Below, in pieces: positions 1 through 64,000 of a stretch of DNA of 64,000 nucleotides (positions are counted from its first letter, which is position 1; each line of letters begins with the position of its first letter). The DNA is taken from positions 868,001 through 932,000 of the forward strand of contig NZ_CP107575.1 in assembly GCF_025854375.1 (NCBI RefSeq), given 5' to 3'. Under the pieces are notes generated by a model. It made no database searches. It worked only from the letters and a program-made list of their open reading frames with translations, and was not told the origin of the DNA. The DNA is from Glutamicibacter sp. JL.03c (lineage in GTDB: Bacteria; Actinomycetota; Actinomycetes; Actinomycetales; Micrococcaceae). The translations under genes were made by a program, and so were the position numbers.

Positions 1-270
1 GTAGTAGTGGGTGCGGGCGCCGAGCACCAGAACGCGCTTGCCGGTGGAGGTCAGGATCGAGGAAATGCTGCCCTTGTGGCCGGGCACGGCCGGGGCAAGG
101 AAGCCGGGGATGGTGGTGGCATCCAGGGTGTGGGTGGTTTCGCCGATCAGTTCGGCGGCCTGGCCCCATCCGGAGCCCAGCACTAGCGCGATATCGTGTT
201 TTTCAACGTTGGTCTGCTCGGCGATTACCTGTGCAGCCTGTGCTGCTAGAGCCTGTGGGTCATTATGCAT
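1..270 (-). CDS. Purine-nucleoside phosphorylase, N-terminal part (cut by window start)
   Basis: The first about 90 residues of a purine nucleoside phosphorylase, which splits purine (deoxy)nucleosides with phosphate in cytoplasmic purine salvage. The reverse strand reads MHNDPQALAAQAAQ..., then LVLGSGWG, the phosphate-binding glycine loop of trimeric PNPs, and VPGHKGS; it runs off the window after LVLGARTHYY, so the C-terminus is missing. The ATG at 270 is used; an in-frame GTG at 279 is an alternative, and neither has a clear ribosome site. It is divergent from the lpdA-like gene. A PNP gene (deoD) also lies a few genes from lpdA in Mycobacterium tuberculosis. Confidence 0.85.
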   Translation of the reverse strand, partial: MHNDPQALAAQAAQVIAEQTNVEKHDIALVLGSGWGQAAELIGETTHTLDATTIPGFLAPAVPGHKGSISSILTSTGKRVLVLGARTHYY

Positions 271-403
271 ATCAGTCACGGGCAATACGCTACCGGTAGC
301 GAGGCGCTTTGTCAGGTGAAGCTAGTGCTTCAGAATCAATATCACGTCCAGAAACGGCCATTCGGATGTGCGCATTGAACCGACATGGTGAACAATAGAA
401 ACC

Positions 404-1807
404 GTGAGCGCAGATCGTACGAATGAAGCAACCCGTTTAGTTATCCTCGGTGGCGGACCGGGTGGCTATGAAGCTGCCATGGGGGCGGCCCAGCTGGGCG
501 CCAATGTCACCATTGTGGAACGTTCCGGCATGGGCGGCTCAGCAGTGCTGACCGATGTCGTGCCGTCCAAGACTCTGATCGCTACCGCCGACGCCGTGCG
601 CCGCGTGAAGCAGGCCGAGGCTTTCGGCGTCCACGTTGATGGACTGGACTCCGCAGTGACCGACTTCTCGGTAGTCAACCACCGCCTGCTGGACCTTGCC
701 AAGGAGCAGTCCTCGGATATCCGTACCGGCTTGGAGCGCAACGGGGTTCGCATTGTCATCGGCGAAGGCCGCCTGCTTGACCAGCACACGGTGGCGGTCT
801 CCCACCCGGACGGCTCGGAGCAGACCATTGATGCCGATGCCATTCTGATCGCTGTTGGCGCGCACCCGCGAGAGCTGCCTTCCGCGAAGCCGGACGGCGA
901 ACGCATTTTCAACTGGACTCAGATCTACAACATGAACGAGGTGCCGGAGCACCTGATCGTTGTTGGTTCCGGTGTTACCGGTGCAGAGTTCGCTTCGGCC
1001 TACAACCTGCTCGGCGCCAAGGTCACCCTGGTGTCTTCGCGCGACCGTGTTCTTCCCGGCGAGGATGCTGATGCAGCTGGCGTGCTGGAAGACGCGTTCA
1101 AGGAAAACGGCGTGAACGTCGTGTCCCAGGCCCGCGCAGAAGGCGTGGAGCGCAAGGGCGACAAGGTCTTTGTCACCTTGGCTGACGGCCGCGTGCTGGA
1201 AGGCAGCCACTGCCTGGTGGCCGTCGGCGGCATTCCGAATACCGCCAACCTCGGCTTGGAAGAAGCTGGCGTGCAGCTCACCGAATCCGGCCATATCAGG
1301 GTCGACGGCGTATCCCGTACTACCGCTACCAATATCTACGCCACCGGTGACTGCACCGGCGTCTTCGCGCTCGCCTCGGTGGCCGCGATGCAGGGCCGTA
1401 TTGCCGTAGCCCACCTGCTCGGAGACTCGGTGAAGCCGCTGAATCTTGATCTGGTGGCTTCCAACGTCTTCACCTCTCCTGAAATCGCCACTGTCGGTGT
1501 CACTCAGCGTGCTGTGGCCGAGGGCAAGTACCAGGCGAACATCATCAAGGTTGATCTGAACGCGAATGCCCGCGCGAAGATGATGAACGTGGAGCATGGT
1601 TTCGTGAAGATCGTTTCGCGCAAGGGCTCGGGCACCGTCATCGGCGGCGTGGTGGTTGCGCCACGTGCCAGCGAGCTGATCTACTCACTGGCCTTGGCCG
1701 TCCAGAACGGCCTGCACGTGGATGACGTCGCTGAGACCTTCACCGTGTACCCATCGCTGTCTGGCTCACTGGCAGAGGCCGCACGCCGTCTGCATCGGCA
1801 CAGCTAG
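404..1807 (+). CDS. lpdA: NAD(P)H-quinone dehydrogenase of the LpdA (Rv3303c) type
   Basis: A 467-residue flavoprotein with the fold of dihydrolipoamide dehydrogenase: FAD-binding GGGPGGYEAA near residue 16, NAD(P)-binding VGSGVTGAEFASAY near 190, the second FAD motif ATGDCTG near 312 and a C-terminal dimerisation domain. The redox-active Cys pair normally following GG is absent: the sequence is GGSAVLTDVVPSK. This is the known signature of mycobacterial LpdA, which reduces quinones rather than lipoamide. Start is GTG; no other in-frame start lies close by. It is monocistronic and followed by a strong terminator at 1820-1863. Confidence 0.88.
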   Translation: MSADRTNEATRLVILGGGPGGYEAAMGAAQLGANVTIVERSGMGGSAVLTDVVPSKTLIATADAVRRVKQAEAFGVHVDGLDSAVTDFSVVNHRLLDLAKEQSSDIRTGLERNGVRIVIGEGRLLDQHTVAVSHPDGSEQTIDADAILIAVGAHPRELPSAKPDGERIFNWTQIYNMNEVPEHLIVVGSGVTGAEFASAYNLLGAKVTLVSSRDRVLPGEDADAAGVLEDAFKENGVNVVSQARAEGVERKGDKVFVTLADGRVLEGSHCLVAVGGIPNTANLGLEEAGVQLTESGHIRVDGVSRTTATNIYATGDCTGVFALASVAAMQGRIAVAHLLGDSVKPLNLDLVASNVFTSPEIATVGVTQRAVAEGKYQANIIKVDLNANARAKMMNVEHGFVKIVSRKGSGTVIGGVVVAPRASELIYSLALAVQNGLHVDDVAETFTVYPSLSGSLAEAARRLHRHS

Positions 1808-1819
1808 CTATCGCTTGTC

Positions 1820-1863
1820 AGCAACGGCGGCATCGGCATTTCATGCCAGATGCCGCCGTTGCT
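1820..1863 (+). terminator. Rho-independent terminator of the lpdA-like gene
   Basis: A 15-bp perfect stem (1820-1834 with 1849-1863, AGCAACGGCGGCATC and its complement), extended inside by GGCAT/ATGCC, followed by TTATT. It starts 13 bp after the stop codon. Confidence 0.85.
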
Positions 1864-2139
1864 TTATTAACTGCCCGTTGGTGAAATATAGTGATGGAGT
1901 TCACATTCGATCCGCCTTTTGGTATAAGTGGGATTCCTTTGTGGACTAGTCACGTCTCATTATGTGAACTGGCGTATTCCCGCTAGTTAGATGGCAAATG
2001 ACCTGCTGGCAGCTGGTTGATGGCCTAATGATGTCCAAATAGTGGACATCAATATCCGAATACTGGGCATTGAGGTTTAAGATTGTGACATTCGCAAATG
2101 AACGATTCACTCGTACTTTCACCCTAAGGAGCAGCCTCA
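1864..2139 (+). promoter_or_regulatory. Upstream region of the MHS transporter with two 19-bp semi-palindromes
   Basis: Most of a 332-bp gene-free stretch. ATGTCCAAATAGTGGACAT (2031-2049) and ATATCCGAATACTGGGCAT (2052-2070) share 15 of 19 bases and sit 21 bp apart, two helical turns. The first lies inside the perfect inverted repeat TGATGTCC/GGACATCA (2029-2036/2044-2051). They end about 70 bp before the transporter start and look like tandem operators for a dimeric regulator. The ribosome site is AAGGAG at about 2126. No regulator gene is adjacent, so the protein that binds is unknown. Confidence 0.6.
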
Positions 2140-3528
2140 ATGTCGCAGGCTAACCAGACGGTGGTGCCAAAGGAAAACTCACGCGGACGCGTGCTGTTTG
2201 CCAGCATGATCGGCACTACGGTCGAATTCTTTGATTTCTACGCCTACGCCACCGCGTCGGTTCTCGTATTCCCGGCCCTGTTCTTCCCGAACGCCACCGC
2301 AATCAACGCGATCCTTTCCTCGTTCGCGATTTTCGGTGTGGCCTTCGTGGCTCGCCCGCTCGGCTCGATCGTGTTCGGCCACTACGGCGACAAGCTGGGC
2401 CGCAAGGGAACCCTGGTTGCCTCGCTGCTGCTGATGGGTATTGCGACCTTCCTCATCGGCTTCCTGCCACCGGCGGCCGGCAGCTGGACGGTGCTGGCAC
2501 CAACCGCTCTGGTGCTGCTGCGCTTCGCCCAGGGCCTGGCCTTGGGTGGCGAGTGGTCCGGCGCTGCGCTGCTGGCCACCGAGAACGCTCCAAAGAACAA
2601 GCGCGCCATCTACGGGACTTTCCCGCAGCTGGGCGCTCCTATCGGCTTCATCATTGCCAATCTGATGTTCGTCGCACTGCAGACCTGGACCACTGCCGAG
2701 CAGTTCCAGGCATGGGGCTGGCGCATTCCGTTCTTCTTCTCCGCAGTGATGGTCATCATCGGCTTGTGGGTACGCCTGAAGCTGGTTGAATCCGCTTCCT
2801 TCCAGAAGGTCCTGGATCAGAAGAAGGTTGTAAAGTCGCCATTCGCGGTGACCATGAAGAAGCACTGGCGCCCAACCCTGGCCGGTACCTTCATCATGCT
2901 GGCTACCTATGTGCTGTTCTACCTGATGACCTCCTTCACTTTGACCTACGGCACCCAGCCAGCCAGCGTGGAGCAGGCTACCGCGGCGGCCGAAGCCAAG
3001 GGAAAGACCTTTGACGCTGCCGGCTTCGTCCCGGGCCTGGGCATTGAACGCCCGACCTTCCTGACCATGCTGATCATCGGTGTTGTCTTCTTCGGCATCT
3101 TCACCGTCGTTTCCGGCCCATTGGCTGAGAAGTTCGGCCGCCGCAAGTTCCTGATCTGGGTCACCTCCGGCATCCTGGTCTTCGGGCTGGCGTGGACTCT
3201 CTTCTTCGGTCCGGGCCAGGGCGCTGCCATGGCCGGTCTGATCATCGGCTTCACCCTGATGGGTTCGACCTTCGGTCCGATGGCCGCCTACTTGCCTGAG
3301 CTGTTCCCTTCGAACGTGCGCTACACCGGCTCGGCCGTAGCCTACAACCTGTCCTCGGTGATCGGTGCGGCACCAGCATCCTTCGTCGCTGTGGCGCTGT
3401 GGAAGGCCGGCAACGGCAACACCTTGGGCGTCGGGCTCTACCTCGCCCTGGGCGCAGTGCTGACCCTGGTGGCACTGTTCATGACCCGCGATACCTCGGA
3501 TATCGACATGGAAGAATTCGTCGAATAA
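2140..3528 (+). CDS. MFS transporter, metabolite:H+ symporter (MHS) type
   Basis: A 462-residue, about 12-TM permease of the major facilitator superfamily. The N-terminal TTVEFFDFYAYATA, the loop 2-3 motif GHYGDKLGRKGTL and AQGLALGGEWSGAALLATE in TM4 are hallmarks of the MHS family (proline/betaine, alpha-ketoglutarate, shikimate and aromatic acid carriers). The substrate cannot be told from sequence. An extra loop of about 40 residues (TYGTQPASVEQATAAAEAKG onward) follows TM7. The start has a good AAGGAG ribosome site. It stands alone between two terminators and is probably controlled through the tandem semi-palindromes upstream. Confidence 0.88.
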   Translation: MSQANQTVVPKENSRGRVLFASMIGTTVEFFDFYAYATASVLVFPALFFPNATAINAILSSFAIFGVAFVARPLGSIVFGHYGDKLGRKGTLVASLLLMGIATFLIGFLPPAAGSWTVLAPTALVLLRFAQGLALGGEWSGAALLATENAPKNKRAIYGTFPQLGAPIGFIIANLMFVALQTWTTAEQFQAWGWRIPFFFSAVMVIIGLWVRLKLVESASFQKVLDQKKVVKSPFAVTMKKHWRPTLAGTFIMLATYVLFYLMTSFTLTYGTQPASVEQATAAAEAKGKTFDAAGFVPGLGIERPTFLTMLIIGVVFFGIFTVVSGPLAEKFGRRKFLIWVTSGILVFGLAWTLFFGPGQGAAMAGLIIGFTLMGSTFGPMAAYLPELFPSNVRYTGSAVAYNLSSVIGAAPASFVAVALWKAGNGNTLGVGLYLALGAVLTLVALFMTRDTSDIDMEEFVE

Positions 3529-3547
3529 GCCGAACTTTTCGAAGCGC

Positions 3548-3592
3548 AAAGGCCGGGCAGCCCATCCTTGGATGATGGGCTGCCCGGCCTTT
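3548..3592 (+). terminator. Rho-independent terminator after the MHS transporter
   Basis: A 19-bp perfect stem: 3548-3566 (AAAGGCCGGGCAGCCCATC) pairs with 3574-3592 over a 7-nt loop, ending in TTT. It lies 20 bp after the stop codon. Confidence 0.9.
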
Positions 3593-3662
3593 GCCCGTTG
3601 CATCAAGGAATATGTGTGCCACTATGGGCAGGTAACCGAAATCTTTCGCAGGGGGAGTAGTC

Positions 3663-4403
3663 ATGCGCATTGCAGTTGCCGGAGGCACCGGAGTCCTGGG
3701 ACGCCAGATCGTGGAGAAGCTCGCGGCACTGGGCCACGAGCCGGTGGTGCTCGCGCGATCTGCCGGTTGCGACCTGACCAACTTCCACTCGGTGAAGCAA
3801 TGGCTGGTTGACTGCCAAGCGGTCATCGATGTTTCCGGCTCGTCCACGACGAGTGCCTCGGCTGCCATGCGCTACTTCACCCAATCCACCGCCAACCTCA
3901 TTCGCGTCGGCCGAGAGGCAGGCGTGGAGAACCACGTGGCGCTGTCCATTGTCGGTGCGGCCCGCATCGACTCCGGATACTACGCCGGGAAGGCGGCCCA
4001 GGAACGCATGCTCCAGATCCTCCAGGACGGCTACACGATCCTGCGCGCCACCCAATTCCATGAATTTGTCGGGCAGAATATCAACCGGCTGGGCGCCGGC
4101 CCGGTGCAGATGGCACCAAAGATGCGGCTACAGCCCATTGCCGGATCCGAGGTTGCTGACGCGCTGATAGATCTGGCGCTGGCCCCTGCCCAAGGTCTGG
4201 TGCAGGATCTTGCCGGCCCGAAAGAAGAGAATATGCCAGAGCTCTTCGCGCAGTATCTCCAGCACCAGGGGAAGTCCCCGAAGATCATCGAGGTCCCGGT
4301 TCCCGGGGCGATGGGCAAAGCCATGCGCCAGGGCGGAATCCTGCCGGACACCTCGGCACGGCTGGGCCAGGAGACCTTCACCGACTGGCTCGCCCGGCAA
4401 TAG
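3663..4403 (+). CDS. NmrA-like NAD(P)-binding oxidoreductase (atypical SDR)
   Basis: A 246-residue single Rossmann-domain protein starting MRIAVAGGTGVLGRQIVEKL, the GxxGxxG dinucleotide site of the NmrA/atypical short-chain dehydrogenase group. No classical YxxxK catalytic pair is evident, as in members that sense NAD(P) or reduce quinones. A GGGGAG ribosome site precedes the ATG. It is a single gene convergent with the carboxylase alpha gene and shares a terminator with it. Substrate unknown. Confidence 0.82.
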   Translation: MRIAVAGGTGVLGRQIVEKLAALGHEPVVLARSAGCDLTNFHSVKQWLVDCQAVIDVSGSSTTSASAAMRYFTQSTANLIRVGREAGVENHVALSIVGAARIDSGYYAGKAAQERMLQILQDGYTILRATQFHEFVGQNINRLGAGPVQMAPKMRLQPIAGSEVADALIDLALAPAQGLVQDLAGPKEENMPELFAQYLQHQGKSPKIIEVPVPGAMGKAMRQGGILPDTSARLGQETFTDWLARQ

Positions 4404-4434
4404 CCGCGAACCTGCGGATTTGCCTTAGCTAGAA

Positions 4435-4490
4435 AAAGGCCCTGAGGGGCCCTGCCGCGATTCTGCGCGGCAGGACCCCTCAGGGCCTTT
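4435..4490. terminator. Bidirectional terminator between convergent genes
   Basis: 25-nt arms 4435-4459 and 4466-4490 pair with a single internal mismatch over a 6-nt loop. The outer ends are AAAGGCCCTGAGGGG and its complement, so both strands end in a T run. Confidence 0.9.
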
Positions 4491-4500
4491 AAGGACAGTC

Positions 4501-6282
4501 CTAGCTGGCGTCGTCGATGGTCGCGATGACGGCACCGGAGGACAAGGTTTCGCCCGGAGCAACTTCCAGGCCGTTGACCACACCGGCGCGGTGCGCGGTG
4601 ATCGGCTGTTCCATCTTCATGGCTTCGAGCACAACAACCAGGTCGCCCTCGGACACTTCAGCGCCATTGGCCACAGCCACCTTCACGATGGTGCCCTGCA
4701 TGGGCGAACGCAGCTCAGCGCTGTTGGCGCTGGTTCCGGCAGCGGCCTTGCGGCTGGTCTTGCGCTTCTTCTTGCCTGCCGCGCGCTCCGCGCCGTTGGC
4801 GGACACCGATCCCAGCGAGGAGGGCAGGGTCACCTCCAGGCGCTTGCCATCAACCTCAACGGTCACGCTGGTGCGCTCGTTCTCCTCGTCCTCAGCCTCC
4901 GCGCCCGGCATCGGGTGGGGCTCGATGGCGGTCTTGAACTCGGTTTCGATCCAACGGGTGTGGACCTTGAAAGTCCCCTCGGCAGGAACGAAGGCCGGGT
5001 CGCTCATCACGGCGCGGTGGAATGGCAGAACGGTGGCCATGCCTTCGATCTGGAATTCTTCCAAGGCGCGGCGGGCACGCGCGGCGGCGACCTCGCGGGT
5101 GCTGCCGGTGATGATCAGCTTGGAGATCATCGAGTCGAAGTTCCCCGAGACGCTTTCTCCCTGCTCGATGCCGGAGTCAACGCGGACGCCAGGGCCGGAA
5201 GGCAGGGCCATCTTGGTGATGGTGCCTGGGGTCGGCATGAAGTTGCGGCCGGCGTCCTCGCCGTTGATGCGGAATTCGAAGGAGTGGCCGCGGACTTCCG
5301 GGTCGCCATATCCGAGTTCCTCGCCGCGAGCGATGCGGAACTGCTCGCGGACAAGATCCAGTCCGGTGACTTCCTCGGAAACCGGGTGCTCGACCTGCAG
5401 GCGGGTGTTGACTTCGAGGAAGGAGATCACGCCGTCCTGGCCTACCAGGAACTCGCAGGTGCCAGCGCCCGTGTACTTTGCTTCGCGCAGGATCGCCTTG
5501 GATGCCTCGTACAGGCGGGTGGTCTGCTCTTCGCTCAGGAATGGAGCCGGAGCTTCCTCGACCAGCTTCTGGTTGCGGCGCTGCAGCGAGCAGTCGCGGG
5601 TGGAGACGACCACGACATTGCCGTGGGCATCGGCCAGGCACTGGGTTTCCACGTGGCGTGGCGCGTCCAGGAAGCGCTCGATGAAGCATTCACCGCGGCC
5701 GAAGGCGGCCACTGCCTCGCGAACTGCGGAGTCGTAGAGCTCGCCGATTTCCTCGCGGTTGCGCACGACCTTGATGCCGCGTCCGCCGCCGCCGTAGGCG
5801 GCCTTGATGGCCAGTGGCAGACCGTGCTCATCGGCGAAGGCATAGACCTCATCAGCCGAAGCCACCGGATCCTTGGTGCCCGGCACCAGCGGGGCGCCAA
5901 CCTTTTCGGCAATGTGGCGGGCCTTGACCTTGTCGCCGAGCTGGTCGATGGAATCCGGCGAAGGGCCGATCCAGGTCAGGCCAGCGTCGATCACGGCCTG
6001 GGCGAATTCTGCGTTTTCCGAAAGGAAGCCGTAGCCCGGGTGGATGGCATCAGCGCCGGATCGCTCGGCGGCGTCCAGGATTTTCTCAATGCGAAGGTAC
6101 GACTCGGCTGCGGTAGTGCCACCCAGCGCGTAGGCCTCGTCAGCCAGGCGCACATGCAGTGCATCGCGGTCGGAGTCAGCGTAGACCGCTACGGACTCGA
6201 TTCCTTCATCGCGTGCGGCCCGGATAATGCGCACGGCAATCTCGCCGCGGTTGGCGATAAGCACCTTCGTCAATTGATTCAT
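4501..6282 (-). CDS. Acyl-CoA carboxylase alpha subunit (biotin carboxylase + BCCP)
   Basis: A 593-residue AccA3-type subunit of acetyl/propionyl-CoA carboxylase, first step of fatty-acid and methyl-branched lipid synthesis. The biotin carboxylase domain starts [15 protein letters not shown]; the ATP-grasp carries the glycine loop [13 protein letters not shown]; catalytic motifs include [15 protein letters not shown] basic Ala/Lys linker leads to the biotin carrier domain with EAMKMEQP (biotinyl Lys near residue 556). The ATG at 6282 is chosen because AAGG lies 6 nt before it; ATG 6285 and TTG 6300 are also in frame. Its partners AccD/AccE and BirA lie at 33.5-37.4 kb. Confidence 0.93.
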
Positions 6283-6387
6283 CATGAACCTTGTCTTCAA
6301 AAATAGGGTTTCTCATCTAGGAGCCTATCGTTTTTGTGGGAACTATATGTAGTTAAACGGTCAAACCCGGGTGTTTGCCTGAAAAGT

Positions 6388-6404
6388 TTGGAGGAATCCT
6401 ACAA
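6388..6404. promoter_or_regulatory. 17-bp palindrome upstream of the carboxylase alpha gene
   Basis: TTGGAGGAATCCTACAA: 7-bp arms with one mismatch, 106 bp upstream of the accA start. It matches 14 of 17 bases, and 17 of 20 over the wider TTG...AAAAT block, with the site at 35519-35535, 94 bp upstream of accD. Likely the operator of a shared regulator; a TetR-type FasR-like protein is a guess from Corynebacterium. Confidence 0.55.
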
Positions 6405-6460
6405 AATATTCGTGCTAGCGCTCCTCACTGAGTGGCTCTAGCGCCCCAGCGCAGTCCGTA

Positions 6461-7231
6461 TTGGGGTTGGAGCAACCTTCAAGCCCAGGATCTGAAAGGG
6501 AAACGTCGAATGCTCAGGCCGTTCCATTGGCCATGGCCGGGCTGATATGGCTATCACCGCTTGCTCGCCATCCGCGGGGATTGCCGCCCTGGGCTAATCC
6601 GGCGGTCGAGGGAGATCAATGGCCAGGGGACAGCGGGCCGCTCGAAGGCCTCGAAGAGCAGTCGGTGCGGCCACTGGCCTCGCATGAGGGCGCCAGGTAT
6701 TTTGTCGTGGCCTCGACCCACCAGCAGGCCGCTTGCCTCTGCGGATTCGAGGAGGATTCCGTACTGCACAGCGTCGCCGGCTGCGCAGTCGCCGGTGGCT
6801 CGGCGATCGCTGTCGAGGTGAAGATCCCGTCCTTCAAAATGATGCTGGTGCGCGAAGATGCGGATGCTGCAGCGCTGGAGGAGTCTGCCTGGAGCCGCAC
6901 CCACGAGAACATCGCGGACGCCTTGCTGCTAGGACTGCCGACTTCGGTGGCGCCGCACCGCCGCGCGGTTGGCGCAGCGCACCGAGCAGTAGCGTTGCCG
7001 TCCATTGCGCGTCACGTCCACTACCACTTGCCTGCACGGTTCGGCCTCGCAGCGGCGCAACCGATGCATTCCGCGAGTGGTCAAATGCAGGGCAGTGCCC
7101 ACCGCGATCACCGACCGCAGGACCTGCGGCAGGCTCTGCCCGTTATCGCGATAGTGCAAGTGCCAGCCTTCGCCATCATGATCCACCATGCGCGGGTAGG
7201 CCGCGGCACGGGCCATCTGCTCATTGAGTAG
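6461..7231 (+). CDS. Doubtful ORF, partly antisense to the CGNR gene
   Basis: A TTG-started frame of 256 codons. Codons about 60-165 (roughly 6640-6950) read like a real protein (PLASHEGARYFVVAST, then GGSAIAVEVKIP and MMLVREDADAAALEESAW). This resembles small actinobacterial hypothetical proteins with a short C-terminal sensor-like domain, and the opposite strand here gives only Ser/Ala-rich shadow frames. The last 300 bp, however, are antisense to the well-supported CGNR gene and look like shadow sequence. It may be a decayed gene or a fragment read through past a lost stop. No convincing ribosome site; ATG 6533 is an alternative start. Confidence 0.25.
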   Translation: MGLEQPSSPGSERETSNAQAVPLAMAGLIWLSPLARHPRGLPPWANPAVEGDQWPGDSGPLEGLEEQSVRPLASHEGARYFVVASTHQQAACLCGFEEDSVLHSVAGCAVAGGSAIAVEVKIPSFKMMLVREDADAAALEESAWSRTHENIADALLLGLPTSVAPHRRAVGAAHRAVALPSIARHVHYHLPARFGLAAAQPMHSASGQMQGSAHRDHRPQDLRQALPVIAIVQVPAFAIMIHHARVGRGTGHLLIE

Positions 7232-7447
7232 TTCGGCGCGGTGCTCATCGGAGGTGGCATCAACGATGCGCAACCAGTCGTCGATGACCCGGCGCGTCTG
7301 CTCATGGTCGTCGGGGTGCCAAGGGAAGGGCATGGTCATCCCCGCATCCCTGGTGCGTTGCTCAATATTCCCGCGATCCTCGGGCCAGCGGTTGGCCAGG
7401 GAAGCAGCCAGCAGCACCGCATATTCACCGTAAGGGTTGAGTTGCAT
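6929..7447 (-). CDS. CGNR zinc-finger protein (ABATE-domain putative regulator)
   Basis: A 172-residue cytoplasmic protein starting MQLNPYGEYAVLLAASLANR, the N-terminal ABATE domain common in actinobacteria. It ends in a CGNR-type zinc finger, CEAEPCRQVVVDVTRNGRQR then YCSVRCANRAAVRRHR, with the Cys-x4-Cys...Cys-x3-Cys zinc ligands and the CaNR signature. The family is thought to bind DNA, but targets are unknown. The start codons of this gene and the small divergent gene are only 25 bp apart, so the promoters must overlap. Confidence 0.85.
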   Translation of the reverse strand: MQLNPYGEYAVLLAASLANRWPEDRGNIEQRTRDAGMTMPFPWHPDDHEQTRRVIDDWLRIVDATSDEHRAELLNEQMARAAAYPRMVDHDGEGWHLHYRDNGQSLPQVLRSVIAVGTALHLTTRGMHRLRRCEAEPCRQVVVDVTRNGRQRYCSVRCANRAAVRRHRSRQS

Positions 7448-7472
7448 AAGGACATTACATCATGCTGAAGCC

Positions 7473-7676
7473 ATGACCACTTCAAAGAACATCGCCATGG
7501 CCAGCCACGCAGTTCCCGCCAGCGAACATGAACACAGCTGGCAGACCCGATCAAGCCACCACACCTCGACCGGAATCGTCCAGTACCTGCAGTGCCACAC
7601 GTGCAAAACCCAGCAGATGAGGCAGGTAGGATACGACTGCCAGGCGCCCAAAGCGAGCAAAGAAATACGCGCCTAG
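7473..7676 (+). CDS. Small hypothetical protein with CxxC pair
   Basis: A 67-residue protein starting MTTSKNIAMASHAVP. Its core SWQTRSSHHTSTGIVQYLQC then HTCKTQQ resembles small actinobacterial proteins of the pattern HxTSEGxVxYxxCxCG, which may bind a metal through the CxxC pair. The ATG at 7473 is used; an upstream in-frame ATG exists at 7437 but lies inside the divergent CGNR gene. The stop codon lies inside the terminator hairpin. Function unknown. Confidence 0.6.
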   Translation: MTTSKNIAMASHAVPASEHEHSWQTRSSHHTSTGIVQYLQCHTCKTQQMRQVGYDCQAPKASKEIRA

Positions 7677-7696
7677 AAACGGTGTTTCCAGGCGCG
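7668..7696. terminator. Hairpin terminator between the small ORF and maf
   Basis: Arms 7668-7680 (CGCGCCTAGAAAC) and 7684-7696 pair with one mismatch around a 3-nt loop. It includes the stop codon of the small gene and ends the maf operon from the other side. It lacks a long T run. Confidence 0.6.
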
Positions 7697-7706
7697 CATC
7701 CCGCGA

Positions 7707-8348
7707 CTACTTCCAGAGATCCACGATCCCTACTCCGAGTTCAGCCAGCAGCTTCCGGAGAACGAAGACATCCAAGCCCACCACGTTCTGGAAGTTCCCT
7801 TCGATGGATTCAATGAATGAGGCTGCCAAGCCATCGATGGTGAATGCCCCGGCGCAAGGCAGCGGTTCACCGCTGGCGACATAGGCTTCGATCTCTGCAT
7901 CGCTGACCGTCGAGAAGTGGACCACAGCGGAGGACACCTTGCCGACCGGCTCTTCCGGCTGCTGCGTGTCGATGAGCCAATGGCCCGAATGCAGCACGCC
8001 GGTGGCTCCGCTGAGCTGCTGCCAGCGTTCCCTGGCCACCTGCTCGGTATGCGGCTTGCCGTAGGCGGCACCGTCGAGCTCGAAGACCGAATCGCAACCG
8101 AGCACCAGGGTCCCCGCAGGGTGCTGGCCGCTGGCGACCTCCTCGGCCTTCGCCCGAGCCAATAGCTGCGCGGTTTGCGCAGGGGACTGCTCGCCGTGCT
8201 GGGCTACCGCCCGGGCGAGCACCGCATCCTCATCCACCGCCGAAACCTGGGTCGTGAATTCCAGGCCCGCATCGGTGAGCACTTTCTTGCGTCCCCATGA
8301 CGCGGAGGCCAGAACTAGCCGGGCGGAAGGTCGAGGCTGCGTGCTCAT
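7707..8348 (-). CDS. maf: Maf-family nucleotide pyrophosphatase
   Basis: A 213-residue house-cleaning nucleoside triphosphate pyrophosphatase of the Maf/HAM1 superfold, which hydrolyses non-canonical or modified dTTP/UTP/CTP-type nucleotides. The N-terminus RLVLASASWGRKKVLTDAGL has the SxSxxR substrate loop, VLGCDSVFELDG carries the catalytic Asp, and YVASGEPLPCAGAFTIDGLA matches the C-terminal family motif. Its ATG overlaps the TGA of the MMPL gene by 4 nt (ATGA), so it is coupled to tetR-MMPL. In M. tuberculosis maf lies between accE5 and accA3. Confidence 0.9.
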   Translation of the reverse strand: MSTQPRPSARLVLASASWGRKKVLTDAGLEFTTQVSAVDEDAVLARAVAQHGEQSPAQTAQLLARAKAEEVASGQHPAGTLVLGCDSVFELDGAAYGKPHTEQVARERWQQLSGATGVLHSGHWLIDTQQPEEPVGKVSSAVVHFSTVSDAEIEAYVASGEPLPCAGAFTIDGLAASFIESIEGNFQNVVGLDVFVLRKLLAELGVGIVDLWK

Positions 8349-11300
8349 ACGGTGGCGTTCTCCTTGGTGTAATCCTGATCGTAGTCATCGTCTGCGATTG
8401 ATTCCTCGGAATCAAGCAGCTCGTTCAACTTCGACCCTTCCACATCAACGTCCGGAAGAATTCTATCCAGCCACCTGGGCAGGTACCAGGCCTTGTCGCC
8501 AAGCAGATGCATTACTGCTGGAATCAATGTCATGCGGATGATGAAGGCATCGAAGAGCACGCCGAAGGCCAGAGCGAAGCCCAGCGGGCGGATCATCGCC
8601 AAATGCGAGAAGACGAATCCGGCAAAGACCGAAATCATGATCAGCGCCGCGGCGGTCACCACAGGAGCGGCCATGGAGAAGCCCGAACGCACCGCATCCT
8701 TGGCAGGCTCGCCGTGGGCGTAGCGCTCGCGCATCGCCGAGACGAGGAAGACCTGGTAGTCCATGGCCAGGCCGAAGAGGATGCCGGTCAGCAGGATCGG
8801 CAGGAAGCTGAGCAACGGGCCAGGGACATTGACGTCGAAGAAGCTGGAGAACCAGCCGAACTGGTAGACCATGACGCTAGCGCCGAAGGCCGCCGCCAAG
8901 GACAACAGGAAGCCACCGGTGGCAAGCAGTGGAACCACGACGGAGCGGAAGACCAGCAACAGCAGGATCAGCGACAGGCCAACCACGATGCTCAGGTACG
9001 GAACCAGTGCCGCGGTCACCTTCTCGGAGACGTCGATCTGGGCGGCAACCTGTCCGGTGACCGCGATATCCGCTCCGGTGGCTGCGGAGAATTCCGCGTA
9101 GTCGCCACGCAGCTGATGGACCAGTGCTTCGGTCTGTTCCGACGACGGGCCATCGGTCGGAATGACCTGGATGGCCGAGAGCCGGTGGTTGTCGGTCAAG
9201 GCGACCGGAATCGCGGCCACAACACCGTCATATTCGCGCAGCTTATCGGCCACGTCCAACGCCTTGGATTCGGCCTGGCGCTTGGTGAGCTCTTCTGGCA
9301 GGTCAGCCAGGACCAGCAACGGGCCGTTGTATCCGGCGCCGAACTTGTCGCTGGTCTGCTCGAAGGCTTGGAAGGCCTGCGAATCGGCGGGTTCCGCGCT
9401 GCCATCGGGCAGGGCGGTGCGCATCTGGGTTGCCGGCAACGCAATAGCGCCCAGGACGATGACCACCAGCAACGTGACTGGCACGGCCACCTTGGTCACC
9501 ATGCGAACCCAGCGTGCCGAGAACGGCTCCTTGATTTCCGGATTCTCCGCCTTGGCCGCGGCCTTGCGGCGGGCGCGCTGGGAAACCAGGCGATTGCCAG
9601 CTAGGGAGAGCAAGGCGGGCAGCAAGGTGATGTTCAGCAGAACCGAGCAGAGCACGGTGAAAGCCGCCGATAGCCCCAGCACCGTCAGGAACGGGAGTCC
9701 TGGAACGGCCAGCGCTGCCAGCGCGATGATCACTGTCAAGCCGGCGAAAACCACAGCGTTGCCGTTGGTGCCCACGGAGCGCGCGATCGATTCGCCTACC
9801 TCCATGCCGGCCAGCATCTGCGTGCGGTGTCGATGGATGATGAACAGCGCATAGTCGATACCCACCGCAAGGCCCAGCATGAGGGCCAGTGCCGGGGTAA
9901 TCGAGGCCATGTCGATCACCGAGGAGAAGGCCATGGTGGTGCCGACGCCGGCGCCGACACCCAGTACCGCCAAGAGCAATGGCAGGCCTGCGGCAATCAA
10001 TGTGCCAAGCATGATGATCAGGACGATCGCGGCGATGACCACGCCGATGATTTCCGATGATCCGAAGACCTGGGACATGTCCTGCATGATTTCTTTGGAG
10101 AACAGGACCTCCACGCCATTGGCCTGGGGGCCCGCGGCGATGGCCTTGATCTGCTCGCGATCAGCAGGGGTCAACGCATCAGTCTGGATCTTGAAACTTA
10201 CCTGCGAGACCGCGGTGCTACGATCCTCGGAGACAAAACGCATGTCCGAGTTGGCGCCCACCTGGCGGGCAGCGAACTGCAATTCTGCGTGGCCAGCTTC
10301 AAGTTCCTTCTGGCCCTTTTCAACATCCTTTTCGGCCTGCTCAAGTTCGGCGGATTTCTCCTTGAGGGTCTTCTCGCCGGATTCGAGCTTCTCCTTGGCC
10401 TCGGCCAGATCAGCCTTGCCCTTCAGGAACTCGGCCTTCTTCTGGTCGAATTCCTTCTGGCCTGCATTCAGCTGGGCGCGTCCGGCATCCAACTCGGCCT
10501 GGCCCTCAGCCAGCTTCGCCTTGTTGGCGTCAATCTGCGACTTTGCTTCATCGAGCTGCTTCTTCGCATCGGCCAGCTGGGTTTTCGCGGCGCTGAGCTT
10601 GCTGCTGTTCGCCTTCAGTTCCTTGCGTCCGGCATCCACCTGGGCTTGGCCAGCATCGAGCTTCGTGCGCGCGGCATCGAGCTGCTTCAGGCCGTCCTCG
10701 CCCTGGGCGATCTTCGCCAGCGCGGCGGTGGCCTGCTCCTTGCCTGCCTGGGCCTTCGAGATTCCGGCCTCAGCCGCGGTCTTGCCCTGCTGTGCCTGGG
10801 CCAAACCGGCCTTGAAGCGGTTCAGGGTTTTAGTGTAGTCATTAACGGCTTCCTCGTCGCCGTCGGCTTGAGCCTGTGCCAGTGCCTGCTCGGTGGATTC
10901 GATCTGCGAGTTCAGCTGCGCAATGGCGGCTTCTGCTTCAGCCAGCCCGGCCTTGGCCTGGGCCAATCCTTCCTCGGCTTCTTCCAGGCCGGCAGTGGCT
11001 TCGGCCTTGCCGGAGGCAAGCGTGGATTCGAATTCCGAGCGTGAAGAACCGCCAAGAAGCTGCTGCATTCCCGACGTGTACTGCTGTTCGCCGGAAGTGA
11101 TTTCCTTCTGAGCAGCGTCGAGCTTCTTCTCGCCGGCATCGTACTGTGCCTGGCCGGATTCGTAAGTGCTCTTGCCGGACTTGTACTTTGCCAGGCCGTC
11201 GTTGTACTTGGCTTCGCCCGCGGCCAGCTGGGCCGCTCCCGAATCAAGCTTCTTCTGGCCAGCCTCCAGCTGCGCGCGGCTGTCGGCCAGCTTCTTCTCG

Positions 11301-11848
11301 CCGGCATCGATTTGCGGCTGAGCGTCCTTGATTTTCTTTTCGCCATCAAAGTACTGGGCCCAGCCATCGGTCAGGTCCTCGCGGCCGTCTTCGAGCTGTA
11401 CCTTGCCATCAGCGATCTGCTTCTTGGCGTCGTCGAGTTTCTTCTGGCCATCCACCAGCTTCTTCTCGTTTTTATCGATCTCCGGCTGGGCCTCGTCAAG
11501 CTGCTTCTGCAGATCGAAGGGGCTCATCGCGTCCACAACCTGAGGATGCAAGGAGAGCTGTTCCAGCGCTTCGGTGATGGACTTCTGCTGTCCTTCGCTC
11601 AGCGGCTTGTCGGTGCTCTCGCGGAACACGATGGAACCGGAACCGCCGGCAAGATCCGGCAATTCCTGTTTCATGCGGTCCAGGGTGCGCTGGGTTTCAG
11701 TTCCCGGGAGCGTGAAGGTATTCGAGAGCTGCCCCATGAACAAGCTGGCGCAAACACCAATGAAGATAAAGGCAGCGAGCCACATCGAGATGACGCGCAT
11801 GCGGTGGCGGTGAGCCCATCGTGCCAGGCGGTAAAGGATTGATGCCAT
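8345..11848 (-). CDS. MMPL-family RND transporter with very long coiled-coil domain
   Basis: A 1167-residue membrane protein. TM1 (residues about 18-40) is followed by about 60 folded residues and then about 420 residues (110-535) of near-continuous heptads of the form LxxGxxxL (for example KKLDSGAAQLAAGEAKYNDG), as in YhgE/Pip-like proteins, predicted as an extracytoplasmic coiled coil. Two MMPL-type membrane bundles follow (GVDYALFIIHRHRTQMLAGM-like and FGLAMDYQVFLVSAMRERYA motifs with the proton-relay Asp-Tyr). The cargo is probably a lipid or hydrophobic compound but cannot be named. The upstream tetR ends 4 nt before the ATG, making this the likely repressed target. Confidence 0.88.
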   Translation of the reverse strand: MASILYRLARWAHRHRMRVISMWLAAFIFIGVCASLFMGQLSNTFTLPGTETQRTLDRMKQELPDLAGGSGSIVFRESTDKPLSEGQQKSITEALEQLSLHPQVVDAMSPFDLQKQLDEAQPEIDKNEKKLVDGQKKLDDAKKQIADGKVQLEDGREDLTDGWAQYFDGEKKIKDAQPQIDAGEKKLADSRAQLEAGQKKLDSGAAQLAAGEAKYNDGLAKYKSGKSTYESGQAQYDAGEKKLDAAQKEITSGEQQYTSGMQQLLGGSSRSEFESTLASGKAEATAGLEEAEEGLAQAKAGLAEAEAAIAQLNSQIESTEQALAQAQADGDEEAVNDYTKTLNRFKAGLAQAQQGKTAAEAGISKAQAGKEQATAALAKIAQGEDGLKQLDAARTKLDAGQAQVDAGRKELKANSSKLSAAKTQLADAKKQLDEAKSQIDANKAKLAEGQAELDAGRAQLNAGQKEFDQKKAEFLKGKADLAEAKEKLESGEKTLKEKSAELEQAEKDVEKGQKELEAGHAELQFAARQVGANSDMRFVSEDRSTAVSQVSFKIQTDALTPADREQIKAIAAGPQANGVEVLFSKEIMQDMSQVFGSSEIIGVVIAAIVLIIMLGTLIAAGLPLLLAVLGVGAGVGTTMAFSSVIDMASITPALALMLGLAVGIDYALFIIHRHRTQMLAGMEVGESIARSVGTNGNAVVFAGLTVIIALAALAVPGLPFLTVLGLSAAFTVLCSVLLNITLLPALLSLAGNRLVSQRARRKAAAKAENPEIKEPFSARWVRMVTKVAVPVTLLVVIVLGAIALPATQMRTALPDGSAEPADSQAFQAFEQTSDKFGAGYNGPLLVLADLPEELTKRQAESKALDVADKLREYDGVVAAIPVALTDNHRLSAIQVIPTDGPSSEQTEALVHQLRGDYAEFSAATGADIAVTGQVAAQIDVSEKVTAALVPYLSIVVGLSLILLLLVFRSVVVPLLATGGFLLSLAAAFGASVMVYQFGWFSSFFDVNVPGPLLSFLPILLTGILFGLAMDYQVFLVSAMRERYAHGEPAKDAVRSGFSMAAPVVTAAALIMISVFAGFVFSHLAMIRPLGFALAFGVLFDAFIIRMTLIPAVMHLLGDKAWYLPRWLDRILPDVDVEGSKLNELLDSEESIADDDYDQDYTKENATV

Positions 11849-11852
11849 GAGC

Positions 11853-12524
11853 TTAGATGTCCTTCGAAGTGCTAGTGCTGTTCAGCGGGAAGTGGTTGAA
11901 GCCTTGTTCCAGGGTGTGCATTGCCTTGGTCACCAGGGTGTGGAAGGTGGCAATGAGTTCTGGCGAGATATCCATGTTCTGGTTTTGCTGGGCCGGGATG
12001 TGTTCCATCCACTCATCGAAGGCGGCTTGGCCTGCCCCTAGGAGGGCATGAGTCAGGACGCGGATGGAGAAGCTGTCGGCGTGGGGGTAGCGGCGGCCGA
12101 ATTTGTCGAGGACATCGGCGGTGGCCTGCTGCCATTCGTTCATATTCGCTGTAATGCAGCCATTGGGCTCGTTGCCGATGACGTAGGCGCCGAAATGGGC
12201 CACCTGTCCCAGCTGCTCAGCGACTTCATCGGATTTGAGCGCCTTGATGATGGAGTCCAGCAGGGGCACGGAGTCGGCGGTCTCGCCCATGGATTCGACC
12301 ATCGTGTCCAGGACCTGATGCAGGGGATAGGAATAGATGGCGTCCACTGTGGGGAAATAGTTGAACAGGGTGCGCCGTGAAATCCCGGCGGCATCAGCGA
12401 TTTGATTTGCCGTGAGCGCAGTGTCGGCACCCTGGCGCAATAACTGCGCGACGGCGTCGACGATGGCCTGCTTGGTGGCTCGTTTATTTTGTTCTCGGCG
12501 CGTGCCGGTACTCAGGGAAGTCAC
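11853..12524 (-). CDS. TetR/AcrR-family repressor of the MMPL operon
   Basis: A 223-residue regulator with a classic N-terminal helix-turn-helix (ALTANQIADAAGISRRTLFN, Tyr-Phe following, residues about 38-60) and a divergent ligand-binding C-terminal domain. It is first in the operon tetR-MMPL-maf. The only plausible start is GTG 12524: there is no other in-frame Met before the HTH and no ribosome site. A -10-like TAGTGT (12536-12531) ends 6 nt before the GTG, so a leaderless mRNA is likely. Overlapping palindromes cover this promoter, implying autoregulation. Confidence 0.85.
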   Translation of the reverse strand: MTSLSTGTRREQNKRATKQAIVDAVAQLLRQGADTALTANQIADAAGISRRTLFNYFPTVDAIYSYPLHQVLDTMVESMGETADSVPLLDSIIKALKSDEVAEQLGQVAHFGAYVIGNEPNGCITANMNEWQQATADVLDKFGRRYPHADSFSIRVLTHALLGAGQAAFDEWMEHIPAQQNQNMDISPELIATFHTLVTKAMHTLEQGFNHFPLNSTSTSKDI

Positions 12525-12537
12525 ATACTTACACTAC

Positions 12538-12563
12538 GTGCAAACTTGCACGCTGTGCAAGTT
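12538..12563. promoter_or_regulatory. Overlapping TetR-type operators
   Basis: Two perfect inverted repeats share one arm: GTGCAA-AC-TTGCAC (12538-12551), and 9-bp arms AACTTGCAC (12543-12551)/GTGCAAGTT (12555-12563) with a 3-bp centre. They cover the -35 (TTGCAC on the minus strand) and the spacer of the tetR promoter. Confidence 0.75.
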
Positions 12564-12603
12564 GGCGCAGTTCTCCAGTATTCACTTTTGGATCCTTAAA
12601 GGT

Positions 12604-12639
12604 AATTGGCGTCCGAGCAATCTTGCTCGGACGCCAATT
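12604..12639 (-). terminator. Terminator hairpin of the dicarboxylate symporter gene
   Basis: A 17-bp perfect stem (12604-12620 with 12623-12639; AATTGGCGTCCGAGCAA) lies 13 bp after the stop codon. The T run on the minus strand is short. Confidence 0.7.
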
Positions 12640-12652
12640 TCAGCGATCGGTG

Positions 12653-14032
12653 CTATTTCACGGATGCAGGTTCCGCGATGGCTTCGCCTTCGGCCACGGA
12701 CTCATCGGCAAACGGGTTGCCGTTGCGTGGAGCGTTGTACATATCAAGATCCAGTATGCCTTCGCGCTTGGCCACAATGGTTGGAACCAGTGCCTGGCCA
12801 GCAACGTTCACCGCGGTGCGGCCCATGTCGATGATCGGATCAACAGCCATCAGCAGGCCAACGCCGGCAAGCGGCAGGCCCAGGGTGGACAGCGTCAGCG
12901 TCAGCATGACCACCGCGCCGGTGGTGCCGGCGGTGGCTGCCGAACCGAGCACCGAAACGATCGCGATCAGGATGTAGTCGGTGAGGGTCAGGTCAATGTT
13001 GAAGAACTGGGCGACAAAGACGGCGGAAACCGCAGGGTAGATCGCCGCACAGCCATCCATCTTCGTGGTCGCGCCCAGAGGCACAGCGAATGAAGCGTAG
13101 CCCGAAGGCACGCCGAGGTTCCGCTCGGTCACACGCTGGGTCAGTGGCAGGGTGCCAATCGAAGAGCGGGATACGAAGCCCAGCTGGACCGCTGGCCAGA
13201 CCCCGGAGAAGTACTGCTTGATCGACAGGCCGTGGCTGCGCACCAGGACCGGGTAGAGGGCAAAGAGCACCAAGGCCAGGCCCACGTAGATCGCTACGGT
13301 GAACTTGCCCAAGGCACCAATGGTGTCCCAGCCGTAGGTTGCCACAGCGTTGCCGATCAGGCCGACGGTGCCGATTGGCGCAACGCGGATGATCCACCAC
13401 AGCACCTTCTGGATGATGGCCAGAGCCGAAGCCGAGAATGCCAGGAATGGCTCGGCAGCCTTGCCGACCTTCAGCGCTGCCACGCCGACGGCGATGGCGA
13501 TCACGAGAATCTGCAGCACATTGAAGCTGATCGAAGTGCTGGCCGCTCCCTCGTCAATGGACGTGCTGGCGCCGAGTCCCAAGAAGTTCGATGGGATCAG
13601 GCCGGTCAGGAAGCCAAGCCAGTCGCCGGTCTTGCCGTCATAGCCTGCAGGAGCTTCCTGCCCGGTGTTTGCACCTGGCTGGAACACCACGCCCAGGATC
13701 ATGCCGATGGTGACGGACACCAGCGCGGTAATTCCGAACCAGAGCAAGGTCTGCCATGCCAGGCGGGCGGCATTGGTGACCTTGGAGAGGTTGGCGATGG
13801 AAGCGACCACCGCGAAGAAGATCAGCGGGATGACCGCTGTGCGAAGCAGTGATACGTAGCTGGAGCCGATGATCGACAGGGCGCGGCCCAGGCCGTTAGG
13901 CTCGTCGGCCGTGCTGCCGGTGTACTTGGCGATGAGTCCCAGGATGAGACCTGCGATGAGGGCCGCAATGATCTGCGGCCCGAAGCTGGTCATCCAACGA
14001 GGGAGTTTAGATGAAGGTGCGGCGTTTGACAT
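12653..14032 (-). CDS. Dicarboxylate/amino acid:cation symporter (DAACS)
   Basis: A 459-residue GltP/DctA-type secondary transporter using Na+ or H+ to import C4-dicarboxylates, glutamate/aspartate or serine. It shows the N-terminal TM block ending in GLILGL, the Ser-rich reentrant region (QLGFVSRSSIGTLPLT), FAVPLGATTKMDGCAAIYPA in TM7 and the TAGTTGAVVML reentrant loop. The ATG at 14032 (MSNAAPSSKLP) is chosen since the 45 codons upstream are not membrane-like. Which substrate is carried cannot be decided. Confidence 0.88.
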   Translation of the reverse strand: MSNAAPSSKLPRWMTSFGPQIIAALIAGLILGLIAKYTGSTADEPNGLGRALSIIGSSYVSLLRTAVIPLIFFAVVASIANLSKVTNAARLAWQTLLWFGITALVSVTIGMILGVVFQPGANTGQEAPAGYDGKTGDWLGFLTGLIPSNFLGLGASTSIDEGAASTSISFNVLQILVIAIAVGVAALKVGKAAEPFLAFSASALAIIQKVLWWIIRVAPIGTVGLIGNAVATYGWDTIGALGKFTVAIYVGLALVLFALYPVLVRSHGLSIKQYFSGVWPAVQLGFVSRSSIGTLPLTQRVTERNLGVPSGYASFAVPLGATTKMDGCAAIYPAVSAVFVAQFFNIDLTLTDYILIAIVSVLGSAATAGTTGAVVMLTLTLSTLGLPLAGVGLLMAVDPIIDMGRTAVNVAGQALVPTIVAKREGILDLDMYNAPRNGNPFADESVAEGEAIAEPASVK

Positions 14033-14465
14033 GCTTTCAAGGCTAGGTCGGTTCTCACCGCCGGGCGCAGTCGAGATGACGCAAAATGACGAATATGCCT
14101 GCATTGTGTTTTTGAACACCCAAATAGTGTGAAGTGGCGCATGAATCCGGTGATACTCCGCAATCACTGGTCACATCCAGTCATCTGCACATCGCCTGCG
14201 GCGCCGATGATCGCTCTTCGGTTTGGCCATCCAGCTGGAATCTCGGAGCCCCCTATGGCAGGAGCTTCACGGCAAGCTGGCGGCACTCTTGCACCAAGAA
14301 CCGGAGGCCGCCGCTGAGCGGTGGGTCCCACGAGGCCGAAATATCGAATCTGCAGTCTGCCGCCCCTTGATTCGGGGCAGCGGTATGGAAGAGTTGGATG
14401 CAAGCTCGCGTCGTACTGTGGCACCGGGCGATGAAAGTGCCGATCAAACCGAAGGATCACTCTCA
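14033..14465. other. Gene-free stretch between divergent DAACS and VOC genes
   Basis: 433 bp without a convincing gene. Frames on both strands are Ser/Arg/Pro-rich shadows. The only marks seen are a short inverted repeat GTGTT-TTTG-AACAC at 14106-14119 near the symporter promoter, a weak GCCCC/GGGGC hairpin at 14362-14378, and GAAGGA before the VOC start. Confidence 0.5.
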
Positions 14466-14855
14466 ATGCGCGTATATATCACCAGTGTCTTCGTTGATGA
14501 CCAGACAAAGGCCAAAAAGTTCTACACCGAGATTTTGGGTTTCAGGATCAAGCAGGACGTGCCTGTTGGACCCTACAGCTGGTTGACCCTTGTAGCGCCC
14601 GACGATGAAACTGGGCCGGAGCTACTGCTGGAGCCCGCTGCCCATCGGGCTGTTGGGCCATATCGTGAGGCGCTGAAGGCCGACGGAATTCCTGTCACGT
14701 CTTTTGCGGTGGACGACGTGCAAGCAGAGTACGAGAGGTTGACTGGATGGGGCGTTGAATTCACGCAGGGTCCCACCGAGACTGGCCCGGTGACCGTGGC
14801 AACCTTCGATGACACCTGCGGCAACCTGATCCAGATTTCCAGCTACAAGGGATGA
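14466..14855 (+). CDS. VOC-family (glyoxalase/bleomycin-resistance fold) protein
   Basis: A 129-residue vicinal-oxygen-chelate domain: MRVYITSVFVDDQTKAKKFY at the N-terminus, then SWLTLVAPDD, ELLLEPA, TSFAVDDVQAEYERL and ATFDDTCGNLIQI, the usual beta-alpha-beta-beta-beta pairs. The first metal-ligand position is not a His, so it may be a non-catalytic or binding member. GAAGGA lies 9 nt before the ATG. An upstream in-frame extension to 14223 is rejected as non-coding. Substrate unknown. Confidence 0.82.
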   Translation: MRVYITSVFVDDQTKAKKFYTEILGFRIKQDVPVGPYSWLTLVAPDDETGPELLLEPAAHRAVGPYREALKADGIPVTSFAVDDVQAEYERLTGWGVEFTQGPTETGPVTVATFDDTCGNLIQISSYKG

Positions 14856-14887
14856 ACAAGCCGGGCCCGTGGGGCCCGGCTTGTTCA
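14853..14887. terminator. Bidirectional terminator between VOC and DUF885 genes
   Basis: A 16-bp perfect stem, 14853-14868 (TGAACAAGCCGGGCCC) with 14872-14887, over a 3-nt loop. It includes the VOC stop codon and lies 5 bp from the end of the DUF885 gene. Confidence 0.9.
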
Positions 14888-14892
14888 GCAGG

Positions 14893-16560
14893 CTAATTCA
14901 GCAGCGCGCGCTTGAGGGTATCCAATCCCACCGAGCCCAGCTGCAAGGCCGCGGTGTGGAAATCCTTGAGCGAGAAGGCAGCGCCCTCGGCGGCAGCGTA
15001 TTCATCGCGGATCTGCTCCCACAGCCGCTGGCCGATCTTGTAGGACGGCGCTTGGCCGGGCCAGCCCAGGTAGCGGTTGTACTCGAAGTCCAGCTGCCCC
15101 TGGGACAGATCGAGGTTCCGCTCCAGGAACTCGTATCCCTTCTCCGCATCCCAAGTGCCCTTGCCCCACTGCGGTGGCACCGGCAATCCGAGGTGCACGC
15201 CGATATCAAAAACGATCCGGGCCGCGCGAAGGCGCTGCGCATCGAGCATGCCCATGTAGTCGCCGGGATCATCAAGGTAGCCCAGTTGGTGCATGAGGCG
15301 CTCCGAATACAGGGCCCAGCCTTCGCCCTGGCCGGAAACCCAGCACATGAGCCGGCGCCAGCTGTTCAGGGTCGCCGCTTGCATCTGCGCCGTGCCGATT
15401 TGCAGGTGATGCCCGGGCACGCCCTCGTGGTACACCGTGGTCAGTTCCGCCCACGTGGTGAACTGGTCCTCGCCTGGCGGCACCGACCACCACATGCGCC
15501 CGGGCCGGGTGAAGTCCTCGGAAGGCCCGGTGTAGTACACCCCGCCATCCTGGGTCGGCGCGATCATGCATTCAATGCGATCCATCGGTGCCGGGATGTC
15601 GAAGTGCTTGCCTGACAAGTCCGCGATCGCCTGATCGGCTTTGCCCTGCATCCATTCGCGCAAGGCATCGGTCCCGTTGAGCTTGCGCGCTGGATCCTCG
15701 TTCAGGACGCGCTTCGCCTCGTCGATGGTCGAGCCCGGCTTGATCTGCTGGGCGACGCGCTGCTGCTCGGCGATGATGGCATCAAGTTCGGCGACGCCCC
15801 ACGCGTAGGTTTCCTCCAGGTCGATGGTTGCGCCCAGGAATCGGCGGGACATCAGCGAATAGTATTCACGCCCTACGGCATCCTGCTCTGGCGCTTGTTC
15901 CAGGAGCTCGGTTTCGAGGTATTCGGCCAGCTTGCGATAAGCGGATTTTGCGCCATCGGCACCGCGTTCCAGGCGTTCAGCCGCAGCGGAATCGATGGCG
16001 CTGCCTGAGGCGGCGAGCTGATCGAAGAATCCGCCGTCCTTGGCGTAGTCGATCGATTGTCCGGCAACTATCCGCACCTGCCGTTTGGCGGGCATCATCG
16101 AGTTGGCCGCCGAATCGCGCAGGGAGGCGATATAGCCGTCGATGGCTGCGGGCAGGTTTTCCAGGCGCTGGGCGATGAAGGCGAAATCCGCGGCGCTGTC
16201 CTGGGGCATGAGATCGAAGATCGAACGGATCTCCTGGGCCGGGCTGGCAATGTTGTTCAGTTCCGTGCGCCCGGCAAAAAGAATCTCCAGTTCCAGGCCG
16301 AGGCGCTCGGTCATCGCATCGAGCGTCACCTCGTCCACGGCATCAACGGGCGCGGCATTGGCCAGGGAAGAGAGGGTGTCGCTCAGGAGCCGGATGTGCC
16401 CGGTAGTGCCGGCGGGCGAGTAATCGCCATAGGCGGATTCATAACCGGGAAGGCCCAGGGATACTCCCCATTCGGGGGTGAGCTCCAGGCTCTTGCGATA
16501 GAACTCCTCGGCGATCTGGTCGATCGCAGATGGTTCGCGGTGCGGTGCGGGAGATGTCAT
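14893..16560 (-). CDS. DUF885-family protein (putative metallocarboxypeptidase)
   Basis: A 555-residue, mostly helical protein. The motif VYHEGVPGHHLQIG near residue 380 matches the HExxxHH-type zinc site of DUF885, related to M32/M3 peptidases; RRLMCWVSGQGEGWALYSE carries the downstream Glu. The DUF885 name is secure; the peptide substrate is not. The ATG at 16560 is chosen (MTSPAPHREPSAIDQ). The longer frame to 16608 adds residues unlike the family, and TATTCT ends 7 nt before this ATG, which fits a leaderless transcript. No signal peptide is seen. Confidence 0.82.
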   Translation of the reverse strand: MTSPAPHREPSAIDQIAEEFYRKSLELTPEWGVSLGLPGYESAYGDYSPAGTTGHIRLLSDTLSSLANAAPVDAVDEVTLDAMTERLGLELEILFAGRTELNNIASPAQEIRSIFDLMPQDSAADFAFIAQRLENLPAAIDGYIASLRDSAANSMMPAKRQVRIVAGQSIDYAKDGGFFDQLAASGSAIDSAAAERLERGADGAKSAYRKLAEYLETELLEQAPEQDAVGREYYSLMSRRFLGATIDLEETYAWGVAELDAIIAEQQRVAQQIKPGSTIDEAKRVLNEDPARKLNGTDALREWMQGKADQAIADLSGKHFDIPAPMDRIECMIAPTQDGGVYYTGPSEDFTRPGRMWWSVPPGEDQFTTWAELTTVYHEGVPGHHLQIGTAQMQAATLNSWRRLMCWVSGQGEGWALYSERLMHQLGYLDDPGDYMGMLDAQRLRAARIVFDIGVHLGLPVPPQWGKGTWDAEKGYEFLERNLDLSQGQLDFEYNRYLGWPGQAPSYKIGQRLWEQIRDEYAAAEGAAFSLKDFHTAALQLGSVGLDTLKRALLN

Positions 16561-16608
16561 GTAGCTAAGAATAGTTGATATGAAAGATTTGTTGAAGAGT
16601 TTCGCCAT

Positions 16609-16807
16609 TCAACCCCGCAACCTCGATCTCCGCAGGTTCCGTTAAGATATTTCGTGAGCGAACGGCCTATTCACCCGCATGGGGAGAAGTCACCATGGCG
16701 CGCTTTTTATCGCATCGATAGAATTGGTGGGCGTTGACTATGCATCTGGTGACTAAAAGTCATTAGCCGGCGCGCACTCGTACCAGCAATTCAAGGAATG
16801 ACCTTTA
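16609..16807 (+). promoter_or_regulatory. Promoter/leader region of the giant-protein operon with a tiny ORF
   Basis: 199 bp. It holds -10-like TAAGAT (16643-16648), an 8-codon ORF MARFLSHR (16695-16721) preceded by GGGGAG at 8 nt, TTGACT at 16734, and an inverted repeat TGACT-AAA-AGTCA (16750-16762). AAGGA lies 10 nt before the giant gene. Whether the leader ORF is translated or regulatory is unknown. Confidence 0.35.
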
Positions 16808-19800
16808 ATGGCCAGAACTGCCTCATCCGGTTGGACCGGCATGTTGAAAAGCACCGGTTTCAAAGCAACTGCCATACCGGTGGCTGCCGCCCTCGCCGTC
16901 ACCGGGGCCATTATCTACCCCGGATTCGAAACCGCTGACGTTGAACTCAACGATGGCGGCGTCTGGGTGGTCAACCAGTCCGAAGGCAAGATCGGCCACG
17001 TCAATTACCAGTCGCGCACGATCGATGGTGGCGTAGCTACGCCGCTGGCCAGCTACGATCTGGTGCAGCACGAAGAAAACGTGATGGTCCGCAATCTGGA
17101 GCAGGCCTCACTGACCACCATCGACCCCTCCATGGTGCAATTCGCCGGCGACAACAACCTGCCAGCGAACTCCTCCTTCTCCTTCGGGTCATCCGTTGTC
17201 GCCGTTACCGATGCAGAACATGGCACCGTTCAAGCCAGCGCCCTCGAGCATATCGGCGACTTCAAAGGCGAAGGCGCTGAACCCCTGATCGACTCCGAAG
17301 GCGACGTCGGAGCCGTGGTGGGTACCGACGACACCATTTGGGCGGCAGATTATGCCGCCGGCACCCTTTCCAGCTTCACCTTGGACAACGACGGCACGGC
17401 CGTCGCCGGCGAGAAATTGGAAATCTCAGAGCTGGCGTCCATGAAGAAGCCGCAGCTTTCCGCAGTGGGAAAAACCGCCGTGGTCTTCGACGAAGCCAGC
17501 GGCGAGCTGGTCACGTCCAAGGGCGGCAAGGCCACCGTGGACAACGCGGCCAACGCCCGGATCCAGGCCCCAGGACCGGACTCCGGAAATGTCGCCATCG
17601 CCCTGGACCAATCGCTGGCCACGGTGTCGCTTTCGGGCAAGGACACCAACTACGAACAGGTCGACACCGCGGGCACACCCATCGCCCCGGTGCGAGTTGG
17701 TTCGTGCACCTACGCCGCCTGGCAGACCAGCGGCGAGTACCTGCGATACTGCGATGACCCATCCGGCAACCAAAGCACCCTCATCCCGGAAATGACCGAG
17801 GGCGCTGAACTGGCCTTCCGCGTCAACCGTGACGTCGTGGTCCTCAACGACGTGCACTCCGGCCAGGTCTGGCTGGCCAACGAAGGCATGGAAATCGTCA
17901 GCAACTGGAGCGATCTGGAGCCTCCGGCCGGTGAAGGCGAAGCCAAGGAGGAAGAAACCAAGGAGATCACCGACGCCATCGAGCTGCCTAACCGCACCGA
18001 GGAGAACAAGAAGCCCATCGCGGAAGACGACCAGTACTCCATCCGCCCCGGACGCACCACTTTGCTGCCGGTGCTCTACAACGACGTGGACCCGGACGGC
18101 GACCTGCTCACAGCAGCCGTGGAAGGAGCTTCGCCGTCGCTGGGCTCCATCCAGCCGGTCCATGACGGCACCGGCTTCCAGATCGTGGTCCCCGAGGACG
18201 CCAAGGGATCGGCCAGCTTCAACTACACCACCAAGGACGGCCGCGGCGGACAGGACACCGCCACCGTCAAGCTCAATGTGGTTGGCGAAGACAGCAACAA
18301 GGCCCCCGAACAGCAGCGCACCACCGTCCTGCGCGTGCAGCAGGGCGAATCGGTCAGCCAGAACCTGCTCACCGACTGGACCGACGCGGAAGGCGATGAC
18401 CTGCGCCTGCTCGGCGGAACCTCCGACGGCGACGACGTGATCCGCGTCCAGCCCGATGGCACCATGACCTTCCAGGACGACGGGAAGAAGCTGGGGCAGA
18501 AGGAAGTCGCCATCCAGGTCTCCGACGGCAGGGAGGGGACCAAAGGCCGCGTGCTGGTGGAGGTCATGGCCGAATCGACCATCAAGCCGGTCACCGCCAC
18601 CGACCACGTGGTCACGAACATCGGCGAATCGGCCAGCTTCAGCCCGCTGGAGAACGACACCGACCCGACCGGCGACGGACTGCGCCTGGCCGGCGTGGAT
18701 GATGTGGCCGGACTGGAATTGGCCAGCAACGCCCAAACCGGAACCGTTACCGTCAAGGCCGAACGCGCCGGAACCTACTACGTGGAATATATGGCCACCA
18801 ACGGCCCGGCCAGCGCTCCGGGCCTGGCCCGGATCGATGTGAAGAAGCCTGAAGAGCAGGCCGCCGACCCGATCGCCGTGCGCGATGTGGCCCTGCTCCC
18901 GGCAGGCCAGGACGTGCTGGTGAACGTGCTGGGCAACGACTCCGACCCGGCCGGCGGGGTGCTGGTGGCCACCGGCGTGCAAAGCGCCACCGACAAGCCA
19001 TTCTCCACGAGCATCGAGCGCAACACCTTCGTGCGCATCACCGACGTGCGCGGCCTGAGTGACCCGACCACCATCAGCTATACCGTCTCCAACGGCAGCC
19101 GCGAAGCCACCGGATCCATCCGCGTCATCCCGATCCCCGCCCCGCCGCGCATGGACCCGCCACAGGCCAACCCGGATACCGTCACCGTGCGCGAGAACGA
19201 CGTGGCCACGGTCAAGGTCCTGGAAAACGACGTCCACCCCAACGGCGCGGAACTCACCCTGCGCCCGAAGCTGGAGGAAACCGACGGCCTGGGCGAAGGC
19301 TCCATCATCTCGGTGGCCGATGAGACCATCCGCTTCCGCGCCGGCGACTTCGGCGGCAAGGCCAAGCAGGTCTCCGCCGTGTACACCGTGGCCGGCCCCG
19401 ACGGCCAGGAAACCAGCGCCACCGTCACCTTTAATATCCAGCCCGCCGCTGCGGCCAGCGACCTGGAAAAGAACAGCCCGCCGAATCCGGAACCGGTCAC
19501 CGGCCGGGTCTTCGCCGGCTCCAGCACCAACGTGCAGGTGCCCATCGAGGATATCGACCCCGATGGAGACTCCGTCTCGCTCGTGCAATTCGGTGATGCG
19601 CCGCGCCTGGGCACCGCGAAGATCCGCGACGGCTCCATCGACTACACCGCGAACCCCGATGCTTCGGGGACCGATGAATTCAGCTATGTCGTCGAGGACC
19701 GCCTCGGCGCCCGCGCCACCGGAACCATCAAGATCGGCGTCGCGCCGCTGGCCGAAACCAACAACTCCCCGGTGGCGGTCAACGACTTCCTCACCGTGCG

Positions 19801-22800
19801 TCCCAACCGCCCGGTCGCCGTGGACGTGATGGACAATGACACCGACCCGGATGGGGACCCCATCGCCCTGATGAGTGAAGTCTCCACCGAATCCGGGGCC
19901 GACGTGAGCGTCGCCGACGGCCGGGTGATCCTGACCTCGCCGCGAGAGGACGGCAGCATTTCGGTGCGGTACATGATTTCCGATGGACGCGGCGGCACCG
20001 CAGCGGGAACCCTGAGCATCAAATCCGATCCCCAGGCCCAGCTGCTGGCTCCGATCGCGCGCGATGACCGGGTGTCCCTGGAACAGGTCATCAGCAACGA
20101 CGAAATCACCGTTGACATCCTGCGCAATGACGAGGACCCCGATGGCAGTGCCGATGAGCTGGAAGTGTCCCTGCCCGATAACCCCGACAGCGCCCGCGTG
20201 ACCGATGAGGGGCTGGCGGTCACCGCCGGTGAAAACCCGCAGGTCATCGCCTACTCCCTGGAAGACGCAGATGGCTTGACCTCGACCGCATTCGTCCACG
20301 TGCCCGGTACCGCTGGCGCCCGCCCGATCCTGCGCAGCGGCCTGAACCTGCAGGTCCAGGCCGGCAAGAACCTGCCGCTGAAGCTCGAGGACCTGGTGCT
20401 GGTCCGCGAAGGACGCAGCCCGCGACTGACCACCGAGGAATCGGTGACCTCCATGCCGGAGAACGATGGCGCGCTGGTCTCCTCCGCCACGGAGCTCAAC
20501 TTCCGCGCACCGGTGGACTTCGACGGCTCAGCCACCGTGAGCTTCGAAGTGACCGACGGCTCGGGACCGGATGACGAGAAGGGCTTGACATCCAAGCTCA
20601 CCGTGCCGATCAACGTCACCCCGGCTCCGGGGCAGAACAACAGCGACGAGGAACAGGACCAGCGCGAAGACGGCAAGAGCAAGGAAGAAGAGGAAGAAGA
20701 GGAAGAGGAAAAGCAGCCGGACGAAGAGAATTTCGCCCCGACCCTGCAGTCCAACTCCCTCTCGGTTGGCCAGGGCGAGGAACCAGCCTTGCTGGATCTG
20801 CGCATGGCCGCGAACGACGCCAATGAGGAGGATGTGCCCAAGCTCAAATTCGCCCTCGGGGGCGTGGACATCCAGGGTGTCGAAGCCCAGCTGGTGGAGG
20901 GCCACACGCTGAAGGTCAGCGCCGACGCCTCCACGCCCAAGGGCACCAGCGGCACCGTCTCGGTCACCGTCAGCGACGGGGTGAACCCGCCGGTGGCCGC
21001 GAATATGAGGGTGACCGTCACTGGCTCCAACCGCGAATTGCCGGTGGCAGTGGCCGATAATGTCGCCGATGCGGCACAGGGCAAAACCGAAGTGGTTGAC
21101 GTCCTGGCCAATGACCACAACCCGTACGCGGACCAGGGCCCATTGCGCCTGATCAATGCCCGGGCGCTGCAGGACACCGGAAAGGTCGAGATCAAGGGGG
21201 ACAAGGTAGCGATCACCCCGAAGGACGACTTCGTGGGCACGATGCGCGTGGAATACACCATTGGCGATGTCACCGAGGATGTGGCCCGCAATGTCATCGG
21301 GACCGTGACCCTGAACGTCAAGGGCGCTCCGGAAGCACCGGGCCTGCCGCGCGTGCAATCCACCGGCGATGAAAAAGTCGTGCTGCAGTGGGATCCGCCC
21401 GCCAATAACGGCTCGGCCATCACGCACTACACCGTCACCGGCGGCGGGCACACCCAGCAGTGCGCCACCACCACCTGCACCATCACCGGCTTGACCAACG
21501 ACAAGGTGTACAACTTCACCGTGACCGCCACCAACGCGGTCGGCGAATCCCCGGCCTCCGCCCAGTCCGCCGATGCGCGCCCGGATGTCGAGCCGGAGCA
21601 GCCTGCTGCCCCGACCGGCACCAGCGGTGATACGCAGGCCGCCTTCAAGTGGACCGCGCCGGTCAGCCGCGGGTCGGCGATCCAGAGCTACACGCTGGAA
21701 ATCTCCCCGGCCCCTGGCAACGGGATCACCCAGGTTACCGGGATCACCGGCACCTCCTACACCTGGAAGGGCCTGAAAAACGGCACCGACTACCAAGTCC
21801 GGGTGCGCGCGGTGAACAAGGCCGCAAAGCCCTCGGCCTTCAGCGCCTACTCTGCGGCCGTCACCCCGGCCGGAAAGCCGTTCAAGCCCGCGGCGCCGAC
21901 CGCGGCCCGCAAGGAATCCGCGGTGGACGGCGGCGTGGTCAACGTGGCGTGGACGGCACCGGGAAACAACGGTGCACCGATCACCGGGTACACCCTGCGC
22001 GTGTTCAAGTCGGGCACCCTGGTCAAGACCGTGGGATCCATCTCGGCCGACCAGCGCAGCCAGAGCGTCACCGGGTTGAGCACCTCCGGCTCCTACACCT
22101 TCACCATTGCCGCGAGCAACCGGGTCGGTGCCTCGGCGCAGAGTTCGCCTTCGGCTGCGGTCACCCCCTACGGGCGGCCCAAGACCATCTCGTCGGTGGC
22201 CGCCAAGGCCACCGGGGCCTACCGGATGGTGCAGCTGAACTTCCAGGCTCCGGGATCCAACGGGTCGAAGATCACCGGATACCAGTACTCCACCGACGGC
22301 GGGGCCTGGAAGTCCTTTGGCGGTCCCGGCGCGGTGATTGACACCGGATCGAACGGCAACGCCCACACCTGGCGGGTCCGGGCGCTCAACGCTGCCGGCG
22401 CGGCGTCGCCGAGCCCGGCCAGCAACCAGGAAAGCGCCTACGGCCCGTTGCGCGACAACGCCAACATCTCCGCCTCGCACGGAGATGACTGGATCACCTT
22501 CAACTGGAACACCAACGCAGGCGAGGATAATGGCCGCACGGTCAGCCAGACCGTGAAGATCGGCGGAAACAATACCAAGAATGACGGCACGCAAAAGGTG
22601 ACCGGCCTTGGCTACTCCACCGATCGCACCATCAAGGTCATCGCCAGCGATAACGCGGGACAGTCGCGCTCCTGGTCCAAGACCGAGAAGACCAATCCGA
22701 AGCCTGCGCGTTCGATTACCCTGTCCAAGGGACCGCTGTACAACGGCTACTCGAACTCGGATTGCCAGCCGGACTGCTACAAGTACCACGTGGAGCTGTA

Positions 22801-22999
22801 CAACTTCGCGCCCGGGACGCATACCTACCTGGCCCAGTGCTACCACTCCGGCGGCATGTTCTCGGACAACTATGTGAGCTTCACGGTCAACGGCAACGGA
22901 CGGGCATCGAAAGACCTGCCCTGCGTGATCGAGCCGGGCTATGCCACCCCGTACTTCGCCAGAATCGATGGCACCGAATCCAACAGGACCAGTTTCTAA
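16808..22999 (+). CDS. Giant membrane-anchored Ig-like/fibronectin type III protein
   Basis: A 2063-residue predicted surface protein. Residues about 18-40 (TAIPVAAALAVTGAIIYPG) form a signal anchor without a clear cleavage site. Residues about 45-370 look like a beta-propeller (repeated VWVVNQ, IWAADYAAGTL, VWLANEGMEIV strands). From about 400 to 1500 come some ten Ig/cadherin-like modules marked by NDVDPDGDLL-type acidic motifs suited to Ca2+, interrupted near 1290 by a poly-Glu stretch. Five FN3 domains (about 1505-1970) and an 85-residue Cys-containing cap (SDCQPDCYKYHVELYNF) end the protein. No LPXTG or LysM is seen. AAGGA precedes the ATG. It heads the nine-gene operon and is its likely exported effector. 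Confidence 0.82.
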   Translation: MARTASSGWTGMLKSTGFKATAIPVAAALAVTGAIIYPGFETADVELNDGGVWVVNQSEGKIGHVNYQSRTIDGGVATPLASYDLVQHEENVMVRNLEQASLTTIDPSMVQFAGDNNLPANSSFSFGSSVVAVTDAEHGTVQASALEHIGDFKGEGAEPLIDSEGDVGAVVGTDDTIWAADYAAGTLSSFTLDNDGTAVAGEKLEISELASMKKPQLSAVGKTAVVFDEASGELVTSKGGKATVDNAANARIQAPGPDSGNVAIALDQSLATVSLSGKDTNYEQVDTAGTPIAPVRVGSCTYAAWQTSGEYLRYCDDPSGNQSTLIPEMTEGAELAFRVNRDVVVLNDVHSGQVWLANEGMEIVSNWSDLEPPAGEGEAKEEETKEITDAIELPNRTEENKKPIAEDDQYSIRPGRTTLLPVLYNDVDPDGDLLTAAVEGASPSLGSIQPVHDGTGFQIVVPEDAKGSASFNYTTKDGRGGQDTATVKLNVVGEDSNKAPEQQRTTVLRVQQGESVSQNLLTDWTDAEGDDLRLLGGTSDGDDVIRVQPDGTMTFQDDGKKLGQKEVAIQVSDGREGTKGRVLVEVMAESTIKPVTATDHVVTNIGESASFSPLENDTDPTGDGLRLAGVDDVAGLELASNAQTGTVTVKAERAGTYYVEYMATNGPASAPGLARIDVKKPEEQAADPIAVRDVALLPAGQDVLVNVLGNDSDPAGGVLVATGVQSATDKPFSTSIERNTFVRITDVRGLSDPTTISYTVSNGSREATGSIRVIPIPAPPRMDPPQANPDTVTVRENDVATVKVLENDVHPNGAELTLRPKLEETDGLGEGSIISVADETIRFRAGDFGGKAKQVSAVYTVAGPDGQETSATVTFNIQPAAAASDLEKNSPPNPEPVTGRVFAGSSTNVQVPIEDIDPDGDSVSLVQFGDAPRLGTAKIRDGSIDYTANPDASGTDEFSYVVEDRLGARATGTIKIGVAPLAETNNSPVAVNDFLTVRPNRPVAVDVMDNDTDPDGDPIALMSEVSTESGADVSVADGRVILTSPREDGSISVRYMISDGRGGTAAGTLSIKSDPQAQLLAPIARDDRVSLEQVISNDEITVDILRNDEDPDGSADELEVSLPDNPDSARVTDEGLAVTAGENPQVIAYSLEDADGLTSTAFVHVPGTAGARPILRSGLNLQVQAGKNLPLKLEDLVLVREGRSPRLTTEESVTSMPENDGALVSSATELNFRAPVDFDGSATVSFEVTDGSGPDDEKGLTSKLTVPINVTPAPGQNNSDEEQDQREDGKSKEEEEEEEEEKQPDEENFAPTLQSNSLSVGQGEEPALLDLRMAANDANEEDVPKLKFALGGVDIQGVEAQLVEGHTLKVSADASTPKGTSGTVSVTVSDGVNPPVAANMRVTVTGSNRELPVAVADNVADAAQGKTEVVDVLANDHNPYADQGPLRLINARALQDTGKVEIKGDKVAITPKDDFVGTMRVEYTIGDVTEDVARNVIGTVTLNVKGAPEAPGLPRVQSTGDEKVVLQWDPPANNGSAITHYTVTGGGHTQQCATTTCTITGLTNDKVYNFTVTATNAVGESPASAQSADARPDVEPEQPAAPTGTSGDTQAAFKWTAPVSRGSAIQSYTLEISPAPGNGITQVTGITGTSYTWKGLKNGTDYQVRVRAVNKAAKPSAFSAYSAAVTPAGKPFKPAAPTAARKESAVDGGVVNVAWTAPGNNGAPITGYTLRVFKSGTLVKTVGSISADQRSQSVTGLSTSGSYTFTIAASNRVGASAQSSPSAAVTPYGRPKTISSVAAKATGAYRMVQLNFQAPGSNGSKITGYQYSTDGGAWKSFGGPGAVIDTGSNGNAHTWRVRALNAAGAASPSPASNQESAYGPLRDNANISASHGDDWITFNWNTNAGEDNGRTVSQTVKIGGNNTKNDGTQKVTGLGYSTDRTIKVIASDNAGQSRSWSKTEKTNPKPARSITLSKGPLYNGYSNSDCQPDCYKYHVELYNFAPGTHTYLAQCYHSGGMFSDNYVSFTVNGNGRASKDLPCVIEPGYATPYFARIDGTESNRTSF

Positions 23000-23038
23000 T
23001 TGCCACCTTGTGGCACAGCAAGACACAGAAAGGGCACT

Positions 23039-24064
23039 ATGCCAACGACCATGAGCACCGAGCAGGCCAGCTGGTTCGCCGACACCTTTTCCACCCTGGT
23101 CTCCAACGTGGGGCAGTCCGTGCTGGGCAAGGACCAGACCATCAAGCTGGTGCTGACCGCCATGCTTTCCGAAGGCCACGTCCTGCTCGAAGATGCCCCG
23201 GGCACCGGCAAGACCATGCTGGCGCGCTCGCTCGCCGCCACCGTGAAGGGCAGCAACTCCCGCATCCAGTTCACCCCGGACCTGCTGCCCTCGGACGTCA
23301 CCGGCATCACCATCTACGACCAGCGCACCGGACAATTCGAATTCCACCACGGCCCGATCTTCGCCAACCTGGTGCTGGCCGATGAAATCAACCGCGCCTC
23401 GCCCAAGACCCAGTCCGCGCTGCTGGAAGTCATGGAAGAAGGCCGGGTCACCGTGGACGGCGTCACCTACCCGCAGGCCCGGCCGTTCATGGTGATCGCC
23501 ACCCAGAACCCGATCGAGCAGGCCGGCACCTACCGGTTGCCCGAAGCCCAGCTGGACCGCTTCCTGATCAAGACCTCCATCGGCTACCCGGACCGCGCAG
23601 CGACGGTGGCGCTGCTCTCGGGCAGCGCCCAGCGCGACCGCTCGGCCTCGCTGCGCCCGGTGATCACCACCGAAGCCGTGGTGGATATGGCCCAGCTGGC
23701 CACCACCGTGCACGTGGACGCCGCGGTGCTCGACTACGTGGCTGCCCTGTGCGAGCAGACCCGCGACGTGCCCGAAACCCGCTTGGGTGTGTCGGTGCGT
23801 GGCGCGCTGGCCATGGTCCGCGCGGCCAAGGTCTGGGCCGCCAGCCAGGGGCGCAACTACGTCTTGCCTGATGACATCAAGGAATTGGCCCCGCATATCT
23901 TCACCCACCGCCTGGTCCTGGATCCGGAAGCCGAATTCACCGGCACCACCGCAGCCCAGGTCATCACCTCGGTGCTCAACAAGGTCCCGGCTCCGACCCG
24001 CCGCGGCAGCGACGAGACGGGGACCGGCAACCAGGAATCCGGCAGCGGCCAGGAAGCGCATTAA
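23039..24064 (+). CDS. MoxR-family AAA+ ATPase
   Basis: A 341-residue cytoplasmic AAA+ chaperone of the MoxR/RavA clade: Walker A LLEDAPGTGKTMLARSL near residue 50, Walker B LVLADEINRASPKTQSALLE near 110, sensor IATQNPIEQAGTYRLPEAQL and a C-terminal lid. MoxR proteins help mature or activate partner complexes, typically with a neighbouring DUF58 or VWA protein, as here. AAAGGG sits 5 nt before ATG 23039. The stop overlaps the DUF58 ATG by 1 nt (TAATG), implying coupled translation. Confidence 0.92.
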   Translation: MPTTMSTEQASWFADTFSTLVSNVGQSVLGKDQTIKLVLTAMLSEGHVLLEDAPGTGKTMLARSLAATVKGSNSRIQFTPDLLPSDVTGITIYDQRTGQFEFHHGPIFANLVLADEINRASPKTQSALLEVMEEGRVTVDGVTYPQARPFMVIATQNPIEQAGTYRLPEAQLDRFLIKTSIGYPDRAATVALLSGSAQRDRSASLRPVITTEAVVDMAQLATTVHVDAAVLDYVAALCEQTRDVPETRLGVSVRGALAMVRAAKVWAASQGRNYVLPDDIKELAPHIFTHRLVLDPEAEFTGTTAAQVITSVLNKVPAPTRRGSDETGTGNQESGSGQEAH

Positions 24065-25383
24065 TGAACCGAAAAGCTAGGCGTTCATCAGGGCGCAGGG
24101 CGCTGAACCGCAGGGCCGGCCAATCGCTGAGCATGGCCAGCGAGGCGTTGTCGGTGCTGCGCGAATACCTGCGCCCGGCAACCGGCAAGGTGCGCAGCTT
24201 CAGCGAGCGCTTCTTCGCTCCGCTGGCCTCGGTGATTTCCCCGCTCGGCTTCGCCCTGGCCGGCACCACCATCCTGTTGTGGATCCTCGGGGCGGTCTTC
24301 GGCTGGCAAGAAGCGATCCTCGGCGCGTTCATGGCCACCGTCCTGCTCTTGGCCGCCGTCGGGTTCATTCTCGGGCGCAACGACTTCAGCGTGCAGTTGG
24401 ACCTGCACCGCACCCGCGTGGCGGTCGGCGACCGTGCCGTCGGCGCGCTGCAGATCACGAACAAGGCATCGCGTGGCTCGGCCGCGGTCATGATGGAGCT
24501 GCCGGTGGGCCACGGCGCCACCGCGTTCAGGATTCCGCGCCTGGCCACCGGCGAACAGCATGAAGAACTGTTCACCATCCCCACCCAGCGGCGCCAGGTC
24601 CTGGATGTCGGGCCGGTGCGTTCGGTACGCCAGGACCCCTTCGCGATCCTGCGCCGCCAGGTGAAGTGGACCGACACCTACGAACTGTTCATCCACCCGA
24701 AAACCACGGCCCTGGATGGTTCCTCGGCCGGTTTCATCCGCGATCTAGAAGGCATGCCTACCTCGGATCTGTCCAACTCGGATGTCTCTTTCCACGCCCT
24801 GCGCGACTACCAGCCCGGCGATGACCGCCGGCATATCCACTGGAAATCCACGGCCCGCACCGGGGCGCTGATGGTGCGGCAGTTCGAGGAGACCCGGCGC
24901 TCGCACCTGGCGCTGAGCCTGTCGACCAACTTGGAGGAATACTCCGAGGCCCATGCCGAAGAGGACTTCGAGCTGGCCGTCTCGGTGGCCGCCTCCATCG
25001 GCCAGCAAGCGGTAGCCGAACAGCGCAAGCTGGCGATTCTCACCCAAGCAGGTCCGGTGCGCACCGACAGCGGGCGCATGATGATGGACGGGCTGACCCG
25101 TATCGAATCCGCGCCGGTGCTGCGCGACTATCTCGTGGATGTGGTGCGGCATACCGCTGACACCGTGCCCGGGGCCTCGGTGGTGTTCTTCCTGACCGGC
25201 ACCGGCACCAGCGCGAAGGCATTGCGCGAAGCCTGGATGCATGTGCCCGTGGGAGTGCGGGCCATCGCTATCCGCTGCGAAGCAGGAATCGAGCCGACCC
25301 GATCGAATATTGGCGAATTGACCGTGCTCAGCCTGGGCAAGCTCGAGGAACTCGGGCTGATGCTGCGAAAGGCGGTGGCATGA
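24064..25383 (+). CDS. DUF58-domain membrane protein
   Basis: A 439-residue protein with a basic N-terminus, two TM helices at about residues 56-105 (SVISPLGFALAGTTILLWIL, then ATVLLLAAVGFIL) and a C-terminal DUF58 domain with its hallmark LRDYQPGDDRRHIHWKSTAR followed by GALMVRQFEETRR. DUF58 proteins have a VWA-like fold and pair with MoxR ATPases and TgpA-like proteins in envelope operons; the biochemical role is unproven. The stop overlaps the next start by 4 nt (ATGA). Confidence 0.9.
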   Translation: MNRKARRSSGRRALNRRAGQSLSMASEALSVLREYLRPATGKVRSFSERFFAPLASVISPLGFALAGTTILLWILGAVFGWQEAILGAFMATVLLLAAVGFILGRNDFSVQLDLHRTRVAVGDRAVGALQITNKASRGSAAVMMELPVGHGATAFRIPRLATGEQHEELFTIPTQRRQVLDVGPVRSVRQDPFAILRRQVKWTDTYELFIHPKTTALDGSSAGFIRDLEGMPTSDLSNSDVSFHALRDYQPGDDRRHIHWKSTARTGALMVRQFEETRRSHLALSLSTNLEEYSEAHAEEDFELAVSVAASIGQQAVAEQRKLAILTQAGPVRTDSGRMMMDGLTRIESAPVLRDYLVDVVRHTADTVPGASVVFFLTGTGTSAKALREAWMHVPVGVRAIAIRCEAGIEPTRSNIGELTVLSLGKLEELGLMLRKAVA

Positions 25384-27737
25384 ACAAGCGACCGATCTGG
25401 CGTTTCGGAGTGGATGCCGCGTGCCTGGCCGTGGCCCTGCTGCTCGGCGCCCTGGGGCTTCTGGACGCCTATGGCGCCAGCCCAAATTTCATCCTGGCTG
25501 CCACCGGCGGCATTCTTGCCGGCCTGGCGCTGGCCTGGGCGAACGTCTATTTCCGGTTGGGTACTTGGCGCACCGTTGGCATCTTTGCTCTGCTGTACCT
25601 GCTGCTGGGCACCCCGCTGGCCACCCCGCGCGAGGCCGCCTTCGGCGTGCTGCCCACGGCCTCATCGCTGCGCACCTTGCTCGCTGGCCTGGTGTTCAGC
25701 TGGAAAGACATGCTCACCGTTGCCCCGCCCGTGGGCAGCTACGGCGGGGTGCTGATCGTCGCTTTCTTCTCCACCCTGCTGACCGCGGTATTGGCGGGAC
25801 TGGCCGCATGGCGGCTGCGTTCGCCGTACTGGGCTTTGATTCCATTGCTGGCCATGTTTGTCCTCGGGATCGCCTTCGGCACCCGTGATGTGCCCTTGCC
25901 CATTGCCCGCGGCGTAGCCCTGGTGGCGGTCCTGGTGGGCTGGCTGGCCTGGCGCACCTTCATGTCCGCTCGGATCGCCGGCGACTTCAATACCTTGGAT
26001 GTCGCTCACGGAGAGTCCCGCGGCAGCCAGCAATTGCTGGTGCGCCGCGTCATTGCCGGAGCGCTGGTATTGGCTGGCGCCGGCACCATCACGGCGGCGG
26101 CAACCCCGCTGCTGGCTCCCGAGAATCCCCGCCAGGTGCTGCGCGATGCGCTGGAACCACCGGTGGATTTGTATGACTATCCCAGCCCGCTGACCCGCTT
26201 CCGCAAGTATGTCAAGACCATGGCTGATGACACGCTGCTCACCGTCAAGGGCCTTCCCAAGGGCCAGCGCATCCGCCTGGCCGCGCTGGATTCCTATAAT
26301 GGCATGGTGATCAACGTCGACCCGGCCGCCGGAGGCAGTTTCTCCCCGGTAGGCGACGCGAGCGACATCCGCTCCGCAGACTCCGCGGATGGACGGGAAA
26401 CCGCGGATCTGAGCATTGATATCCAGGACTACGAAGGAGTCTGGGTCCCTGCTGGCGGAAAACTGCTGGGCATGGATCTTTCTGGCGACCGCGAAGACGA
26501 GCTAGCCCGTTCGCTGTTCTATTCCGATACCTCCGAAAGCGTGCTGAGCTCCATGGGCCTGCGCAAGGGCGACTCGTACACCGCGAAGGTGCAGTTCCCG
26601 GCGCAGCCTACCGACGAACAACTCGCGCAGGTGGACTTCGCCCAGCTGCGCATGCCGGAATTGGCCAATGTTCCAGCCATGGCGGGGGCCAAGGCCGCCG
26701 ACTTCACCGGGACCGCCCGCAGCGACCTGGAACGGGCACGCAGCCTGGAATCGATGCTGTCTGGCACCGGATTCTTCTCCAACGGCACCGAGGGCCAGGT
26801 CCCGTCGCTCTCCGGCCATGGCGCAGGGCGCATCACCAGCCTGCTGGATGCGGACCAGATGATTGGCGACGACGAGCAGTATGCCGTGGCCATGGCCTTG
26901 ATGGCTCGCGAACAAGGCATGCCAGCACGTGTGGTCATGGGCTTCTACCCTGAAGAATATCGTCCTGACCAGGCAGTGAAGTTGACCGGTTCCGATGTCC
27001 ACGCATGGGTGGAAATCGCCTTTGAAGGCGCCGGATGGGTGGCCTTTAACCCGACTCCCGACGAGGATGAGCAGCCAACTCCGCCCGAGCAGGAGCCCAA
27101 ATCCGTACCGCAGCCGCAGGTGCTGCAGCCACCGCCGCCGGCGCAGGATGAAGCGGACCTTCCGCCGCAGACCGCACCGGAACCACAGGAAGTCGAAGAA
27201 GAGCCAAAGACCTTCTGGGAACGCTGGGGCATGCTGATCAAGGTGATTGGCATTTCCCTTGGTTCCTTGCTGGTGCTGCTCTCGCCGCTGGCGCTGATTG
27301 CGCTGCTGAAACTTCAACGCCGCAAGAAGCGCTCCGGCACGGGCAACACGGCCGAACGCATGAGCGGTGGATGGCAGGAACTCTTGAGCTACGCCACGGA
27401 TCATCGGGTTGCGACCGCCAGCGGGGCAACGCGCCGGGAAAACGCGGCAGTACTGGCTACCGGGTTCCCGGATCTAGCGTCCTCGGTGGCGACCTTGTCC
27501 CACCGGGCCGACGCTGCGAACTTCTCCAGCGAGCAGCCCACCGATGAGCAGGTGCAGAAGTACTGGGATGACGTCATGACACATACCCGGAAAATGCAGG
27601 AGCCGTTGGGTGTCTTCGGCCGGATGCGGGTGAATTTCTCGCCACGGTCGCTGATCCACGAACTAGCGGCCAAAACGGTCAAGAGCGCAAGAACTTTCAA
27701 ACACAAGAACAGGAAATTGCCATGGCAGCGAAAATGA
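25380..27737 (+). CDS. Transglutaminase-like (TgpA-type) membrane protein lacking the catalytic Cys
   Basis: A 785-residue protein: about six N-terminal TM helices (residues 10-220), an extracytoplasmic region with a transglutaminase-like core near 495-563, a Pro/Glu-rich linker, a last TM (LIKVIGISLGSLLVLLSPLA) near 619-643 and a cytoplasmic tail. The core keeps MPARVVMGFYPEEY and GSDVHAWVEIAFEGAGWVAF. The usual GxCEQFA is GDDEQYAVA and the final FDPTP is FNPTPDE, so Cys and Asp of the Cys-His-Asp triad are missing. It is therefore probably a binding or scaffolding version. The next gene starts 16 nt inside its 3' end. Confidence 0.87.
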   Translation: MNKRPIWRFGVDAACLAVALLLGALGLLDAYGASPNFILAATGGILAGLALAWANVYFRLGTWRTVGIFALLYLLLGTPLATPREAAFGVLPTASSLRTLLAGLVFSWKDMLTVAPPVGSYGGVLIVAFFSTLLTAVLAGLAAWRLRSPYWALIPLLAMFVLGIAFGTRDVPLPIARGVALVAVLVGWLAWRTFMSARIAGDFNTLDVAHGESRGSQQLLVRRVIAGALVLAGAGTITAAATPLLAPENPRQVLRDALEPPVDLYDYPSPLTRFRKYVKTMADDTLLTVKGLPKGQRIRLAALDSYNGMVINVDPAAGGSFSPVGDASDIRSADSADGRETADLSIDIQDYEGVWVPAGGKLLGMDLSGDREDELARSLFYSDTSESVLSSMGLRKGDSYTAKVQFPAQPTDEQLAQVDFAQLRMPELANVPAMAGAKAADFTGTARSDLERARSLESMLSGTGFFSNGTEGQVPSLSGHGAGRITSLLDADQMIGDDEQYAVAMALMAREQGMPARVVMGFYPEEYRPDQAVKLTGSDVHAWVEIAFEGAGWVAFNPTPDEDEQPTPPEQEPKSVPQPQVLQPPPPAQDEADLPPQTAPEPQEVEEEPKTFWERWGMLIKVIGISLGSLLVLLSPLALIALLKLQRRKKRSGTGNTAERMSGGWQELLSYATDHRVATASGATRRENAAVLATGFPDLASSVATLSHRADAANFSSEQPTDEQVQKYWDDVMTHTRKMQEPLGVFGRMRVNFSPRSLIHELAAKTVKSARTFKHKNRKLPWQRK

Positions 27738-28795
27738 ATCTGGTGGACGCCACGTCCACCCAACGACTGCTGTCATGGCTGGTTGATATGGTGCCGGTGC
27801 TGATTCTTTCGGTGATTTTCCTGCCGATGATTTCAGCCAAGATGATCCAATCCCTGAGCGTCCCCGACGTGCTGGGGGATATCGCCGGACTCTATGTCAC
27901 CTACGGGCTGCTTTCCTTGGCCTACACCGTGTTCCTTTGGTGGTGGGAGGCCACCGCTGGAAAGACACCGGGCAACCTGCTGCTCGGCGTGCGTACCACG
28001 AACCTCGAAGGTGGCGTGCCCGGCTGGGGGAAAACCATCGGACGCCGTCTGCTGATTGCCGTTGCCGGCATCATCCCGGTGGTCGGTTCCATCCTTATGG
28101 TCATTTCCAATCAGTTTGACGCCAATGGCAAAAAGCAGGGATGGCATGACAAGGCGGCTGGCACGCTGGTGGCGGATATCAAGGCCGGTCGCGATCCGTT
28201 GAGCACGGGCGGCAAGCAGGGGCCAGAGTCCTTCGCACCGCAGCAAGCAGCCAGCAAAGCTGAGCCAGCTGCCGAAGCGCCAAAGAACGAAGCCGACGTT
28301 CCCGCGGAGAAGGAACTAGCCGTTATCGATTCGGTGCCCGGCGCGGTGCGCGCCCCCGAACCGCAACCGGAGCCGCAGCCGCAACGGAGGCCGGAAATCC
28401 CGAACCATGATGGCGCCGACGATGACGACGAAGCCGGCTACACCCGGCTGCGCACCCCAGCGCCGGAAGGCCTTCATCTGGAATTTGATGACCAGAAGTG
28501 CATTGAACTTGATGGAAGCATCCTGTTGGGCCGCAACCCCTCGCACGGCGACGGGGACGTCGGAGTGCGTTTGGTCGTCTTGGATGATCCCGAACGCAGC
28601 GTCTCCAAAACCCATTTGCTCATTCAGCCCGGTGCCGGCTGCATCTGGGTCACCGATCGCGGCTCGGCTAACGGCTCATCGATCGTTGACGCGCAGGGTG
28701 CCGTGCGTGCATTGGAACCGGGCAAACCGGAACAGGCACTGGTGGGGCAGACGGTTTACCTGGGCGACCGGTACTTCTACGTGGAGCAACCGTGA
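27722..28795 (+). CDS. RDD-FHA membrane protein
   Basis: A 357-residue protein. An RDD domain with about three TM helices (residues 15-150; RLLSWLVDMVPVLILSVIFL, TAGKTPGNLLLGVRT and GWHDKAAGTLV are typical) leads to a Pro/Glu-rich cytoplasmic linker and a C-terminal FHA domain from about 263 with LLGRNP, ERSVSKTHLLI and DRGSANGSSIV, so the phospho-Thr contact residues Arg, Ser, His and Asn-Gly are all present. It should bring a phosphorylated partner, perhaps the kinase, to the membrane. It overlaps the previous gene by 16 nt and the next by 4 nt. Confidence 0.88.
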   Translation: MAAKMNLVDATSTQRLLSWLVDMVPVLILSVIFLPMISAKMIQSLSVPDVLGDIAGLYVTYGLLSLAYTVFLWWWEATAGKTPGNLLLGVRTTNLEGGVPGWGKTIGRRLLIAVAGIIPVVGSILMVISNQFDANGKKQGWHDKAAGTLVADIKAGRDPLSTGGKQGPESFAPQQAASKAEPAAEAPKNEADVPAEKELAVIDSVPGAVRAPEPQPEPQPQRRPEIPNHDGADDDDEAGYTRLRTPAPEGLHLEFDDQKCIELDGSILLGRNPSHGDGDVGVRLVVLDDPERSVSKTHLLIQPGAGCIWVTDRGSANGSSIVDAQGAVRALEPGKPEQALVGQTVYLGDRYFYVEQP

Positions 28796-29613
28796 ACGGC
28801 CCAGCGCCCAGCTTCACCCCGACCTTCAGCTGCGGCCAAGCTACGGATCGTGGACTGCGCCGCGCGCTGAATGAAGATAGCATGCTGGCCACCGACCGCG
28901 TGATCGCCATCGCTGATGGCATGGGCGGACACGAAGCGGGAGAGATAGCCAGTGCCTTGTGCTTGAAGCTGCTCGATGATGGTCTCGGTGACGTGCACGC
29001 GCAGATCGACCCGGAACAGCTCGAAGCACTGCTTGAACGCACCGACCAGAAGATCATAGCCGTCGGGGCAGGACGCGCAGGAACCACGCTGAGCGGGGCG
29101 GTGTTCGTTGACGAAGCATCCCAAGCCGCAATGGCGCAGCCGCAGCTCCTGGTTTTCAATATCGGGGATTCGCGGACCTACCTGTGGTCGCATGACCAGC
29201 TGCAACAGGTGAGCATTGACCATTCGGAAGTCCAGGAAATGGTGGACAACGGTCAGCTGAGCCCGGATGAAGCCGCCAGCTATCCGCGGCGCCACGTGAT
29301 CACCCGAGCGCTGGGCATCAATGCTGACAGCCAGCCGGACTTCTGGATGTTGCCTGTCTCAGGCGCCGAACGGATCCTGGTGTGCTCAGATGGATTGAGC
29401 AGCGAAGTGAGCGATGAAAAAATAAGAGAGATTTTGGCGTACTTCCCGGATCCGCAACAGGCTGCCGAAGAATTGGTCCAAGCAGCCCTCACCGCCGGAG
29501 GACGCGATAATATCAGCGTGATCGTAGCCGATGTCCAGTACGGACATCCCGACGACGTCGAAGTGACCGTCCCGCGACTGTCGACCACGAGCCACACAGA
29601 GGAGAAATCATGA
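28792..29613 (+). CDS. PP2C-family Ser/Thr protein phosphatase (PstP-like, soluble)
   Basis: A 273-residue metal-dependent phosphatase. All PPM motifs are visible: TDRGLRRALNEDSMLATD, IAIADGMGGHEAGE, FNIGDSRTYLW, ILVCSDGLSSEV and AGGRDNISVIVADV. There is no TM segment, unlike mycobacterial PstP. It lies three genes upstream of the kinase in the same operon and is the obvious counter-enzyme for kinase and FHA-partner phosphorylation. GTG start in a GTGA overlap with the previous stop. Confidence 0.92.
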   Translation: MNGPAPSFTPTFSCGQATDRGLRRALNEDSMLATDRVIAIADGMGGHEAGEIASALCLKLLDDGLGDVHAQIDPEQLEALLERTDQKIIAVGAGRAGTTLSGAVFVDEASQAAMAQPQLLVFNIGDSRTYLWSHDQLQQVSIDHSEVQEMVDNGQLSPDEAASYPRRHVITRALGINADSQPDFWMLPVSGAERILVCSDGLSSEVSDEKIREILAYFPDPQQAAEELVQAALTAGGRDNISVIVADVQYGHPDDVEVTVPRLSTTSHTEEKS

Positions 29614-31187
29614 ACAGCCTGCGTTACACCCCCGGCGACTGGTGCGCCTTGGTCAATGCCGAGCATGCCGTACTTCTGCCTGCCGACACCAGCTCCGCGC
29701 AGGTCATGGCCTTCTGGAACAAGCTCCAAGAAGCTGCGACCGTTGAGTCATTGCTCTCCGAGCTGCTGTCCCTGTACCAAATGAATATTGCGGCCCTTCC
29801 GGATTTCGCCCTGGTCTCCCGGACAACAGCGCCTCATACTGTCGTGCGCGGAAGCCTCGAACTGCGTTCGAAGAGCAACAGCAGCGACGAACTGGTCAGC
29901 GGCGTTGGCATTGCCACCTGGGCTGAGCGCCAACTAGCTGAATCACAAGGCTGGACCTTGGGACCTGTTGAAGCCACGCCGGGCGATGCAGCCGCACTGC
30001 CAATCCAGGAAGGCATCGTTCGTGTCTCCCACCTGTCGTGGAACCAGGACAACACCCCGACAACTGACGTCGAAGAAGCGGTAAAGCAGGAACCTCAAGC
30101 CACGGCTTCCAAGTCCGTTCCAGCCATGCCGAGCTCGGCGCCGACTCCACCTGCTGCCAATGAACCGGGCGTGGCCGAAGCGCCTAAGCCACAGCCTCCG
30201 GTGGTCGAGGATGCCGCCGATGCCTCGGCGGTTGCTGAAAAACCGGCACCAGCGCCAGCCAAGCCCGAGAACGAAGAAGAAGCGCCTAAGCCACAGCTTC
30301 CGGTGGCCAAGGAGGCGGCAGACAAGCAGCCGAGCCTCGGGCAAATCCCGAAGCCACAGCAACCAGAATCCCAAGATGCCGACAACGACGATACCTTCAT
30401 TCCTTCTTCGGAACGCGATTACCCCGATGATGACGTTAATGGACAGACTCAGGACCCCGAAGACTACGAGCACCATCTGCATTCGGCCGAGTTCTCGCTA
30501 GCCAGCCAGCTGCTGGGCATCCGCGGCGCCCTAGACACCAAGTACGATACCGGCGAAGGCGATGACCTCGATACGATCATCAAATCCCGCGCGGCCGCCT
30601 CATCAGCCCAGCCAGCCGATGAGCACACCATCATCCGCGGAATCAAGGGGATGAATCAGGTGCCACCGCCACGCCCGGAACCGGATGCGGGCGATGAGTC
30701 CCACTCGGGTCCGACCGAATACATCCTGGCCCGCTCCTGCGAACAGCACCACCCCAACCCGCCGACCTCATCCACCTGCCACCTGTGCGGAGCAACCCTC
30801 TCAGGCCCCGCCCGCCAGGTGCGCAAGCCGGCCATGGGCCGGATGATGGTGCGTGATCGCGGCGGCATCCGCCAGTATTCGCATGAGCTGAACCGCTCTG
30901 TCGTCCTTGGACGACAGCCCAGTGTCTCAGCCGTCAACGAGCCAAACCCGCCGCGACTGCTGCAGATTGACAGCCCTAGCGGAGACATCTCCCGCTCGCA
31001 CCTTTTGGTGCGCCTGGAAGGCTGGCATGTGCAGCTGGTGGATCTGGGCGCCACCAACGGCACGATGCTTTTGCGTGAAGGCCAGGCGCCGCGACGTCTG
31101 TCGAAGAACCAGGAAGTCATGCTGATCAACGGCGACGTGGCAGACCTCGGCGACGGCGTGAGCCTGCGCTTTGAGGACCTGCCGTGA
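29610..31187 (+). CDS. FHA-domain protein with zinc-ribbon-like segment
   Basis: A 525-residue cytoplasmic protein. A folded N-terminal domain (about 1-145) of unknown type is followed by about 220 residues of Pro/Ala/Glu-rich linker, then a likely zinc knuckle CEQHHPNPPTSSTCHLCG (about 376-397), then an FHA domain (about 430-523) with VVLGRQPS, SGDISRSHLLVRLEGW and LGATNGTML, the residues needed for phospho-Thr binding. It sits between the phosphatase and kinase with 4-nt overlaps on both sides, so it is probably a kinase substrate or scaffold. Confidence 0.85.
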   Translation: MNSLRYTPGDWCALVNAEHAVLLPADTSSAQVMAFWNKLQEAATVESLLSELLSLYQMNIAALPDFALVSRTTAPHTVVRGSLELRSKSNSSDELVSGVGIATWAERQLAESQGWTLGPVEATPGDAAALPIQEGIVRVSHLSWNQDNTPTTDVEEAVKQEPQATASKSVPAMPSSAPTPPAANEPGVAEAPKPQPPVVEDAADASAVAEKPAPAPAKPENEEEAPKPQLPVAKEAADKQPSLGQIPKPQQPESQDADNDDTFIPSSERDYPDDDVNGQTQDPEDYEHHLHSAEFSLASQLLGIRGALDTKYDTGEGDDLDTIIKSRAAASSAQPADEHTIIRGIKGMNQVPPPRPEPDAGDESHSGPTEYILARSCEQHHPNPPTSSTCHLCGATLSGPARQVRKPAMGRMMVRDRGGIRQYSHELNRSVVLGRQPSVSAVNEPNPPRLLQIDSPSGDISRSHLLVRLEGWHVQLVDLGATNGTMLLREGQAPRRLSKNQEVMLINGDVADLGDGVSLRFEDLP

Positions 31188-32728
31188 GCCCACGGCGTCC
31201 GTCGGCGCCCGCGCCACAGATTCCGGGGTTCACCCTCATCAAGCCGCTGGGCACGGGCGGGTTCTCCGATGTGTATCTCTATGAGCAGCATCGGCCCAAC
31301 CGCAAGGTGGCCATCAAGGTGCTGCTGGCTGATGTCAGCAAGGACGAAGCACGGCAGCGCTTCGAAGCTGAAGCCAACCTCATGGCGCAGCTGTCCTCGC
31401 ATCCGTACATTGTGACTATTTACCAGGCCGAAATTACCGACGACGGCCGGTCGTACCTGGCCATGGAGTATTGCTCGCGGCCTTCCCTCGATGCGCGCTA
31501 CCGCCGGGGTGTACTGAGCGTGGACGAGGCGCTGACCCTGGCGATCCAATTGTGCTCCGCGGTGCATACCGCCCACCTGGCAGGAATTGTGCATCGCGAC
31601 ATCAAGCCGGCGAACGTCTTGACGACCGACTACAATCGGCCGGCATTGACCGACTTCGGCATCTCGGGAACCGTGGGTTCCCATGCTGCGGGGATGTCGG
31701 TTCCGTGGTCCGCGCCCGAGGCCTTCGACGATGGATTGCCACCCGGGGTGCGCATGGATGTCTACTCCCTGGGCGCCACAATTTATACCGTGCTGGCTGG
31801 GCACTCGCCCTTTGTGCGCCCGGGGCAGGATAACTCCCAAGCGGTGCTCATCGAGCGCATTTGCAATACCGAGTTGAAGGCCTTGGATCGAGCCGACGTG
31901 CCGGACTCGTTGAATCAGGCGTTGGCGGTTGCCATGGCCAAGGAATCCGAAAGCCGCTTCGGCTCGGCCGCTGAACTGGCTCGCAGCTTGCAGCGCATCC
32001 AGATCGAACTGGGTTTTTCTGTCACCGATTTCGAAGTGCTGGAGGATCCGGCCGAAACTTTGCCGGATGAAGAAGGGGAGGCAACCCGGGTTCGGAGCGT
32101 CACCTCGATCAGTGATGCCCAGCGTCCGCTGTCTTCGGGGCCGATGATTTCCTTCGTGCCCGGCCAGCGCCCGAACGACTCCGGCTCCGCGCGTCCGGTC
32201 AAGCCACGGGTTGCAGAACGATTTGTCGCTGCCCCGGATGGCCCAGAGGATTCTTCCTCCGCCAGCGCCGTGCATGAAGCCGACGCGCCCCAGGCGGCAA
32301 ATGAAGCTAGGAGTTTCCCGAAAATATTCATTGCCGTCGGAATCCTCCTGGTCCTGCTGGTTGGCGGTGCCATAGCAGTGAATCGAATGCTGCCGCAAGA
32401 GCAAAGCAGTACCCAGAGCGGGCCTCCGATCACGGCCTCCGACGATCCCAAGGACGCGCTGATTGGTGGCACGGTGCCGACGGTCGAGAATTTCAAGTAC
32501 TCTACGGTGGGTAAGACAGTGACCTTCCGCTGGGAAAACCCCGAACCGAATCAGGGGGACTCCTACCGGTGGGCTCCCATTACGGCGACCGATAAGGGCA
32601 AGGTCCAGCAGACCAAATCCACCAGTGCGACCACGGCCATCGCCGAGGGCGGACAGACATGCATAGAGGTTAAGCTGGTACGCGACGATGGCCGGATTTC
32701 CGAAGCTTCCAAGTTCTGCACCGGTTGA
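31184..32728 (+). CDS. Receptor-type Ser/Thr protein kinase (PknB-like)
   Basis: A 514-residue transmembrane kinase. The kinase domain has LGTGGFSDVYLYE (P-loop), VAIKVLLADV (ATP Lys), IVHRDIKPANVL (catalytic loop), LTDFGISGTVGS and VPWSAPEAFDD. After a juxtamembrane linker comes one TM helix (about 378-400, IFIAVGILLVLLVGGAIAV) and about 110 extracytoplasmic residues with VENFKYSTVGKTVTFRWENP and a C-terminal Cys pair (TCIEVKL, SKFC), FN3-like rather than PASTA. GTG start in a GTGA overlap with the FHA gene. It is the likely sensor kinase of the operon. Confidence 0.92.
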   Translation: MSPRRPSAPAPQIPGFTLIKPLGTGGFSDVYLYEQHRPNRKVAIKVLLADVSKDEARQRFEAEANLMAQLSSHPYIVTIYQAEITDDGRSYLAMEYCSRPSLDARYRRGVLSVDEALTLAIQLCSAVHTAHLAGIVHRDIKPANVLTTDYNRPALTDFGISGTVGSHAAGMSVPWSAPEAFDDGLPPGVRMDVYSLGATIYTVLAGHSPFVRPGQDNSQAVLIERICNTELKALDRADVPDSLNQALAVAMAKESESRFGSAAELARSLQRIQIELGFSVTDFEVLEDPAETLPDEEGEATRVRSVTSISDAQRPLSSGPMISFVPGQRPNDSGSARPVKPRVAERFVAAPDGPEDSSSASAVHEADAPQAANEARSFPKIFIAVGILLVLLVGGAIAVNRMLPQEQSSTQSGPPITASDDPKDALIGGTVPTVENFKYSTVGKTVTFRWENPEPNQGDSYRWAPITATDKGKVQQTKSTSATTAIAEGGQTCIEVKLVRDDGRISEASKFCTG

Positions 32729-32752
32729 TAATCAGGAGAGAAGGCGAAATCC

Positions 32753-33454
32753 TTGAACGAACTCTACGTTGAGTATTGTGGGCAGTTCTATCCACTGGAA
32801 GAGGACAAGACCTTCGTCATCGGACGCGAAGGGGATCTCGTGATTGATGACAACCCCTATCTCCACCGCCAATTCCTGACTGTTTCAAAACATGCGGGCT
32901 TGTGGTGGCTGAACAATGTGGGCTCCCGCCTGACCGCCACCATTGCTGACAAGACCGGTGGCCTGCAGGCCTGGCTTTCCCCGGAGTCCAGCCTCCCGCT
33001 GGTGCTGAACCGGGTCTCGGTGGTCTTCACTGCTGGCCCGACCACTTATGAATTATCCATCCATGTTGCGCAGCCGGCATTCCGGCAGGACCATATTGAC
33101 AGCGACGGCGATGGCGAAACCACCATCGGGCCGGTCCTGCTGACTCAGGCCCAGCGCGCCCTGATTGTCGCGCTGAGCGAGCCAATGCTCAAACGCGACG
33201 GGACTGGACTGAGCGCTATTCCCACCAGTGCCGCGGCCGCCGAACGGTTGGGCTGGGGAATCACGAAATTCAACCGCAAGCTCGATAACGTCTGCGATAA
33301 GTTGGACCGGGCCGGTATTGCAGGGCTCCGCGGCGGGCCGGGGAAGCTGGCCACCAATCGCAAGGCCCGGCTTGTTGAACATGCGGTCAGTTCCCATTTG
33401 GTGACCCGATCGGACCTGGATCTCCTCGACGCCGAGGTGCCCGAGGACGACTAG
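32753..33454 (+). CDS. FHA-like/winged-helix protein, last gene of the kinase operon
   Basis: A 233-residue cytoplasmic protein. The N-terminal about 105 residues are an FHA fold (FVIGREGDLVIDD, NPYLHRQFLTVSKHAGLWWL) that keeps the GR and His but lacks the Asn-Gly turn (VGSRLTAT), so phospho-Thr binding may be weakened or altered. Residues about 125-215 (LTQAQRALIVALSEPML, AAAERLGWGITKFNRKLDNV) look like a winged helix for DNA or protein binding. Start is TTG with AGGAGAGAAGG 8 nt upstream, 24 nt after the kinase. It could be the transcriptional output of the pathway (inference). Confidence 0.82.
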   Translation: MNELYVEYCGQFYPLEEDKTFVIGREGDLVIDDNPYLHRQFLTVSKHAGLWWLNNVGSRLTATIADKTGGLQAWLSPESSLPLVLNRVSVVFTAGPTTYELSIHVAQPAFRQDHIDSDGDGETTIGPVLLTQAQRALIVALSEPMLKRDGTGLSAIPTSAAAAERLGWGITKFNRKLDNVCDKLDRAGIAGLRGGPGKLATNRKARLVEHAVSSHLVTRSDLDLLDAEVPEDD

Positions 33455-33478
33455 CTGGCCCGAGGGATTCAACGAGTA

Positions 33479-33517
33479 ATGGCTTGGCACTGCCCTTCAA
33501 GGGCAGCGCCAAGCCAT
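33479..33517. terminator. Bidirectional terminator between kinase operon and accE
   Basis: Arms 33479-33495 (ATGGCTTGGCACTGCCC) and 33501-33517 pair with one mismatch over a TTCAA loop. It ends the nine-gene operon and, from the other strand, accD-accE. Confidence 0.85.
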
Positions 33518-33546
33518 CGCTTTGTGCTGATTGCGCGGACGCGGAC

Positions 33547-33768
33547 TTACCGGTGCCCGATAGTCCACCCCAGGCGCGGAGTCAGTGCGCGGCGTTTACG
33601 CAGACGGGTGACCCGCTTCTTGGCTGGCGCCGCTGCTTCGGGCTGATCAACGGGAGTATTGCCCATGGCGCACAGCAAGGCGGTGACTGCCGCCAGTTCC
33701 TCGGCGGTGGGGTTGCCCTTGGTCACGCGGATCTGTGGGGCGGCAGGCGTCGCGGTGTCCTGTTCCAT
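33547..33768 (-). CDS. Acyl-CoA carboxylase epsilon subunit
   Basis: A 73-residue AccE-type accessory subunit found only in actinobacterial carboxylases, where it stabilises the alpha-beta complex. It contains IRVTKGNPTAEELAAVTALL, the family core, and a basic tail RVTRLRKRRALTPRLGW. The ATG at 33768 is chosen; it starts 46 bp after the accD stop, as in other actinobacteria. Confidence 0.88.
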   Translation of the reverse strand: MEQDTATPAAPQIRVTKGNPTAEELAAVTALLCAMGNTPVDQPEAAAPAKKRVTRLRKRRALTPRLGWTIGHR

Positions 33769-33814
33769 TGGCTTTGCTCCTGGGTAGTTCGCGATTTGGC
33801 GGTGCGGGCGGTGG

Positions 33815-35425
33815 TTACAGCGGGATGTTGCCGTGCTTCTTCGGCGGCAATACCGCGTGCTTCTCGCGCAGGGCGCGCAGGCCGCGCACCAGCTGCACTC
33901 GGGTGTCGCTCGGTGCGATGACCGCATCCACGTAGCCCAGCTCGGCCGCCTGGTAAGGGTTGAGCAGCTCGGCCTCGTAATCGTCGATGATCTGCTTGCG
34001 GCGTGCCTCGACGTCTCCGCCCTCGGCTTCCACTGCTGCCAGATCGCGGCGGTAGAGGATGTTGACTGCGCCCTGTGCGCCCATCACGCCGATCTGCGCG
34101 GTAGGCCAGGCGAGGTTCACATCGGCGCCAAGCTTCTTGGAACCCATCACGATGTACGCTCCGCCGTAGGCCTTGCGGGTAATCACGGTCAGCTTCGGCA
34201 CCGTGGCCTCCGCGTAGGCGTAGAGCAACTTCGCTCCGCGTCGGATGATGCCCTGGAATTCCTGGTCCTTGCCCGGCAGGAAGCCCGGGACATCCACGAA
34301 AGTGAGGATGGGGATGTTGAAGGCGTCGCAGTTGCGCACGAACCGTGCTGCCTTCTCCGAGGCGGCGATATCCAAGGTGCCGGCGAACTGCATCGGCTGG
34401 TTGGCCACGATGCCGACGGTCCGTCCCTCGACGCGGGCGTAGCCGATCATGACGTTCGGAGCATACAGGGACTGCATCTCGAAGAAGTGGGCGTCATCGA
34501 CCACGGATTCGATGACCTTGCGCATGTCATAGGGCTGGTTGGCTGAATCCGGGATGATGGTATCCATGGCCAGGTCATCCGCGGAGACTTCCAGGTCCTC
34601 ATCGAAGTCGGCGATCAGCGCGTCGGCGAGGTTCGAGGAAGGCAGGAAGTCCAGCAGTTCCTTGCAGAACTCGACGGCGTCTTCTTCATCGCTGGCCAGG
34701 TAGGTCGCGGTGCCCGTATTGGCATTGTGCTGTCGTGCGCCGCCCAGGGCTTCCATGTCGATTTCTTCGCCGGTGACGGTCTTGATGACATCTGGTCCGG
34801 TGATGAACATGTGGCTGGTCTTATCGACCATGATCACGTAGTCGGTCAGCGCAGGGGAGTAGGCGGCGCCGCCGGCCGATGGGCCCATGATCAAGGAGAT
34901 CTGCGGAACAACGCCCGAGGCGTGAACATTGTTGCGGAAGATATCGGCGAACATGGCCAGGGAGGCCACGCCTTCCTGGATGCGAGCGCCGCCACCGTCC
35001 AGGATGCCGACCACTGGGCAGCCGTTGCGCAGGGCGAATTCCTGGACCTTGACAATCTTTTCGCCGTTCACCTGGGAGAGCGAGCCGCCGTAAACGGTGA
35101 AGTCCTGGGAATAGACCGCAACGAGGCGTCCGTCAACGGTGCCGTAGCCGGAAACCAGGCCATCGCCCATTGGCTTTTTCTTTTCCATGCCGAATGCGGT
35201 GGAACGGTGAACTGCCAGGGCATCGAATTCTACGAAGGAGTCCTCATCCATGAGCATTTCAATGCGTTCACGGGCGGTGTGCTTTCCGCGGGAGTGCTGC
35301 TTTTCGATTGCTGCCTGGCCGCTTGGTGCTTCGGAGAGCTTCTGGCGGCGGCGGAATTCAGCAAGTTTGCCGGCGGTGGTGGACAGGTCGATTGACTCGG
35401 CTGCCTCGGTTCTGCCCTGCGTCAT
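33815..35425 (-). CDS. Acyl-CoA carboxylase beta subunit (carboxyltransferase)
   Basis: A 536-residue biotin-dependent carboxyltransferase of the AccD5/PccB family, transferring the carboxyl group from biotin to acetyl- or propionyl-CoA. It has two crotonase-like halves: [19 protein letters not shown] with [17 protein letters not shown], and [20 protein letters not shown] with [18 protein letters not shown] and [17 protein letters not shown], the biotin- and CoA-binding oxyanion elements. Start ATG has GGAG about 9 nt upstream. A minus-strand TAGACT (35496-35491) may be the -10. Confidence 0.94.
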
Positions 35426-35518
35426 GCCTTCGACTCCCTCGAGTTGTCTTCAATGTGTAGGAATAGCACAAGAAAAATGCCATCTAAGTCAGTCTAGCTG
35501 GGGAAACAGGACTTCTGG

Positions 35519-35535
35519 TTGTAGGAAACTTACAA
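35519..35535. promoter_or_regulatory. 17-bp palindrome upstream of accD
   Basis: TTGTAGGAAACTTACAA: 7-bp arms with one mismatch, next to the presumed -35 of the accD promoter and 94 bp before its ATG. A near copy lies at 6388-6404 upstream of the carboxylase alpha gene. Confidence 0.6.
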
Positions 35536-35574
35536 AATGGCTCGATATCCAGTGGGTGGCACCCCAGAATAAGT

Positions 35575-35613
35575 TACTGTACAGTAGCTTAGCCGAGGAA
35601 CTTCGCGTAATCT
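35575..35613 (+). promoter_or_regulatory. Promoter and 12-bp palindrome of the short-chain dehydrogenase gene
   Basis: The perfect palindrome TACTGTACAGTA (35575-35586) touches the -35 position; TAATCT (35608-35613) is a -10 hexamer ending 7 nt before the ATG. A repressor site and a leaderless start are inferred. Confidence 0.5.
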
Positions 35614-35620
35614 GGATCAC

Positions 35621-36478
35621 ATGACTAGTGAATCCCGCACTGAAATCGCTCCGGTCTCAGCGAGCCTCAAGAATCGCACCATCCTGATGAGCGGCGGAAG
35701 CCGCGGTATCGGATTAGCCATAGCCAAGGCGGCCGGAGCCCTTGGCGCCAACGTCGTCCTGCTTTCCAAAACCGCAGACCCGCACCCGAGCCTCGAAGGC
35801 ACCATCCATACCGCCGTGGAAGAAATCAACCAGGCCGGTGGCCGCGGCCTGGCGGTAGTCGGCGACGTGCGCATCGACGAGGACGTGCAGCGCGCCGTCA
35901 GCGAGGCGGTCGCCACCTTCGGCGGCATCGACATAGTGGTGAACAACGCCTCGGCCATCAACCTGGCCAAAACCGATCAAGTGGATATGAAGCGCTACGA
36001 CCTGATGCAGGACATCAATGTGCGCGGAACCTTCCTGCTCTCGAAAACCGCGCTGCCCTACCTTCGCGCCTCGCAGCACCCGCATATCCTGACCCTCTCG
36101 CCTCCGCTGAACCTGGATCCACGCTGGGCCGGTGAACACCTGGCCTACACCATGGCCAAATACGGCATGTCCATGACCACCCTGGGGCTGGCCGAAGAGC
36201 TCAAGGAACAAGGCGTCGGCGTGAACTCGCTATGGCCGGAAACCTTGATTGATACCGCAGCCATCCGCAACCTGCCCGGAGGCCAGAAGATGATCCAGGG
36301 CGCCCGCGACGCGCAAATCGTTGCCGATGCTGCCATGGCCATCTTGGGCAGCGATCCGAAGAAACTCAGCGGCAATTTCTTCACCGACGGCCAGGTGCTG
36401 AAGCTGGCAGGAGCCACGGATCTGGAGAAGTACGCGCTGAACCCCGACGTGCCACTGGTAGAGGACATATTCCTTTAA
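35621..36478 (+). CDS. SDR-family oxidoreductase (HSDL2-like)
   Basis: A 285-residue classical short-chain dehydrogenase: SGGSRGIGLAIAKAAGALGA binds NADP, DIVVNNASAINL is the NNAG-type motif, ILTLSPP carries the catalytic Ser and YTMAKYG the Tyr-x3-Lys. The end matches the HSDL2/peroxisomal-type group linked to fatty-acid metabolism, fitting its place beside accD and birA. There is no ribosome site before the ATG; a -10 ends 7 nt upstream, so the mRNA is probably leaderless. Confidence 0.86.
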   Translation: MTSESRTEIAPVSASLKNRTILMSGGSRGIGLAIAKAAGALGANVVLLSKTADPHPSLEGTIHTAVEEINQAGGRGLAVVGDVRIDEDVQRAVSEAVATFGGIDIVVNNASAINLAKTDQVDMKRYDLMQDINVRGTFLLSKTALPYLRASQHPHILTLSPPLNLDPRWAGEHLAYTMAKYGMSMTTLGLAEELKEQGVGVNSLWPETLIDTAAIRNLPGGQKMIQGARDAQIVADAAMAILGSDPKKLSGNFFTDGQVLKLAGATDLEKYALNPDVPLVEDIFL

Positions 36479-36529
36479 AGAATCCACGCAAGGAGGCCGA
36501 CCGCGCGACGGTGTTTTAGGGTTTTAGCT

Positions 36530-37396
36530 ATGAACACTTCTGATGGCACCGCCCGCGCGGCCATAGACCCAGCCCGCTTCGCGCAACTCACACAGCGGCT
36601 CGAACTGGGGGCAGTGCTGTTCAAGAGCAGCTCGGGTTCGACAAACACCGAGCTGGCGGAGCTTGCCGCCGCTGGCACGGCTGGGCATCTGAGCGTCTAC
36701 TACACCGAGCATCAGCAAGCGGGCAAAGGGCGCCTTGGCCGGAGCTGGGTGACACCCTTGGGCTCATCGATCACCGTAAGCGTGCTGATGGTTCCCGGGG
36801 CCAGCTTCCCCACCGAAGCGCTCTCCTGGTACACCATGCTCGCAGCCCTCGCCTGGAGCCGGGCCGCAGAACGCGTTGCCGAAGTGCCCGTGCGGATCAA
36901 GTGGCCCAACGACTTGCTGGCCGGTGGATTCAAGATCTGCGGAATCCTCGCCCAAATGGTTCCCGCCGGCTCTGGACACGGGGTTGTAGTCGGTACCGGG
37001 ATGAATGTGGATCAAAGCCGTGAAGAACTGCCGGTCCCTACCGCCACCTCGCTGCGCCTTGCCAGCTCCCGTGCCATCGACCGCACCGAGCTGCTGGCCG
37101 AGTACCTCAAGGAACTGGTGGACCTGGATCGCGCATTCCGCCAGGTCTCCGGTTCCGCGCAGGTGCCTCTGCCAGGATTCGAGGGCCGCAGCCTGCAAGA
37201 ACTGGTCAGTGAAAAACTGGCCACCCTGGGGCACATCGTTCGCGTCGAATTCCCCGATGGCAAGAGCCTGGAAGCCACCGCGGTTCAGCTGGCCGCTGAC
37301 GGCGCGCTGGTTTTGGAGGAGAGTTCAGGGCGGCGCACCCACGTGCTGGCGGGGGATGTGCACCATGTGCGGCGCGCCGATGGAAAGTATGCCTAA
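36530..37396 (+). CDS. birA: Biotin--[acetyl-CoA-carboxylase] ligase
   Basis: A 288-residue biotin protein ligase that biotinylates the BCCP domain of the carboxylase alpha subunit. STNTELAEL, then EHQQAGKGRLGRSWVTP (the GRGRxGR biotinyl-AMP loop), VRIKWPNDLLAGGFKICGIL (catalytic Lys region) and GTGMNVDQ are all present, followed by the C-terminal SH3-like cap. The N-terminal DNA-binding domain of E. coli BirA is absent, so it is a group I, non-regulatory ligase. The ribosome site is weak. Confidence 0.93.
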   Translation: MNTSDGTARAAIDPARFAQLTQRLELGAVLFKSSSGSTNTELAELAAAGTAGHLSVYYTEHQQAGKGRLGRSWVTPLGSSITVSVLMVPGASFPTEALSWYTMLAALAWSRAAERVAEVPVRIKWPNDLLAGGFKICGILAQMVPAGSGHGVVVGTGMNVDQSREELPVPTATSLRLASSRAIDRTELLAEYLKELVDLDRAFRQVSGSAQVPLPGFEGRSLQELVSEKLATLGHIVRVEFPDGKSLEATAVQLAADGALVLEESSGRRTHVLAGDVHHVRRADGKYA

Positions 37397-37481
37397 CCAG
37401 CATCGTGCCTAGCACCGGGACTATTATTGAATGTACAGACCGAAGAACCGTGTCCAGACAGGAGGGGCGAGGACCACAACG

Positions 37482-38030
37482 ATGAAGCTGCCGCTACATG
37501 AACGGGAACGAGTGATCATCAAGACTCGTGAGCACTCCCGGGTACTGCGACAGCCCATCAGCGCCTTCCTCATCCTCACTGCGCTGTGCGCTTTCGCCGT
37601 CGGCTACCTCTCGCGTGATGACCTGTCCGACTGGCTGGCCGCCAACGCCGAAGTATGGATGATCGTGGCCGTGGTTCTCTGGGCCGCCTTGGTTCTGATC
37701 TGGAGTATCGTTCCCTGGATCCGCTGGACGCGCAGTCTGATCGTGCTGACTACGGAGCGCATCATGTTCCGCTCGACCTACAGCCAGGGGCAGCTGCAAT
37801 CCGTAGGATTATTTACGGTTCGCGACCTGGTCGCCTACGCTAAGCAGAATAATGCGATGACTCGTGCGGGAACCCTGGACATCGTCCTGAACCAGGGATA
37901 CGTGAGAATCGCGCACGTTCCTTCCGTCCCGTATTTCCGGTCGCTGGCCATGGAAGCTATGACGAATCTGCGCAACAACCAAGGCGCGGCACACACCGAA
38001 ACGACGAACAGTGAGGGCATGGGGGCATGA
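37482..38030 (+). CDS. PH-domain (bPH) membrane protein
   Basis: A 182-residue protein with two TM helices (about 25-75: PISAFLILTALCAFAVGYL and VWMIVAVVLWAALVLIWSIV) followed by a bacterial PH domain starting RSLIVLTTERIMFRSTY. ATG 37482 is used: a -10-like TATTAT at 37422-37427 puts transcription start near 37434, past the other in-frame ATG at 37431, and AGGAGGGGCGAGGA precedes. It overlaps the cyclase gene by 4 nt. A similar membrane protein gene neighbours birA in mycobacteria. Function unknown. Confidence 0.8.
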   Translation: MKLPLHERERVIIKTREHSRVLRQPISAFLILTALCAFAVGYLSRDDLSDWLAANAEVWMIVAVVLWAALVLIWSIVPWIRWTRSLIVLTTERIMFRSTYSQGQLQSVGLFTVRDLVAYAKQNNAMTRAGTLDIVLNQGYVRIAHVPSVPYFRSLAMEAMTNLRNNQGAAHTETTNSEGMGA

Positions 38031-39237
38031 GCACCGAGCACACCAATTCACCCCGGGCCGACTCCCCGCAGTCTGCCGCGCAGGCCGCTCGCGAAGCCCG
38101 CCAGGCCCCTGCCGTCGAAAGCCCGGACCTCGCCGATCCAATCCTCGAATTGGCCCAGGCCATGGAAGGCCCGCTGCGCATCCCGGCGCACACCCCGGAT
38201 GCCGTGCGCGATAACGTCGCCTCGCTGGAAGACCGGCTGATCGGCGGGCAACGCGAATTCCGCCGCCGCGAGGTCGCTGCCGAAGCAGGGATTTCCCTGC
38301 ACTCCGCCCGCAAGCTCTGGCGCGCCATCGGATTCCCAGAACTCGGCGATGACGAGGTGTTCTTCACCAAGGCCGACAAGGCCGCGCTGGGCACCATGGT
38401 GGGCATGGTGCGCGAAGGCAAGCTCACCGAGGAAACCGCCATCTCGCTGATGCGTTCGGTAGGCCAGATGACCGACCGAATGGTGGTCTGGCAGATCGAA
38501 GCCCTGGTCGAGGACATGATCGCCAACCAGAACATGTCTGACCGCCAGGCCCGCCGCCAGCTGTTCAGCATGCTGCCGGAAATCATTCCGGCCATTGAAG
38601 ACCTGCTGCTGTACTCCTGGCGCCGCCAGCTGAATTCCGCAGTGCACCGCATGGCCTTGCGCGTGGAAACCGGCGTCGCCGCTTATAAGCAGGACAGCCC
38701 GGAAGCCGATGGCGGCACGCCGCTGCCCTTGGCCCGTGCCGTGGGCTTCGCCGACCTCGTCTCCTACACCTCGCTGTCGCGACGCATGAACGAGCGCACA
38801 CTGGCGAAGCTGGTCCAGCGCTTCGAAGCGAAGTGCGCGGAAATCATCTCCGTCGGTGGCGGACGCCTGGTGAAGACCATCGGCGATGAAGTGCTCTATG
38901 TGGCCGAAACCCCGCAGGCCGGTGCCCGCATCGCGCTCTCGCTCTCCCGCGAATTGGCGCAGGACGAGCTATTCCCGCAAACCCGAGGTGCTGTGGTGTG
39001 GGGCCGTGTGCTCTCGCGCCTTGGCGACATCTACGGACCGACCGTGAACATGGCGGCCCGCTTGACCTCTTTGGCAGAACCCGGCTCAGTGCTCACCGAT
39101 GCGCTGACCGCCAATACCCTGCGCAACGATGCCCGTTTCGTTCTCACTGCCCAGGAAATCACGGCAGTGCGCGGATTCGGTGACATCCAACCTTACGAAC
39201 TCTCGCCAGGCGAGGGAGCCGGACTGGTGATTGACTG

Positions 39238-39238
<1 letters not shown>
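38027..39238 (+). CDS. Class III adenylate cyclase, Rv1264-like
   Basis: A 403-residue soluble cyclase. Residues about 35-200 form a helical regulatory domain (RRREVAAEAGISLHSARKLW, DRMVVWQIEALVEDMIANQN) like that of M. tuberculosis Rv1264, which inhibits the enzyme and responds to pH. The catalytic domain (about 234-400) has both metal Asp residues (AVGFADLVSYT; TIGDEVLYV), the substrate Lys (GGRLVKTIGDE), and the transition-state Asn/Arg in YGPTVNMAARLTSLAEPGSV, so it should be active as a homodimer. ATGA overlap upstream, TGATG overlap with the phosphatase downstream. Confidence 0.9.
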
Positions 39239-42518
<3,280 letters not shown>

Positions 42519-42521
42519 GAC

Positions 42522-43322
42522 ATGGACAAGGCAATCAGCCACGACCCGCTGGTGCTGGTGGCGCGCCGCGCCGCGGCCGCCGGAGCCGAGGTGCTGGCCC
42601 GGCGTGATGAATCGCAGTTCAACCTCAGCGACAAGTCGGCGGCCGGGGATTGGGTTACTGACTTCGACCGCGCCTCAGAAGAGGCCATCCGCGCCACCAT
42701 TGTGACCTCGCGCCCCAGCGACGAATTGACCGGCGAGGAGTTCCCCAGCGCCAAGCCGGCCAACCCCAGCGGCGTGCGCTGGAGCATCGATCCATTGGAC
42801 GGCACCACCAATTTCGTCCGCAATATCGCCTACTACTGTTCTTCGGTGGGCGCGTGCCAGCTCGAGGAAGACGGCACCGAAACCTGGGTGGCAGCGGCCA
42901 TTGCGGCCCCGGCCCTGCAGGTGGAGTATTTCGCGGGCAAGTCCCTGGGTGCGTGGAAGCATGACCTGCGCACCGGAAAGCTGACCCAGCTGACCGGTCC
43001 GGTTCAATCGCCAGCCAAGATCCTTGGCACCGGTTTCGGCTATGATGCCGAACGCCGCCAATTCCAGGCCCGCGTCCTGGAAGGCATGCTCGAAGACTAT
43101 GTCAATGTTCGCCGAATCGGCTCGGCAGCCCTGGACCTCTGCCTGGTCGCTGAAGGCGCACTGGATGCCTATGCGGAATACGGCACCCAGGAGTATGACT
43201 GGGCCGCCGGGGCATTGATTGCCGAGGAAGCCGGATGCCAGGTGGGCCGTCCGGCCAGCAATCCCGGGTGGCAGTATGCCGGCTTGGTGGATACCGCCAA
43301 ACTGATCGAACCCGGAAACTAG
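42522..43322 (+). CDS. Inositol monophosphatase-family protein
   Basis: A 266-residue Mg2+/Li+-type phosphatase. WVTDFDRASEEAIRATI, LTGEEF, WSIDPLDGTTNFVRNI (metal-binding DPxDGT) and EYDWAAGALIAEEAGCQV are the family signatures. The substrate may be myo-inositol-1-phosphate, histidinol phosphate or a related sugar phosphate. It starts 3 nt after ligA and was probably co-transcribed. Its TAG stop shares CTAG with the convergent PAP2-like gene. Confidence 0.88.
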   Translation: MDKAISHDPLVLVARRAAAAGAEVLARRDESQFNLSDKSAAGDWVTDFDRASEEAIRATIVTSRPSDELTGEEFPSAKPANPSGVRWSIDPLDGTTNFVRNIAYYCSSVGACQLEEDGTETWVAAAIAAPALQVEYFAGKSLGAWKHDLRTGKLTQLTGPVQSPAKILGTGFGYDAERRQFQARVLEGMLEDYVNVRRIGSAALDLCLVAEGALDAYAEYGTQEYDWAAGALIAEEAGCQVGRPASNPGWQYAGLVDTAKLIEPGN

Positions 43323-43930
43323 CCCAGCACCAGGGCCATCGCTTCATGCGCGTAGTGGATGGCGATGCCAACAGCGACACCGCCGCACACCTGTGTTGCG
43401 GTGTGCTGGAAGCTTCGAATGCGGGACCATGAGAGCACCGCGATGAACAAGAGCACCCACGGCGTCAGTTGCGGACTCTGCCCGGCAACTTGCAAGATGG
43501 CATACGTGCCCACCGCCAGATGCACCGAGACTTTCCACCAGATGTTGATGATGGCCACCACCAGCAGTCCCAGCAACATGCACAGGACCTCGCGGAAAAT
43601 GCCGGCGCCGGCGTCCAGCAGCCACAACACCAGCAAGCCGCAGAGGATCAAGCCGGAAGTCATCGCATAAATTCCGTGGCGCTGGCGGCGCACGGTGACA
43701 TGCAAATCCGTGACCCTGCCACGCAATTTTGCCGTCACCAGCAGCAACCACGGGATCACCGTGGTGAAGAGGGCAGCCACTGTCGCCCCAGCCCAGCTGA
43801 TGCGTGCATCGCGCAATGGCGAGAGCGCCAGCAACAAGGTGGCCAGGACGATGGGCGAGAGCAGATGCGAAATGCCCAGCGCGATCCGGCGCACGGCCAT
43901 GGAATCGATGGCGGGGGAGGAAACCTGCAT
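43319..43930 (-). CDS. PAP2-superfamily-like membrane protein
   Basis: A 203-residue protein with about six TM helices. The segment WWKVSVHLAVGTYAIL corresponds to motif 2 (SGH) and SRIRSFQHTATQVCGGVAVG to motif 3 (SRxxxxxHxxxDvxxG) of type 2 phosphatidic acid phosphatases, but both are relaxed (SVH for SGH, Gln for Asp), so activity is uncertain. ATG 43930 is used; GTG 43942 is an alternative. A lipid or undecaprenyl diphosphate-type substrate would fit the family. Confidence 0.7.
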   Translation of the reverse strand: MQVSSPAIDSMAVRRIALGISHLLSPIVLATLLLALSPLRDARISWAGATVAALFTTVIPWLLLVTAKLRGRVTDLHVTVRRQRHGIYAMTSGLILCGLLVLWLLDAGAGIFREVLCMLLGLLVVAIINIWWKVSVHLAVGTYAILQVAGQSPQLTPWVLLFIAVLSWSRIRSFQHTATQVCGGVAVGIAIHYAHEAMALVLG

Positions 43931-43949
43931 CAAAATTCTCACGCCTTGC

Positions 43950-44402
43950 TTATGTTGCTGAAGTGTTCACCAGGTACGCATTGCGCACCCGGATCAGTCG
44001 CGGCATGTACCAGCTAAGCACCAAACGCTCGGCCAACCAACCCAGCGGCCCCAGGGGCGCTTCGAAATGGATCTTGTCCACCATGATGGTGCCTGCCTCA
44101 GCGGCATGGAACTCATGCACGTGATGGAACTTCTTAAAAGGTCCGCGCACCTGACGGTCGGTGAAACGTGAGGGCTCCTCCAGTTCGCTGATTTCCGAGG
44201 TCATGCGCAGCGGCAACCCGAAATGCTTCGCTCGCCAGGTAACCTGCTCGCCGAGGCCTATTCGTCCGCTGACGACCCCGCCGACGGCCTGCTCGCCGGA
44301 ACCGGCCATGGAACCGGTATGCGCATCGATGCTCAGGGATTTCTCGAAGAGCTCCTGCCGCGGCATATCGGTGATGGTGACGCATTCAAAGTAGACAGCC
44401 AT
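43950..44402 (-). CDS. SRPBCC-family (polyketide cyclase/START-like) protein
   Basis: A 150-residue protein of the Bet v1-like fold: MAVYFECVTITDMPRQELFE at the start, TWRAKHFGLPLRMTSEI, RFTDRQVRGPFKKFHHVHEF and TIMVDKIHFEAPLGPLGWLA are the typical strands of the CoxG/SRPBCC group with a large hydrophobic pocket. The ligand is unknown. ATG 44402 is preferred over upstream frames rich in Arg/Gly/Pro. It lies just upstream of the PAP2-like gene on the same strand. Confidence 0.78.
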   Translation of the reverse strand: MAVYFECVTITDMPRQELFEKSLSIDAHTGSMAGSGEQAVGGVVSGRIGLGEQVTWRAKHFGLPLRMTSEISELEEPSRFTDRQVRGPFKKFHHVHEFHAAEAGTIMVDKIHFEAPLGPLGWLAERLVLSWYMPRLIRVRNAYLVNTSAT

Positions 44403-44722
44403 GCGATCAGTCTGCCATGGGACGCAGGGCAGGGCACCCCCGGTCCGTAGTTCGCAGGCCGCACCACGACCCGGCACGGTTCGACACCCGAAGTGGCGCT
44501 ATCCGCTAGCCGCCGCTTCGCCACCGGACGGTCATCCGCCCCACGCGGCCCGCCGTGCAAGAGCGGTGACCCCGAGGCTCCGCCAGACGGCGCGCCAACC
44601 TGCACTGGCCTGCGAGAGCAGGTGCCATGATCGAATGAGTCGAACCATGAGGCCGGGCAAATCCCAGGGCCCTGTGCCAGTGCCGGGCTGAACCCGGACT
44701 TTTCTGGCACACTAAGAGCATC
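44403..44722. other. Gene-free stretch before the GNAT gene
   Basis: 320 bp between divergent genes. Frames on both strands are Arg/Pro/Ser-rich without recognisable domains. GGTTCGACACCC near 44478 recalls a tRNA T-loop, but no paired stems were found. A CCGGG/CCCGG hairpin lies at about 44683-44697. No RNA gene was recognised. Confidence 0.45.
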
Positions 44723-45253
44723 ATGAATCAGGCAGACACCTTCAGCTACCGCGCCAAAGATCTGGTCATCGAACTGGCAACGCCCGGGGACTTTGAGCGC
44801 GTGGGGGAGCTGACCGCGCAGTCATACTTCGCCGCAGGGCATTTCGAGACCCCCGAGCATGACTACCTGCAGTTTGTACGCAAAGTCCAGGAACGTTCCG
44901 AGCAATCCGAGATCTACGTTGCGCGGCGCCAAGGGGAGATCATCGGGTCAATGACCCTGATCCAGATCGGCAGCGACTATGCGGACATTGCCTTGCCGGG
45001 CGAACTGGAGATCCGGATGCTCAGCGTCGATCCGGCCGCCCAGCGCGCTGGCGTCGGCCGCGCCCTGGTCAACGCCAGCATCGAACGCGCTCGCCGACTG
45101 CCCGGAATCCATTCGGTCAGCCTGACCACCGGGGCCACCTGGCATTCGGCCAGGTCCCTCTACGAGTCCATGGACTTCGCCCATGCGCCACAGCGCGACT
45201 GGACCGTTCCCGGGACCGACATCAAGCTTGTGGTGTACACGCTGGAACTCTGA
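44723..45253 (+). CDS. GNAT-family N-acetyltransferase
   Basis: A 176-residue acetyl-CoA-dependent acyltransferase domain: ELATPGDFERVGELTAQSYF at the N-terminus, SEIYVARRQGEIIGSMTLIQ, then EIRMLSVDPAAQRAGVGRAL, which is motif A with the Q/RxxGxG/A pyrophosphate loop, and a C-terminal SLYESMDF. The substrate is not evident. It stands alone, directly upstream of the PBP gene. Confidence 0.85.
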   Translation: MNQADTFSYRAKDLVIELATPGDFERVGELTAQSYFAAGHFETPEHDYLQFVRKVQERSEQSEIYVARRQGEIIGSMTLIQIGSDYADIALPGELEIRMLSVDPAAQRAGVGRALVNASIERARRLPGIHSVSLTTGATWHSARSLYESMDFAHAPQRDWTVPGTDIKLVVYTLEL

Positions 45254-45344
45254 GACCGGCCTCAAAGCCCAAACGCAGGAAATAATGAGGTGTCGTCCAG
45301 GAGTTTTTTGCCAACAGTCCTCCCCGCGTGAATAGAATGGCGCT

Positions 45345-47258
45345 ATGAGTGACCTTCGCCGTTCTGCCGTTGCCCTATCCGTTGCTGCCCTGGCCCTGGG
45401 ATCGCTGAGCGCCTGCAGCGCTGGCGCACCCGATCCCGCCCCGGTGGCCGACGAGCTGGTTTCAGCCATCAACTCCGGCGACTTCTCCAAGGTGCAATTC
45501 GCCAGCTCCGATGCCCAGACAGTGGCCAAGGCCCAGGAAACGGCCTTCGGCCCCATGGGCGATATCAAGCACAACAGCACCGTGAGCTCGGTGGCCGAGG
45601 ACGAGGAAGAAACTGACGGCGTCAAGACCGCCACGGCCGACATCACCACGGTCTGGGATGTCGACGAAACGGACAAGGACCTGAGCTACACCACCAAGGC
45701 CGTCTGGGAATATGACAAGGACGCCGAGCAGTGGAAGCTGCGCTTTGATCCATCGGTGCTCGCACCGGATCTGGAAACCGGCGGTTACCTCAAGGCCAGC
45801 TACCAGGCCGCCGACCGAGGCAGCATCACCGCGGCAGGCGGCAAGAAGATCGTCACCAACCGCCCGGTGATCCGGGTGGGCATCGACAAGACCCACACCG
45901 AAAAAGCCAATTGGGAAAAATCCGCCACCCAGCTGGCCAAGCTGGTCGACATCGATGAAGAGCAGTACGCCAAGACCGTGCTCGCCGCCGGCGACAAGGC
46001 CTGGGTCCAGGCCATCGTGCTGCGCGATGATGCCACCCGCGAAGTCACCGACGCAGAAATCAACAAGATCCCTGGAGCCACCTTCCAGGAAGACGAAATT
46101 CCCCTGGCGCCCACTCGCTCCTTCGCCCGCCCGCTGCTGGGATCCGTCGGCGAAGCCACCGCGGAAATCATCAAGAAGTCCGAGGGCAAGATCAAGAGCG
46201 GCGACCAGGTCGGCATGTCTGGACTGCAGTCGGCCTATAACGACACGCTTTCGGGCACCGACGGCGTTGTGGTTTCCCGGTACAACAGCGAGAACAAGGC
46301 TGAAGCTGAACTTTTCACCGCTGAACCTGTCGCCGGCAAAGACGTGGAAACAACCTTGGACATGGACCTGCAGCAAAGTGCCGACCAGCTGCTGGAAGAC
46401 GCCGATTCCAATTCAGCCATCGTCGCCATCCGCCCCTCGGACGGCAGCGTGCTCGCTGCCGCTTCGGGCCCCGTGGACTCCGGGCTGAACACCGCCCTGC
46501 AGGGCGCCTACGCCCCGGGCTCATCGTTCAAGGTGATCAGCGCACTGTCCATGCTGCGTGCAGGATCCACCCCGGACTCCAAGGTCCAGTGCCCGGCCAC
46601 CACGGTGGTGGATGGAAAGACCTTCAAGAACTACGACGGATACCCGGCCGCCCAGCTGGGCACGATTCCGCTGTCCGAAGCCATTGCCCAGTCCTGCAAT
46701 ACCGTTTTCGTGAACCAGGGAGCGGAAATCGGTGGCGAGAAGCTGGCTGAAGCCGCCGCAGCACTTGGCCTGACCGGAGAAGATGGCACAGGGGTCGGGG
46801 CGGTGCTCGGCTCGGTCCCCGATGACTCCGAGGGGACCACTCAGGCCGCGAACATGATCGGCCAGGGCGTGGTGCAGGCCTCGCCTCTGGGGATGGCCAC
46901 CGTGGCTGCCTCGGTCCAGGCCAAGTCGACCGTCCAGCCAAAGCTCGTGGTGTCTCCGGAGCCCAACGCCCCAGCCAAGCCGGCCTCAGAGCTCACCGAA
47001 AAAGAGGCCGGGCAATTGGCCAGCATGATGGGTGAAGTCATCGACCACGGCACGCTCAAGGACTTGAATACGCTGCCTGGTGGCAAGATCATCGGCAAGA
47101 GCGGCACCGCAGAATACGACAGCGAGCGCAATGCCCACGCCTGGGCCATCGTCGCCCAGGGCGACCTCGCCGTGGCTGCTTTTGTCGAAGACGGCGATGG
47201 CGGGGCGCAGAGCGCGGGCCCGCTGGTCAAGGCAATGCTCCAAGCCGCGGCCAAGTAG
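45345..47258 (+). CDS. Class B penicillin-binding protein (lipoprotein, MecA_N type)
   Basis: A 637-residue transpeptidase cross-linking peptidoglycan on the outer face of the membrane. A short signal with lipobox LSACS predicts a lipid-anchored N-terminus in place of the usual TM helix. An NTF2-like MecA_N domain (about 30-150) and dimerisation domain precede the transpeptidase: SxxK in PGSSFKVIS (Ser near 393), SxN in AQSCNTVFVN (near 450) and KSGTAEYDS (near 585). TAGAAT ends 6 nt before the ATG with no ribosome site, so it is likely leaderless. Confidence 0.92.
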   Translation: MSDLRRSAVALSVAALALGSLSACSAGAPDPAPVADELVSAINSGDFSKVQFASSDAQTVAKAQETAFGPMGDIKHNSTVSSVAEDEEETDGVKTATADITTVWDVDETDKDLSYTTKAVWEYDKDAEQWKLRFDPSVLAPDLETGGYLKASYQAADRGSITAAGGKKIVTNRPVIRVGIDKTHTEKANWEKSATQLAKLVDIDEEQYAKTVLAAGDKAWVQAIVLRDDATREVTDAEINKIPGATFQEDEIPLAPTRSFARPLLGSVGEATAEIIKKSEGKIKSGDQVGMSGLQSAYNDTLSGTDGVVVSRYNSENKAEAELFTAEPVAGKDVETTLDMDLQQSADQLLEDADSNSAIVAIRPSDGSVLAAASGPVDSGLNTALQGAYAPGSSFKVISALSMLRAGSTPDSKVQCPATTVVDGKTFKNYDGYPAAQLGTIPLSEAIAQSCNTVFVNQGAEIGGEKLAEAAAALGLTGEDGTGVGAVLGSVPDDSEGTTQAANMIGQGVVQASPLGMATVAASVQAKSTVQPKLVVSPEPNAPAKPASELTEKEAGQLASMMGEVIDHGTLKDLNTLPGGKIIGKSGTAEYDSERNAHAWAIVAQGDLAVAAFVEDGDGGAQSAGPLVKAMLQAAAK

Positions 47259-47296
47259 GACTTGTGCGGCCATGGCACAGTTGACAGACTAAGCCC

Positions 47297-47848
47297 ATGG
47301 GAATTGTCTACAACACCAGTATGTCGCCAAGCAAGGACGAGTTGGTATCTGCGTGGTTGCCCCAGCAGGACTTCTATACCGGTAAAGGCACCCCAAGGCT
47401 CCAGCACATCGGCGGCTTCCGCTTGGAGGACCCCGAAGGCAAAGTCGGCATGGAACTGCGCATCTACGCCGACCACTCGGACACCTCGGATGTGGTGTAC
47501 CACGTGCCACTGACCTACCGCGAGGCCCGGCTGCCCGGCGGCGACAAGCACCTGATCGGAACCAGCGAGCATGCCATCTTGGGCGAGCGCTTCATCTACG
47601 ACGCCGCCGGGGACCCGGTATTCATCGCCCAAGCCCGCCAACTGCTGGCCGGGAACACCACGGCGCAGCATCATTCCGAGTCCTTCACCGACGAGCCGCG
47701 GGTCAAGGTCAAAGGCCACACCGCTGGCAAGGATGCGGTGATTATCCGCAAGCCCGTTGTGACTGCCTCCGCAGGTGACGGGGTCATCGGCTACTGGGAA
47801 AACGCGCTGGGCCAGGAATTGACCGGTTTGGTATTGCGCACAGCATAA
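47297..47848 (+). CDS. Maltokinase N-terminal cap-like (CG0192-type) protein
   Basis: A 183-residue protein resembling the N-terminal cap of actinobacterial maltokinase without the kinase domain: MGIVYNTSMSPSKDELVSAW, LPQQDFYTGKG, HIGGFRLEDPEGKVGMELRI, YHVPLTYREARLPG and GTSEHAILGERFIYDAAGDP are typical. Such stand-alone caps are common in actinobacteria; their role is not established. It follows the PBP gene by 38 bp and no separate terminator is visible between them. Confidence 0.8.
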   Translation: MGIVYNTSMSPSKDELVSAWLPQQDFYTGKGTPRLQHIGGFRLEDPEGKVGMELRIYADHSDTSDVVYHVPLTYREARLPGGDKHLIGTSEHAILGERFIYDAAGDPVFIAQARQLLAGNTTAQHHSESFTDEPRVKVKGHTAGKDAVIIRKPVVTASAGDGVIGYWENALGQELTGLVLRTA

Positions 47849-47933
47849 CTACTGCGCCACATAAAGGTCTGATGGCGAGCCTGCAAGGGATAGACTTGTC
47901 TATGAAACCCAACCGCCATTCAAAGGGAGATAC

Positions 47934-48230
47934 ATGTCTGCCATCAGCCGTGAGGACGTTGTGCATCTGGCACACCTTGCCCACATCGAGATGAGCGGCG
48001 CAGAGCTGGACAAGATGACCGGTGAGCTCGACGCAATCGTCGGTGCCATCGCGTCCGTCAGCGAAGTCGCCTCCTCCGACGTCCCAGCCACCAGCCACCC
48101 GATCCCGCTGACCAATGTGTTGCGCGAAGACACGGTGGGGCAGACGCTGAGCATCGACGAAGTCCTGCTCAACGCCCCGGATTCGGATTCGGACCGCTTC
48201 AAGGTCCCGGCAATTCTGGACGGTGAATAA
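47934..48230 (+). CDS. gatC: Asp-tRNA(Asn)/Glu-tRNA(Gln) amidotransferase subunit C
   Basis: A 98-residue Gat[21 protein letters not shown] at the N-terminus and the acidic, Pro-rich belt ([16 protein letters not shown]) that wraps GatA/GatB. A strong AAAGGGAG ribosome site precedes the ATG, and TAGACT at about 47890 is a plausible -10. It is first in gatCAB, which makes Gln-tRNA(Gln) and Asn-tRNA(Asn) from mischarged precursors. Confidence 0.95.
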
Positions 48231-48234
48231 TTCC

Positions 48235-49773
48235 ATGAACGAACTGATCAAGCTTTCCGGCACCGAACTGGCCGCCAAGCTGCGCGCCGGCGAAGTTACC
48301 TCGGTTGAAGCCGTCCAGGCGCACCTGGACCGCATCGCCGAGGTGGACGGCGCACTGAATGCCTTCTTGCACGTGAACGCGGAAGAAGCCCTGGCAGTAG
48401 CCGCAGAAGTTGACGCCATCCGTGCCGCCGGTGGCGCCGAAGCCGAAGCGCTGCATCCGCTGGCCGGCGTGCCCATCGCGATCAAGGACCTGATCGTCAC
48501 CAAGGGCCAGCCAACCACCGCGGCATCGAAGATGCTCGAAGGGTGGATGAGCCCGTACGACGCCACCGTGATCGAAAAGATCCGTGCTGCCAAGCTGCCA
48601 ATGCTGGGCAAGACCAACCTCGATGAATTCGCCATGGGTTCCTCCACCGAGCACTCCGCCTACGGCGTGACCCGCAACCCGTGGAACCTGAACCGCATTC
48701 CCGGCGGTTCCGGCGGCGGCTCGGCTGCTGCCGTGGCAGCATACGAAGCTCCGCTGGCACTGGGCACCGACACCGGTGGATCCATCCGCCAGCCAGGTGC
48801 GGTCACCGGCACCGTGGGCGTGAAGCCGACCTACGGTGCGGTCTCGCGCTACGGCGCGATCGCCATGGCCTCCTCGCTGGACCAGATCGGCCCGGTCTCC
48901 CGCACCGTGCTGGACTCGGCCTACCTGCAGGAACTGATCGGCGGGCACGATCCAAAGGATTCCACCTCGTTGCCACAGGACCTAGAAGGCCTGGTTGCCG
49001 CTGCTGAAGCCGGTGCCACCGGGGACCTGAAGGGCCTGCGCGTTGGCGTCATCAAGGAACTGACTGGCGAGGGCTACCAAGAGGGCGTCCAGGCGCGCTT
49101 CAACGAGTCGCTGGAATTGCTCAAGGCCGCCGGCGCTGAAATCGTCGAGGTATCCTGCCCGAACTTCAAGTACGCGCTGGGCGCCTACTACCTGATCATG
49201 CCATCGGAGGTCTCCTCCAACCTGGCCAAGTTCGACGGTGTGCGCTACGGCAACCGCGTGCTGCCAGAAGAGGGCCCGCTGACCATCGAGCGCGTCATGG
49301 GTGCTACCCGTGCCGCCGGGTTCGGTGACGAGGTCAAGCGCCGCATCATCCTGGGCACCTACGCCCTGAGCGCCGGCTACTACGACGCCTACTACGGTTC
49401 GGCCCAGAAGGTCCGCACCCTGATCCAGCGCGACTTCGACGCCGCGTTCGAGCAGGCAGACGTGCTGGTTTCGCCCACCGCGCCAACCGTGGCTTTCGAG
49501 CTGGGCGCGAACGACAACGACCCGCTGGCCATGTACCTCAACGACGTGGCCACCATCCCGGCCAACCTCGCTGGCGTCCCGGGCATCACCGTGCCTGGCG
49601 GCCTGTCCGAGAACCTGCCGGTGGGCATCCAGTTCCTGGCTCCGGCGTTCGAGGACGCCCGCCTGTACCGTGCCGGCGCCGCCCTGGAAACCCTGCTGGA
49701 AAAGCAGTGGGGCCAGTCGCTGATCTCGCAGGCACCAGCCATTGACACCGCTTCGATCGCGCAGGAGGCCTAG
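48235..49773 (+). CDS. gatA: Amidotransferase subunit A (amidase)
   Basis: A 512-residue amidase-signature enzyme releasing ammonia from glutamine. The Ser-cisSer-Lys triad is visible: Lys in [35 protein letters not shown], and [16 protein letters not shown] with the catalytic Ser. ATG 48235 ([16 protein letters not shown]) fits the family start; GTG 48223 would overlap gatC. Confidence 0.95.
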
Positions 49774-49778
49774 AGATC

Positions 49779-51287
49779 ATGAGCAATTACACCGATGAAT
49801 TGGTCGACTTCGACGAAGCACTGGATCGCTACGATCCGGTCCTGGGCTTCGAGGTCCACGTTGAGCTGAACACCAAGACCAAGATGTTCTCCGACGCGCC
49901 GAACGCATTTGGCGACGACCCGAACACCAACGTCACCCCGGTCGACCTGGGTCTGCCCGGCGTGCTGCCAGTGGTCAACAAGAGAGCCGTGGAGTACTCC
50001 ATCCTCATTGGCCTGGCCCTGAACTGCCAGATCGCCGAGAAGTGCGGCTTCGCCCGCAAGAACTACTTCTACCCGGACACCCCGAAGAACTTCCAGACTT
50101 CCCAGTACGATGATCCGATTGCCTTTGATGGCTACCTGGACATCGAGCTGGAAGACGGCGAAGTCTTCCGCGTCGAGATCGAGCGCGCCCACATGGAAGA
50201 AGACGCCGGCAAGCTGACCCACATGGGTGGCGCCGCAGGCCGCATCCAGGGTGCCGACTACTCGCTGGTGGACTACAACCGCGCCGGCGTGCCGCTGGTG
50301 GAAATCGTCACCAAGCCAATCGTTGGCGCCGGCAGGCGCGCCCCCGAGCTGGCCAAGGCCTACGTGGCCGCGGTGCGCGAAATCGTGAAGAACCTGGGCG
50401 TTTCCGACGCCAAGATGGAACGCGGCAACGTGCGTTGCGATGCCAACGTTTCGCTGATGCCAAAGGACGCCGAGAAGTTCGGCACCCGTACCGAAACCAA
50501 GAACGTGAACTCCCTGCGCGCCGTGGAGCACGCGGTGCGCTTCGAGATCGAGCGCCACGCAGCGGTGCTGGATTCCGGGGCGAAGATCGTCCAGGAAACC
50601 CGCCACTGGCATGAGGACACCCGTTCCACCACCTCGGGCCGCCCGAAGTCGGATGCCGATGACTACCGCTACTTCCCGGAGCCCGACCTGGTGCCGATCG
50701 TCACCACCGCCGAGTGGATCGAAGAGCTGCGCGGCCGCTTGCCAGAGCCTCCTGCAGAGCGCCGCAAGCGCCTGAAGGCCGAGTGGGGCTACGCGGACAA
50801 GGAATTCCGCGACGTGGTCAACGCCGGCGTGCTCGACGAGATCGAGCAGACCGTTGCCGCCGGTGCCACTGCAGCGGTAGCCCGCAAGTGGTGGATGGGC
50901 GAGATCGCCCGCCTGGCCAAGGCCGCGGACAAGGACATCGCCGATCTGGGCGTCACCCCTGCGACCATCGTTGAGCTGAACTCGCTGATCGAAGCGAAGA
51001 AGATCAACGACAAGATCGCCCGCCAGGTCCTGGAGTTCGTTATTGACGGGGAAGGCACCCCGAGCGAAATCGTCGAGAAGCGCAGCCTGGCTGTCGTGAA
51101 CGACGACGACGCACTGGGCAAGGCCGTGGATGATGCCATGGCCGCCATGCCTGATGTGGTCGAGAAGATCAAGGGCGGCAAGATGCAGGCCATCGGCGCG
51201 CTGATGGGCCCTGTCATGAAGGCCACCCGCGGACAGGCCGACGCCGGCCGCGTCCGCGAGATCGTGATGGAGAAGCTGGGCCTCTAG
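49779..51287 (+). CDS. gatB: Amidotransferase subunit B
   Basis: A 502-residue GatB that phosphorylates the misacylated Asp/Glu and positions the tRNA. GFEVHVELNTKTKMFSDAPN, LGLPGVLPVVNKRAVEY, YFYPDTPKNFQTSQYD, RGNVRCDANVSLMPKD and the C-terminal YqeY-like tail are diagnostic. It starts 5 nt after gatA and is followed by a terminator. Confidence 0.96.
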   Translation: MSNYTDELVDFDEALDRYDPVLGFEVHVELNTKTKMFSDAPNAFGDDPNTNVTPVDLGLPGVLPVVNKRAVEYSILIGLALNCQIAEKCGFARKNYFYPDTPKNFQTSQYDDPIAFDGYLDIELEDGEVFRVEIERAHMEEDAGKLTHMGGAAGRIQGADYSLVDYNRAGVPLVEIVTKPIVGAGRRAPELAKAYVAAVREIVKNLGVSDAKMERGNVRCDANVSLMPKDAEKFGTRTETKNVNSLRAVEHAVRFEIERHAAVLDSGAKIVQETRHWHEDTRSTTSGRPKSDADDYRYFPEPDLVPIVTTAEWIEELRGRLPEPPAERRKRLKAEWGYADKEFRDVVNAGVLDEIEQTVAAGATAAVARKWWMGEIARLAKAADKDIADLGVTPATIVELNSLIEAKKINDKIARQVLEFVIDGEGTPSEIVEKRSLAVVNDDDALGKAVDDAMAAMPDVVEKIKGGKMQAIGALMGPVMKATRGQADAGRVREIVMEKLGL

Positions 51288-51303
51288 CCCTTCGCTGAAT
51301 ACC

Positions 51304-51346
51304 ACGCTGATGGCCCGCGCTCATGCCGAGTGCGGGCCATCTGCGT
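51304..51346 (+). terminator. Terminator of gatCAB
   Basis: Arms GATGGCCCGC (51309-51318) and 51332-51341 pair perfectly, with further CTC/GAG inside and ACGC/GCGT outside, followed by TTT. Confidence 0.75.
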
Positions 51347-51395
51347 TTCATCCGTGCCCCACCCGGTGCTGCACGTGCCTGCCCGCCTTCGCCTC

Positions 51396-51951
51396 CTAGT
51401 GCCTTGCCAGGGTGGCCAGCACAAACTGTCCAGAAAATTGCTGCTCTGCAGGGCTTGCGAGGAAAACTGAATCCAGCCGGGCCAATGACTGTCCGCCGAT
51501 TGGGCAGGAATCCTCCAGTGCCACCAGCACCTGGATCCTCGATTAGCGGAAGTTGGCGGCCGGCGAGTCCACGATCTGCACCGATGGTTCCCACTTGCTG
51601 CGCCGCCCCATGACGTCCAGGTCCAGGAAACCTTCGCTGGCGGGAGTAGCAGATACATCGTCTTCGCCTTCGAAGACGATGGCGTCTTCGACCGGCTACA
51701 GGACATTGCGGCCATTGACCACGAGGTCAACTGAGCCAGGGCCGAACGCCATTTGCCCGCGCCGCACTCCCGGATAGAAGCTTGTATGGCTGGGTGCCGG
51801 TGATTTCGGCAATACTGATCTTCCAGGTCCAGCTGTCATCGATTCCAGTGCTGTCGCTGCAGAGCGTGCGCGTGATTCCTTGTCCATTCTTCCAAGGTCG
51901 AGCTGCCAGCTGCGCGTAGCGGGTGATGGGAACGGGTGCCCTTGAATCCAT
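51396..51951 (-). pseudogene. HutD-family pseudogene
   Basis: A decayed copy of the intact HutD-like gene at 54902. The frame from 51951 reads RYAQLAARPWKNGQGITRTL and SWTWKISIAEITGTQPYK. Sequence then continues in another frame as FYPGVRRGQMAFGPGSVDLV, meets TAG after NGRNVL, resumes with EDAIVFEGEDDVSATPA and WEPSVQIVDSPAANFR, meets TAA, and goes on as IQVLVALEDSCPIGGQSLA to a final TAG. One frameshift and two in-frame stops make it non-functional. Alignment to the intact paralogue (185 aa) covers the full length. Confidence 0.88.
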
Positions 51952-52284
51952 GCTTTCGTGGTGGGGATCGAATAATCCATCCTTTCACCTCGTGACGACC
52001 CAATCATCGGCTGCTTGCAGCTCCCTGCCTGATACGGCATATTCTCACCGGCCAGCCACACGCGGATTGAAGTGCCCAAGGCTGGTGGCCCACGATCACG
52101 CCTGCACCATAGCCAGAGCCCATTGCCTGAGAGAGGCGGCCAGGTTCTGAACGGGCGCATCGAACCAGTGGAGCAATTTGCCGTGGGGACGGTGCCGGTC
52201 GAGAGCTTGCCGGCCAAGCGCTGTCCGGCGAGCCGAGACCGCCTGCACTGGCGAAAATGGCTTGGCAGGGGACAACCCCGATGA
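51952..52284. other. Degenerate stretch between HutD pseudogene and GlxA gene
   Basis: 333 bp with no intact gene. Minus-strand frames contain protein-like scraps (RVWLAGENMPYQAG near 52050, then KQPMIGSS) interrupted by shifts and stops, suggesting remains of another gene of the decayed region. Its identity could not be recognised. Confidence 0.4.
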
Positions 52285-53232
52285 TCAAGGACGTTGTCGG
52301 CGGAACGCTGCTGCGTGGTGCGTAGGTGCGACCCCCAGCCGGGCGATGAAATGCTTACGCAGCAGATCATCAGAAGCGAAGCCGACCTCGCGGGCAATGG
52401 CGCCCACGGGCAGGTCCGTCTGCTCCAAGAGACGCTGGGCCTCGCGGACGCGAAGGCCGTTGAGCCAAGCAAGAGGCGTTGTCCCGAGATTGGCGGCGAA
52501 CCAGCGGTGAAAGGTGCGCGGGGACATGGTGCAGGCAGCTGCGAGTTCCTTGATGTTCCAAGGCCGCCGGAGATCCTCGCTGACCGTCAAATGCAATTGC
52601 TCGACGGAGGGCCAAGCCTTGATGGGGAGGCTGGTATCCGCATATTGGGCTTGCGTTCCCGGCCTGCACACAGGGGTGACCATTGCCTTCGCGACCGTTT
52701 CCGCCGCGCTGGATCCCCAATCCATCCGGAGCAAATGCAACAGGAGATCAACTCCTGCCGTGACACCGGCGGATGTCCAAACCTTGTCTCCGCCACAGTA
52801 CAAATCCCGGGACCGGACCTCGACCTTCGGATGCCGCAGGGCAAGCTCTTGGGCGAAGCGCCAGTGGGTCGTCGCTGCCCGTCCATCAAGCAGGCCAGCG
52901 GCGGCCAGTGTGAATGCTCCGGTGCACAATGAGGCAACAAGCGCTCCGGCAGCCGCTGCTCGTGCTACGGCGGAGACTTCCTCGGCTCTAGGGGCTGCGA
53001 GCGGGTCGACGCAGCCCGGGACTACGAGGATGTCGAGCTGGTCAGCCGTGGAGAGCGCGTGGGTGCGCCGCATCGAATGGAGCGGATCAAGATCGGTGAT
53101 GGCTCTGGCCGCGAGGATGCGGACCTCCGGCTGGGGCAGCCCCCGATCCGAGCGGTCATCGTAGACCTCGCGCGCAACTTCGATATCAAAGGCGCGGCGT
53201 CCTGGGCCCACAAGAATTCCCACGATGGTCAT
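52285..53232 (-). CDS. GlxA-type transcriptional regulator (DJ-1/PfpI + AraC HTH)
   Basis: A 315-residue regulator. Residues 1-180 form a DJ-1/PfpI-like domain (VGILVGPGRRAFDIEVAREV, LDILVVPGCVDPLA, LVASLCTGAFTLAAAGLLDG with the nucleophile-elbow Cys). Residues 215-310 are two AraC HTHs (NIKELAAACTMSPRTFHRWF, VGAIAREVGFASDDLLRKHF). It is divergent from the isochorismatase-like gene, its likely target. TAAGAT ends exactly 6 nt before the ATG with no ribosome site, indicating a leaderless mRNA. Confidence 0.88.
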   Translation of the reverse strand: MTIVGILVGPGRRAFDIEVAREVYDDRSDRGLPQPEVRILAARAITDLDPLHSMRRTHALSTADQLDILVVPGCVDPLAAPRAEEVSAVARAAAAGALVASLCTGAFTLAAAGLLDGRAATTHWRFAQELALRHPKVEVRSRDLYCGGDKVWTSAGVTAGVDLLLHLLRMDWGSSAAETVAKAMVTPVCRPGTQAQYADTSLPIKAWPSVEQLHLTVSEDLRRPWNIKELAAACTMSPRTFHRWFAANLGTTPLAWLNGLRVREAQRLLEQTDLPVGAIAREVGFASDDLLRKHFIARLGVAPTHHAAAFRRQRP

Positions 53233-53302
53233 GGCGTAATCTTATCGAATCATGTCATTCATGCCATTGGTTGCCTCCTCCTTTCGATGATGAAGTGGAA
53301 CC

Positions 53303-53878
53303 ATGATTGCAAACAACACGACGGCTTTAATCGTGGTCGACATGCAGCAGGGTTTTTACGACGCCTCATGGGGGCCGACGACCAACTACCCGGAATGCGA
53401 GAACAACGTTGATCGGCTTCTTGCGGAATGGTCCGCCAGGCACATGCCGATAGTGATCGTCCGGCACGATAGCCGGAATCCGAATTCGCCCTTGTTCGCG
53501 GACGGAGCCGGCAATGGCCTTCACGAATCGGTGCAAGCGGTCAGAGCTGATCTGCTGGTGACTAAAACAGTGAATTCATCATTTTATGGTTCGCCGGATC
53601 TGGAAAGTTGGCTTGTATCGCAGCAGATCAAGCAGATTGTAGTCTGCGGAATCCAAACCAATCTATGTGTGGAGACGACCGCCCGCATGGGCGGGAACCT
53701 CGGGTTTGATGTCATTGTTCCTCTGGATGCCACACGAACGTTCGATCTGGCAGGGCCCGATGGCACCGTCATTCCAACTGCCACCTTGATGCAGGTGACA
53801 GCGACAAATCTTCATGGAGATGGCTTTGCGCGGGTCGTTTCGACGCGAGAGGTTTTGGAGTCATTTAAAGAAGACTGA
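53303..53878 (+). CDS. Isochorismatase-like cysteine hydrolase
   Basis: A 191-residue cytosolic hydrolase. The Asp-Lys-Cys triad is present: ALIVVDMQQGFYD, LLVTKTVNSSFYGS and GIQTNLCVETTARMG, the last with the cis-peptide and catalytic Cys. Substrates in the family include isochorismate, nicotinamide, N-carbamoylsarcosine and ureidoacrylate; none can be singled out. It is divergent from the GlxA-type regulator with a 70-bp shared promoter region. Confidence 0.87.
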   Translation: MIANNTTALIVVDMQQGFYDASWGPTTNYPECENNVDRLLAEWSARHMPIVIVRHDSRNPNSPLFADGAGNGLHESVQAVRADLLVTKTVNSSFYGSPDLESWLVSQQIKQIVVCGIQTNLCVETTARMGGNLGFDVIVPLDATRTFDLAGPDGTVIPTATLMQVTATNLHGDGFARVVSTREVLESFKED

Positions 53879-53895
53879 AACGACAGCGGGTATCC

Positions 53896-54245
53896 GGCAG
53901 CTTGCGATGGCGACCAAACCCATGTCCAGGCAGACCGCAATTGACATGGTTTGCATGGGCTTGCGCCATGAATATCGCGTTCTTATCGAGCAGCAAGTTC
54001 GAGTTTCATGTTCGCCCGGACTGGACAAGCCCGAAGCCGTGAGATTCGAGGGGCAAACCAGAGTAGACAAAATAGGGATGCGCAAGGTGTTCCTGAAGGC
54101 TGGCTTCCTCAAGGAAGCCCACTATCGGATGAGCTGGCCCGCCGATGATGGCACAAGATTGGCATCGGTCGCCTAAGCCATTCTCCGCCAGGATTGGGAG
54201 AGTGGCGAAATGACCAGCTTCGACTGGGATGACCTGAAAATCTGA
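53896..54245 (+). pseudogene. GNAT acetyltransferase pseudogene (C-terminal remnant)
   Basis: The frame reads GIRQLAMATKPMSRQTAIDM, then degraded sequence, then RKVFLKAGFLKEAHYRMSWP with DGTRLASVA. It meets TAA at about 54176, and after the stop the same frame continues AILRQDWESGEMTSFDWDDL to TGA at 54243. This is the usual RimJ-like ending (KAGFxxEGxxR...SVxxAILxxEW) with a nonsense mutation and a lost N-terminus. It lies directly behind the isochorismatase-like gene. Confidence 0.75.
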
Positions 54246-54262
54246 CGTCGTCGTTCACGATT

Positions 54263-54736
54263 TCATTGAGCAGGGCGGCACAAGAAATCGCGAGTAATTT
54301 CCAGATGGCCCAAGTGCTGGCAAAACTCCTCGTACACATGCAGCAGGACGCCTTCGCAGGTGGACATCCAATATTCGGCCTCCCGGCCCCGTGGCAAAAC
54401 GGCGGGAGCTTGCTGCATTTCGGTGCGCGAAATATCTGCGGCGAATGCTGTTCTGGTTTCGGAAGCCAACGTCATTGCTCCCGGCTTGTCCATTTTTGCG
54501 CTGCACTCTGCATCCCGATCCCGGGGGACTGTGATGCCGAGATTCACCGTTGAGGACCAGCGACGCATCATGCCGCAACAGTGCAACAGAATCTGCACCG
54601 GCGAGTTGCTGCCTTCCATCGGCAAGCAGCTGTTGATCAATTCGTCTGGAATTTCGTTGACGGTTTCGAACAGCTGGTCGAACTTGTCGAGTAGAAGTGT
54701 GGCTAGGATCTGCTCGCTGCTCGACAGTGAATTCAT
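54263..54736 (-). CDS. DinB-superfamily protein
   Basis: A 157-residue four-helix protein. NSPVQILLHCCGMMRRW and LLHVYEEFCQHLGHLEITRD fit the two helices that carry the metal-binding His residues of DinB/YfiT-like proteins, often thiol (mycothiol)-dependent transferases in actinobacteria. The substrate is unknown. TAGACT (54748-54743) ends 6 nt before the ATG, so a leaderless start is likely. Confidence 0.75.
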   Translation of the reverse strand: MNSLSSSEQILATLLLDKFDQLFETVNEIPDELINSCLPMEGSNSPVQILLHCCGMMRRWSSTVNLGITVPRDRDAECSAKMDKPGAMTLASETRTAFAADISRTEMQQAPAVLPRGREAEYWMSTCEGVLLHVYEEFCQHLGHLEITRDFLCRPAQ

Positions 54737-54901
54737 GCCCCGAGTCTAGACGAAAGCAGGCGTTGCCATGAGCCGCGGGCAAGAGCTGAAAGACGCATCG
54801 GCCAGACGACGGGAGCCTGCGTGCAGAGTAGCGTCAGAGTCAATCACTGGCGGTTTCAGCAGCAGGAAAAACCACGGCGTTCTCGGTAACCCCGGTTACA
54901 C

Positions 54902-55459
54902 CTATTTGGTGTCCGTGCCCCGAGGGATCAAAGTTGCAAGATGAAAACGCCCCACAGTGGTTACAGGTGTATCTCTGGGAATCAGTAGTGCATCCAAGCA
55001 TGCGAGTTCCGCACTTCCAACTCGACAGGTATTGTCCAATGCCACGAGGATTCTCACTTCGTTGCGCGGTGAACTCCCGGTGGTCGAGTCCACCGTGGAA
55101 ACGCTAGCCTCCCATTTTTCGCCGATGAACATCAAATTCAGGGCCAGGAATCCAGGGCCCAGGGGTACAACTGAAACCTCGTCGTCGCCGGCAAACGCTG
55201 CTTGTTCACCAGCACGGAGGCGACTCGTCTGGCCACTAACGGTCAAGTCGATCTCGCCAGGACCTAAGGCCACCTGAATCCGCTGGATTCCCGGATATTG
55301 GCTGTAGGGCTGGGCCTGGGAAATTTCAGCAATGCTGACTTTCCAGGACCACGTACCACGGGCATCCGAGTCACTGAGGACGGTGCGCGACACTCCCTTG
55401 CCGTTCTTCCAAGGCTGAGCCGACAGGTTTGCATAGCGAACAACGGGAAGTACATGCAT
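54902..55459 (-). CDS. HutD-family protein (intact copy)
   Basis: A 185-residue cupin-like protein: VRYANLSAQPWKNGKGVSRT, WSWKVSIAEISQAQPYSQYP and AFAGDDEVSVVPLGPG match HutD, a family found beside histidine-utilisation genes in some bacteria; no hut genes are present here. ATG 55459 is chosen because GAGGAAG lies 9 nt before it; the ATG at 55477 overlaps that site. A broken paralogue lies at 51396-51951. Confidence 0.82.
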   Translation of the reverse strand: MHVLPVVRYANLSAQPWKNGKGVSRTVLSDSDARGTWSWKVSIAEISQAQPYSQYPGIQRIQVALGPGEIDLTVSGQTSRLRAGEQAAFAGDDEVSVVPLGPGFLALNLMFIGEKWEASVSTVDSTTGSSPRNEVRILVALDNTCRVGSAELACLDALLIPRDTPVTTVGRFHLATLIPRGTDTK

Positions 55460-55618
55460 AGCGGTCTGCTTCCTCATGGATTCAAGTGGGTTTGATTGTC
55501 ATCTTGCCATCAGAGATCTGGCCTGCTTCAATTCATGACACCAGGTGCGGCGCTTCACGGATTCCAATTCAGTGGGCTAAATTGCGGTCAGCTCAATGCG
55601 GAAGATTAGTATTGAGCG

Positions 55619-56530
55619 ATGAGCCAGCCATCAGCTAAGAAGTCCGTCATGCCCGACGCTGAAGTCGACATCGATTTGTCAATGGTCCGCCAGCTGGTCG
55701 CCGCACAGGCGCCACAGTGGGCTCATGAAGAGGTCAGATACCTTGCTACCGGATGGGACAACGAGGTCTATCGCCTCGGGGATTCCCTGATGATTCGCTT
55801 GCCCCGACGACAGCTGGGGGAGGAGATTGGCATCAAGGAACGCCGCTGGCTGCCGCAAATGGCAAAGGACTGCGGGATTGATCTTGGCCTGGCGATCTTT
55901 GAAGGGCAGCCCACGTCCAGCTACCCCTATACTTTTTCGATTTGCCGCTACGTTCCTGGTACCAGTGCGGCTCGGTTCAAGCGGCCCGACCGCGATGGAT
56001 ACGCGGAAGAATTTTCTGGACTGCTGCGAGCTCTTCATCAACCTGCAAGTTCGCCGGAACCACGAAGCGGCTTTCGAGGTTGTGCGTTGGCGCAATTGGA
56101 TGCACGGACTCGCGAGCAAATTTCGAACTTGGATTCGTCGTTGAGGCCCGGCGCCCTAGCGCTGTGGGAGGAAGCCGTTGAGGCTGAAGATTATCAGAGC
56201 GCTCCAGTGTGGATGCATGGTGATCCGCATCCACACAACACCATTGTTGGCGACGAGCTGCCGCATCCCGCTGTCTCCCTGGTTGATTACGGGGATCTAT
56301 GCGTTGGCGACCCCGCCTCGGATCTGGGCATGTTCTGGATGCATTTCACCCCCACTGGCATTAGCCGAGCTTTCGAGAGCTATGGCATCGCAGTCGGCAG
56401 CCCAACGTGGAAACGAGCGCGCGGTTGGGCACTGCGGTATGCCATGCTCACCGCAAATCTTGGCACCGATGATCTTCTGGGTATTGTTGGGCGGGAAACC
56501 TTGGAAGTACTCCTTGCCTCCTCCGAGTAG
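55619..56530 (+). CDS. Aminoglycoside phosphotransferase-family (APH) kinase
   Basis: A 303-residue small-molecule kinase. YLATGWDNEVYRLGDSLMIR binds ATP, WMHGDPHPHNTIV is the Brenner catalytic motif and LVDYGDLCVGDPASDLGMFW carries the metal-binding Asp. Such enzymes phosphorylate aminoglycosides, macrolides, choline or sugars; this one is chromosomal and its substrate is not predictable. TAGTAT ends 6 nt before the ATG with no ribosome site, so it is probably leaderless. Confidence 0.86.
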   Translation: MSQPSAKKSVMPDAEVDIDLSMVRQLVAAQAPQWAHEEVRYLATGWDNEVYRLGDSLMIRLPRRQLGEEIGIKERRWLPQMAKDCGIDLGLAIFEGQPTSSYPYTFSICRYVPGTSAARFKRPDRDGYAEEFSGLLRALHQPASSPEPRSGFRGCALAQLDARTREQISNLDSSLRPGALALWEEAVEAEDYQSAPVWMHGDPHPHNTIVGDELPHPAVSLVDYGDLCVGDPASDLGMFWMHFTPTGISRAFESYGIAVGSPTWKRARGWALRYAMLTANLGTDDLLGIVGRETLEVLLASSE

Positions 56531-56620
56531 GTCCGAAAGAGCACCACTTGAGCTGCTACAGACCGTAAGCTGAACTCAATCACCCGAGTATTGACTGTCT
56601 TGGCCAGCGAGAGGACCACT

Positions 56621-57247
56621 ATGGATCTTGAGAAGAATCCGAGCGTGGCTGCACGTTTATGCCTCGAATCCCACGCGGAGCTATTGGAGCATGTGGTTGG
56701 TCTCGGCGACGTGAGCATGCAACAGGGCAGCAAATTGCCCGGTTGGTCCGTAGGCCATGTGCTGACGCATCTTGCGAGAAATGCCGATGCACATGCACGG
56801 CGTCTGGAAGGAGCCTTGAACGGCGAGGACGTTCCCAAATACGCCAACGGTCCAGAGCAGCGTCGCCAAGAAATTGAGGACGGTGCGGGGAATGCAGCAT
56901 CTGAAATCTTGGCGGATCTTGAATCGAGCGTTCGTCGTTTAGACCGTCTTCTTGAGCAAAGCGAGCAGGCTCACTGGCCTAACGCCGATTTCATGGGCGG
57001 CGGGCACTACGGTGTTGGTGGTTGTCCAGCTCACCGCCTGCGCGAAGTCCAGATGCATCTTGTCGATCTTGGGCTGGGATACTCGCCAAGCCAGTGGCCC
57101 GAAGAATACACAATATGGGATCTGGGCAACCTGCTGGCCACGGTTCCCGAACGCTTGGCGAACCCGGAAGCGCGCACCGAGCTGGTTGCGTGGTTGGCCG
57201 GGCGCGGTCCGCTAGGCAAGGAATTCACCTTGGATCCCTGGGGCTGA
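56621..57247 (+). CDS. Maleylpyruvate isomerase-family mycothiol-dependent enzyme
   Basis: A 208-residue DinB-fold protein. LPGWSVGHVLTHLARNADAH is the hallmark first helix pair with a metal-binding His, and CPAHRLREVQMHLVDLGLGY supplies the other His residues. It is named after mycothiol-dependent maleylpyruvate isomerase, but no gentisate pathway genes are nearby, so the reaction is open. ATG 56621 is used (AGAGG about 7 nt upstream) instead of TTG 56591. Confidence 0.84.
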   Translation: MDLEKNPSVAARLCLESHAELLEHVVGLGDVSMQQGSKLPGWSVGHVLTHLARNADAHARRLEGALNGEDVPKYANGPEQRRQEIEDGAGNAASEILADLESSVRRLDRLLEQSEQAHWPNADFMGGGHYGVGGCPAHRLREVQMHLVDLGLGYSPSQWPEEYTIWDLGNLLATVPERLANPEARTELVAWLAGRGPLGKEFTLDPWG

Positions 57248-57295
57248 GATGCATTGCTTGTGGCATCCAAATGCCCCTGGCCTCAGCTATTTTTG
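57243..57295 (+). terminator. Terminator between convergent MPI-like and HAD genes
   Basis: GCTGAG (57243-57248) pairs with CTCAGC (57282-57287), with an inner GGCAT/ATGCC stem (57262-57275), followed by TATTTTT. It overlaps both stop codons. Confidence 0.55.
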
Positions 57296-57964
57296 CGTGA
57301 GAAGCCCCGGTAGCTGATCCATGTTGGTAAATACTTCGGCAGCGCCTGCCGCCAAGAGCTTTTCCTCGGTGCTGCTGATGGGTCCACCCGGGCAGTAGCC
57401 GAAGACCGTGGCTCCGGCCGCAACCCCGGCGCTCACTCCGGTGACCGTATCCTCAACGACCGCGGCTTGGATCGGATCTATTCCTAGCCCGGCGGCTGCA
57501 GCTAGATAGACATCGGGCGCGGGCTTGCTCTGGGCAAACTCCATGCCGCTATAGACCCGATTGCCAAAGAATGGCGCCATCTGGGCTATCGATAGCTGCA
57601 TCTCGACCTTGGCCCGGTCGGCTCCCGTGGCGCAGGCGATCTTTTCGCCGTAGGCGGCAGATATCTGCATGACGGCTTCCAAGGCACCGTGCACGGCTTG
57701 CAAGTTTTCGCGCAGGGCTATATCGCGGCGTTGCCTGAACCCGGTAATCCACTGCTCGTCAATGCGCACACCGGTATGCGCCAGGATGGGTTCCCACTGG
57801 TCTTTGAGGGCCTTGCCGATGAAGATGCTGATGCATTCTTCCTGGCTGATGTTCCATCCCAATTCAATGAGCATCTCCCGGAGCACTGCGTTCGTGATGG
57901 ACTCGGAATCCACCAGTACGCCATCGCAATCAAAGAGCACAGCGGAGAATTTTGGACGCGGCAA
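57287..57964 (-). CDS. HAD-superfamily hydrolase (beta-phosphoglucomutase/GPH-like)
   Basis: A 225-residue HAD phosphatase with a type 1 cap: motif I AVLFDCDGVLVDSES, motif II/III region CATGADRAKVEMQL and SKPAPDVYLAAAAGLG, and motif IV AAVVEDTVTGVSAGVAAGA. The substrate is a phosphorylated metabolite, not defined. TTG 57964 is chosen since GGAAGGA stands 6 nt upstream; ATG 57988 lacks a ribosome site. It lies just behind the marR gene on the same strand. Confidence 0.83.
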   Translation of the reverse strand: MPRPKFSAVLFDCDGVLVDSESITNAVLREMLIELGWNISQEECISIFIGKALKDQWEPILAHTGVRIDEQWITGFRQRRDIALRENLQAVHGALEAVMQISAAYGEKIACATGADRAKVEMQLSIAQMAPFFGNRVYSGMEFAQSKPAPDVYLAAAAGLGIDPIQAAVVEDTVTGVSAGVAAGATVFGYCPGGPISSTEEKLLAAGAAEVFTNMDQLPGLLTQK

Positions 57965-57995
57965 GTTTGATCCTTCCTGCGGAATCATCGATTGG

Positions 57996-58442
57996 CTAAG
58001 CGGCAGAGAACTCGTGGAGAATGCGGGCCAGCGGCGCCAGTTCGGGCTGCTCCTCGGCTTGCTTCAACACGCGTTCCAGCGTGGCATCGTGGATAGGCTT
58101 GGCTTTTTGATACAGCTCGTGCCCAGCGGCGGTGAGCTCGGTGTAGATGCCGCGACGATCGTCCGCGCACAGCACGCGCGAGAGCAGATTGCGATCTTCG
58201 AGCCTCGTGACCAGGCGCGTCGTTGCGCTGGGGCTCAGTGCGGTGGCGCGGGCCAACTGCGCCATGCGCATGTGCCAGCCGTCCTGCCGGTTCAAGGCGT
58301 CCAATAATGTGTACTCGACCACAGAAAGCCCGACCTGGGCGGTCAGGTCCTTTTCTAGTGCGGCATCGATTAATCCGTGCAGTGACGCCAAAGTGCGCCA
58401 TCCACGAGCACGGATTTCGACAGCATCATCTGCGATTCCCAT
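57996..58442 (-). CDS. MarR-family transcriptional regulator
   Basis: A 148-residue winged-helix regulator: RMAQLARATALSPSATTRLV is the recognition HTH and CADDRRGIYTELTAAGHELY the wing with its Asp-Arg. ATG 58442 has an excellent GGAGG ribosome site. It is divergent from an MFS pump gene; GTTGC-GTGT-GCAAC elements lie in the shared promoter region. It is the likely repressor of itself and of the MFS-AKR genes. Confidence 0.88.
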   Translation of the reverse strand: MGIADDAVEIRARGWRTLASLHGLIDAALEKDLTAQVGLSVVEYTLLDALNRQDGWHMRMAQLARATALSPSATTRLVTRLEDRNLLSRVLCADDRRGIYTELTAAGHELYQKAKPIHDATLERVLKQAEEQPELAPLARILHEFSAA

Positions 58443-58476
58443 GGGTTCCTCCAAAAATACTTGCTTGCGCTGGTTA

Positions 58477-58526
58477 GTTGCGTGTGCAACGATAGTATCC
58501 ATCGCGCAATAACAAGCGTGTGCAAC
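58477..58526. promoter_or_regulatory. Putative MarR operator with repeated GCGTGTGCAAC
   Basis: GCGTGTGCAAC occurs at 58480-58490 and 58516-58526, 36 bp apart. The first lies in the palindrome GTTGC-GTGT-GCAAC (58477-58490). Both sit between the divergent marR and MFS starts. Confidence 0.6.
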
Positions 58527-58556
58527 TAATTTATCTAGTCTATCAGGAGTAACGCT

Positions 58557-59738
58557 ATGCCGCTCGGTCTTATTGCGTTGGCCATCGGTGCCTTTGGCAT
58601 TGGGCTTACTGAATTCGTCATCATGGGCCTATTGCCAGACGTGGCCACCGACTTCGCAGTCAGCGAGGCCGCAGCTGGCTGGCTCATTTCCGGATACGCA
58701 CTCAGCGTTGTTGTGGGAGCCCTTGGCCTGACCGCAGCAACCGTCCGCCTGCCACGCAAGCCGGTGCTTGTCGGCCTGCTGGTTCTGTTCATCATCGGCA
58801 ACTCGCTCACCGCGCTGGCCGGCAACTATGAAGTGGCCATGATCGGCCGCGTCATCGCCGCACTATGTCACGGTGCATTCTTTGGCATCGGCTCGGTAGT
58901 GGCCGCTGACATGGTTCCGGCCAATAAGAAGGCCGGCGCTATCGCCATCATGTTCACCGGGCTGACTGCCGCCAACGTCTTGGGCGTTCCTTTCGGAACC
59001 TTGCTTGGACAGCACTCGGGCTGGCGCTCGACCTTCTGGGCCATTTCCGGCATTGGCGTCCTGGCGCTCATCGGAATCCTCGTCCTGGTTCCCGCGATCA
59101 AGCACGCAGCCGAAGGCATTTCACTGCGCAAGGAACTCGGCGCTTTCGCTTCCCTGCAGGTCTGGCTCTCCCTTGGCGTCACCATCCTGGGCTACGGCGG
59201 CATGTTCGGCGCCTTTACCTACATCGCCTACACGTTGACCGAAATCACCGGCTTCAATGCGACCATCGTGCCATGGCTGCTGATGCTCTTCGGTGTGGGC
59301 CTCTTCGTGGGCAACTGGATCGGCGGACGCATGGCCGACAAGAGCATCGATCGCACCCTGCTCTTCTTCATCTCGGCACTGCTGGTCGTCCTTGTCTTCT
59401 TCGGATTCTTCGCAAGCAACCAGATCGCTACCGTCGTCGCCTTGCTGCTCATGGGCGGCTTCGGCTTCGGAACCGTTCCCGGCCTGCAGAGCCGCATCAT
59501 GCGGTACGCCGGCAATGCGCCAACCTTGGCATCGGGCGCCAACATCGGTGCCTTCAACGTCGGCAACGCATTGGGTGCCTGGGCCGGCGGCCTGGGTATC
59601 GCAGCAGGTCTCGGCTACACCTCGCCGATCTGGATCGGTGCATTGATCACCCTCGTTGCGCTGATTGTCATTCTGGTTGCCATGGGCTTGGCCAAGAAGG
59701 CCTCGGCCGCGGCACCTCAGCTGGTTCCAGCTAGCTAA
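58557..59738 (+). CDS. MFS drug/sugar efflux transporter (DHA1, AraJ/Cmx-like)
   Basis: A 393-residue, 12-TM permease: IALAIGAFGIGLTEFVIMGL with LLPDVATDF, WLISGYALSVVVGAL (motif near TM2), RVIAALCHGAFFGIGSVVAA and GVPFGTLLGQHSGWRSTFWA (motif C region) place it with AraJ/chloramphenicol-exporter-like proteins. AGGAG precedes the ATG. It is probably MarR-controlled and followed by an aldo-keto reductase gene 45 bp downstream. Confidence 0.88.
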   Translation: MPLGLIALAIGAFGIGLTEFVIMGLLPDVATDFAVSEAAAGWLISGYALSVVVGALGLTAATVRLPRKPVLVGLLVLFIIGNSLTALAGNYEVAMIGRVIAALCHGAFFGIGSVVAADMVPANKKAGAIAIMFTGLTAANVLGVPFGTLLGQHSGWRSTFWAISGIGVLALIGILVLVPAIKHAAEGISLRKELGAFASLQVWLSLGVTILGYGGMFGAFTYIAYTLTEITGFNATIVPWLLMLFGVGLFVGNWIGGRMADKSIDRTLLFFISALLVVLVFFGFFASNQIATVVALLLMGGFGFGTVPGLQSRIMRYAGNAPTLASGANIGAFNVGNALGAWAGGLGIAAGLGYTSPIWIGALITLVALIVILVAMGLAKKASAAAPQLVPAS

Positions 59739-59783
59739 CCAACAGATTTCCCCAGTTTTTCAACCAATTTTTAGGAGTTAGAT

Positions 59784-60614
59784 ATGACTACCGCCATCCC
59801 AACCATCACCCTGAACAACGGCGTTGAAATGCCTCAGGTAGGTTTCGGAGTCTTCCAGGTTCCCAATGAGGAAACCACAGCCGCAGTGAGCGCAGCACTT
59901 AAGGCCGGCTACCGCAGCATCGACACCGCTGCCATCTATGGCAATGAAGAGGGCGTTGGCAAGGCGCTGGCTCAGTCTGGCATTGCCCGCGAGGAACTGT
60001 TCATCACCTCCAAGATCTGGATCGCAGACATGGGTCACGAGCAGACTCTCGAAGCCTTCGATGCAAGCCTGGAGCGTTTGGGCCTGGACTACCTGGACCT
60101 GTTCCTGATCCACTGGCCAGCTCCTGAAAAGGATCTCTACGTGGAGACCTGGAAGGCGTTGGAGAAGCTGTACGCAGAGAAGAAGATCCGCGCCATCGGC
60201 GTTTCGAACTTCCAGCCAGCACACCTGGACAAGCTGATCGCTGGGGGAACCATCACTCCAGCAGTGAACCAGGTTGAGCTACACCCGGCCCTGCAGAACC
60301 GAGAAGTTATTGCCTTCAACGCCGAGCACGGTATCGTCACCGAAGCTTGGAGCCCGCTGGCTCAGGGAGCAATGCTCACTGATGAAACCATCCTCGCGAT
60401 TGCAGAGACTCACAAGGCTACCGCTGCACAGGTCATCCTGCGCTGGCACCTGCAGCAGGGCCGCGTGATCATCCCCAAGTCGGTCACCGAGTCCCGCATC
60501 ATCGCCAACCTGGATCTGTTCGGCTTTGAACTGACCGGCGATGAACTGGCCAGCATCGACGCACTTGATCGCGACGGCCGCACCGGACCAAACCCGGACA
60601 CCTTCAACGGCTAA
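59784..60614 (+). CDS. Aldo/keto reductase
   Basis: A 276-residue NADPH-dependent carbonyl reductase of the AKR5/2,5-diketo-gluconate-reductase type. The tetrad is visible: Asp and Tyr in YRSIDTAAIYGNEEGVG, Lys in LFITSKIW, His in LDLFLIHWPAP. KSVTESRIIANLDLFGFEL near the end binds NADPH phosphate. AGGAG precedes the ATG. Its place after the MarR-controlled MFS gene suggests a role in detoxifying reactive carbonyls (inference). Confidence 0.9.
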   Translation: MTTAIPTITLNNGVEMPQVGFGVFQVPNEETTAAVSAALKAGYRSIDTAAIYGNEEGVGKALAQSGIAREELFITSKIWIADMGHEQTLEAFDASLERLGLDYLDLFLIHWPAPEKDLYVETWKALEKLYAEKKIRAIGVSNFQPAHLDKLIAGGTITPAVNQVELHPALQNREVIAFNAEHGIVTEAWSPLAQGAMLTDETILAIAETHKATAAQVILRWHLQQGRVIIPKSVTESRIIANLDLFGFELTGDELASIDALDRDGRTGPNPDTFNG

Positions 60615-60652
60615 ATATTCTCGTTTCAGGTAGGGTCCGCCCATTTTGATCT

Positions 60653-60738
60653 GCTCCCCAGGAGTTGGACTGAGAAATCAGTAACCAACATCTGGGGAGC
60701 TTTTCAATATGCGCAAGAAGCGCTTTAAGCGGCCGTAA
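60653..60738 (+). mobile_element. Stem-loop and 9-codon ORF resembling the left end of an IS3-type element
   Basis: GCTCCCCAG (60653-60661) pairs with CTGGGGAGC (60692-60700), enclosing ACTGA-GAAA-TCAGT (60669-60682), then TTTTC and a 9-codon ORF MRKKRFKRP (60709-60738). The preceding TGATCTGCTCCCC and an orfA-like start recall IS3-family ends, with the rest lost. The same hairpin plus T run could instead simply be the terminator of the aldo/keto reductase gene. Confidence 0.35.
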
Positions 60739-60891
60739 GGTGAGTGGCAAAAGGTAGCCCGCGTAGTAGTTCTGATGCCGCTCATGATAGTGGAGTAGAT
60801 ATGCTCATTAAGGTGTACTAGGGAAGATCAAAAAGGTATAGTACAAATAATCGATGTGGTGGTCCAACAGAGGGCGGGGTGTGGTTGCGTA
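60739..60891. other. Low-GC spacer before the ATPase gene
   Basis: 153 bp, visibly richer in A+T than the surroundings, with TATAGT at 60837-60842 as a possible -10. No gene seen. Confidence 0.4.
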
Positions 60892-62163
60892 GTGGCTGGG
60901 TACCAACGGAGGATCATCGACGACTCAATCGACGAACTGTTTCCTTCGTTCGCCGCGATCTGCCTTGAAGGGGCTCGCGCGATCGGCAAGACCTCAACCG
61001 GGAGACAACGGGCGAAGGCAACTCTCGACTTGGACCTCCCTGAAATCCGGCAGCTAGTCCAAGCCGATCCCAAGTATCTGAGCAGAGTGGACACCCCTGT
61101 CCTCATTGATGAGTGGCAACATGTCCCCGAGATCTGGGACCGTGTACGCCGGCTCGTCGACAGTGACTCGACCGGCGAGCGATTCATCCTGGCTGGCAGC
61201 GCTGCACCCGTGGGCGCACGACTCCACTCCGGTGCCGGCCGAATCATCAGATTCCGGATGCGACCTCTGTCCGTCGCGGAACGCGACCTAGCAACACCGA
61301 CCGTCCGGGTCCGTGATCTGCTCGATGGAGTCACTCCTGACATCCAAGGTTCCAGCGACGTTGAACTGCATGACTATGTCCGTGAAATCCTCGCCTCTGG
61401 ATTCCCTCAGGCCCGGCAGATGAGTGATCGTGCCCGCAGAGTTTGGCTTGATGACTACATCGAGCGTGTCATCACCCACGACTTTGCCGAACAGGGACAT
61501 CGCATCCGGCGTCCGGAGCTTTTACGAGGCTGGCTTCGAGGTTATGCCTCGGCTACAGCCTCTGCGACGACCTTTACGAAGATCGGTGCCACTCTCGACC
61601 CAGGTGAGTCAACGGGGCCGACGAAAAAAACTTCGATTGCCTATCGCGACGTTCTCGGCAGCCTATTTCTACTTGACCAGGTCGATGCATGGTCGCCTCA
61701 GCAACAGATTCTGGCACGCACGGCCCTCGCGCCCAAGCACTTTCTCGCCGATCCGGCAATGGCCGCGCGGCTGCTCAATCTCAACGAAGCTAAACTGCTG
61801 TCTGCTGCTGAGCCTGCGACCAATAATGGAGACCGTACCCGCCTCGGTGATTTCTTCGAGGCACTCGCAGCTCTCAGCCTCCAAACTTATGCCGCTGCAA
61901 ACGATGCACAAGTGTCTCACTTCCGTGACCACGACGGGCGGCATGAGATTGATTTCATTGTTCACCGCGGGCATGCGGAAGCTGTGGGATTTGAAGTGAA
62001 GCTCAAGTCCTCGATCACGGACCACGACGTTCGTCATCTTCTCTGGCTAAAAGAATCAGCCCCTGACCAAATTGTCGATCTAGTCGTTATCAACACCGGC
62101 GCCTACGCCTACCGTCGCCCAGACGGAGTGGCGGTCATCCCGCTCGCGTTGCTCACCGCTTGA
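60892..62163 (+). CDS. AAA ATPase with DUF4143 domain
   Basis: A 423-residue protein. Walker A LEGARAIGKTSTG is near residue 30, Walker B TPVLIDEWQHVPEIWD near 80 and sensor FILAGSAAP near 105; a winged DUF4143 region follows, then GRHEIDFIVHRG and AVGFEVKLKSS near the C-terminus, a PD-(D/E)xK-like pattern common in this family. The cellular role of the family is unknown. GTG 60892 (VAGYQRRIIDDSIDE) fits homologous starts; GTG 60856 is possible. It follows an IS-like remnant and looks acquired. Confidence 0.85.
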   Translation: MAGYQRRIIDDSIDELFPSFAAICLEGARAIGKTSTGRQRAKATLDLDLPEIRQLVQADPKYLSRVDTPVLIDEWQHVPEIWDRVRRLVDSDSTGERFILAGSAAPVGARLHSGAGRIIRFRMRPLSVAERDLATPTVRVRDLLDGVTPDIQGSSDVELHDYVREILASGFPQARQMSDRARRVWLDDYIERVITHDFAEQGHRIRRPELLRGWLRGYASATASATTFTKIGATLDPGESTGPTKKTSIAYRDVLGSLFLLDQVDAWSPQQQILARTALAPKHFLADPAMAARLLNLNEAKLLSAAEPATNNGDRTRLGDFFEALAALSLQTYAAANDAQVSHFRDHDGRHEIDFIVHRGHAEAVGFEVKLKSSITDHDVRHLLWLKESAPDQIVDLVVINTGAYAYRRPDGVAVIPLALLTA

Positions 62164-62344
62164 GGGGCAACATGCGGGCGCCGAAACATGCGAAGCAGCG
62201 CGTGCCGTCGTGCCCGCAAGGGGAACCTTCTGCACGGCAGAAGCACTTCGAATCGTTTGGCCCGTTGCTAAGCCTAATTATCTCGATCGGAACATGCTCA
62301 TCACATGGTCATTCTGGTGTAGGTAGACCGTTGCCGGCGGAGAT

Positions 62345-63100
62345 TTAGCGAGCGGATTGCAGAACGACTCTAAACTCTGTCGCGTTCGCATCGGTGGAGA
62401 TCGTACGGCCTTCCTTGTCTTGTAGGGCGACAACGACCAGTCCAGCGGCTTCGGCGAGTTGCCGAAATCCCGACTGCGTGTACCAGTGCAACAGCCAAGT
62501 TCTATCCTCGACCACGCTAGTACCGTTGGCATGCTTCTCGTATCGGAGGAGATTGCGTTGAACCCTTGCGTCTTCGTCGCGATCCGCGGAAACGATGGAA
62601 CAAGGCAAGACCTCGCCGCCCTTGGTAACCACTTCGCTGACCATGCCAAGCTGGCGAGGGTCGGTGGGTGCTGGGATGAACAAAGGCACTAGGGCGGTGT
62701 CTCCATCTGCAAGATGACCACGGATGCGCTTTAAGGCGCGCAACGCAGTCACGTCGTCGGGAAGCAACGTGAACGTAGGGCCGGCGAGAAATATTGAACG
62801 GTATCTTCTGGGTAATTCAAGCTCTTCCATGCGCTGAGGAAAGAGTGCAACTTCAATGTCCGCCTGGGCTGCCTGCTGCGCGCACCGTGCGAGCATGTCT
62901 GTCGATGAATCGATACCGTCAACGTCGAACCCATTTCGGCGCAAGTCGAGAATGCGTTCCCCGTCGCCGCATCCCAGCTCGAGTGCAGGTTCACCTTCCT
63001 GCGAGATAAACTCCGCGTAAGGCTCCCAAGCTTGGCTCGTGGATTTTAGTGGCGCGTAAAGTTCTGCAAAAATGCCGGTGTAGAAATTGGAGGCTTCCAT
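62345..63100 (-). CDS. Class I SAM-dependent methyltransferase
   Basis: A 251-residue Rossmann methyltransferase: FYTGIFAELYAPLKSTSQAW at the start, motif I ALELGCGDGERILDL, motif II FDVDGIDSSTDMLARC and post-motif RSIFLAGPTFTLLPDDVTAL. The substrate is unknown. ATG 63100 is chosen; ATG 63127 would add nine residues. No ribosome site is clear at either. No operon partner is evident. Confidence 0.82.
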   Translation of the reverse strand: MEASNFYTGIFAELYAPLKSTSQAWEPYAEFISQEGEPALELGCGDGERILDLRRNGFDVDGIDSSTDMLARCAQQAAQADIEVALFPQRMEELELPRRYRSIFLAGPTFTLLPDDVTALRALKRIRGHLADGDTALVPLFIPAPTDPRQLGMVSEVVTKGGEVLPCSIVSADRDEDARVQRNLLRYEKHANGTSVVEDRTWLLHWYTQSGFRQLAEAAGLVVVALQDKEGRTISTDANATEFRVVLQSAR

Positions 63101-63267
63101 AGTGTTGATTGTTGCAAGAACTCTCATTAAAACAATGCTGTCGGGAACCGCTGATTGTCTTGGACTCACGTAACTTTGTTAGGCGTGGCAGATCCGCCAA
63201 CGGAAAGTTCTCAGCAACCCCGATGAAACCGTCGTTGAGTTGTTTGCTCAGAAACCTAATCGGCAAA

Positions 63268-64000
63268 TCAGCCGGTAACCAGTCCCTGCACCGCCGTGCG
63301 AATAGCTTCGATGACGTCATTGACGGTCTTTCGGTGCAGGTGCTCTGCCCGCAATAAAAGGTCGATTTGTCGACCGGAGTTTATGCCTTTAATCGGTCGT
63401 AAAGTCACCGATTCATCCAGGGTTCTCCGCGCCGTGAATCGAGGCAATATCCCCAGGCAATCGCCGGCTTCGACGAGCGCGCCAGCTGTTGCATAGTCGT
63501 TGACCCGGTGCTCGATTTGCGGAGCCTTGCCCGCCAGCGCGGCGATGGTTTCCAGGACATCGGCCGGCGAATATCCCGCGCGGGAAACAACCCAGCGTTC
63601 ATCGATGACCTGCTCGGGGGAGAGCTCATCGAAGTCGGCCAACCGGTGATCCTTGTGGATGGCGATATCCAATGGTTCGAAGGCCAGCGGGATCACCGTG
63701 ATGCGCTCTTCGGGCCACGGGGCTGTATGCGGCATGCGGTGGGCCAGGACCAAATCGTAGGTCGAGGTCAGTGCCGGGAAATCCTGCTGCGACACATCCT
63801 CATCGGAAAAATGCAGGGGCGGCAACTGGCCTTCGGGCAGGGCTAGCAGCGGCGCAAAAATGGTCTGCCCGATGGAATGGAAGCCGGCGATCTTGATGGG
63901 AACATTCTTGTCCTGCTCCACGGTGCGTATTCTTGCCGAGGCTTCGGCCAGTGTCGAGGCCACCGACGCTGCCGCGGAAGCCAGCAGCTTGCCCTCGGAA
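63268..64000 (-). CDS. LysR-family regulator, C-terminal part (cut by window end)
   Basis: About 244 residues covering the linker helix (EGKLLASAAASVASTLAEAS) and the two-lobed effector-binding domain (NVPIKIAGFHSIGQTIFAPL, AHRMPHTAPWPEERITVIPL, GALVEAGDCLGILPRFTARR). The N-terminal HTH lies beyond the window. The ligand and targets are unknown. Confidence 0.82.
   Translation of the reverse strand, partial: SEGKLLASAAASVASTLAEASARIRTVEQDKNVPIKIAGFHSIGQTIFAPLLALPEGQLPPLHFSDEDVSQQDFPALTSTYDLVLAHRMPHTAPWPEERITVIPLAFEPLDIAIHKDHRLADFDELSPEQVIDERWVVSRAGYSPADVLETIAALAGKAPQIEHRVNDYATAGALVEAGDCLGILPRFTARRTLDESVTLRPIKGINSGRQIDLLLRAEHLHRKTVNDVIEAIRTAVQGLVTG

Follow-up and report, generated by a model that had tools for sequence, protein, structure and literature searches.

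The ORF list and Pfam searches confirmed nine plus-strand genes, which a sequence-only reading had proposed as an operon, at positions 16808-33454 of the window, the 64,000-nt stretch of Glutamicibacter sp. JL.03c DNA analyzed here. They encode, in order, a giant surface protein, a MoxR ATPase, a DUF58 protein, a TgpA-like protein, an RDD-FHA protein, a PP2C phosphatase, a Zn-FHA protein, a receptor Ser/Thr kinase and an FHA-winged-helix protein (gene 9). The source genome is a single contig of 3.59 Mb, and the MoxR of the window shares 87% identity with its Glutamicibacter sp. PS counterpart. Pfam bore out the earlier domain calls for genes 1-8, with the FHA match of the RDD protein lying below the curated cut-off, and gave no hit for gene 9. 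The ORF ends give overlaps of 1, 4, 4, 4 and 4 nt, a 24-nt gap between the kinase gene and gene 9 and, with the probable moxR start, a 39-nt gap between the giant and moxR. The reported 16-nt overlap between the TgpA-like and RDD-FHA genes holds with a start at 27722 and depends on that choice, since an alternative ATG at 27734 leaves a 4-nt ATGA overlap. The overlaps suggest that the nine genes are co-transcribed as one operon, and the objection that they are grouped by chance is answered by their conservation across genomes (see below). As for the single terminator assigned to the operon, a strong plus-strand hairpin (33479-33517) lies 3' of gene 9 and is a candidate, the 86-nt stretch holding it folding at -45.8 kcal/mol (z -4.8); its T tract is weak, convergent minus-strand ORFs lie beyond it, and the consensus scan listed no plus-strand terminator after gene 9. 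The scan itself was uninformative (one promoter-like match vs 3.2 expected, 11 terminator-like matches vs 12.4 expected). The annotated flanking genes are unrelated and lie on the minus strand, with a DUF885 protein (14893-16608) before and a carboxyltransferase (33815-35425) after the cluster.

The giant surface protein (2063 aa; 16808-22999, plus strand, as for all features that follow) comprises a predicted N-terminal membrane anchor, a propeller-like region at about residues 50-370, Ig/cadherin repeats, FN3 repeats and a C-terminal tail. Nine Big_9 and three fn3 stretches passed in Pfam at E 0.01, representing the Ig/cadherin and FN3 repeats, and structure modeling returned a propeller for the membrane-anchored N-terminal region. 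Inspection by eye revealed no conserved phospho-motif in the short cytoplasmic tail, and a phospho-switch at this site was rejected on that basis.

The MoxR AAA+ ATPase (23039-24064; frame open from 23000, likely start ATG 23039) matches Pfam AAA_3 as well as the bpMoxR model. Its Walker A and B residues are present, and the Walker residues are constant in 81 of 81 proteins. DUF58 domains are vWA-like, and DUF58 is the sole Pfam match of the membrane protein encoded next (24064-25383). The TgpA-like protein (25380-27737) has membrane helices, a TgpA_N domain, a weak DUF4129 match and a Transglut_core domain devoid of the catalytic Cys. Alignments of the best match per locus placed a near-invariant G-D-x-E-Q at the site of this Cys, with Asp in its place in the window. 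None of the 90 homologues having the region (92 before two truncated fragments were dropped) carries the Cys, including those of five fetched Bifidobacteriaceae loci, while a TgpA paralogue elsewhere in the source genome (L106) retains it. We therefore regard the protein as a putative pseudo-transglutaminase.

The remaining genes form a kinase block. The RDD membrane protein (27722-28795) has a C-terminal FHA domain and is followed by the PP2C Ser/Thr phosphatase (28792-29613) and by the Zn-FHA protein (29610-31187), which combines a C-terminal FHA domain with a Cys/His cluster, possibly a zinc ribbon, whose Cys residues are retained in 30 of 67 aligned homologues. The receptor kinase (31184-32728) displays the catalytic Lys, HRD and DFG of a Hanks-type kinase, an acidic-Thr linker, one transmembrane segment and an ectodomain (32381-32725) that was modeled as an FN3 domain and contains an invariant Cys pair. 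Gene 9 (32753-33454) appears to encode an accessory protein with a degenerate FHA domain, judged by Gly-Arg and His-Arg residues that all 20 of its homologues share, and with a winged-helix-like C-terminal region. In homologue alignments built the same way, with one best match from each locus, kinase and PP2C hardly vary at their catalytic residues, nor do the FHA domains at their key residues. Two more kinase genes and two FHA genes lie as separate pairs at 22-30 kb in the source genome.

The linker of the kinase contains a short motif, T-[RQKI]-[VLI]-[RK] preceded by an acidic stretch, which we defined post hoc from the window and which is counted here among related proteins. Of 69 kinases, 39 have it (shuffle mean 1.6), as do 13 of 69 RDD-FHA and 12 of 68 Zn-FHA proteins (shuffle mean about 1.0 each), the latter two sets sharing some proteins so that their counts are not independent. 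After clustering at 50% identity it remained in 8 of 19 kinases, 8 of 38 RDD-FHA and 9 of 42 Zn-FHA proteins. In the kinases, 33 of 43 sites sit 160-172 residues past the HRD, where the juxtamembrane linker begins; in the window, the predicted phospho-site is Thr301 (codon 32084-32086), and Thr241 of the RDD-FHA protein and Thr322 and Thr340 of the Zn-FHA protein are further candidates. No enrichment was seen in FHA-winged-helix (0/20), TgpA-like (1/77), DUF58 (1/79), MoxR (0/81) or PP2C (0/59) proteins. The motif might mark phospho-Thr sites for FHA domains, possibly as a docking code, and it supports a putative relay within the kinase block; as it is not enriched in MoxR, DUF58 and TgpA-like proteins, it lends no support to FHA gating of that machine. 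In pneumococcal StkP, the juxtamembrane domain of the kinase is reported to be phosphorylated (PMC12077195).

Conservation was analyzed in the best 80 of at least 591 loci ranked by MoxR similarity, a set in which the core is conditioned on MoxR and of which 65 loci hold both flanks. All 65 fully flanked loci encode the giant, MoxR, DUF58 and TgpA-like proteins on one strand. A kinase lies on the same strand in 59, upstream of moxR in 34 and downstream in 25, and a sixtieth lies on the opposite strand (L030). Most upstream kinases adjoin the giant: in 29 of the 34, no more than 93 bases separate the kinase match from the giant match that follows it. This permuted order argues for a linkage by function rather than by descent of one frozen block. 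The strict co-occurrence of nine families that had been put forward did not survive the comparison, because an FHA gene is present in 58, PP2C in 53 and gene 9 in 17 of the 65 loci, and a strict nine-gene unit was rejected. By record title, Arthrobacter, Agromyces, Cryobacterium, Salinibacterium and Aurantimicrobium, all free-living, are among the genera represented, along with Tessaracoccus, Nocardioides, Actinokineospora and others; some loci come from animal-associated species such as Schaalia canis.

A survey of 149 genomes of the window's order was not conditioned on MoxR and used profiles of the giant's N-terminal region (A1) and of the kinase ectodomain (A2). A1 matched in 87 genomes (E <= 0.001, weak repeat matches included) and A2 in 59. 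When the two were joined, A1 matches to E 9.5e-36 were merged from their pieces into 89 giant loci in 75 genomes, and weaker rows, many covering a repeat alone, were left out. Of the 64 ectodomain matches, 58 had a giant no more than 25 kb away, on the same strand in 57 cases. One of the 58 falls inside a giant itself (G030, E 1.7e-4). Conversely, 57 of the 89 giant loci had an ectodomain match (G104, G066 and G007 checked). The other 32 comprised 23 with another kinase, three tandem copies beside a counted giant, two with a further kinase (G139 C163, and G030 C120, where a 4.2-kb contig carries part of a kinase) and four without any kinase in the fetched stretch (G005 C11, G118, G070 C45 and G090). 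A kinase is thus part of the cluster at 85 (57 + 23 + 3 + 2) of 89 giant loci. Of the 23 kinases that the ectodomain profile did not match, 17 stop at a hydrophobic stretch or membrane helix, indicating that sensing through an FN3 domain is not universal; five carry a C-terminal part resembling a diverged ectodomain (L097, L109, L111, L118 and L122) and one is cut by the stretch (L100). Six ectodomain matches were not near a giant. In G126 the contig with the match itself ends in a giant fragment, in G087 and G143 the matches fall within long frames that lack a kinase match, and in G039 C27, G097 and G140 a kinase block is present with no giant in the fetched stretch. Across the 149 genomes, the giant and the kinase half were not found mostly apart, and both proportions, 58 of 64 and 85 of 89, uphold the view of one conserved system. 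At E <= 1e-25, the giant's N-terminal region was detected in 18 of 197 genomes of a class survey, 11 from the window's own order, and in 6 of 149 genomes of a phylum survey, three from that order. The system is concentrated in the window's order and rarer elsewhere, with outliers.

The sequence-only reading had put the system forward as a candidate undescribed one. A related operon is known from one genus, Bifidobacterium, in which the PFNA operon consists of pkb2, fn3, aaa-atp (MoxR), duf58 and tgm, joined in some species by prpC, a hypothetical gene and fha, and is reported to be co-transcribed in B. longum GT15 (PMC8430577; PMC6803598). Its gene order, with pkb2 first, is said to be constant in bifidobacteria, and FN3 is called 'unique to bifidobacteria' (PMC8430577); the operon is stated to occur solely in this group (PMC10688814). 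A 2025 review notes that it resembles the moxR operon of mycobacteria (PMC12067865); otherwise, we found no report of a PFNA-type operon outside bifidobacteria in a literature search that covered few subscription papers. Gene content and order mark the nine-gene operon as a rearranged and enlarged PFNA variant of a Glutamicibacter type, and the PFNA-type system is widespread in Actinomycetota.

Bifidobacterial loci were also present in our own survey. A sequence that we take to be a Bifidobacterium 16S primer matched 7 of the 149 genomes. All seven belong to one family of ten genomes (f4), which these matches identify as the probable Bifidobacteriaceae. Five fetched loci of this family, four from genomes with a primer match and one without (G138), read kinase-giant-MoxR-DUF58-TgpA, with PP2C next in two; under a stricter overlap rule the DUF58 calls of L087 and L090 are lost, and the tgpA gene of L090 is cut by the fetched stretch. 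The kinases of all five match the ectodomain profile.

How might these parts work together? With a probability of about 0.5, we propose that the operon encodes one phospho-regulated envelope machine that assembles, remodels, holds or monitors the giant. Anchored at its N-terminus, the giant would place its modeled propeller beside the membrane and extend its Ig/FN3 stalk outward through the wall. MoxR, partnered in the membrane by DUF58, would act on the giant via the TgpA-like pseudo-enzyme to assemble, remodel or hold it, the pseudo-enzyme binding rather than cross-linking. The kinase would use its FN3 ectodomain to read the state outside and would phosphorylate its own linker Thr as well as MoxR, the latter step being reported for B. 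longum (PMC8430577). FHA proteins would dock on phospho-Thr sites of this kind, PP2C would reset them, and the FHA proteins may in turn gate the MoxR-DUF58-TgpA machine. Compared with its rivals this mechanism is the best-supported one; its structural parts derive from models, and we infer the assembly step.

A more elaborate and distinctly tentative version sees an outside-in adhesion receptor, in which a MoxR/DUF58 engine would mount a wall-spanning propeller-Ig-FN3 tether via a docking part derived from a dead transglutaminase, and the FN3-ectodomain kinase would read the tether and feed back by phospho-Thr and FHA; this would be an ancestral envelope sensor of Actinomycetota that later came into host use in bifidobacteria. 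A rival view, also tentative, casts the giant as the signal rather than what the machine produces, such that kinase and TgpA-like protein sense strain or ligand on the stalk and MoxR-DUF58 serves as output or reset on other envelope targets. The position of upstream kinases directly before the giant and the ectodomain-like region within the G030 giant fit this idea, as do the 12 reported substrates of B. longum Pkb2, MoxR included, most of which are encoded outside the operon (PMC8430577). It is weakened by the kinases that commonly end at a membrane helix, and by the tighter association of the giant with MoxR-DUF58-TgpA (65/65) than with the kinase (59/65), although the choice of loci by MoxR favors the former number. 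That two unrelated blocks, one for surface assembly and one for general phospho-signaling, merely lie side by side is improbable. Module order does vary between lineages, and lone giants (G005 C11, G118) as well as the three kinase-FHA blocks whose fetched stretch contains no giant would suit such a view, yet ectodomain matches accompany giants in both arrangements, the source genome keeps its separate kinase and FHA pairs, and Pkb2 is reported to phosphorylate MoxR in B. longum (PMC8430577). That the TgpA-like protein is active, as a transglutaminase or cysteine protease, and cross-links or cleaves the giant is very hard to credit, even though the Transglut_core match exceeds the Pfam cut-off, the literature uses the gene name tgm (PMC8430577) and the acidic residue is Asp in 54 of 75 homologues: the catalytic Cys is absent in 90 of 90 homologues while the same-genome paralogue keeps it, the catalytic His differs in 46 of 75, and the acid is Asn in the window. 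We rejected an active transglutaminase on this evidence, and enzymatic tethering of the giant by the TgpA-like protein is unlikely.

The presence of the system in many free-living genera also bears on host interaction, the published view of PFNA, in which the giant acts both as an adhesin and as a receptor for cytokines, with the kinase sensing immune signals of the host. This view draws on the reported binding of TNF-alpha by B. longum FN3 fragments and induction of the operon by TNF-alpha (PMC10688814; PMC12607495), and on WS-xS motifs in FN3 domains that resemble those of cytokine receptors (PMC8430577; PMC10688814; PMC12607495). Outside bifidobacteria, however, 76 giants were scanned, namely the window giant and those of 75 named loci once four cut, shorter ones had been set aside, and 25 of them contain the pattern WSx[PEDAYSW]S. 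Exact WSxWS is present in five (Brachybacterium epidermidis, Actinotalea lenta, Tessaracoccus caeni, Arachnia propionica and Intrasporangium chromatireducens). The window giant has no match to the pattern, nor has one of the five Bifidobacteriaceae giants (L086). The motif alone is therefore no sign of cytokine binding, and we rejected the argument built on it. As an account of the system at large, host interaction is improbable, and the presence of the motif in relatives outside bifidobacteria makes host-immune sensing unlikely as the ancestral role. The cytokine binding measured in B. longum is not contradicted and may represent a derived use at most.

The PFNA core in many other genera, including soil and water bacteria, shifts the question from host immunity to envelope biology and suggests that the original job of the operon concerned the envelope and not the host immune system. 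Environmental strains offer tractable hosts for the PFNA-type system, the operon provides an entry to the role of MoxR-DUF58-TgpA sets, and the PFNA-type 'transglutaminase' should not be taken as an enzyme without a test. The core operon in Bifidobacterium and the Pkb2-to-MoxR step in B. longum were already known (PMC8430577). New here are the absence of the catalytic Cys from the TgpA-like proteins, the modeled propeller of the giant, the modeled FN3 ectodomain of the kinase and the recurrence of the acidic-Thr motif.

Several known systems share parts with the operon. In Actinomycetota, PknB/PstP/FHA sets cluster a membrane Ser/Thr kinase, PP2C and FHA proteins, and the window unites the same components; its kinase differs by the FN3-like ectodomain, and separate kinase and FHA pairs exist in the genome. 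The MoxR-DUF58-transglutaminase neighborhood is described for the MRP subfamily (PMC6803598), and these sets and Pseudomonas aeruginosa TgpA (PDB 6g49) share the three neighbors and a recognizable Transglut_core with the window, where catalytic Cys and acid are replaced and the giant and kinase block are additional. MoxR-vWA-beta-propeller ternary systems likewise have MoxR, a vWA-type partner and a propeller, but as described they fuse the propeller to the vWA protein in a setting of biological conflict (PMC7159879). In the window the propeller belongs to the outer part of the giant, and the DUF58 protein has its DUF58 match alone. In Sulfolobus, the FHA protein ArnA binds the vWA protein ArnB, which carries phosphorylation sites (PMC6509490), offering a possible analogy for an FHA protein acting on DUF58; that pair serves archaeal motility regulation and is likened here by description. 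Closest is the PFNA operon, with which the window shares the giant FN3 protein, MoxR, DUF58 and TgpA-like protein in that order on one strand, together with a receptor kinase. The window kinase is gene 8 within a downstream block, whereas pkb2 comes first, before fn3; the block adds the RDD-FHA, Zn-FHA and FHA-winged-helix genes; and the host is not a bifidobacterium and has a giant free of the WSx[PEDAYSW]S motif.

Loci fetched from genomes of the same order showed giants, as we call the large Ig/FN3 surface proteins, in tandem at L103 (G041), L104 (G085) and L105 (G122). At L103 and L104 the MoxR gene was preceded by two consecutive giants of ~2030-2070 aa; the two consecutive giants of L105 were preceded by the end of a TgpA-like gene. 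Exceptions to the linkage of giant and kinase were also observed. Lone giants with neither MoxR nor kinase nearby were found at L126 (G005, contig C11) and at L096 and L108 (both G118), and kinase-FHA blocks had no giant within the fetched stretch at L127 (G140), L134 (G097) and L136 (G039, contig C27).

Operon kinases of 359-477 aa that stop at the membrane helix were seen at L091-L094, L098, L099, L101, L102, L110, L112-L117, L119 and L121; some lineages have thus either lost the FN3 ectodomain or never acquired it.

As an internal control for the catalytic-Cys comparison, we used a TgpA-type paralogue from the window's own genome (L106, G000:C1:837602-838009, an ORF of 828 aa ~30 kb before the window), in which the catalytic Cys (GYC) is present.

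The same genome holds other phospho-signalling genes. A further PP2C-type gene lies ~6 kb after the operon (window 39238-40191), and a kinase pair with a pair of FHA matches is located separately from the operon at G000:C1:21918-29529. The window's kinase/FHA set is therefore additional to these separate pairs, which resemble the classical PknA/PknB/FHA cluster.
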